The position numbers and the translations under genes are program-made. Shown piece after piece: positions 1 to 27,880 of a stretch of DNA of 27,880 bases (positions within the stretch are counted from its first letter, which is position 1; each line of letters starts with the position of its first letter). The stretch covers positions 1 through 27,880 of the IMG/VR virus record IMGVR_UViG_3300008050_000229; one strand, given 5' to 3'. The notes under the pieces are model-generated. The model ran no database searches and was not told the origin of the DNA. It worked only from the letters and a program-made list of their open reading frames with translations. Origin of the DNA: a virus.

Positions 1-120
1 ACTACAACCACTACTACAACCACTACTACAACCACTACTACAACCACTACTACAACCACTACTACAACCACTACTACAACCACTACTACAACCACTACTA
101 CAACCACTACTACAACCACT
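1..120 (+). repeat. 12-bp tandem repeat, 10 perfect copies, coding Thr4
   Basis: The unit ACTACAACCACT is repeated ten times without a single mismatch and starts at the window edge, so the true copy number may be higher. Each unit reads Thr-Thr-Thr-Thr. As the unit is a multiple of three, gain or loss of copies by slippage would change linker length without breaking the frame. Identity at the base level, including third positions, suggests recent expansion or an assembly limit. Confidence 0.97.
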
Positions 121-1128
121 ACTTCAAGTTCAACCACTACTTCAAGTTCAACCACTACTACTACAACTTCAACCTGTATAACACCCACCCAACCACACGT
201 CCCGAACGCTGGTCCTGACGCTCCTAATAGCCCTGCTATGGGAACGGATGGTGGATGTATTATATTCGAAGACGACCCGGATTTCTCTGGCATTAATTAT
301 GATACAAGATGCTGGGGTACTCGTATTCACATATGGAATATTGCTGACGACTCCCGTCTTCATGTAGCTAATGTATTATTAAACGGAATTCTCCCGGACA
401 CCGAATGTGTAAATAATACATGGCACGGTCCAACGGGAAGATACACCAACGGTGTCGCAGCAGATTATTACGGCTATAACGGCTGGGCTGCATCTAGTAA
501 CAAATACGAAAGCAATAATTTCTACAACCAAGGAGTTTTTAGGATTATGGGTTCAGTTCGAGGATTCGCTAAGCTCTACCACGAGTACGATACTAGTGGT
601 AGGTGGATGGAATACCAACCCTCTGGAGGAGGCAGTCCCTTAGACCAGATTAACGCTCAAGGATATCTGACCACATATGATAACGTATCCGCATTAGCGG
701 AGGTAGATATTTCTAAGCATGCTGGATTAGAAGGTGTAAGTGGTATATACGAGACGGCTTGGGGTAGAGGAATGCCGGGAACAAAGGGAGAGCCCGGACG
801 AATACAGCAAGACAACTATATTGCTGGAACAGCTAATAACTACCTTGAGGTATTCAGAACATTACACCCTTCAGTACCTTTCATAAACTTACATATGGGA
901 TGGCAAGTATATTTGAGAAATTGGATTGATGAATCGGCTGTAGGATTATTCGCTAATTCTAAACATTCCGCAAATAAAAAGGTAAATCTACTTTCTATCT
1001 ACAGGTCAGTAGTAGAACTAAATGGAGGTGAAGGTAGGGACGGCGCCACCACTTCGTATTACGATTACTTAACATACGGTCCGGGCGTCAGGTCACTGAA
1101 CTTATTCTCTTTGGATAGATTAATATAA
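1..1128 (+). CDS. Virion surface or fibre-like protein with poly-Thr/Ser linker (5' end cut by window)
   Basis: The reading frame is open from base 1, so the gene starts upstream of the window; the ATG at 238 is only an internal Met. The first ~60 visible codons are almost all Thr and Ser, encoded by perfect tandem repeats, then a Pro-rich joint (about codons 61-79) and a globular part of ~295 residues rich in Tyr, Trp, Gly and Asn. A short collagen-like stretch, GMPGTKGEPG, lies about three fifths of the way along the globular part. There is no transmembrane segment. Thr/Ser-rich linkers joining folded domains are common in phage surface proteins, and the next gene looks like a tail-fibre or baseplate protein, so a virion surface role is inferred. 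I do not recognise the family. The stop codon overlaps the next start (TAATG). Confidence 0.7.
   Translation, partial: TTTTTTTTTTTTTTTTTTTTTTTTTTTTTTTTTTTTTTTTTSSSTTTSSSTTTTTTSTCITPTQPHVPNAGPDAPNSPAMGTDGGCIIFEDDPDFSGINYDTRCWGTRIHIWNIADDSRLHVANVLLNGILPDTECVNNTWHGPTGRYTNGVAADYYGYNGWAASSNKYESNNFYNQGVFRIMGSVRGFAKLYHEYDTSGRWMEYQPSGGGSPLDQINAQGYLTTYDNVSALAEVDISKHAGLEGVSGIYETAWGRGMPGTKGEPGRIQQDNYIAGTANNYLEVFRTLHPSVPFINLHMGWQVYLRNWIDESAVGLFANSKHSANKKVNLLSIYRSVVELNGGEGRDGATTSYYDYLTYGPGVRSLNLFSLDRLI
121..156 (+). repeat. 18-bp tandem repeat, 2 copies, coding Thr/Ser
   Basis: Two identical copies of ACTTCAAGTTCAACCACT (Thr-Ser-Ser-Ser-Thr-Thr) follow directly on the 12-bp array in the same frame. They extend the low-complexity linker and then decay into a degenerate Thr/Ser stretch up to about base 175. 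Confidence 0.95.
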
Positions 1129-2786
1129 TGGCTAAAATCAATAAAAATATTAGATGGTATCAACCAAATGACCCTTATTACTACGAGGTCGATAACCTCC
1201 CTTTAACGGATTTATTAAATAACGATACTATATTAGAAGATAGATTAGAAGATTTAGAATCTGATTTTATTGACATGGGAGATAATGTTCCATCGGGGTC
1301 AGTATCTTTCGGCGCGTTAAAAGACCTTAAAGCATTTACTGCGGATACAGAAGCGGATAAAAACGGAAAAGTATTTGTTCAACCTGGAAAATTCACAGCG
1401 AGAATGCCTATGCCCGCCGACTTAGAATCCGGGTGGAGGATGATTGGAGACGATGCGAGGGATTTTAATAATGCTAAGGGCGAGTCCACAAACTCGTTAA
1501 GTTCTGATGCAGCGAAGTCCAAGATGGTATCCCGCACTGCAGTCGTAGAGTTAAAAGCTGATAAAGACGGATACCCTCAAGGAATTAAAATTCCTAGTTT
1601 TGATTCGACCGATTTTAATTTCTCAACCCCGCCTTCGTACAGACTGGACCTTGTTTTTGTCAGGGCTAAGGTTTCTTACGATAGAAATGGTTCTGAAGAG
1701 GTTCAAACGGACATTGGAGTACTAACAGGAGCGGGCTACAGAACGGATAGTAACGCAACTCAAGACCAGTTATCAGGAAAAAGGTTCCCTGATTATCCAG
1801 ACACCAATAAAGGGAGAATGACTGGAATGGCAGAGTCGGAAATAGAAAATATTTTGCCCGGCTTTGGCTCCGTACCAGTTCCCGAAGACCTTATTAATTA
1901 CGAATTTAAAAATGACGGTATCGTCAACATGGACGGTAGACAGTTTGCCCAAAAACAGTTAGACCAGGAAGCCTCTTTTTGTTTACCTATAGCGTATGTA
2001 AAAGTTCCTGTTGGGCATAACGCTTTAAGTTTGTTGCATGAAGATAATTTAATTGATATTAGACCATTTTTAAGAACAGCCGAACTTACCTATGGGGAAA
2101 GAGCCGCTCTTTCTCGCTCTGCGAACCCTAACGGGAGTAACCCCTTTGTCACAAGTTCACAACTTACTTCCTTATCAGACGACATAACCTCAGATTTAAC
2201 TGCTTTAGAGGTTAGAGTAACTGTTCTTGAAGGTCAAATAACCCCCCTCCTAGCTTTAGAAGATTATATAAAAAATAACGCAACACAAAATGTAGGCAAT
2301 ATTGAATCCCGGATAGAAGTACTTGAGGGCATAACCTCTAGTGGTGGAGGTACTGTCGCGGACGAAACGAAGTTTGCAGGCAATTTGAAAGTCCTACATG
2401 GCAGTAATACCAACTGGAACGTTAATGTCAGCAAGACATTCACCTTAGACACCATCCCACCGGCTGATAGAGCTAACACCGCTTTCGTGTATATAAGAGC
2501 CTGCTCGGTGAGGTCTGCCGGAGATGATAGTCACAGCTACCTCCATCTAAAAGCTAACTCTGGTGCATTTTGGCCTCAAGTAAATAACCCGCAAATGCAG
2601 TTATGGCAAAGCGTAAAGCAAAATGATGCTGTATCTGAAAATGCCGGAGACTGGTTAGTCCCGGTTACTTACGATAATGCCGCAGATACATGCTCAGTCA
2701 GCTTCCAGGTCACGGGCAATATGATGGTTTTTGAGTATGGTGAACTTATATTTACAGGAATGTATATCGTGAAGAGATTAATTTAA
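1128..2786 (+). CDS. Putative tail fibre/baseplate structural protein with coiled coil
   Basis: This 552-residue protein opens with a compact motif, IRWYQPNDPYYYEVDNLPL, of the kind I associate with structural proteins of marine T4-like phages; that link is from memory and not a search result. A charged segment (about residues 35-45, LEDRLEDLE) and a longer heptad-like stretch (about residues 350-400, repeated LE/VLE pairs) suggest trimeric coiled coils. A short Gly-rich hinge (SSGGG) separates them from a C-terminal domain of ~150 residues with beta-like composition. Coiled coil followed by a beta-rich tip is the usual fibre layout. The start overlaps the upstream stop (TAATG) and the stop overlaps the next start in the same way, so three genes are probably translated in series. 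Fibre versus baseplate cannot be decided from the sequence. Confidence 0.75.
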   Translation: MAKINKNIRWYQPNDPYYYEVDNLPLTDLLNNDTILEDRLEDLESDFIDMGDNVPSGSVSFGALKDLKAFTADTEADKNGKVFVQPGKFTARMPMPADLESGWRMIGDDARDFNNAKGESTNSLSSDAAKSKMVSRTAVVELKADKDGYPQGIKIPSFDSTDFNFSTPPSYRLDLVFVRAKVSYDRNGSEEVQTDIGVLTGAGYRTDSNATQDQLSGKRFPDYPDTNKGRMTGMAESEIENILPGFGSVPVPEDLINYEFKNDGIVNMDGRQFAQKQLDQEASFCLPIAYVKVPVGHNALSLLHEDNLIDIRPFLRTAELTYGERAALSRSANPNGSNPFVTSSQLTSLSDDITSDLTALEVRVTVLEGQITPLLALEDYIKNNATQNVGNIESRIEVLEGITSSGGGTVADETKFAGNLKVLHGSNTNWNVNVSKTFTLDTIPPADRANTAFVYIRACSVRSAGDDSHSYLHLKANSGAFWPQVNNPQMQLWQSVKQNDAVSENAGDWLVPVTYDNAADTCSVSFQVTGNMMVFEYGELIFTGMYIVKRLI

Positions 2787-3244
2787 TGAAATATTTATTA
2801 CTTTTTCTTTTAACTTCTTGCTCTACATTAATGCCTATTGCGGGCGGAGCGACTGGTGGAGCTATAGGAGCCGCTTTAGGAGGACCTTCCGGCGCTGCCA
2901 TAGGCGGAGCCGCTGGTGTAGCCGGAGCACAAATGGCATTCCCCGATAACGAGGCTCCAGTAAGTGACGCCGTTGCACTAGCAGCAGCCAACTCCGGAAA
3001 GCCCGCACCAGGAACCGTCGCATCTACTATCCATGAAACTAAAGGGTTAGTATGGGATTTGGGCTGGATGTACTTATTAATTTTCATCATAGTGCCTTTC
3101 CTCTCTAAGAGAGGTCGAACCTGGATGAAAAAATTCACAGATATTCACAACACTGTATCTCAGAAAGATATAGACGCAAGGGACGCAGCTCAGGATATAC
3201 AAATTCAAAACCTGTCTGCAGAAATTGAAAAATTAAAAAAATGA
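2786..3244 (+). CDS. Small lipoprotein with C-terminal membrane segment; spanin-like topology
   Basis: A 152-residue protein. Residues 1-12 form a very short lipoprotein signal with lipobox LTSC (Cys12 as lipidation site). Residues 17-50 are a glycine-zipper stretch (GGATGGAIGAALGG and similar). Residues 51-88 are polar. Residues about 90-107 form a hydrophobic helix (WMYLLIFIIVPFL) followed at once by positive residues SKRGRTWMKK, which predicts the tail in the cytoplasm. The last 25 residues are helical and coiled-coil-like. An N-terminal lipid anchor plus a C-terminal inner-membrane helix is the layout of unimolecular spanins (T1 gp11 type), which disrupt the outer membrane during lysis. 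The cytoplasmic tail (~44 residues) is long for that class. Alternatives are a superinfection-exclusion or DNA-injection membrane protein. Confidence 0.7.
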   Translation: MKYLLLFLLTSCSTLMPIAGGATGGAIGAALGGPSGAAIGGAAGVAGAQMAFPDNEAPVSDAVALAAANSGKPAPGTVASTIHETKGLVWDLGWMYLLIFIIVPFLSKRGRTWMKKFTDIHNTVSQKDIDARDAAQDIQIQNLSAEIEKLKK

Positions 3245-3262
3245 ACTGTGTTATACCACAGT
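3245..3262 (+). other. Short hairpin between lipoprotein gene and head module
   Basis: ACTGTG and CACAGT form a perfect 6-bp stem with a 6-base loop directly after the lipoprotein stop codon. No T-run follows, so termination would be weak at best. It sits four bases before a promoter-like box. A similar ACTGT...ACAGT pair occurs at 11442-11457, also ahead of a promoter-like box. Confidence 0.4.
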
Positions 3263-3265
3263 AAC

Positions 3266-3281
3266 CTAAATAGATTAGAGG
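3266..3281 (+). promoter_or_regulatory. Candidate late-promoter box upstream of the head module
   Basis: CTAAATAGATTAGAGG lies 26 bases before the ATG at 3292 and resembles the T4 late promoter (TATAAATACTATT) and five other boxes in this window. The final AGAGG may double as the ribosome site. It would start transcription of the gp67/68-like, 21, 22 and 23 genes. Confidence 0.5.
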
Positions 3282-3291
3282 AATAAAACTC

Positions 3292-3978
3292 ATGAAACAC
3301 ATAAAAGGACAATACTCCCAATTCTCTCATGTATCAGATGCTGATGCTACCACTCTTATGGAGCAGCTTGGATATGATACTTCGGTAGAGTTAGATACTG
3401 GAATGATTAATTATTTCAGACACAACACTGCAAGCTTTGCTCTCTCAGAAGAGGTTGTTGAATCAGACGCGGGTATATTCATCAAAGTATCAGAGCTCCC
3501 TGGTAATGCTATGCTAGATGAAGCCAGTCACACGGAACTCACTGAGATTGAGTTCGACGGAGATACTTACTCTCTTGAAGGTATTTTTGAATCAGATGAC
3601 GGTATTTACACTAAAATGAATCTTGTGACACAAGCTAAAGAAGAGCTTGATGTGGAAGAGGATGAGGATATTGTTATTACTTATGAAGGTAAGGATTACA
3701 AAATCGTAGACAGTGAAGACGAGGCTGATTTTATTATGTTTGTTACCGAAGATTCTGAAGGTGAAGTGAATGTTGTTTCTGAGTCTGATGAGTACTCTGA
3801 TAAGATTTTCCTAGTAGCTCTCGAAGGTAAAAAGCCTGCGTTCTTAGAAAAAGACAAAGACGAGAACGACGAGAAAGACGAGAAAGACGACAAGAAAGAC
3901 GACAAGAAAAAGAAAAAGGGTAAGAAAGGTAAAAAAGAAGAAGAAGAAGAAGAAGCCGACGAGAAAGAGGAGAAGTAA
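3292..3978 (+). CDS. Acidic protein with K/E/D-only tail; candidate prohead core or internal head protein
   Basis: 228 residues. The first ~180 residues are acidic and appear to hold two or three similar beta-rich units around short phrases such as EFDGDTYSLEG and TYEGKDYKIVD, so internal duplication is likely. The last ~45 residues are almost only Lys, Glu and Asp in runs, first mixed E/K/D, then Lys-rich, then six Glu in a row. It lies two genes upstream of the gp21 protease, where T4 has the small charged prohead core proteins gp67 and gp68. That synteny and the charge pattern suggest a core or internal head protein, but sequence similarity was not recognised. It ends two bases before the next ATG, which has a GAGGAG ribosome site inside this gene's tail. 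Confidence 0.65.
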   Translation: MKHIKGQYSQFSHVSDADATTLMEQLGYDTSVELDTGMINYFRHNTASFALSEEVVESDAGIFIKVSELPGNAMLDEASHTELTEIEFDGDTYSLEGIFESDDGIYTKMNLVTQAKEELDVEEDEDIVITYEGKDYKIVDSEDEADFIMFVTEDSEGEVNVVSESDEYSDKIFLVALEGKKPAFLEKDKDENDEKDEKDDKKDDKKKKKGKKGKKEEEEEEADEKEEK

Positions 3979-3980
3979 AT

Positions 3981-4931
3981 ATGAAGACCGTTATGCAGCT
4001 AACAGATGAGATTTTAAACGCTTCTCCGGAAGCGCAAATCATGACGCGCTCTTTTGAGGAAGCTTCTTTGCCGGAAATAACTGATAAGCAACGTGACTCC
4101 ATGCTTAATCTTTCGGAGTCTAATGCCCGTATTATCGCGAAAAAGGCTATGCAAGGAGAAGCGCCTAAAAACGCACGTGAGAAGAGGGCTGTAAGAGCAA
4201 AACTTGATAAGAGTCCTTCAAAAGCCAAGAAGGTTGGCTTGGATGTAGCAGCTGCAGCATACGAAGGCATTAAGTCTGACCCAGGAAAAAAGTTTCAATC
4301 TATGGATGTTGTTTTAAACCCTCCGTATACTAGAGATGCCAATGAATCCCGTGATGACAGAGGTAGGACAAATCCGGGCTCCGCCGCCGACGGCAACTCC
4401 AAAACCATCGGAAAATTCAGGTCTCAGCCAGGCGCAGGTCCGGGTCAAGCCAAACGCAACGCCCTAGCCAAAAAAGAAGCTGAAGCTAAAGCAAAAACCG
4501 CCGATGGGGATACAAACGAAGCTAGGGGTATTGGGGGAAAATGGGACACGCCCTCCCAAAAGTATAGCGCTGACAGAATGCGAGACTTTACCCCTCCTAC
4601 CCCTGAGCAAGTAAAAAAAGAACGAGACCGCAGACTTAAAGCTGGTTTAAATGCTGACGGAAGCAAGAAGACTAAAGGAGACGAGAAAAATGAGTCTTTA
4701 ACTGGGCATGAGATTTCCGTATTAAAGGAAGCTGCCTCTATTATGAAAAAGCTTAATAAGAATTCAAAGAAACTAAAAGCAGAGAGTACTACTTGTGGGG
4801 CTATTGGAGTAGGTGCCTTAAAGCCTGTAAAAGCGAAAGTTTCCTTGTTAAAAAACAACAAAAAGAAAAAAACTAACGAGTCTTTTAACCACTTCCTAGA
4901 TAATATAATACACGAGGTTAAATCCAACTAA
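3981..4931 (+). CDS. Basic protein of unknown fold; candidate gp68-position prohead core protein
   Basis: 316 residues, strongly basic, with a long low-complexity middle (about residues 110-235) rich in Gly, Ala, Pro, Arg and Lys that is probably disordered. N- and C-terminal parts look helical; the C-terminal 60 residues alternate a Lys-rich segment with a final amphipathic helix ending NHFLDNIIHEV. It follows an acidic protein and precedes the gp21 protease with a TAATG overlap, so it is probably made with the prohead components. Several (I/L)xE tripeptides, the known T4 gp21 cleavage pattern, are present (for example after SLPE and after VLKE), so it could be processed, but such tripeptides also occur by chance. 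No catalytic motif seen. Confidence 0.65.
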   Translation: MKTVMQLTDEILNASPEAQIMTRSFEEASLPEITDKQRDSMLNLSESNARIIAKKAMQGEAPKNAREKRAVRAKLDKSPSKAKKVGLDVAAAAYEGIKSDPGKKFQSMDVVLNPPYTRDANESRDDRGRTNPGSAADGNSKTIGKFRSQPGAGPGQAKRNALAKKEAEAKAKTADGDTNEARGIGGKWDTPSQKYSADRMRDFTPPTPEQVKKERDRRLKAGLNADGSKKTKGDEKNESLTGHEISVLKEAASIMKKLNKNSKKLKAESTTCGAIGVGALKPVKAKVSLLKNNKKKKTNESFNHFLDNIIHEVKSN

Positions 4932-5539
4932 TGCTGCTCCGCGATATCTTTTCTTTTGGTGAAGTCTCCCTTTTAAATGAGGGTAGAGGTAAAGGTCCTG
5001 TTAAATTTGCAGGTATCTTTTCTGAGGCTGAACGAGCTAATGGAAATAAGAGAGTTTACCCTTCTAAAATTCTAATGAGGGAAGTGGATAAACTACAGAA
5101 ACAAGTCGCGGATAAAAGATTACTAGGTGAGTTAGACCATCCTTCTGATGAAGTCGTACATTTAACTAATGTATCTCATGTAATTACAGGGCTTCGTATG
5201 GAAGGCACTAAAGTAATTGGAGAAGGCGAAGTTTTAAACACCCCTGCAGGTCAGGTATTATCTGAATTATTAAAGGCAGGTGTAAAGTTAGGCATTTCCT
5301 CTAGAGGAACAGGAAACGTAGAGCTTAACTCGGAAGGAAATCAGTACGTTGTAGGAGAAAACTACAACATGATAACCTTCGACATGGTATCAGACCCTTC
5401 TAGTCAAGACGCATTCCCTGCATTGGTTGAAGGTTATGTACCATCTAGCGAAAGACAACCCATTGTCGATGAATTACAGTCTTTGCACGACGAACGTGTG
5501 TATATAACACAACTAAAGAAGAAGTTAGGCAAGATTTAA
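4931..5539 (+). CDS. 21: Prohead core protease (T4 gp21 family)
   Basis: 202 residues, close to the 212 of T4 gp21. The fold is the assemblin-like serine protease (peptidase S77) that cuts scaffold and capsid proteins after (I/L)xE once the prohead is complete. Visible landmarks are FAGIFSEAERANGNKRVYP near residues 26-44, the catalytic His70 in GELDHPSDE, and the catalytic Ser in LGISSRGTG (Ser123 or Ser124), followed by MITFDMVSDPSSQDAF at about 147-162. The gene lies directly upstream of scaffold 22 and capsid 23, as in T4. The start overlaps the upstream stop (TAATG), with GAGG about 14 bases upstream. Identity is secure; which of the two serines is the nucleophile is inferred. Confidence 0.93.
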   Translation: MLLRDIFSFGEVSLLNEGRGKGPVKFAGIFSEAERANGNKRVYPSKILMREVDKLQKQVADKRLLGELDHPSDEVVHLTNVSHVITGLRMEGTKVIGEGEVLNTPAGQVLSELLKAGVKLGISSRGTGNVELNSEGNQYVVGENYNMITFDMVSDPSSQDAFPALVEGYVPSSERQPIVDELQSLHDERVYITQLKKKLGKI

Positions 5540-5550
5540 AAAAAATAACG

Positions 5551-5564
5551 ACGCCGCTCGGCGT
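5551..5564. other. Small GC-rich hairpin between genes 21 and 22
   Basis: ACGCC and GGCGT form a 5-bp stem with a GCTC loop (or 6 bp with a 2-base loop) in the 55-base gap. An A8 run precedes it, so a T-run follows on the minus strand, while on the plus strand AAATCTAAATA follows. It sits five bases before a promoter-like box. It may stabilise or separate transcripts; strength as a terminator is doubtful. Confidence 0.4.
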
Positions 5565-5568
5565 AAAT

Positions 5569-5584
5569 CTAAATATAATTGAGC
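5569..5584 (+). promoter_or_regulatory. Candidate late-promoter box upstream of gene 22
   Basis: CTAAATATAATTGAGC lies 26 bases before the ATG of the scaffold gene. It keeps the CTAAATA core and the T at box position 11 shared with the other five boxes. A promoter here would boost 22 and 23, the most heavily expressed head genes, over 21. Confidence 0.5.
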
Positions 5585-5594
5585 GAAACAAATT

Positions 5595-6197
5595 ATGAAC
5601 AAAAATTCCGAAAAAATTCTTAAGGCTCTTCCGTCAGGTTTGTCGGAGGAAGGTCTTAGTGAGGTCGCTACTCTTCTAGACCAAATTGTCGAAGAGCGTG
5701 TCTCCGAAGAAGTTGCAACTATTGAAGCTAAAGTAAAAGGTTTTCTTAGAACCAAGATAGATGAACTGAAATCTGTTGCCCTGTCCGAACTAGAAGCTGA
5801 AAATGATGTAGTTGCCAACGCTCAAATGTATGAAGCGATTCGTACTGTTGTCGCAGCTGATTTACAACAAGGCGACGAGAACGGTATTGTATCCCATTTA
5901 GAGACCGAGGTTTCACAACTTAAAGAATCTCTAAACACAGTGAATGGCAAACTTGCTAAGTCATTGAAAAATAACTCACTGCTGGAGAATCAAGCTTCTA
6001 GCAGGGAAACCCAAATCAGCGAGCTTTCAAGTTTACTTGAAGAGGAGAAAAACAAAATAGAAACTCCTTTTAAGTCTTCAGAGTCCGCTGTTGTAATAAC
6101 CAACGAGAAGCAGAACCTAATTCCAAATAGACCCGACAACGGTTTTCTCACGGAAGATGTAATTCGACTTTCCAAACCTCTACAGGAGTATAAATAA
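5595..6197 (+). CDS. 22: Prohead scaffold core protein (T4 gp22-like)
   Basis: 200 residues, almost all predicted helix and coiled coil, acidic, with no Cys. T4 gp22 is the main component of the inner scaffold around which gp23 assembles; it is later degraded by gp21. The identification rests on position between 21 and 23, size (T4 gp22 is about 269 residues, so this one is shorter) and the all-helical acidic character. Heptad-like segments are clear around residues 20-70 (DQIVEERVSEEVATIEAKV) and 100-150 (HLETEVSQLKESLNTVNGKL). The C-terminal peptide, with ...GFLTEDVIRLSKPLQEYK, is conserved-looking and may bind the shell. It ends two bases before the gp23 start. Confidence 0.85.
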   Translation: MNKNSEKILKALPSGLSEEGLSEVATLLDQIVEERVSEEVATIEAKVKGFLRTKIDELKSVALSELEAENDVVANAQMYEAIRTVVAADLQQGDENGIVSHLETEVSQLKESLNTVNGKLAKSLKNNSLLENQASSRETQISELSSLLEEEKNKIETPFKSSESAVVITNEKQNLIPNRPDNGFLTEDVIRLSKPLQEYK

Positions 6198-6199
6198 TT

Positions 6200-7819
6200 A
6201 TGTTAGAAAAAAATAACTCAAATCAACTCACTGAGAAGTGGAGTCCGATTCTTGAAGGTATCGATGACCAGCACACGCGTGAGTCTACGGCTGTCTTGCT
6301 AGAAAATCAAGCCCGTCACTTGCTCAACGAGCAAATGAAGGAAGGTATGATTTCAGAAGCAGGCGACTCGACCGTAGCACAAACAACTGTTGGCGGAATC
6401 GGTACTTTTCAGAAATTCGCATTCCCTCTCGTTCGTCGGGTCTTTCCCGAATTAATTGCCAATAAGATTGTTGGTGTCCAGCCGATGCAAGGTCCTGTAT
6501 CTCAGATTTTCTATCTAGGATATGACCGTGCGACTCAAGGACGTCGTCAAACTATCTACAGTAAGTATGACTTGACCTACGGTCAGCGTACCATCGGTGA
6601 CGCTTCTGGTCAATGGAACGCTACTGGTACTGGCACATCAGGTGGTGCACTAGACCAGTTTTCTGGTACCGTGGACCAAATGCTTTCGGCTACTAATACC
6701 AATAACGTAGACGGTCCTTCTAGTACCGTTGGTGGTAAGATTGCTAGTTTCCCTAATTCGGGAACTACTACCGGCTGGAATACTTCTGCTGGTGAGCTAT
6801 TGGGCGAGTCTGATTTTGGCGTTACGGCTGGCATGTCCGGTGGATTGGTTAGTGGCATTGACCAAGGTCGCACGTTTACTACCGGAGCGATTCCTGAGAT
6901 TAACTTTCACATCGAGCAACAGCCTGTAAGTGCACGTACTCGTAAGTTCCGCGCACTGTGGACTTTGGAAGCTGCACAAGACCTTCGTGCTTATCACAAC
7001 CTTGACCTAGAACGTGAATTAACCGACTTGCTCGGTAAAGAAATCGCTCTAGAGATTGACCGTGAGCTTATCGAAGATATTCGTAACATAGCTTATGATG
7101 TATCTGGTGATGCATTGGGATGGTCTCGCGACATGCTTGACCCACCTAACTCAAACAACTTTCAAGGTTTAGGCAGTAATGTTGATACCTGGAACCCTTC
7201 TGCTTTCCAGTATGACTTTACTGGCGGAGGCACTGCCCCTGGTGGTGGTGTTCAAGGTACTAGCCAAAACGTATTCTTAGTAGACTTCGCTACTACGGCA
7301 ATGAACTTAAGCCCTCGCCATCTTGGTCAAGCTTATGCTAACTTGCTCGCAGTATTGAACTTTGCTTCACAAGATATTTACAAGAGTACTTACCGTGGTG
7401 CTGGTAACTTTATTGTTACTTCTCCATATGTTGCCGCTATCCTCTCTTCTGCTTCTAAGCTAGAAGGTGGTGTTAAAGCTGGTAACTTTGATGGTCAGCT
7501 AGGTGCTAATATCAACTACGCTGGTAAGCTTATGGGACAGTTTGATGTCTACGTAGACCCTCTATACCCTGATGATGAAATGTTGATGGGTTATAAGGGT
7601 GGTTCTCCAATGGACTCCGGTTTTGTCTATGCTCCGTACATTCCTGTGCAGATGCTACCGACTATTACCGACCCGGAAACTTTCCAACCAAGAAAAGGTT
7701 TGCTCACTCGTTACGGCAAGACTGCTGTAACTCCTGAGTCTCGCTTCTACAGAGTTATCCGTATTGTCGGTGCTAACGATTACATGTTCGCTCCGTTCCA
7801 ACGTCCTGCTAGAACTTAA
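6200..7819 (+). CDS. 23: Major capsid protein (T4 gp23 family)
   Basis: 539 residues (T4 gp23 has 521). Family hallmarks are GGIGTFQKFAFPLVRRVFPEL at about 66-86, VQPMQGPVSQIFYL just after, and a C-terminal block ending ESRFYRVIRIVGANDYMFAP. It has the HK97-type fold and forms the hexamers of the head. Residues 1-53 form the N-terminal propeptide: MISE|AGDS at residues 50-57 is a good (I/L)xE site for the gp21 protease. The middle (about 130-230) holds a Gly/Thr/Ser-rich insertion typical of variable surface domains in this family. AGGAG lies 11 bases upstream of the ATG. The gene ends just before a strong terminator, so it is the last gene of the head module. Confidence 0.96.
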   Translation: MLEKNNSNQLTEKWSPILEGIDDQHTRESTAVLLENQARHLLNEQMKEGMISEAGDSTVAQTTVGGIGTFQKFAFPLVRRVFPELIANKIVGVQPMQGPVSQIFYLGYDRATQGRRQTIYSKYDLTYGQRTIGDASGQWNATGTGTSGGALDQFSGTVDQMLSATNTNNVDGPSSTVGGKIASFPNSGTTTGWNTSAGELLGESDFGVTAGMSGGLVSGIDQGRTFTTGAIPEINFHIEQQPVSARTRKFRALWTLEAAQDLRAYHNLDLERELTDLLGKEIALEIDRELIEDIRNIAYDVSGDALGWSRDMLDPPNSNNFQGLGSNVDTWNPSAFQYDFTGGGTAPGGGVQGTSQNVFLVDFATTAMNLSPRHLGQAYANLLAVLNFASQDIYKSTYRGAGNFIVTSPYVAAILSSASKLEGGVKAGNFDGQLGANINYAGKLMGQFDVYVDPLYPDDEMLMGYKGGSPMDSGFVYAPYIPVQMLPTITDPETFQPRKGLLTRYGKTAVTPESRFYRVIRIVGANDYMFAPFQRPART

Positions 7820-7841
7820 TCCTAATCTTTAGATTAATTAT

Positions 7842-7870
7842 AAGAACCTTGCTCTTTGAGCAAGGTTCTT
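7842..7870 (+). terminator. Intrinsic terminator after the capsid gene
   Basis: AAGAACCTTGCTC and GAGCAAGGTTCTT form a perfect 13-bp stem with a TTT loop; the stem ends in TTCTTT. It lies 22 bases after the gp23 stop. A terminator straight after the capsid gene, as in T4, would confine high transcription to the head module and protect the 3' end of its message. Confidence 0.88.
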
Positions 7871-7872
7871 TG

Positions 7873-7888
7873 CTATATAAGATGAGGA
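7873..7888 (+). promoter_or_regulatory. Candidate late-promoter box upstream of the neck module
   Basis: CTATATAAGATGAGGA starts two bases after the gp23 terminator and 23 bases before the ATG at 7896. The terminator-then-promoter order marks a transcription unit border. GAGG also serves as the ribosome site. Confidence 0.5.
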
Positions 7889-7895
7889 CAAACAA

Positions 7896-8144
7896 ATGTA
7901 CCAATATCGAAACACCCAAGAAAGAACAACTTATCGGATAACTTTATCCAATGGAGCACAAGTGACCATTGCAGCAGGTCAAGTCGTATCTTTAGAAGAG
8001 CGGTTAAATCCTGTTCCGGGCTTTTTAGAAGACCTGAATGCCATTGAAGAGAAGCCGAAGAAAGAAGCTTCTAAAAAGAAGTCCGCTAAAAAGTCTAAAA
8101 AGGTAACTAAAGATGAAGCAACGGACGGTAAAACCACAAACTAG
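7896..8144 (+). CDS. Small protein with beta-like N-terminus and Lys-rich tail
   Basis: 82 residues. Residues 1-37 look like a short beta domain (YRNTQERTTYRITLSNGAQ...AGQVVSLEE) and the last ~30 residues are Lys/Glu-rich and probably disordered. The N-terminal pattern resembles that of the 61-residue protein at 11514 (M-x-Y-x-x, then hydrophobic strands and an A-G/K-x-V/I-V turn), so the two may be paralogues, but the similarity is short. It sits first in the neck gene block and overlaps the next gene by 32 bases. Probably a minor virion or assembly protein; function unknown. GAGG gives a good ribosome site. Confidence 0.6.
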   Translation: MYQYRNTQERTTYRITLSNGAQVTIAAGQVVSLEERLNPVPGFLEDLNAIEEKPKKEASKKKSAKKSKKVTKDEATDGKTTN

Positions 8145-8991
8145 ATTCGGAAGCACTTTCGGAGATACTATAGGATTTCAAGCCCAGTTATCTGCATTTG
8201 ACTACTATGGCGAGATAGATTATAATAATCTTTGTCGTCGAAGGTTTTCTAATGAGACCCACTACTCCGAATTCTACCAACAAATCAAAGACCAGATAAG
8301 GTCTAGGTTAGGTCATCCTATTGTTAGAGTAGAGTTAGATGATTTTCAACTACAGACTGCAATCGATGAAGCAATATCTAAACTAGACTACCATGCTCCC
8401 GATTGGTGTACTCAATACTGTTCATTTGCCACGGTAGCCAATATTGGTTTATACGAACTTCCTAGTGTTGTGATTAATAACCTACGTTCAGCTTACTACT
8501 TAAAAACATTACTTTCTATTCAACGTCAAAGCGGTACTTTAGAATTTGATTTCTTTCTAAAATACTTTCAAGATAATTTCTTGTTTAGTGATTTCAGCGT
8601 AGGTGATTATTATGTTTTAGTATCTCATTTAGAGATGATGAGAAAAGTACTGGGAAGAGACGGGTCTTTTAATGTTGTAAATAATAAATACCTTTCTATA
8701 ACCCCCACTCCGACAACTAATACTGAAGGAGAAGTTTTAATTGAGTTTAAAGCTTTGGATTCGGACAGACTGCATCCTTACTTTTTAACGTGGTTGCATA
8801 AATACTCAACGGCTATTGCTAAAGGCATTCTTGGTCAGATTAGAGGTAAATACGCTCAACTTCCATCTCCCGCAGGTGGCGCCGTGTTGAACGGGGATGC
8901 TTTAATCGAACAAAGCGAGAAGGAGCAAGAAAGGCTGGTTGAGGACCTACTTCACGAGATTGAAGAACCTCCCGTATTCAGCACCTTCTAA
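8113..8991 (+). CDS. 13: Putative neck protein (gp13-like)
   Basis: 292 residues (T4 gp13 has 309). The region YQQIKDQIRSRLGHP...VELDDFQLQTAIDEAI (about 57-95) looks like the helical part of head-completion/neck proteins, and FDFFLKYFQDNFLF lies further on. In T4 gp13 and gp14 close the portal after packaging and accept the tail. The assignment relies mainly on order: the next two genes fit gp14 and gp15, followed later by 18 and 19. The start at 8113 lies 32 bases inside the preceding gene in another frame with AAGG upstream; no later Met gives a full-length product. The C-terminus is acidic. The stop overlaps the next start (TAATG). Confidence 0.65.
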   Translation: MKQRTVKPQTRFGSTFGDTIGFQAQLSAFDYYGEIDYNNLCRRRFSNETHYSEFYQQIKDQIRSRLGHPIVRVELDDFQLQTAIDEAISKLDYHAPDWCTQYCSFATVANIGLYELPSVVINNLRSAYYLKTLLSIQRQSGTLEFDFFLKYFQDNFLFSDFSVGDYYVLVSHLEMMRKVLGRDGSFNVVNNKYLSITPTPTTNTEGEVLIEFKALDSDRLHPYFLTWLHKYSTAIAKGILGQIRGKYAQLPSPAGGAVLNGDALIEQSEKEQERLVEDLLHEIEEPPVFSTF

Positions 8992-9542
8992 TGACCAGAA
9001 AGAAACAATTTAAAACTAATAACGAGATTACCTCTCCACCGGACACGGATGGAGTTTTGAACTTGTTTGATTTAAATAATCCTGATATAGAATTATTTAA
9101 TATGGTTGATGATGAGTTGATTAAGGTTGCAGGCTCCCAGATTTATTTATATAAATTTCTAGGATTGGAAGGAAGTGATGACCTGTACCAAGAAGATACT
9201 ATGAAAAGTATCTCACAAGAACCTTCTGTTGTATGGGGTCATTACGAACCTCGTCCTATAGATGAGAATATAACCGAGTTTGGTATTGTCATGGAGAATG
9301 ACCAAACTTTTACTTTCAATAAATCATATGTACAGAAAGTTTTAGGTCGTCCTATTATTGCGGGTGATATATTAAGTCCTAAATTTCAAAATTTAAAATA
9401 CGAAGTGTATGAAGTTCAGGAAGATGCTTTTGATGTATACGGCGTGTATCATTTGCTTTGCTGGGCGAAAGTCCTCCGCGATGATGAGGTTATTACTCAA
9501 GAGGACGATGAGTTTACTTCAGAGTTCGATACTACTAAATAA
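8991..9542 (+). CDS. 14: Putative neck protein (gp14-like)
   Basis: 183 residues. The stretch from about residue 80 to 165 contains WGHYEPRPIDENITEFG, NDQTFTFNKSYV, LGRPIIAGDI and YEVYEVQEDAFDVYGVYHL. I associate this pattern with gp14-type neck proteins of T4-like phages. It is shorter than T4 gp14 (256), mainly because the N-terminal part is small; the N- and C-terminal ends are acidic and poorly structured. In T4, gp14 binds gp13 at the head-tail junction. The gene overlaps its upstream neighbour by one base and is five bases from the next gene. Family call from remembered patterns and position. Confidence 0.68.
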   Translation: MTRKKQFKTNNEITSPPDTDGVLNLFDLNNPDIELFNMVDDELIKVAGSQIYLYKFLGLEGSDDLYQEDTMKSISQEPSVVWGHYEPRPIDENITEFGIVMENDQTFTFNKSYVQKVLGRPIIAGDILSPKFQNLKYEVYEVQEDAFDVYGVYHLLCWAKVLRDDEVITQEDDEFTSEFDTTK

Positions 9543-9547
9543 TTATT

Positions 9548-10228
9548 ATGGACTGGACTATAGATTCAATACGAGAAAAACTTATGCGCTTGGAGAGAGA
9601 AGGTTCTTTCCAAAAGCCAGAGTTCTATAGACAGTTCACGAAAAATCTGACTGAGGTTTTGAAAGATTTTCATGTGGTGAAATCAGATGATTCTATTCGT
9701 ACAGTAGGTGTTGTATTCGCAAGTCCTGAAAGAGCTATAGCAAAATTTAAAGATAGCGTAACAACAGAGCTTCCTTTAATTTCTGTAGGATTTAATGGTA
9801 TTGAAGTAGATTTCCAAAGACGTAGACCTTCATTTAACATCGTGCAAAGTAAGGCATGGGATAAAGAGAAGAGGTGTGCAATTAGAGTCTATGCCTTAGC
9901 TCCCGTAGCCGCTGATTTAAAATATAGTATCAATATATGGTCTAAGTATATCGAAGATATGAACCAAATCACTGAACAGTTAATGTTAAAATTTAATCCG
10001 AGTGTTGCGGTAAACACTTCCTTTGGTGATGATTTTGAAATTTTTATTGAAGATGTATCAGATATGTCAGACCTAACACCTGGAGACAAACAAGATAGAG
10101 TTATTAGAAGAAGCGTTAAAGTAACTGCGAAGGGTTATATTCCAAGTAGAACTTACCGCTTCACTAACACAGGACAGATTGAAGAGTTCCTAATGGAGGC
10201 TGAGGTTAAGACTGATGTTACCGGTTAA
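9548..10228 (+). CDS. 15: Putative tail sheath stabiliser/completion protein (gp15-like)
   Basis: 226 residues (T4 gp15 has 272). The central region PLISVGFNGIEVDFQRRRPSF (about 79-100), followed by LKYSINIWSKYIEDMNQITEQL (about 132-155) and FNPSVAVNT, matches the layout of gp15-type tail terminators: strand, conserved YxIxxWxKYxEDMxQIxEQ helix, then a beta region. In T4, gp15 caps the tail and joins it to the neck. Order 13-14-15 supports this. An alternative is the related tail-tube terminator gp3. The 3' end overlaps the next gene's first possible start by 14 bases. Confidence 0.65.
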   Translation: MDWTIDSIREKLMRLEREGSFQKPEFYRQFTKNLTEVLKDFHVVKSDDSIRTVGVVFASPERAIAKFKDSVTTELPLISVGFNGIEVDFQRRRPSFNIVQSKAWDKEKRCAIRVYALAPVAADLKYSINIWSKYIEDMNQITEQLMLKFNPSVAVNTSFGDDFEIFIEDVSDMSDLTPGDKQDRVIRRSVKVTAKGYIPSRTYRFTNTGQIEEFLMEAEVKTDVTG

Positions 10229-11423
10229 GCAGTGTCGACTTAGGGTTATGCTTGAGGGTAACATGTTTATACTATCAGGGACCCCATATGGGCTGGGCAA
10301 AAAGCTTACAATAGGAATAGAGGGGTCCTTAGGGTGGAAGTGTCAGTGTGAGCCGCCGAAGACCGCTTGCGTGGAAGAACTTCCTGTTTTGGGCAATAAG
10401 TATTCGAAGTCTGCCATTTTATGGGAGACCTGTCTAGAACGTGGTCCCTGTAAGGACTCACACTCCACGCGAGATAATGATTGTGTTGCGAAAGGTCATG
10501 CTCCGGTTTATGTAGTGGTGACGGTAATCTATTACGACACCCCGACTGGTTACGGCGAATTCCTCGCACAACTGGCGCTTGAGCTTGAGAACCTGGTTAA
10601 AGAAAATGCTAACCGACTTAACTGTGGTCTAGGAGAGATTTCTAATACGTCAGACGAGGCAATGGAAGGGGCTAGGTTCTTGATTGCGGACAACCAAAAA
10701 CTGTCGTTGGGTAGTCCGTCGCCTCCCCGTCTTAAGCAAAGAATCCCTCAATCACCCCCAAACCAGGACGTCACAGAAGTTTATTCCTCCAGAGGAGGAA
10801 GTTTGAACCAAGAGCAAGAGGCGGAGGAGCCGCCGTGCGATACCTTAGTTCACTTCGAGAATGTGAGAGTAGACCCTTCTGGAGTTATGTTTTACCCAGA
10901 GCGCGCATGGCAAGGATACGCAGGGGTGGAAGTGACAGTGGACGTAGTCGCTGAATGTAAAATGGTTGATTGCGAAACTACTTGCACTACGTCTACGCCA
11001 ATCATCAAGGACTTTAAAACAGGATTCGTCATAAAGTCCGACAACTTCCCACCAAACTTCTGGAGTGACCTAAAAAAACATGGCTTCAGCGGCAGCGGCG
11101 CCAGCGTTAGTTTAGAGGAGCTTGCAGATGAGGGTTTTGTAGATGATGGAGGTGTTTCTGAGCCAGGAAACGCTTACACCTGGTTTGCTCCAGTAACAGA
11201 CGCGATAGATTTCGGAGTTGGTCATGGAACTATGGGTCCGTGGGGTGACCTGGCACTGGGCAAAGAAGCTGTACGCCCTAAGGGTAAAAAATCCATCCCC
11301 ATGGATGACTGGGCACGGGACCCGGAATGGAAATACTTGTGGGACTATCTTACGGGAGGTGTTAAGGAGTGTACCTGTACGAGGCACGTCTCTCACTCGG
11401 CGCATATCTCTAAGAGCTCATAG
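10215..11423 (+). CDS. Cysteine-rich protein of unknown function, compositionally distinct
   Basis: 402 residues from the ATG at 10215 (GAGG nine bases upstream). A later Met at 10263 with GAGGG four bases upstream is also possible, giving 386 residues and removing the overlap with the gp15-like gene. About 16 Cys occur in clusters: CQC...C near residues 43-52, three around 73-90, five around 247-257, and CTC near the C-terminus. This suggests metal binding or disulphides. The middle (about 175-205) is Pro/Ser/Gln-rich and probably a linker. Spot counts give 47-60 % G+C in this gene (lines at 10321, 10921, 11281) against 23-45 % just upstream. In T4 this position, between 15 and 18, holds terminase genes 16 and 17, but no Walker or nuclease motif is visible here. 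Function unknown; transfer from elsewhere is plausible. Confidence 0.7.
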   Translation: MLPVKQCRLRVMLEGNMFILSGTPYGLGKKLTIGIEGSLGWKCQCEPPKTACVEELPVLGNKYSKSAILWETCLERGPCKDSHSTRDNDCVAKGHAPVYVVVTVIYYDTPTGYGEFLAQLALELENLVKENANRLNCGLGEISNTSDEAMEGARFLIADNQKLSLGSPSPPRLKQRIPQSPPNQDVTEVYSSRGGSLNQEQEAEEPPCDTLVHFENVRVDPSGVMFYPERAWQGYAGVEVTVDVVAECKMVDCETTCTTSTPIIKDFKTGFVIKSDNFPPNFWSDLKKHGFSGSGASVSLEELADEGFVDDGGVSEPGNAYTWFAPVTDAIDFGVGHGTMGPWGDLALGKEAVRPKGKKSIPMDDWARDPEWKYLWDYLTGGVKECTCTRHVSHSAHISKSS

Positions 11424-11488
11424 AAGACCTAATAATGAAGGACTGTTAAATCACAGTAAAAAGTTTCCATCTTTCCTTATCGACATTA

Positions 11489-11504
11489 GTAAATACAATA
11501 GGGA
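11489..11504 (+). promoter_or_regulatory. Candidate late-promoter box upstream of the tail sheath block
   Basis: GTAAATACAATAGGGA lies 25 bases before the ATG at 11514 in a 90-base intergenic gap, the longest one before gene 18. It differs from the common box only by G at the first position. It would drive the 61-residue gene and gp18. An ACTGT-N6-ACAGT inverted repeat is found 31 bases upstream (11442-11457). Confidence 0.5.
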
Positions 11505-11513
11505 AAGATATTC

Positions 11514-11699
11514 ATGAAATATAAGCAAATTAAAAATAATACACGCCAAGGTCTTGAAGTAGTTCTTAAAAGACCAACTGGCGGGTTCAAACATGTTTGG
11601 CTTGCCGCCAAATCCTCTATCATCGTGTCTGAAGCTGAAGTTACCGATTTGGCAGAACGAGCCGCTCGGCGCGAATTAGTGAGTATCACCCCCGCTTAA
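11514..11699 (+). CDS. Small protein preceding the tail sheath
   Basis: 61 residues, basic, with a short beta-rich N-terminal half (LEVVLKRPTGGFKHVWLAA) and a helical C-terminal part. AGGGAAAG lies just upstream of the ATG and it is separated from gp18 by 13 bases, so it is likely co-translated with the sheath. It resembles the 82-residue protein at 7896 in its N-terminal pattern. Function unknown; probably a minor virion or assembly factor. Confidence 0.6.
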   Translation: MKYKQIKNNTRQGLEVVLKRPTGGFKHVWLAAKSSIIVSEAEVTDLAERAARRELVSITPA

Positions 11700-11712
11700 G
11701 GAGAATATATAA

Positions 11713-13968
11713 ATGGCAACATACGTAAGTCCCGGCGTCTATGTGACTGAAAAAGATTGGTCAGATTACACGCCTTCTTTAAACGCTACTACCGTAGGTG
11801 TAGTAGGTTTCGCATCTCAAGGTCCCGTTGGAGTTCCAACGCTATGCACTACTCAAGACCAATTACTTAACACTTTCGGTGACCCTTCTGACGCAACAGG
11901 GGGCTACGGTCTATTAGGCTCGTACCATATTTTGGAACGTACTAACACATTGTACTTCACCAGAGCTGCATTAGATTCAGCGGTTAGAGCCCAAACTGAG
12001 ATTATTGTGGGCGGGTCTCCTTACGTTGCCGTTGCTAATTTAAGTCCAGAATGGTCGTACTTGCTTGCGGTTACTGTATGGGATGGAGCTGGTAATGCTA
12101 AGACAGCTGACGCCCCTCTTTGGATTCAAATAGAGCCTGCAAGTTCAATAGCTAGTCTATCTGTAGCAGATTCCACTGCAGAAGCTCTAGCTGACGCAGC
12201 CGCTGCAGTTACAAACTCTACATCCCCTTACTCAATTGAGGAAGGTTCAAGTACTTCGAGCATTGATGTAATCGGCACTTACTCAGGTAAAGGCGCAAAA
12301 CTAGGATTCGTCTTATACGAATCAAGTGGTACATTCCCTAGTATTCCCGCAGGTACTACTCTTGCAGGACTATCGGCTTATTCAGGTACAAACGCTCTTC
12401 TAAGTGCTGTGGACGGAGGTACGGACACGTCCGCCGGTGCGACAACCCAGTGCACTGGCAGCAATGGCTTGGGCACCAGTGTGACGGCAAACTTCGTCGG
12501 TTATACTTCAGGGTACGATTTCGCTTCCTCCGGAGTATCCGGAGGCTCATACTTCCATAGAAGTTTATACCCAGGAGAGGGTTACAACTACTCAAGTATG
12601 GTAACTCAGTACGGTGTTAAAAACACAGGTCTTCAAATCTCGGTAGCTTCGGTACAAGGAGCTAATCAAGGATGGACTTTATTAAGAAATGGAGGTATCG
12701 AAGAGACTTTCACTGTAAACCTTATAGATAACTTAAATGCAAGCGCTAATGGACTTAACCCCGAAAGATTTGTAAATAGTACTACGGATGAGACCAATAA
12801 GACTTCGAACTATATCTTAGCTGAATTTGGGGTAGCTACTAGTTCAGTGGGAGCGTCTCCAAACTCTCCTTTATGGACTCTCCCTACATCATGGGGCGGT
12901 TCTGTAACTCAAGACGGTACTACCAAGATAAGGGTTCAAGCTAACAATGATAGTTATGCTGACCTAGATGCTAGTAGTGTAGATTATATAAAGCTGAAGG
13001 ACGGTACTTATAATCTAGTATCCGGCATAAACGGAGATATGGCAGGAGGCAAGGCATTTGATGACGCTGATGTTAAAGCTGCTGTTATGGGTACGGCAGA
13101 GAATCAAGCTGGAATTCAAAGTTTCTTAAAAGAAGATATCGATGTTAATATGGTAGCAATTCCGGGATGCACTGACCAGTCAATCGTAAATGATTTACTA
13201 ACTAATGCAGAAACCTCTCAAAAATTCTTAGCTGTCACTAACCCTCCTCAAAGTTTAGGAAGCGCGCAAGATGCAATTAGATGGTCAAACGGAAAGGCTT
13301 CTGGTAGAACTGCTTCGTTAAACACCTCTTATGGCGCAGTATATTGGCCTTGGGTAAAACTGTATAATCCTTTCTCTTTACAAGATGAGTATGTATCCCC
13401 TGATATTTTTGCGATACGACAAATGTGTTACACTGATACAGTAGGCGAACCTTGGTTTGCTCCTGCAGGTCTTACTAGAGGTAGGTTGACACGTCCTGTA
13501 GATGTTGAAATGGTGTTATCCCAGGGAGATAGAGACGCTCTATACGGTCCTGGTAATATTATCAACCCTATCACTAAGTTTTCCACTGATGGAATCGTGA
13601 TTTGGGGACAACGTACCGCTCAAAGGTCGGCTACTGCTCTTGATAGAGTGAATGTCCGCCGCTTAATGATTCTTGTAAGAAAAACTATTCTAGCTTCTAC
13701 TAGAAGGTTTGTTTTCGAGCCTAATGACCCTGCTACTTGGACTAGGGTAGTTAATTCTGTTTCACCTTTCATGTCAGATATCCAAAACAGACGAGGTATT
13801 ACTAAGTTTAAGGTTATTTGTGATGAGTCCACTAACACTCCTCTTCGGATTGACCGAAATGAGTTATGGTGTAAAGTGATTCTTCAACCTACTAAAGCAG
13901 CGGAAATTCTCGTGTTTGAATTGAACCTGACAAGTGCTTCACTAGGACTTAACGTTCCAAGCGCATAA
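11713..13968 (+). CDS. 18: Tail sheath protein (T4 gp18 family)
   Basis: 751 residues (T4 gp18 has 659). The N-terminus MATYVSPGVYVTEKDWS is the standard sheath opening, followed by VGVVGFASQGPVGVPTLCTT. The conserved C-terminal part begins near residue 570 with ...ALDRVNVRRLMILVRKTI and includes FEPNDPATWTRV and LRIDRNELWCKVILQPTKAAEILVFELNL at the end. The middle (about 150-480) is Ser/Thr/Gly-rich and variable, as expected for domains on the outside of the contractile tail; it accounts for the extra length. AAGGAG ten bases upstream of the ATG is a good ribosome site. Forms the contractile tail tube cover that drives injection. Confidence 0.95.
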   Translation: MATYVSPGVYVTEKDWSDYTPSLNATTVGVVGFASQGPVGVPTLCTTQDQLLNTFGDPSDATGGYGLLGSYHILERTNTLYFTRAALDSAVRAQTEIIVGGSPYVAVANLSPEWSYLLAVTVWDGAGNAKTADAPLWIQIEPASSIASLSVADSTAEALADAAAAVTNSTSPYSIEEGSSTSSIDVIGTYSGKGAKLGFVLYESSGTFPSIPAGTTLAGLSAYSGTNALLSAVDGGTDTSAGATTQCTGSNGLGTSVTANFVGYTSGYDFASSGVSGGSYFHRSLYPGEGYNYSSMVTQYGVKNTGLQISVASVQGANQGWTLLRNGGIEETFTVNLIDNLNASANGLNPERFVNSTTDETNKTSNYILAEFGVATSSVGASPNSPLWTLPTSWGGSVTQDGTTKIRVQANNDSYADLDASSVDYIKLKDGTYNLVSGINGDMAGGKAFDDADVKAAVMGTAENQAGIQSFLKEDIDVNMVAIPGCTDQSIVNDLLTNAETSQKFLAVTNPPQSLGSAQDAIRWSNGKASGRTASLNTSYGAVYWPWVKLYNPFSLQDEYVSPDIFAIRQMCYTDTVGEPWFAPAGLTRGRLTRPVDVEMVLSQGDRDALYGPGNIINPITKFSTDGIVIWGQRTAQRSATALDRVNVRRLMILVRKTILASTRRFVFEPNDPATWTRVVNSVSPFMSDIQNRRGITKFKVICDESTNTPLRIDRNELWCKVILQPTKAAEILVFELNLTSASLGLNVPSA

Positions 13969-13970
13969 TG

Positions 13971-13986
13971 CTATATACAATAGGAG
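13971..13986 (+). promoter_or_regulatory. Candidate late-promoter box upstream of the tail tube gene
   Basis: CTATATACAATAGGAG lies 22 bases before the ATG of gene 19 and starts two bases after the sheath stop. AGGAG (13983-13987) overlaps its end and is also the ribosome site. Separate control of the tube gene would allow more tube than sheath message. Confidence 0.5.
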
Positions 13987-13992
13987 TAAAAC

Positions 13993-14640
13993 ATGGCTGA
14001 TATATCTTTAGATTCTTTTTATAACGACGTTCCACGAGCTGTCGATATTGCTGTTACGGATGGTGCTAAACTATTCCATCAGTATGATTCATACCGTGCT
14101 TATAGCTGGCTTATCCGCATTAACGGAATAGGCGGCGCTACGGGCTCGATTTTAAACAATATAGGTCTTAGTGACCCTGATAACATGCTAACCCTTGCGG
14201 CTAAGCAGGTAGGTCAGATTGGATACAACGTAGATGATATTATGGTTGACCGCGTTAACGATAAGTTCTACTACCCAGGTCGTCCTTCTATGGAAGAGAC
14301 TGTTGTAACTTTTGATAACTTACTTAAAGGCGATGTGGCAAAGGCTTTATTTGATTGGATGAGAACTACCTATGACCCTATTCAAGGTGTTCACTCCTAT
14401 AGTATTGTTGGCGGTTCTACTAATAAGAGAACCGTAGATGTTATTCAACTAGACCACCAACGTCAGCCAAAGATGGTAGCGCGTTTATATGGATGCTATC
14501 CAAAGAACTGGAGACTAGCTGAGTTTAATTACTCTGCTAACGACTTCCATTCTATCGAAGTTTCTTTACGTTACGATGTTGTAGGCTATTTCCGAGTTGG
14601 CGACAGCGCATTTGAAGATATTGTAGCGCCTGTATCATAA
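13993..14640 (+). CDS. 19: Tail tube protein (T4 gp19 family)
   Basis: 215 residues (T4 gp19 has 163). Family features are YRAYSWLIRINGIGG near the start, MLTLAAKQVGQIGYNVDDIMVDRVNDKFYYPGRP (about residues 70-100), VVTFDNLL, and the C-terminal NDFHSIEVSLRYDVVGYF. It has the beta-barrel fold that stacks into the inner tube through which DNA leaves the head. It follows gp18 directly, as in T4, and is followed by a strong terminator. The start is set by AGGAG six bases upstream. The extra ~50 residues are spread over loops. Confidence 0.95.
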   Translation: MADISLDSFYNDVPRAVDIAVTDGAKLFHQYDSYRAYSWLIRINGIGGATGSILNNIGLSDPDNMLTLAAKQVGQIGYNVDDIMVDRVNDKFYYPGRPSMEETVVTFDNLLKGDVAKALFDWMRTTYDPIQGVHSYSIVGGSTNKRTVDVIQLDHQRQPKMVARLYGCYPKNWRLAEFNYSANDFHSIEVSLRYDVVGYFRVGDSAFEDIVAPVS

Positions 14641-14667
14641 ACAATAATCTTTTTAAAGGTTTTATAT

Positions 14668-14702
14668 AAAGAAAGCTTCTAAATATACTAGGAGCTTTCT
14701 TT
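14668..14702 (+). terminator. Intrinsic terminator after the tail tube gene
   Basis: AAAGAAAGCTTCT and AGGAGCTTTCTTT form a 13-bp stem with one T-G wobble and a 9-base loop. It ends in T3, and A3 begins the left arm, so it may work on both strands. It lies 27 bases after the gp19 stop and closes the tail transcription unit. The loop and right arm contain a promoter-like box (14679-14694). Confidence 0.82.
14679..14694 (+). promoter_or_regulatory. Candidate late-promoter box nested in the terminator hairpin
   Basis: CTAAATATACTAGGAG matches the common box well, but it covers the loop and part of the right arm of the gp19 terminator. It lies 33 bases before the ATG at 14712. The AGGAG is 17 bases from the ATG, too far to be an ordinary ribosome site. 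Confidence 0.42.
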
Positions 14703-14711
14703 AATTAAATT

Positions 14712-17141
14712 ATGGGCACATTACTAACAGACTTATTGGAATCGTATACGAGCATTCGCAAACGGGGATGGTCGCCCTTACTTCTTGAAGCCAACCCTAA
14801 TCAACTTTACGGGCTCCCTAAGCCCGAAAAAGGAGGAGTTCCTATGTCTGTGGATGATTATAGAAACAAGCTCACAACGCTTAAAAATGCCATTCTAGGG
14901 ATTTTAAAAAATAATCAAGCTCAAGGTATTCAGTCAGTCCCAACCGGTCAACTCGCGATTACTCAAGTTGCAATGATGCCTAAGTTTAGTATAGTAGCTT
15001 ACGGCAATCCTATAACAGGGGCAGTCGTGGGAGGTCAAGGAATCTCCTCAAACTTTAGCATAAACGGTGCTTTAATGAAACAGCCTGCCATAATAGACGG
15101 CTTCCTGCAAAAAGATATTAAAGAGCCTGAAGGTCCTAAAGACGGGGAAGGGAAAGATAAGAATATAAACACCGCTGAGGAAATACCAGAAGTCCCTCCC
15201 GTAGAGTTTGATGACCCAGAAGTACTGAAAGATTTAGAACTTGCTTGGGAGCTAGATGAAAAATCCTCTAATACGGGAAAACAACACGACTTTTCTTTTG
15301 AGGATTGGAGAGCGGTTGTAGAGAATGCAATTAATGATACGGATAAGCAGAAAATTTGTGAGAAGATGCTTGAATTCGCAAACATAAAATCACAAGCTTT
15401 AAAAAAAGGCAAGAGTGATGAGGATATTGCATTTGAACAAGCACAGTATTGCCAAAATGTTAATGACCAAGCTAAGCAAGAGATGAAGAGTGCTGTTGGA
15501 CATTTAGCTTCTATTAGAGGAAAGGTTAAAGCTATAGGAGAAGGGAAAGACAGGAAATACTTTTTAAATGAAAATAGCCTAAGTGCAGAAGAAAAAGCAG
15601 TACTAGCCTGTCTAACTGTAAGAGGCGCACGACAGGATAAACGAATTCATATAGGACATAAAGATTGTGATTCTATAGGATTAGAAGCTTTGCAAAGTAT
15701 GGCTTCTGAAGGAGGGGGTGCTTACGGCACAACCTTAATGAGTTGGAAGGGAGAAGATAAACTAGCGCCTTTAGCGAGAATATTAGGTAAAGTTAAGCTA
15801 GTACCTGACCAACTTTCCGCTGAAGAGTTAAGTCCTGAAGATTTTAATGATTTAGAAGACGCGTGTAAAAAATCTAAAGCTGTAGTAGGAAAAGGGATGA
15901 TTTCTGATGAAAGAGGGAAGCTTTTTGAAGCTGCGCACCTACTGTCTCTCGCTGCAATCTCTGGAAATGAAAAAGATAAAAAATTAGCAATAGATGAGGT
16001 AGTGAAACAAATAAAACGAGTTTGCGGTGTAGGAGCATTAAAAGAGTCCGATGCAATGGTTGGGTCTAAAGCCTCCGATGTGATTGACGCTTTACATTCT
16101 ATAGCAGGGAATGACTGCAAAGAGGGCGTAAAAAAGGAACTAACCGGAATGTTAAAAGCTTCCGCGCTAACAAACAAAGCTATAGGGTTAGAGCCGGAGA
16201 TGATAGACCGAATAGAACATCCCGCCCAACAAACTAAGCCTGGACATAGAGCTGATGTAGTAGTTCACTTGAAGCCTGGAGTCGATATACCTCCCCAAAT
16301 GGAAGAGTATGTTACGTGCGATGCATCTAAAGGCTCTAAGCCAAAATGCCGTTTAGAGTTTTCAAATAAGTTTTATGAGTCTGGAGCTAAATCTTTAGGA
16401 GCAGGTGCTACCTCAGTAAAGAAAACTTTTGACCCTGAGTGGGATGGGTATGATGAAGTGAAAGCTTTAAGAGAACAGCAAATGGAAGACCAAGGTTTAA
16501 CTTCAAAACAAAAAGAGGTATGTCGAAAAGCCCAAGAAACAGATGAAAAACTTTATTTAGAAACTAGAAATAAATGGGCGCATATAGATAAGTCTAATGC
16601 AAGAACTACACTCTCCTACTTAAAAGAGGTTAAAAAACAAGGCTGCCAAGCCCCTAGAGGTAAATGCGATAAGAAACAAGAATCTGAGTTTAATCGCCAA
16701 ATACAGGACATGATGAATGTATTAGACCCCTCCCATAGGGATTTTGCACCTGAAAGGTTTGCTCTTAAAATGTTTCAGTTTGAACGTATAAAGGAAGCCG
16801 AGCGTAATCCATCCTACGCCAAGGGAGTTGCTTTTAACGCTTTAGCGGTAACTATGGGTTCTGCTGGAAATGAGATTATAACAGCAGGGAACGACACCTC
16901 TGTCTATGTAGCCAGAGTTGCAGACTTAATGGCTGTTAATACAGATGCCATCTTTAACGGGGGAAAGGTTAAAATGCGACTTGGTGGCGTGTCAATCTTC
17001 GATAAGGACGGAGATAAAGTAGGAGGGGCTGATACTCGTAAAAAGAAAACCGCCAAAGGGTATAAAGAAAACCAAGAAGGCGAGTTCACTCTAGCTTGTC
17101 AGAGAAAAGCGACCGCTAAACGTATTAAGTATCCGAAGTAA
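14712..17141 (+). CDS. Large 809-residue protein of unknown function, possible nuclease-like domain
   Basis: 809 residues, mixed charge, with a Pro/Glu/Asp-rich hinge at about 136-170. No family recognised with confidence. One region deserves note: ISDERGKLFEAAHL (397-410, Glu400/Glu406), then GHRADVVVHLK (511-521, Asp515), then RLEFSNKFYESGAKSLGAG (548-566, Ser551-x-Lys553). An acidic helix, a strand with Asp, then a strand with (E/S)xK is the order of PD-(D/E)XK nuclease folds, but the spacing to the first Glu is very long, so this is only a hint. The C-terminal ~60 residues are basic. Its place after gp19 and before the late sigma region suggests a virion-associated or late protein. No clear ribosome site precedes the ATG. 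Its 3' end overlaps the convergent nuclease gene by 17 bases. Confidence 0.6.
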   Translation: MGTLLTDLLESYTSIRKRGWSPLLLEANPNQLYGLPKPEKGGVPMSVDDYRNKLTTLKNAILGILKNNQAQGIQSVPTGQLAITQVAMMPKFSIVAYGNPITGAVVGGQGISSNFSINGALMKQPAIIDGFLQKDIKEPEGPKDGEGKDKNINTAEEIPEVPPVEFDDPEVLKDLELAWELDEKSSNTGKQHDFSFEDWRAVVENAINDTDKQKICEKMLEFANIKSQALKKGKSDEDIAFEQAQYCQNVNDQAKQEMKSAVGHLASIRGKVKAIGEGKDRKYFLNENSLSAEEKAVLACLTVRGARQDKRIHIGHKDCDSIGLEALQSMASEGGGAYGTTLMSWKGEDKLAPLARILGKVKLVPDQLSAEELSPEDFNDLEDACKKSKAVVGKGMISDERGKLFEAAHLLSLAAISGNEKDKKLAIDEVVKQIKRVCGVGALKESDAMVGSKASDVIDALHSIAGNDCKEGVKKELTGMLKASALTNKAIGLEPEMIDRIEHPAQQTKPGHRADVVVHLKPGVDIPPQMEEYVTCDASKGSKPKCRLEFSNKFYESGAKSLGAGATSVKKTFDPEWDGYDEVKALREQQMEDQGLTSKQKEVCRKAQETDEKLYLETRNKWAHIDKSNARTTLSYLKEVKKQGCQAPRGKCDKKQESEFNRQIQDMMNVLDPSHRDFAPERFALKMFQFERIKEAERNPSYAKGVAFNALAVTMGSAGNEIITAGNDTSVYVARVADLMAVNTDAIFNGGKVKMRLGGVSIFDKDGDKVGGADTRKKKTAKGYKENQEGEFTLACQRKATAKRIKYPK

Positions 17142-17637
17142 AGAATGTTTCGTACGGGAGATTTAATACTTCTTCAAGTAGGTACATATTATATTCACCA
17201 AAGGCAACAGACTTCTTTAGGTTAAATGTTTCTAAAGTTACTACCAAAGCTTTTTGCCTATCCCTTTTATATATTAACAGCCACGGCTTTCCTGCTGTCT
17301 CGCCATCCCTAGAAGCTTGGTCTATGAATTTAAACAAATCACTCTTAGGTTTAAACAAATCTTCTAGCCTTAAATCGTATCCTGTCTTACATTCTAAAAC
17401 AAATCGAAATTTTTCCGGCGTTATTAGGTCTCCCGCGACTTTAAAATAGTGTGGGAGATTTTTGTGCGTAGTGCCAAAAGCTCCTGAACCCGGTGTTCTT
17501 GCAAATTCTTTTGTATTGAACCGCTCATTTAAAATCTTGGCAATATTACGTTCGAATGTCGAACCTTTGCGTTTACTATTCACACGTTTCTTTTTGCCAA
17601 ATTCACCCATTTCAATTAGACTGTCATACTTAGACAT
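17125..17637 (-). CDS. PD-(D/E)XK nuclease, probably a Holliday-junction-resolvase-like endonuclease
   Basis: 170 residues on the minus strand. Motifs in order are KGSTFERNIAKIL (24-36, Glu29 of the first helix), ARTPGSGAFGT (46-56), VAGDLI (67-72, Asp70) and FVLECKTG (79-86, Glu82-Cys-Lys84). E...D...ExK is the catalytic layout of the PD-(D/E)XK superfamily; with the small size and the R-T-P-x-S-G loop it best fits phage junction-resolving or structure-specific endonucleases. T4 uses gp49 (a different fold) to clear branched DNA before packaging, so this could fill that role. A VRR-NUC-type nuclease is an alternative. It converges on the 809-residue gene and diverges from a + strand gene. 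Confidence 0.75.
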   Translation of the reverse strand: MSKYDSLIEMGEFGKKKRVNSKRKGSTFERNIAKILNERFNTKEFARTPGSGAFGTTHKNLPHYFKVAGDLITPEKFRFVLECKTGYDLRLEDLFKPKSDLFKFIDQASRDGETAGKPWLLIYKRDRQKALVVTLETFNLKKSVAFGEYNMYLLEEVLNLPYETFFTSDT

Positions 17638-17668
17638 ATCTTATGAAAGTCACAAAACAAAAATTAAA

Positions 17669-17676
17669 AATAAATA
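17669..17676 (+). promoter_or_regulatory. Possible promoter element in the divergent region
   Basis: AATAAATA, one base from the T4 late core TATAAATA, lies in the 86-base AT-rich gap between the nuclease gene (-) and the gene at 17724 (+), 48 bases before that ATG. The region is very A/T-rich, so this match is weak. Confidence 0.25.
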
Positions 17677-17723
17677 CTTCTGGTTTTTCTTTTAAAATCA
17701 AAAATAAAGAAGGGAATAGACGC

Positions 17724-18026
17724 ATGAAAATGTATATCAAAATGAATAAAAATGAATCTGAACAGTGGAATACTGTGAAAGATGCTGTGCTTGGAGGCTC
17801 TAAAACTGATGAAGCGCAATTTGCTAAATTTATCTTTTTCAAAGGACTTGGCTCCTTTATGGATGAAGTTTCTCAGTCCGTTGACAAACTAAGCGAAGAG
17901 GAGAAGAGTGCTATACTGGACGAGCACAAGGAAAAAATTGAATCCGTTCAAGATACCACTATAGACATTGAAGTTTCCAAGGTTGAAACGGAGGAGTCTG
18001 ATGAGGACGGTAACGAAGCTAACTAG
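17724..18026 (+). CDS. Small acidic protein of unknown function
   Basis: 100 residues from the ATG at 17724, chosen because GAAGGG lies about nine bases upstream. An in-frame ATG at 17643 would add 27 basic residues but has no ribosome site and leaves only five bases to the divergent gene. The first ~55 residues are helical with FAKFIFFKGLGSFMDEV; the C-terminal half is strongly acidic (EESDEDGNE at the end). The size and layout could fit a small DNA-mimic, adaptor or ribbon-helix-helix-like regulator, but no motif decides. It overlaps the next gene by 26 bases and lies in the regulatory switch area next to gp55. Confidence 0.6.
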   Translation: MKMYIKMNKNESEQWNTVKDAVLGGSKTDEAQFAKFIFFKGLGSFMDEVSQSVDKLSEEEKSAILDEHKEKIESVQDTTIDIEVSKVETEESDEDGNEAN

Positions 18027-18345
18027 TAGAGACGAGAAGGTTTTGAACCACCTACTCAAGAATAAAAAGAAAAAGGCATTTACCTTATTATATTATTCGG
18101 AGTGGTGTGACCGTTCTGCTAGAATCGTAGAGGTGTTGAACGAGTGGAAACTTAAGGAGTCTGACAAAGATGAGGACGTATACCTAATCTCCAGTTGGGA
18201 ACTTCCTCATGCATTTGCAGCCTTTGCTATTAATAGCGCACCTTCCATAGTAAAAGTTAACCGAGGAAGGGTTTCAGTTATGATAGAGTACCCTAAAGTA
18301 CATTCCTATTTTTCTGCACCTACGCCCGCCCCTTCCAAGGGGTAG
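18001..18345 (+). CDS. Thioredoxin-like protein with a single active-site Cys
   Basis: 114 residues from ATG 18001, preceded by GGAGGAG six bases upstream; an in-frame ATG at 17968 has no such site. The fold signature is FTLLYYSEWCDRSARIVEVL (27-46: strand, W-C, helix), an alternating beta-alpha centre, and INSAPSIVKVNRGR (77-90) with the cis-Pro81 of thioredoxins. The active site reads WCDRS, so the resolving Cys of CxxC is replaced by Ser40-Ala region residues and only Cys36 remains. That rules out ordinary disulphide reduction and suggests a monothiol, peroxiredoxin-like or purely structural role, for example as a polymerase partner as host thioredoxin is for T7. Overlaps gp55 tail to tail by 26 bases. 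Confidence 0.68.
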   Translation: MRTVTKLTSRDEKVLNHLLKNKKKKAFTLLYYSEWCDRSARIVEVLNEWKLKESDKDEDVYLISSWELPHAFAAFAINSAPSIVKVNRGRVSVMIEYPKVHSYFSAPTPAPSKG

Positions 18346-18685
18346 AACTATTTACGATTTCTTGGTAATCATGAATTTTTTGCATGTACTTTTTGTTTTT
18401 CGTGTACATTAACTTCAGATTGTTTACTATAACAGTAGTGAAGTAGTTGAACGCTGAACCTTTAGACCCTTTGAAATTCTTTAAAGTTTTGAACGCAAGC
18501 ATGAAACACTCTTGTTTCGCATCATCAAAATCTACCTTGAATTTAAAAGAGAGCAAAATGTTTGTAATTAGAATATCTAATTTTTCCACTAAATCGTTTT
18601 CGTGGTCTTTGGAGGGGTCTTCCAAGTATTTGGAAATAACCCCTTCGAATTCCTTATTATTTAAATAATGTTTCTTTGGACTCAT
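18320..18685 (-). CDS. 55: Late-transcription sigma factor (T4 gp55-like)
   Basis: 121 residues on the minus strand, shorter than T4 gp55 (185). The N-terminus MSPKKHYLNNKEFEGVISKY has the typical K-x-H-Y-x-N-N-K opening of phage gp55 proteins. DFDDAKQECFMLAFKTLKNF (51-71) is followed by KGSAFNYFTTVIVNNLKLMYTKNKK, which corresponds to sigma-70 region 2: the helix that binds core polymerase and the aromatic-rich FNYFT segment that recognises and melts the -10 element. Region 4 is absent, as in gp55, which needs gp33 and the sliding clamp instead. It would direct RNA polymerase to the CTA(A/T)ATA boxes found before the virion genes. It starts 15 bases from a divergent gene. Confidence 0.82.
   Translation of the reverse strand: MSPKKHYLNNKEFEGVISKYLEDPSKDHENDLVEKLDILITNILLSFKFKVDFDDAKQECFMLAFKTLKNFKGSKGSAFNYFTTVIVNNLKLMYTKNKKYMQKIHDYQEIVNSSTPWKGRA
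18329..18342. terminator. Weak candidate bidirectional terminator at convergent gene ends
   Basis: CCCCTT and AAGGGG form a 6-bp stem with a 2-base loop (or 5 bp with a TCCA loop) inside the 26-base overlap of the thioredoxin-like and gp55 genes. A convergent border is where a terminator is expected, but there is no proper T-run on either side. Confidence 0.3.
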
Positions 18686-18700
18686 AACATAGTATAATAG
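18686..18700. promoter_or_regulatory. Divergent promoter region between gp55 and the exonuclease gene
   Basis: Only 15 bases separate the two divergent start codons. TATAAT (18693-18698, +) is a perfect -10 hexamer two bases before the ATG at 18701, and TATACT is read on the minus strand over 18696-18691. The two overlap, so only one polymerase could bind at a time. No good -35 is seen. If used, the + strand message would be almost leaderless; longer transcripts from upstream are the alternative. Confidence 0.4.
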
Positions 18701-19672
18701 ATGAACTTAGACAAATTAATCAATAGTTTTGAAAAAACTGAAAATTTTTACCGAGAAGAACTCAGTGATGAGAAAATTCTTTTCATTCATGATAGTTGCG
18801 TAATGCAACGTGGGCAGGTATATGAATTCTCTGATAATGAGTATTCAATGCTAAAATCTTTACTGGACAAGAGTGATATTCCAGACAACTCATATCAGTT
18901 TGCTGCTGCGATTAAAGAGGTAGGTCTCACAGAAGACGAGGCTACCACGGCAGACTTACACGCAAATAGACCTCTTATAGAAGAGGATATTAAAACCATT
19001 GACCCGGACCTAATTTTTGTTTTAGGTAATCTGGCGATGAAAACCGTTTTGAAAAAATCCGGTTTGGGAAATAAAAGAGGTAAGGAATACCATCTTGAGA
19101 TAGACGGCAAGGACTATCCTGTCGTTCCGGTGTACCACCCTTTTTCCCTATACTCTGAACCTAGCACAAGAGGTCTTTTCGTACAAGATATTAATAACGC
19201 GTACGGAAAGTTCATACTTAATAATAACAAACTCGCTAATTCTTCTTACGAGCTTTGTAAGACTGTGAAACAAGCGGTCGATTGCATAACAGAAGCGTTA
19301 AAAAGAGACGTTATTGCAGTAGACTTAGAAACTACAGGTCTTGATTATAAAAAGGATAAGATTACAACCTTTGGAGTTGCCACTGATGAAGGAGAGGCTT
19401 TCGTAATACCTTTTTACCATAGGGAGTCACCTTTTACTGAAGACGAACTAGATGATATTAAAAAGTACGTCCGATTACTAATGGCTGGTAATGTTAATAA
19501 AGTATTTCATAACTGTAAGTTTGATTTAAAATTTCTTCGTAATTGGGGGGTAGACATGTTTGCTAATATCGATGATACTCAAATGATGCATTCGTTAGTA
19601 GATGAGAATATGCCTCATGGATTGATGGATTTAGTTAAGGAATATTTTCCCAAAGAACTTGAGAAGTTTTAG
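18701..19672 (+). CDS. Family A DNA polymerase, N-terminal part: UDG-like domain plus partial 3'-5' exonuclease domain
   Basis: 323 residues. Residues ~25-175 resemble family 4/5 uracil-DNA glycosylases: DPDLIFVLGNLAMKTVL (101-117), a G-K-x-Y-x-L strand, and VVPVYHPFSLY (141-151) with the His-Pro of the catalytic loop. The Cys ligands of the iron-sulphur cluster and the usual N-terminal GExPG-type catalytic motif are not seen, so repair activity is doubtful. Residues ~200-323 are a DnaQ-like proofreading exonuclease: exo I DLETTG (Asp208, Glu210) and exo II HNCKFD (His270, Asp275). The protein stops after ...LVKEYFPKELEKF, before exo III, which is encoded in the gene at 20714. No ribosome site is visible. 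The exonuclease can only be complete if the two products associate. Separate exonuclease and polymerase genes are known from Rhodothermus phage RM378. Confidence 0.92.
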   Translation: MNLDKLINSFEKTENFYREELSDEKILFIHDSCVMQRGQVYEFSDNEYSMLKSLLDKSDIPDNSYQFAAAIKEVGLTEDEATTADLHANRPLIEEDIKTIDPDLIFVLGNLAMKTVLKKSGLGNKRGKEYHLEIDGKDYPVVPVYHPFSLYSEPSTRGLFVQDINNAYGKFILNNNKLANSSYELCKTVKQAVDCITEALKRDVIAVDLETTGLDYKKDKITTFGVATDEGEAFVIPFYHRESPFTEDELDDIKKYVRLLMAGNVNKVFHNCKFDLKFLRNWGVDMFANIDDTQMMHSLVDENMPHGLMDLVKEYFPKELEKF

Positions 19673-19674
19673 AC

Positions 19675-19680
19675 TATAAT
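19675..19680 (+). promoter_or_regulatory. Candidate -10 element before the glutamine synthetase gene
   Basis: TATAAT lies six bases before the ATG at 19687, between the exonuclease and synthetase genes. The only -35-like hexamer, TTGAGA at 19659-19664, is 10 bases away, too close for sigma-70. There is no ribosome site for this start either, so a nearly leaderless message is one possible reading. Confidence 0.3.
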
Positions 19681-19686
19681 AAGACT

Positions 19687-20691
19687 ATGGACAAAATTAA
19701 AGCAGAGTATGTTTGGTTAGACGGTAGAGAGTCCCCAATGCCTCATCTTAGAAGTAAAATTAGGGTATTAGAGGCTCCTAAGAAAGGCAAACTAATTCCC
19801 CCTCAATGGAACTTTGACGGAGGAAGTACTTATCAAGCCGACTTAGAGGATTCTGATACTATACTTTCACCCGTGCGTGTATACGCTAATCCGTTTTTAG
19901 AAGACGGGGTGTTAGTTCTTTGTGAGGTCTTTAACCAAGATGGAACAACGCATGTCTCTAACACTAGAAGAGAGCTTGAGTCCTTGCAAGGGAAAGATGC
20001 AGAAATGTGGTTTGGTTTTGAGCAGGAGTATACTTTATTCTTAGATGAAAATACACCTTTAGCGTGGTATAACGGGGAACCCGAACAACAAGGAGACTAT
20101 TACTGTGGAGTTGGAACTGAGAATGCTTTTGGCAGAGATATCTCAAATACCCATTTAGACATGTGTTTGAAGGCGGGTATAGATTTATACGGTACTAATG
20201 CAGAGGTTATGCCTTCTCAATGGGAGTATCAGACCAGTCCTACTGCATCCCTTAAAGCTGCGGATGACCTTTGGATGTCTCGCTACATCTTAGAACGTGT
20301 TACAGAAAAAGCAGGAGTTTTTAATTCTTTCCACCCAAAGCCGTGTAAGGGTGAGTGGAACGGAGCTGGATGCCATACTAATTTTTCTACTAAATGGATG
20401 AGGAGTGATTATCATTACGTTGTCGAAGCAATAAACCGTTTAGAGGGTAGGCATAGTAGCCACCTGGAGGTGTACGGTGCTTGGAATAGTCAGAGAATGA
20501 CAGGTAACTGTGAAACATCCTCTTACGATACTTTTACCGCAGGTAAAACAGACAGAAGTGCTAGTATTAGAATCCCACTAGCTACGACTAAAGATGGAGG
20601 GTATTTAGAGGATAGAAGACCTTCCGCTAATATGGACCCTTATAGAGTTTGCGCTAGGCTGATAAAGTCGGTGTGTTTAGACCAAGATTAA
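19687..20691 (+). CDS. glnII: Glutamine synthetase, type II (eukaryotic-like GSII)
   Basis: 334 residues, near the usual GSII length (~340-370), with the C-terminal tail slightly short. It makes glutamine from glutamate, ammonia and ATP. Motifs in order: WNFDGGSTYQA (41-51), WFGFEQEYTLF (108-118; Glu112, Glu114), GTNAEVMPSQWEYQ (169-182; Glu173, Glu180), GAGCHTNFST (226-235; His230), WNSQRMTGNCET (266-277; Arg270, Glu276), DRSASIRIP (289-297; Arg290, Arg295) and YLEDRRPSANMDPYR (306-320; Glu308, Arg310). Metal, ATP and glutamate ligands are all kept; only the usual His of the RHET motif is Cys275. An active enzyme is therefore likely. GSII is typical of eukaryotes and some bacteria and differs from the common bacterial GSI. 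It fills the gap between the two parts of a split DNA polymerase, with 14 and 22 bases to spare. Start chosen at 19687 because the N-terminal AEYVWLDG strand follows directly. Confidence 0.96.
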   Translation: MDKIKAEYVWLDGRESPMPHLRSKIRVLEAPKKGKLIPPQWNFDGGSTYQADLEDSDTILSPVRVYANPFLEDGVLVLCEVFNQDGTTHVSNTRRELESLQGKDAEMWFGFEQEYTLFLDENTPLAWYNGEPEQQGDYYCGVGTENAFGRDISNTHLDMCLKAGIDLYGTNAEVMPSQWEYQTSPTASLKAADDLWMSRYILERVTEKAGVFNSFHPKPCKGEWNGAGCHTNFSTKWMRSDYHYVVEAINRLEGRHSSHLEVYGAWNSQRMTGNCETSSYDTFTAGKTDRSASIRIPLATTKDGGYLEDRRPSANMDPYRVCARLIKSVCLDQD

Positions 20692-20702
20692 CTATTATAT
20701 CT

Positions 20703-20710
20703 AAGGAGGT
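20703..20710 (+). promoter_or_regulatory. Strong ribosome binding site of the polymerase gene
   Basis: AAGGAGGT, a near-perfect anti-16S match, lies three bases before the ATG at 20714. It is the strongest Shine-Dalgarno in the replication region and contrasts with the absence of one before the exonuclease part and the synthetase. It makes 20714 the clear start, and suggests the polymerase half is made in excess of the exonuclease half. Confidence 0.85.
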
Positions 20711-20713
20711 ACA

Positions 20714-22240
20714 ATGCTTACAGTAACAAACGGAAAGTCCCAAGATTGGGAAAATATGCCATTAGATGATTTAGCGTTTGGCAACGCTATGGACTGCGAT
20801 TTTACATTACGGTCCTATCATATATTAAGAAAGGAAATGAAAAAAACTAAGGTTAACTTAGTTTATGATAACTTACTTAAAGATATTTTGGTTATTCTAG
20901 GTCTTGTAGAAAACACAGGTATTAAGGTAGATTCCGAGTATTTAAAAACTTTGGACGTAGCTTTGCAGAAAGAGGTCAAAAGACTAGAGGAGACTATTGA
21001 GAAATTATCTCCCGTTGACGACATCAACCCTCGCTCTACCCAGCAAATGGCGGAGGTCCTATTTACTTCTGACGGGTTCGATTTAACTCCTCAAGAGTTT
21101 TCAGCTAAAACTAAAATACCTAAGATTTCAGAAGCGCATTTAAGCAAAGTTCTTGAGGATGGTCTAGATAAAAATGCTAAAGAGTTCATCGAAAGCTTGC
21201 TTAAGTACAAGTATCGTGTAAAGCAACACAGGACGTACGTAAAGGGCGTACAAGACGCGTTAGAGTATAATGAGGATGGTAGAATCTATTCTAATTATAA
21301 CTTTGCTACGGTCGTTACAGGGCGTCTCAGCTGTTCTGCCTCTGACGCGGGAAAAGGCAAGCGTAAAGGGGTATCTTTCCATACTCTACCTAGAGAAGAT
21401 GAAGAAGGGGGAGATATTAATATCAGGAATCTTATGCAATCCGATAACGAAACCAAAGCTTTCCTTGCTGCCGACTTTTCCCAAGCTGAACTTAGAGTAC
21501 TAGCTCAGTGCTGTAAAGATGAAAATCTTATAAAGGCTTTTACGGAAGGTGAGGATTTACATAAGTTTACCGCGAGCCTTGTATTCGGCAAGTCCATTGA
21601 AGAAGTAACCAAGCAAGAACGCCAAATTGCTAAAAGTGTATCCTTTCTTATTGTGTACGGAGGAGGTCCCTTTAAGTTAGCGGAACAGGTTGGAAAATCT
21701 GTTGGATACTGTAAAAATATATTTAAATCTTATCAAGATGCCTTCCCTAAAGTATTCTCATGGATTCAACAAGTTCATAAATTTATTAGAGCAAACGGAT
21801 ACGCTGTAAGTTTGTTTGGTCGTCGTAGACATCTACCAAATGTTAATAGTCCAATTAAAAAGTATCAGTACCGTGCTTTGAGACAAGGGATGAATTTTGT
21901 AATTCAAAGTTCTGCATCTGACCTCATGCTACATTCTATAAAAAGATTGCATAAGTATAACGAGGCTTTAGGACTAGGTATGGATATTTTAGCCACCGTA
22001 CACGACTCAGTTGAAGTTCAATGTGACCTAGATAAGGTTGAAAAGTGTACAGAAACTTTGAAATACGTTTTATCTACGACAGAGGATTTTAAAGATATGT
22101 ACAATATAGACTTTGTAGTCCCGTTTGAAGTGGACATAGAAGCTGGGACTTCCTTTGGGAATCTCACTGATGCAGAGTTTGGTGCCAATGGACACCTCCT
22201 TAATGCCAAAGAAATTAAAGAATTTATCACACATGTGTAG
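20714..22240 (+). CDS. polA: Family A DNA polymerase, C-terminal part: exo III motif and polymerase domain
   Basis: 508 residues. The first 45 residues finish the proofreading domain: NAMDCDFTLR (24-33) carries the exo III Asp27. In the usual order Tyr stands four residues before this Asp; here it is Gly, with Phe one position earlier. Residues ~50-500 form the palm, fingers and thumb: VTGRLSC (201-207), motif A LAADFSQAELR (251-261, Asp254), motif B R303-x3-K307-x3-F311-x3-Y315-G316 of the O helix, and motif C ATVHDS (427-432, His430, Asp431). Phe311 corresponds to E. coli Pol I Phe762. All catalytic polymerase residues are present, so this is the likely replicative enzyme; T4 itself uses family B. 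It is in the same frame as the exonuclease gene upstream and overlaps gene 47 by eight bases. Confidence 0.96.
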   Translation: MLTVTNGKSQDWENMPLDDLAFGNAMDCDFTLRSYHILRKEMKKTKVNLVYDNLLKDILVILGLVENTGIKVDSEYLKTLDVALQKEVKRLEETIEKLSPVDDINPRSTQQMAEVLFTSDGFDLTPQEFSAKTKIPKISEAHLSKVLEDGLDKNAKEFIESLLKYKYRVKQHRTYVKGVQDALEYNEDGRIYSNYNFATVVTGRLSCSASDAGKGKRKGVSFHTLPREDEEGGDINIRNLMQSDNETKAFLAADFSQAELRVLAQCCKDENLIKAFTEGEDLHKFTASLVFGKSIEEVTKQERQIAKSVSFLIVYGGGPFKLAEQVGKSVGYCKNIFKSYQDAFPKVFSWIQQVHKFIRANGYAVSLFGRRRHLPNVNSPIKKYQYRALRQGMNFVIQSSASDLMLHSIKRLHKYNEALGLGMDILATVHDSVEVQCDLDKVEKCTETLKYVLSTTEDFKDMYNIDFVVPFEVDIEAGTSFGNLTDAEFGANGHLLNAKEIKEFITHV

Positions 22241-23246
22241 AGCCGTTATACTTACAGACCTACACCTCCGCTCAGATTATATTCCAGGGTACTTAGATAA
22301 GCAGGTAGACACCTTAACCAAAATGGTTAACAGAAAACCAGCCGATGTTGTTGTTATTAATGGGGATATATTTCATAGAAGAAATCCCAAAGGTGCAGAG
22401 CTTCTTGCGTTTAGAAAATTACTTCTTAGTTTTAAAACAAAAGAAATTTTAATTAATAGAGGTAACCATGATACCATTACAAAAGATGGAGGTACTCGAA
22501 CAACTCTTTCTTTATTTTCCGATATAGCAACTATATTTACCGAAACAACAACTCATCGCATAGGTTCTGTTGATTTTGATTTTATTCCTCATTACGAGGA
22601 TGAATCTAGGATTATTAAAGATTTAAAAGCGAGTGAAAATCATGTGTTTGGTCATTGGGGGTTTGATGGTTGTGTCGCTAATGGCAATTATAAATATGAA
22701 TCTTACGTCAAACGTAGTCATATAGGAAAAAAAAGACTATGTTTTTTAGGACATATACATAAGCCAAAGCAATATGGGAAAAATATTTTTGTACTCGGAA
22801 CGCAATACTCGACTACTTTCGGCGAGGCTAATGCCCAAAAATTCGGACACGAGTTGCTGGTCAGAGATGGAGTGGTGGAAGTGGTACGTATCCCTATTGA
22901 TTACGGGATTCGTCATATCACCGCTACGCTGGACACGCTTGAAGAAGCCAATAAGAAGTATAAGTTCTCGGATTTTTTCACCATTCTACGTCTTAAGCTT
23001 GACACGCTGGACGCATCGGTTGAGAATCAGCTGCAGGAAGAGATTTCGAAAAAATACGATATAAATCATTTGGAGATATCGTTTGAGGATATAATGCAGA
23101 AGTATGATTCAGAATATGATTGTATTGAGCCCGTAATTGCATTAGATGATACTATTATAGGAGAGTACATCGATTCTAGTGATACCGTATTCTCTAAAAC
23201 AGAACTTATGGACACATTAAACGAAATAAGAACTCATGAAAATTAA
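22233..23246 (+). CDS. 47: Recombination nuclease subunit (T4 gp47 / SbcD / Mre11 family)
   Basis: 337 residues from the ATG at 22233, chosen because the conserved first strand MCRAVILTDLHLRSD begins there; the frame is open further upstream inside the polymerase gene but adds unrelated residues. It is a calcineurin-like phosphoesterase with DLH (9-11), NGDIFHRR (43-50, Asp45), RGNHD (76-80), GHWGFDG and GHIHKPK, all metal-binding motifs intact. With gp46 it forms the complex that resects DNA ends for recombination-dependent replication. The gene overlaps polA by 8 bases and gene 46 by 11 bases, so the three are translationally linked. Confidence 0.95.
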   Translation: MCRAVILTDLHLRSDYIPGYLDKQVDTLTKMVNRKPADVVVINGDIFHRRNPKGAELLAFRKLLLSFKTKEILINRGNHDTITKDGGTRTTLSLFSDIATIFTETTTHRIGSVDFDFIPHYEDESRIIKDLKASENHVFGHWGFDGCVANGNYKYESYVKRSHIGKKRLCFLGHIHKPKQYGKNIFVLGTQYSTTFGEANAQKFGHELLVRDGVVEVVRIPIDYGIRHITATLDTLEEANKKYKFSDFFTILRLKLDTLDASVENQLQEEISKKYDINHLEISFEDIMQKYDSEYDCIEPVIALDDTIIGEYIDSSDTVFSKTELMDTLNEIRTHEN

Positions 23247-24861
23247 CAATATCGTTATTGAAAACTTTTTATCTATGGAGAATGTTTCCATAGATTTTGA
23301 GCAATTTTCTGAGCTTGTTTTAGTAGAGGGAAGAAATAAAGATACCAAGCCTATAAGCTCTAATGGGGCTGGCAAGAGTTCCGTAATAGAAGCTTTAGTT
23401 TTTGCACTATTTGGAAAAACAATAAGAAAGACTACTGAGAAAAGTTTAACAAATCTTCACACTGGCGGTAAGTGCAAAGTTACATTAACTGTTAATGATA
23501 ATGTGGTTATTGAAAGGACTAAAAAACCTTCAAAGCTAGTTGTTAGAGTGGGAGATAAAAACGAAACTAGGGATAATGTTATGGCTACTCAAAAATACCT
23601 AGAAAGAACGTTAAATATTAACCCTCAGGTATTTCTCGCATCTATTGTATTCGGTCAAGGCATAAAGACGGATTTTCTAACAGCAACCGCCGACGAAAAA
23701 AGAGCAATCATCCAGAACTTCTTAAACATCTCTGACTTGTTTGAAATGAGAAGTAAGATAAGGTCTTTAAAATCCCGCGCCTTAAACGCAAAGAAAGTCG
23801 CTTCAACATTAAACGATGAAGCCTTTGCTCGTTCCGACAAACTTAAAGGTAAGTTAAAAAAACTGAGAACCGCCAAGAAAGAGTTTACGACTATCTTTTC
23901 TTCAGAAAAAGCCGAGTTTATAAATAAGTATTCTATTTCAGAAATACAAGAAAAGGAACGCTTATACCATGATTTAGATGTAACATATGAATCAGTCGCG
24001 CACCAACTAAGTAAAACACGGGCAGATATAAAATCTTCTTTATCAAGAATAGAGAGATATAAAGGAGGTGCCTGTGAGCATTGCTCTAAAGTATCTTTAG
24101 AAATTTGGAAAATGATAAAAGAAGATGAGCAAAATGTTGTAGATAAAAATTCTACACTGTTAGACTTAAAGAAATCACTTAAGGAGTTAAAGGTACAGCT
24201 AGATGAGAATTATATTCCAATAACTGTAGCTGATTTTGAACTTATTGAAGAAGCGAAGACTATAGATGTAAAAATATCTAATCTCGATAGCCAGATTAGA
24301 GAACACAGACGCATTAAGAAAAAGCATTTAGATGAAGTTACAGTCGCTCAAAAAAGATACGATATATTAAAGTTTTGGGAGGTAGCGTTTTCTGAACAAG
24401 GACTAGTTAAATATATTATTAGAAATATATTAACATTCTTCAATGACCGCGCGAATTACTATATGAACTTCCTTACAGCAGGAAACTTTACTATAGATTT
24501 TGATGAGTTTTTAGAAGAAACTGTATATCTTAAAAATGGAAAAGTTTACTATACCTCCTTGTCGGGAGGAGAAAAAAAGAAAGTATCTCTTAGTGTTATG
24601 TTGGCACTGAACGACCTTTTATTGTTATCAGGAAAAGACCGCTCTAACATCATTTTCTTTGATGAGATAGCGGACTCTTTAGACGAAGAAGGTATTAAGG
24701 GTTTGCACGAACTGATAAAAGAAGTTACAAACTCTAAGACTATGTTTATTATTACACATAATGATTACTTAGTAGGTCTTATAGAGGATTGGGCTGAGCA
24801 CCTTATAGTGGAAAAGACTAAAGGAATAACAACCGTAAAAACAAAAAATGCCAATTTATAG
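23236..24861 (+). CDS. 46: Recombination ATPase subunit (T4 gp46 / SbcC / Rad50 family)
   Basis: 541 residues (T4 gp46 has 560). The SMC-like layout is complete: Walker A SNGAGKSS (42-49, Lys47), Q-loop region around VFGQGIKTDFL (138-148), coiled coil out to the zinc hook CEHC (280-283), return coiled coil, signature LSGGEKKKVSLS (442-453), Walker B IIFFDEIADSLD (472-483) and the switch His508 in IITHND. The coiled coils are short, as in phage members. It partners gp47 in end resection. The start overlaps gene 47 by 11 bases; the 3' end overlaps the zinc-ribbon gene by 14. Confidence 0.95.
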   Translation: MKINNIVIENFLSMENVSIDFEQFSELVLVEGRNKDTKPISSNGAGKSSVIEALVFALFGKTIRKTTEKSLTNLHTGGKCKVTLTVNDNVVIERTKKPSKLVVRVGDKNETRDNVMATQKYLERTLNINPQVFLASIVFGQGIKTDFLTATADEKRAIIQNFLNISDLFEMRSKIRSLKSRALNAKKVASTLNDEAFARSDKLKGKLKKLRTAKKEFTTIFSSEKAEFINKYSISEIQEKERLYHDLDVTYESVAHQLSKTRADIKSSLSRIERYKGGACEHCSKVSLEIWKMIKEDEQNVVDKNSTLLDLKKSLKELKVQLDENYIPITVADFELIEEAKTIDVKISNLDSQIREHRRIKKKHLDEVTVAQKRYDILKFWEVAFSEQGLVKYIIRNILTFFNDRANYYMNFLTAGNFTIDFDEFLEETVYLKNGKVYYTSLSGGEKKKVSLSVMLALNDLLLLSGKDRSNIIFFDEIADSLDEEGIKGLHELIKEVTNSKTMFIITHNDYLVGLIEDWAEHLIVEKTKGITTVKTKNANL

Positions 24862-25300
24862 TTTTGAATGTAAAGAACATGGAAAGTTCGAAGAGCTTAT
24901 CTCTATGGAAGCGTATGGAAAGCTAGAAAAGATTGATGGTGTACAACACACTCCTTGTGAGGAGTGCAAAGCTCCTTCACCTCGTGTATATGACGGTGTA
25001 GGTTTCGGCAGGATGGGAGGTCATTATACAGGAGGGCACGAGCGTTCTTATAATTATGTGCAAAGTGCAGAAGAGAACTGGTTAAAAGACGAGGTTAAAA
25101 ATATTAAAGAGGGTGTTTTAAGTAAAGAAGGTCAAGAGAAAAGCGGGTCCCCGTATGCCAAGTATACTTGTACTGACCCTGAAGCTGCCGGACTCAAAAA
25201 GACTGACGCTAAAACAGCAAAACAAAGAATGGAAGCTGCTAAAAAAACTAACAAAGCTGTTAAAGCTACAAGCAAGAGATTAAAAGATGAAAATAAATGA
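24848..25300 (+). CDS. Zinc-ribbon protein (FmdB-like N-terminus) with basic tail
   Basis: 150 residues. The N-terminal ~45 residues MPIYSFECKEHGKFEELISM...PCEEC match the FmdB-type zinc ribbon, with ligands Cys8, His11, Cys37 and Cys40; one Cys of the usual CxxC is His here. The remaining 100 residues are hydrophilic, with a Gly/His/Tyr patch (GFGRMGGHYTGGHERSYNY, 52-70) and a Lys/Ala-rich helical C-terminus likely to touch nucleic acid. FmdB-like proteins occur in many phages; their function is not established. It overlaps gene 46 by 14 bases and the RfbH-like gene by 14, with no ribosome site of its own, so it depends on coupled translation. Confidence 0.75.
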   Translation: MPIYSFECKEHGKFEELISMEAYGKLEKIDGVQHTPCEECKAPSPRVYDGVGFGRMGGHYTGGHERSYNYVQSAEENWLKDEVKNIKEGVLSKEGQEKSGSPYAKYTCTDPEAAGLKKTDAKTAKQRMEAAKKTNKAVKATSKRLKDENK

Positions 25301-26573
25301 ATTTTTAAATGAGTATTTAGAAGGGGGCAGTATCCCTTCTGTCCATAACGGACATTTCGAACGGGATAAGGATAACAAAATGAAAGTTTACTACTCCGGT
25401 CCTTATTGGGATAATAAAGAAGTGGTAGCGGCTATGGATGCTCTATTGAATAGTAAGTGGTTATCTTCTGGGCAGCATGTTAACCGGTTTGAGAAAGCTT
25501 TTTCTAAAAAGTTCAACTTTGAAAAGTCCCTAATGGTAAACTCAGGAAGTTCTGCCAATCTGATTATGATGGCAGCTCTTAAAAAGTATTACGGCTGGAA
25601 AGACGAAGATGAAGTTATCGTCTCTCCTGTAGGTTTCCCTACGACAATTGCACCTATTGTCCAAAATAGGTTAAAGCCTGTTTTTGTGGATATTGAGACA
25701 GATACTTTAAACTTTGATTTACTTGAGATAGAGAAGAAGATTACTCCCAAAACGGTAGCAGTTATACTATCTCCTGTTTTAGGAAATCCTCCTAATATGG
25801 ACATGCTTATACAGATATGTAAACTTAATGGAGTAAAGTTAGTTTTAGATAACTGCGATTCTTTAGGAAGTAAATGGAATGATAAGTATTTAAACGAGTA
25901 TGCCTGCGCGGCATCATGTTCTTTTTATCCTGCGCACCACATCAGCACTGCTGAAGGGGGTATGGTGTCCGGTCCCAAAGACCTAATATCTATTGCTAGA
26001 AGCCTCGCTTGGTGGGGAAGGGACTGCTACTGCGTAGGACCAGCCAATCTCCTAGCATGTGGAACATGTGGCAAAAGGTTTGATAAATGGCTCCCTGGAT
26101 ATGAAGGAGAGGTAGACCATAAATATATCTTCACTAATATGGGGTATAACGTAAAACCTTTAGACATGCAAGGCGCTATAGGGTCTGTACAACTAGAAAA
26201 GTTTGATGAGATTCACAGTAACCGTAGGACTAGTAAGACAGTATTAGGTGATATTTTAAACCAGTATGAGGGAGTACAGGTTCCTGTCGAGCTACCTAAT
26301 TCTCACACTTCTTGGTTTGGCACTCCTGTAGTATGTGATATAAAAATAAAAAGAAAATTAGTTTCTCACCTAGAAGAGTATAATATACAAACACGTCCAT
26401 ATTTCGCAGGTAATATTTTAATGCATCCGGGGTATAAGCATTTAGATGATTATAAGAAATACCCTAAAGCCACAAAAGTTTTAGATACTGTATTTTTTAT
26501 AGGCTCTTCGCCTCATTACAATGATGATGTATTCTCTTACGTAGAGGAGGTAATGAAGAAATGGAACGGATAG
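25287..26573 (+). CDS. rfbH: RfbH-like CDP-4-keto-6-deoxyglucose 3-dehydrase (PLP/PMP- and Fe-S-dependent)
   Basis: 428 residues. DegT/AHBA-type fold with MVNSGSSANLIMMAAL (83-98), DNCDSLGS (188-195) and NMGYNVKPLDMQGAIGS (284-300). The catalytic Lys of ordinary aminotransferases is replaced by His: SFYPAHHISTAEGG (212-225, His217), the hallmark of the 3-dehydrases RfbH/E1 and ColD. A Cys-rich insertion (Cys247-x-Cys249, Cys258-x2-Cys261, then GKRF) matches the [2Fe-2S] region of E1, although the spacing differs. The reaction removes the C3 hydroxyl of CDP-4-keto-6-deoxyglucose on the way to 3,6-dideoxyhexoses of O-antigens. A reductase partner is needed and is not in the window. An alternative start at 25380 would drop 31 unusual N-terminal residues. 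Overlaps rfbC by 13 bases. Confidence 0.9.
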   Translation: MKINEFLNEYLEGGSIPSVHNGHFERDKDNKMKVYYSGPYWDNKEVVAAMDALLNSKWLSSGQHVNRFEKAFSKKFNFEKSLMVNSGSSANLIMMAALKKYYGWKDEDEVIVSPVGFPTTIAPIVQNRLKPVFVDIETDTLNFDLLEIEKKITPKTVAVILSPVLGNPPNMDMLIQICKLNGVKLVLDNCDSLGSKWNDKYLNEYACAASCSFYPAHHISTAEGGMVSGPKDLISIARSLAWWGRDCYCVGPANLLACGTCGKRFDKWLPGYEGEVDHKYIFTNMGYNVKPLDMQGAIGSVQLEKFDEIHSNRRTSKTVLGDILNQYEGVQVPVELPNSHTSWFGTPVVCDIKIKRKLVSHLEEYNIQTRPYFAGNILMHPGYKHLDDYKKYPKATKVLDTVFFIGSSPHYNDDVFSYVEEVMKKWNG

Positions 26574-27100
26574 AATTACCCATTAAAGGTTTGGAGATAA
26601 TTACTCCCGCGAAACACGAGGATGAACGGGGCTACTTCATGGAGTCTTTTAATTCCGAGCGTTACGACCAAATATTTTTTCAGGATAACCTGGTTTACTC
26701 CCATAAGAATGTAGTTAGAGGGTTGCACTTTCAAACATCACCACACGAACAAGGAAAGCTTATTACTTGTTTAACTGGAAAGATTCTTGACGTTGCGGTG
26801 GACATCAGGGAAGGGTCTCCCACTTTTGGAAAGTATGAAGCTGTTATATTGTCTGGGAAGAATCGTAAGCAGTTCTGGATTCCCGGAGGCTTTGCTCACG
26901 GATACTCGGTTCTCTCCAAGGAGGCAACCGTACTTTATAAATGTGATAAGCTTTGGCGCCCCGAATCCGAAGGGGGTATAAAATGGAATGACTCAACTCT
27001 TAATATCGATTGGAGAGTTAGTAATCCTATAGTCTCTGAAAAAGACGAGCAGTTGCCTTCGCTTTACGCGCATATGGATGGTCGAGGCACAGGAATCTAA
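26561..27100 (+). CDS. rfbC: RfbC-like nucleotide-sugar 3,5-epimerase
   Basis: 179 residues, the normal size for dTDP-4-keto-6-deoxyglucose 3,5-epimerase. Cupin-fold landmarks: DERGYFMESF (21-30), VVRGLHFQ (51-58, Arg53, catalytic His56), GKLITCLTGKILDVAVDIR (65-83, Lys66, Asp81), WIPGGFAHGY (106-115), LYKCDKLWRPESEGGIKWND (125-144, Tyr126). It inverts C3 and/or C5 of the keto sugar, as in L-rhamnose synthesis. GGAGG about nine bases upstream fixes the start inside the end of the RfbH gene. The pairing with RfbH points to a deoxysugar pathway rather than rhamnose alone. Confidence 0.94.
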   Translation: MERIELPIKGLEIITPAKHEDERGYFMESFNSERYDQIFFQDNLVYSHKNVVRGLHFQTSPHEQGKLITCLTGKILDVAVDIREGSPTFGKYEAVILSGKNRKQFWIPGGFAHGYSVLSKEATVLYKCDKLWRPESEGGIKWNDSTLNIDWRVSNPIVSEKDEQLPSLYAHMDGRGTGI

Positions 27101-27102
27101 CC

Positions 27103-27849
27103 ATGAAAAATGTCCCGATAAAACCTCCTAACAGTAAAATAAAAGATGATTGGCTTTGGCATCGCGTAGAGCACATATACCTGTTTTTTCATGTGTACTG
27201 TGTGGGGGAGTGGCAAGAGCATTTAAAGGAAATGTGGAAACGTTTCCCTCAATCCTTCATAGACAAAAGCACTATATTTATATGCGCTTCATCCGAATCC
27301 TGTACTAGGGATTTCTTCCCAGGTTCTACCCCCGAAGGATTGCACATTTATTACCCCTCTCCTGAATTTCCTATAAACAAGGAGTGGGATACTCTGCTCC
27401 TGCTAAAGAAATTTTGCGAGTCCAGAACTGATAATGTTCCTGTTATGTATATTATGAACAAAGGGGTTACTAATAATAACCCACATGCTATTGATTGGAA
27501 CCATGCTATGTTATATTTTCTTATAGAAAATCATGAAGATGCGTGTTACGAGTTACAGAACTGGGATGCGGTAGGGTGCAATCTTACGTCTTTCGGCACA
27601 GGCAAACCTCATTTCTCCGGTAATTTTTGGATGGCGTGGTCGGATTACGTTAAGCGTTTGAAAAGACCATCTACCCAAGATATAAAAGATAGAATGATGG
27701 GTGAAATGTGGATAGGCACAGGACCAGGAAAATTATGTTCGTTGCATACATCGTCTCCTTTGGGAAGCCCTAACCATTTTTCAGTACCTTATAAAAGAGA
27801 CCGCTATGATTATAGAGGCTTATCACTAGATGATATAAAACAACGATAA
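27103..27849 (+). CDS. Putative glycosyltransferase
   Basis: 248 residues. YLFFHVYCVGEWQEHLKEMW near the start, HFSGNFWMAWSDYVKRL (about 189-205) and GEMWIGTGPGK (about 215-225) are patterns I associate with a phage and bacterial family of sugar transferases that carry an H-(Y/F)-S-G-N-F-W core and a downstream E-x-W-I-G. There is no DxD at the expected place, so the mechanism is uncertain. It starts two bases after rfbC, so it most likely acts on the sugar made by the genes before it, attaching it to virion protein, DNA, or host surface. No signal peptide or membrane segment, so cytoplasmic. Confidence 0.62.
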   Translation: MKNVPIKPPNSKIKDDWLWHRVEHIYLFFHVYCVGEWQEHLKEMWKRFPQSFIDKSTIFICASSESCTRDFFPGSTPEGLHIYYPSPEFPINKEWDTLLLLKKFCESRTDNVPVMYIMNKGVTNNNPHAIDWNHAMLYFLIENHEDACYELQNWDAVGCNLTSFGTGKPHFSGNFWMAWSDYVKRLKRPSTQDIKDRMMGEMWIGTGPGKLCSLHTSSPLGSPNHFSVPYKRDRYDYRGLSLDDIKQR

Positions 27850-27853
27850 TACG

Positions 27854-27880
27854 ATGAAATTAAATGATTTAAACGACGTC
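27854..27880 (+). CDS. Start of a further gene, cut by the window end
   Basis: ATG at 27854, four bases after the glycosyltransferase stop, opens a frame of nine codons (MKLNDLNDV) to the window edge. The tight spacing and strand match the operon. Nothing can be said about its function. Confidence 0.45.

Follow-up and report, generated by a model that had tools for sequence, protein, structure and literature searches.

Split family A DNA polymerase genes in T4-like phages, with a junction that holds exchangeable metabolic genes

When a phage polymerase gene is broken, the break is generally taken to be a scar left by an intron, an intein or a homing endonuclease. The DNA studied here leads to a different reading. 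A family A DNA polymerase gene is cut at one residue throughout a clade of viral sequences, between the exo II and exo III motifs of its exonuclease domain, and the resulting junction is either empty or filled with accessory genes, the commonest of which encodes a type II glutamine synthetase. We consider it probable that an enzyme with a UDG fold, an exonuclease and a polymerase (UDG-exo-pol) underwent an ancestral fission, that the junction later became an exchangeable cargo slot and that the two proteins together rebuild one polymerase.

The window, that is the whole stretch of DNA analysed, is a viral record of 27,880 bases from IMG/VR. Matches to T4-type families identify structural genes for a head maturation protease, a major head protein, a tail sheath and a tail tube; the major head protein shares about 31% identity with its counterpart in cyanophage S-CAM4. 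These T4-type head and tail genes (4931-14640) are paired with a family A polymerase (20714-22240), not with the usual family B replicative polymerase. Three ORFs on the same strand occupy 18701-22240, as stated in the preliminary description; their products are here named EXO (323 aa), GS (334 aa) and POL (508 aa). The features of the locus are as follows.

18320-18685, minus strand: sigma-70 region 2-like protein, a conserved neighbour, syntenic in relatives (PF04542, E 9e-5, below the Pfam cut-off)
18701-19672, plus strand: EXO subunit, an N-terminal family-4/UdgX-like UDG fold and the first three quarters of a 3'-5' exonuclease domain (PF03167, PF01612, AlphaFold, PRK05755)
19322-19339, plus strand: exo I, DLETTG (D208, E210), invariant in the 49-sequence alignment A3
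19508-19534, plus strand: exo II, HNCKFDLKF (D275), with H270, F274 and D275 invariant in A3
19673-20713, plus strand: cargo slot separating the polymerase genes, 1041 nt in the window, with boundaries common to all relatives and a content from nothing to 3.7 kb
19687-20691, plus strand: glnII, type II glutamine synthetase of 334 aa, the present cargo (NCBIfam GlnII model, yeast GS match, selection)
20703-20709, plus strand: AAGGAGG, Shine-Dalgarno-like, ahead of the POL start (sequence)
20714-22240, plus strand: POL subunit of 508 aa, with the exo III segment (end of the exonuclease domain), thumb, palm and fingers (PF00476, AlphaFold)
20777-20800, plus strand: exo III segment FGNAMDCD, in which D27 corresponds to Klenow D501 and G23 stands at the Tyr497 position (profile alignment to Klenow, clade motif tally)
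22155-24861, plus strand: SbcD-like phosphoesterase and SbcC-like ATPase, conserved neighbours, syntenic in relatives (PF00149, phrog_77)

The synteny around the split polymerase is constant among relatives. The weakly matching sigma-70 region 2-like protein beside EXO is possibly a late sigma factor. In the most divergent relative, L097 (5940-7841), inspection of the sequence alone places a ribonucleotide-reductase-like ORF downstream of the SbcCD-like genes. A chimeric assembly of the window junction, against which the preliminary description had advised a check, is ruled out by two other, independent IMG/VR metagenome contigs that are identical over 19600-20760 (0 mismatches in 1161 nt). 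Neither a late-promoter-like CTATAATA in the gap nor the scan for sigma-70 promoters and terminators exceeded chance.

POL has every mark of a family A DNA polymerase. It matches DNA_pol_A (PF00476) with an E of 1e-82 and carries the family motifs A (D..qAElR), B (R...K...F..YG) and C (HDS) as DFSQAELR, RQIAKSVSFLIVYGG and VHDSVE, which are invariant or nearly so. Its AlphaFold model (pLDDT 89) has a Klenow-like fold, residues 1-485 aligning to Klenow 470-928 with a Z of about 34-36; since the alignment starts at Klenow 470, the last part of the exonuclease domain is carried by POL. The rest belongs to EXO, in which Pfam recognises the UDG superfamily (PF03167, residues 43-155) and DNA_pol_A_exo1 (PF01612, residues 184-322). 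The latter match runs from position 2 to position 134 of a profile of 173, and EXO therefore lacks the last part of the exonuclease domain. On the DNA polymerase I profile PRK05755, EXO takes positions 286-432 and POL 443-886, and this collinear and complementary coverage makes them consecutive parts of one enzyme. The preliminary description had read the halves in just this order, with a break between exo II and exo III that leaves neither product with a complete exonuclease site, and both points hold. The candidate reading of EXO as a complete stand-alone exonuclease is ruled out by the end of its exo1 match at position 134 of 173. The His/Asp residues after exo II were also considered as an exo III of its own and rejected, being the usual segment before exo III that fused relatives have as well.

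The catalytic residues are shared out accordingly between the two proteins. Exo I (D208, E210) and exo II (D275) lie in EXO, where the preliminary description had placed them, and are invariant in the 49 EXO sequences of alignment A3; no split POL in the tally lacks the exo III Asp, which is D27 of POL and equivalent to Klenow D501. The exonuclease carboxylates are thus complete only when both proteins are counted. Set against the DEDDy pattern, exo I D/E, exo II D and the exo III Asp are present and the exo III Tyr is absent, replaced by Gly throughout the split clade and retained in the fused relatives L105 and L106. The preliminary description's placing of exo III and the whole polymerase domain in the second protein holds for D27 and DNA_pol_A, with Gly at the Tyr position. 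Because this catalytic residue is Gly, exonuclease activity may be reduced or lost, and the proofreading strength of the split enzyme is uncertain.

The N-terminal part of EXO has a UDG superfamily fold, as both PF03167 and structure alignment indicate: in the AlphaFold model, residues 11-175 align to family 4 UDG/UdgX with a Z of about 18 over 157-165 residues. A truncated exonuclease follows, the last 29 residues of which are mostly modelled with low confidence. By inspection, EXO has HDSCV in place of the family 4 UDG motif I GEAPG and HPFS for motif II HP(A/S); the fused relative L105 keeps GEAPG and HPAY. The absence of GEAPG makes UDG activity unlikely, and the domain (18701-19225) is probably a structural or DNA-binding remnant.

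The division is old and strictly conserved. Scans of viral contigs provided 63 distinct junctions, the window included, in all of which EXO and POL are separate; 12 further contigs agree, and no fused polymerase gene was found inside the split clade among about 75 distinct junctions. (L099 was left out, as its POL appears frameshifted in its contig.) The relatives' POL proteins are 47-83% identical and all are cut at the same residue, EXO ending in ...ELEKF or similar and POL starting with MLTV.... The only fused relatives found, L105 and L106, are about 28% identical. A POL profile search of genome contigs gave no confirmed relatives, and with L097 as query no nearer kin were found. The distance from EXO to POL goes from -1 nt (TAATG) up to 3,732 nt, with values such as -1, 1, 413, 450, 461, 697, 1562 and 2356. 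In the window, the halves share a frame and are 1041 bases (3 x 347) apart, as the preliminary description noted in favour of an insertion. The numbers are correct, but the gap modulo 3 varies among relatives and the shared frame is for this reason a coincidence.

A second cut is found in L091, L093, L095, L096 and L101, and in L130 and L133 where covered. There POL is encoded by two ORFs of 157 and 371 aa, which overlap by ATGA in the thumb region and include about 20 extra residues (for example L093, 6001-7586). All pieces of this three-ORF polymerase are under purifying selection, and phages of the L093 type appear to make a three-part polymerase; alternatively, a programmed frameshift across the ATGA might join the two POL ORFs. 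For EXO and POL in general, dN/dS is 0.02-0.17, and for GS 0.05-0.13, where dS was measurable. With values so low, neither the polymerase halves nor the cargo are decaying. Purifying selection on every piece, together with the exo III Asp always kept in POL, suggests that the pieces assemble in trans. The simplest reading would be an obligate heterodimer, in which EXO and POL most likely bind and rebuild one polymerase, EXO contributing D, E and D to the exonuclease site and POL the last D.

The content of the slot is variable. Among 55 tabulated junctions, GlnII is the commonest single cargo (27), followed by a small ORF of 62 aa (19), ThyX (Pfam Thy1; 7), a PDDEXK_11 nuclease (6), an 80-aa ORF and a saccharopine-dehydrogenase-like enzyme (4 each), a 76-aa ORF (3) and a nuclease-like ORF of 169 aa (2); the remaining slot ORFs are singletons. 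The genes in the gap share the polymerase strand, save two dubious ORFs on the minus strand, and they can be combined, as in L016, where the small ORF, glnII, thyX and the nuclease stand together. Slots are empty in L072, L074, L076, L078, L079, L086, L093, L097, L360, L365 and L368-L371. A comparison of the slot PD-(D/E)XK_11 nuclease with isolate phages gave no match. In a single phage, L044 (4017-5996), the slot holds an ORF of 659 aa with no match in Pfam or NCBIfam.

In the window, the preliminary description's metabolic gene between the polymerase halves is confirmed as a full-length glutamine synthetase II. Residues 4-331 of GS match the NCBIfam GlnII model NF041605 (E 1.6e-112), with a score of 375.9 bits that is under the equivalog cut-off of 500 bits, and yeast GS is matched with an E of 8e-96. 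The domain is full-length and has the GSII signature residues DGGST, GFEQEY, NGAGCHTNFST, RMTG..ET and EDRRP. The window protein is a diverged viral member of its family, and the slot glnII genes of its relatives are under purifying selection.

Phylogeny shows how mobile this cargo has been. With the fused L105 and L106 as outgroups, all split sequences form one clade of the POL tree (100/99), over which the presence of glnII changes at least 12 times and the empty or filled state at least 9 times. Within one subclade, L093 is empty, L095 has glnII and L101 the 80-aa ORF; in one metagenome, L360 is empty while L362 has glnII and another ORF. Among the nearest kin of the window, L003 has thyX in the slot and L010 the nuclease-like ORF with the small ORF. 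The glnII tree groups the window with L004 and rejects a grouping of L004, L016 and L044 (AU p 0.0015), and the EXO+POL tree rejects the window with L004 (p about 1e-44). The window glnII thus has a history different from that of its polymerase. This discordance and the turnover of the slot show that the window glnII entered an already split gene and that slot genes move horizontally between lineages. For slot glnII, three label changes were counted and a few non-slot viral sequences are nested among those of the slot, so a single origin is not clear. The slot gene of L085 (774-1825) looks recombinant, its left part being as in L068 and its right part as in L084; this is consistent with homologous recombination, and an assembly error is possible for L085.

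Empty slots are found both in the most divergent split lineages (L097, L369-371) and in close relatives (L093, L360, L365, L072 and L074). On the sequences available, the empty slot likely came first, a polarity short of proof because the deepest empty-slot lineages stand on long branches. The course of events would start with a single gene fission between exo II and exo III, in the family A replicative polymerase, of the UDG-exo-pol type, of the ancestor of a T4-like myophage clade. Two ORFs touching at TAATG would be the simplest and probably ancestral state, and the junction would then have been tolerated as an insertion slot within the operon, with whole accessory ORFs entering it, leaving it and passing from phage to phage; the simplest route would be homologous recombination in the conserved polymerase halves on either side. 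We give about even chances to a more elaborate version, in which the enzyme was broken stepwise into two and then three proteins assembling in trans and the first break became a stable recombination slot for glnII, thyX and the saccharopine-dehydrogenase-like gene, coupling the expression of cargo and replicase.

The preliminary description had proposed instead that the polymerase gene was intact until a cassette with glnII landed in it and broke it in two. The collinear halves, with almost nothing lost at the junction, and the high frequency of glnII (27 of the 55 junctions) are in keeping with such an event. It is nevertheless very improbable: every relative that lacks glnII has its cut at the same residue, empty junctions occur in deep and shallow lineages alike and would each require a precise loss of glnII down to TAATG or 1 nt, and the gene and the polymerase of the window have different histories. 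A mobile nuclease of the PD-(D/E)XK, homing-endonuclease-like kind could also have split the gene long ago, metabolic cargo replacing or joining it later. The PD-(D/E)XK_11 ORFs in the slot of six loci and the other nuclease-like ORF in two speak for this, as do similar proposals for some seg and mob insertions in T4-like phages and the seg endonuclease that accompanies gene 43, likewise split, in Aeromonas phage 25 (PMC2988022). We regard this origin as unlikely, since the deepest relatives and most slots have no nuclease, the slot nucleases are only putatively homing, and no HNH, GIY-YIG or LAGLIDADG domain occurs among the gap proteins tested against Pfam. The break in the window contains no homing endonuclease gene.

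The two remaining alternatives concern the products. Rejoining after transcription or translation, by a group I intron, a split intein or a frameshift bypass, would have parallels in the MIJ3 split intein of a phage polymerase gene (PMC6892783) and in the HMU-phage introns cited in PMC10580990. The chances of it are negligible here, given gaps of -1 or 1 nt in relatives that leave no room for an intron or intein, an EXO that ends at a stop, a POL with its own start and Shine-Dalgarno sequence, an Rfam scan of the window without any match, introns included, and a Pfam search of EXO and POL without intein families. EXO and POL might also be independent, POL as a proofreading-free polymerase and EXO as a separate DNA-binding protein. 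The lost exo III Tyr, the lost UDG motif I and the low-confidence EXO C-terminus would fit, yet EXO and POL together retain all four exonuclease carboxylates, purifying selection maintains the orphan exo III helix at the POL N-terminus and the synteny is constant, which makes independence decidedly improbable.

Several known systems resemble the one proposed here, an ancestral fission followed by use of the junction as a slot. In the T4-like Aeromonas phages 25 and 44RR2.8t, the replicative polymerase (gene 43) is encoded by two ORFs that an insert or an intercistronic spacer separates, gp43A and gp43B of phage 25 co-purify with polymerase activity, and the invasion may have come later, when the gene was already split; this polymerase, however, belongs to family B, its insert is a seg homing endonuclease or an untranslated spacer and not a metabolic gene, and neither a series of cargos nor a three-piece form is reported in the text consulted (PMC2988022). 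The OM43 phages MEP401 and MEP402 likewise have a family A PolA divided into two ORFs, with a small ORF in the gap, and most related viral genomes show this arrangement (PMC10580990; OP830906). Their cut differs in lying inside the polymerase domain, just before motif A; the first ORF has no UDG fold, the insert of 77 aa is unrelated to the gap ORFs of the window clade and the phages are classed in Zobellviridae. Rhodothermus phage RM378, cited as a precedent by the preliminary description, is a weaker parallel than stated there: it does have separate exonuclease and polymerase genes and a T4-like capsid (28.7% identity to the window major head protein), but its polymerase p092 has family B motifs, its exonuclease p024 appears complete with an exo III of its own (YNAVD) and the two genes are about 57 kb apart on one record. 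Intact UDG-exo-pol enzymes (SPO1-type, PHROG 17; PDB 9qhs; L105 and L106) have the same domain order, EXO and POL matching consecutive parts of them; they are single polypeptides, and L105 keeps the GEAPG and exo III Tyr lost in the split clade. An essential enzyme is also cut in two by an inserted gene in Aeh1 nrdA with mobE, where coupling is of the UAAUGA type, and in T4 gene 60 (PMC2988022); these are single endonuclease insertions, unlike an old and conserved slot whose metabolic cargo is exchanged.

Phage polymerases that are split and carry an insert are already known (Aeromonas gp43, MEP401); the recurrent slot for metabolic cargo and the tripartite form appear to be new. In the open-access literature, where absence is weak evidence, we found no description of a split polymerase whose conserved junction accommodates metabolic genes in the manner of a slot, and none of a family A polymerase in three ORFs. 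The same break, kept over deep divergence, often empty and refilled with metabolic genes, offers a natural experiment in how a split essential enzyme comes to serve as a docking site for cargo. The enzymes in two and three pieces mark positions at which a family A polymerase presumably tolerates a cut without losing the ability to assemble; these positions can be tested by expression and could guide the design of split-polymerase tools.

The junction also gives viral glutamine synthetase and ThyX a defined location in the genome. Purines and CTP are made with glutamine as amide donor and dTMP is made by ThyX; both enzymes plausibly help to supply nucleotides during replication. GlnII, or ThyX in sister phages, would be expressed together with the replicase and would help to provide nucleotides or nitrogen. 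Viral glutamine synthetase of the GlnII type is common outside the slot, with more than 580 confirmed stretches, of which the 80 best were checked for their neighbours, so the presence of glnII in a phage is not itself new. In the L018 contig, ThyX also occurs at a site other than the slot. Among 21 longer contigs examined, eight bear glnII, and in each of them the one copy found lies at the slot.
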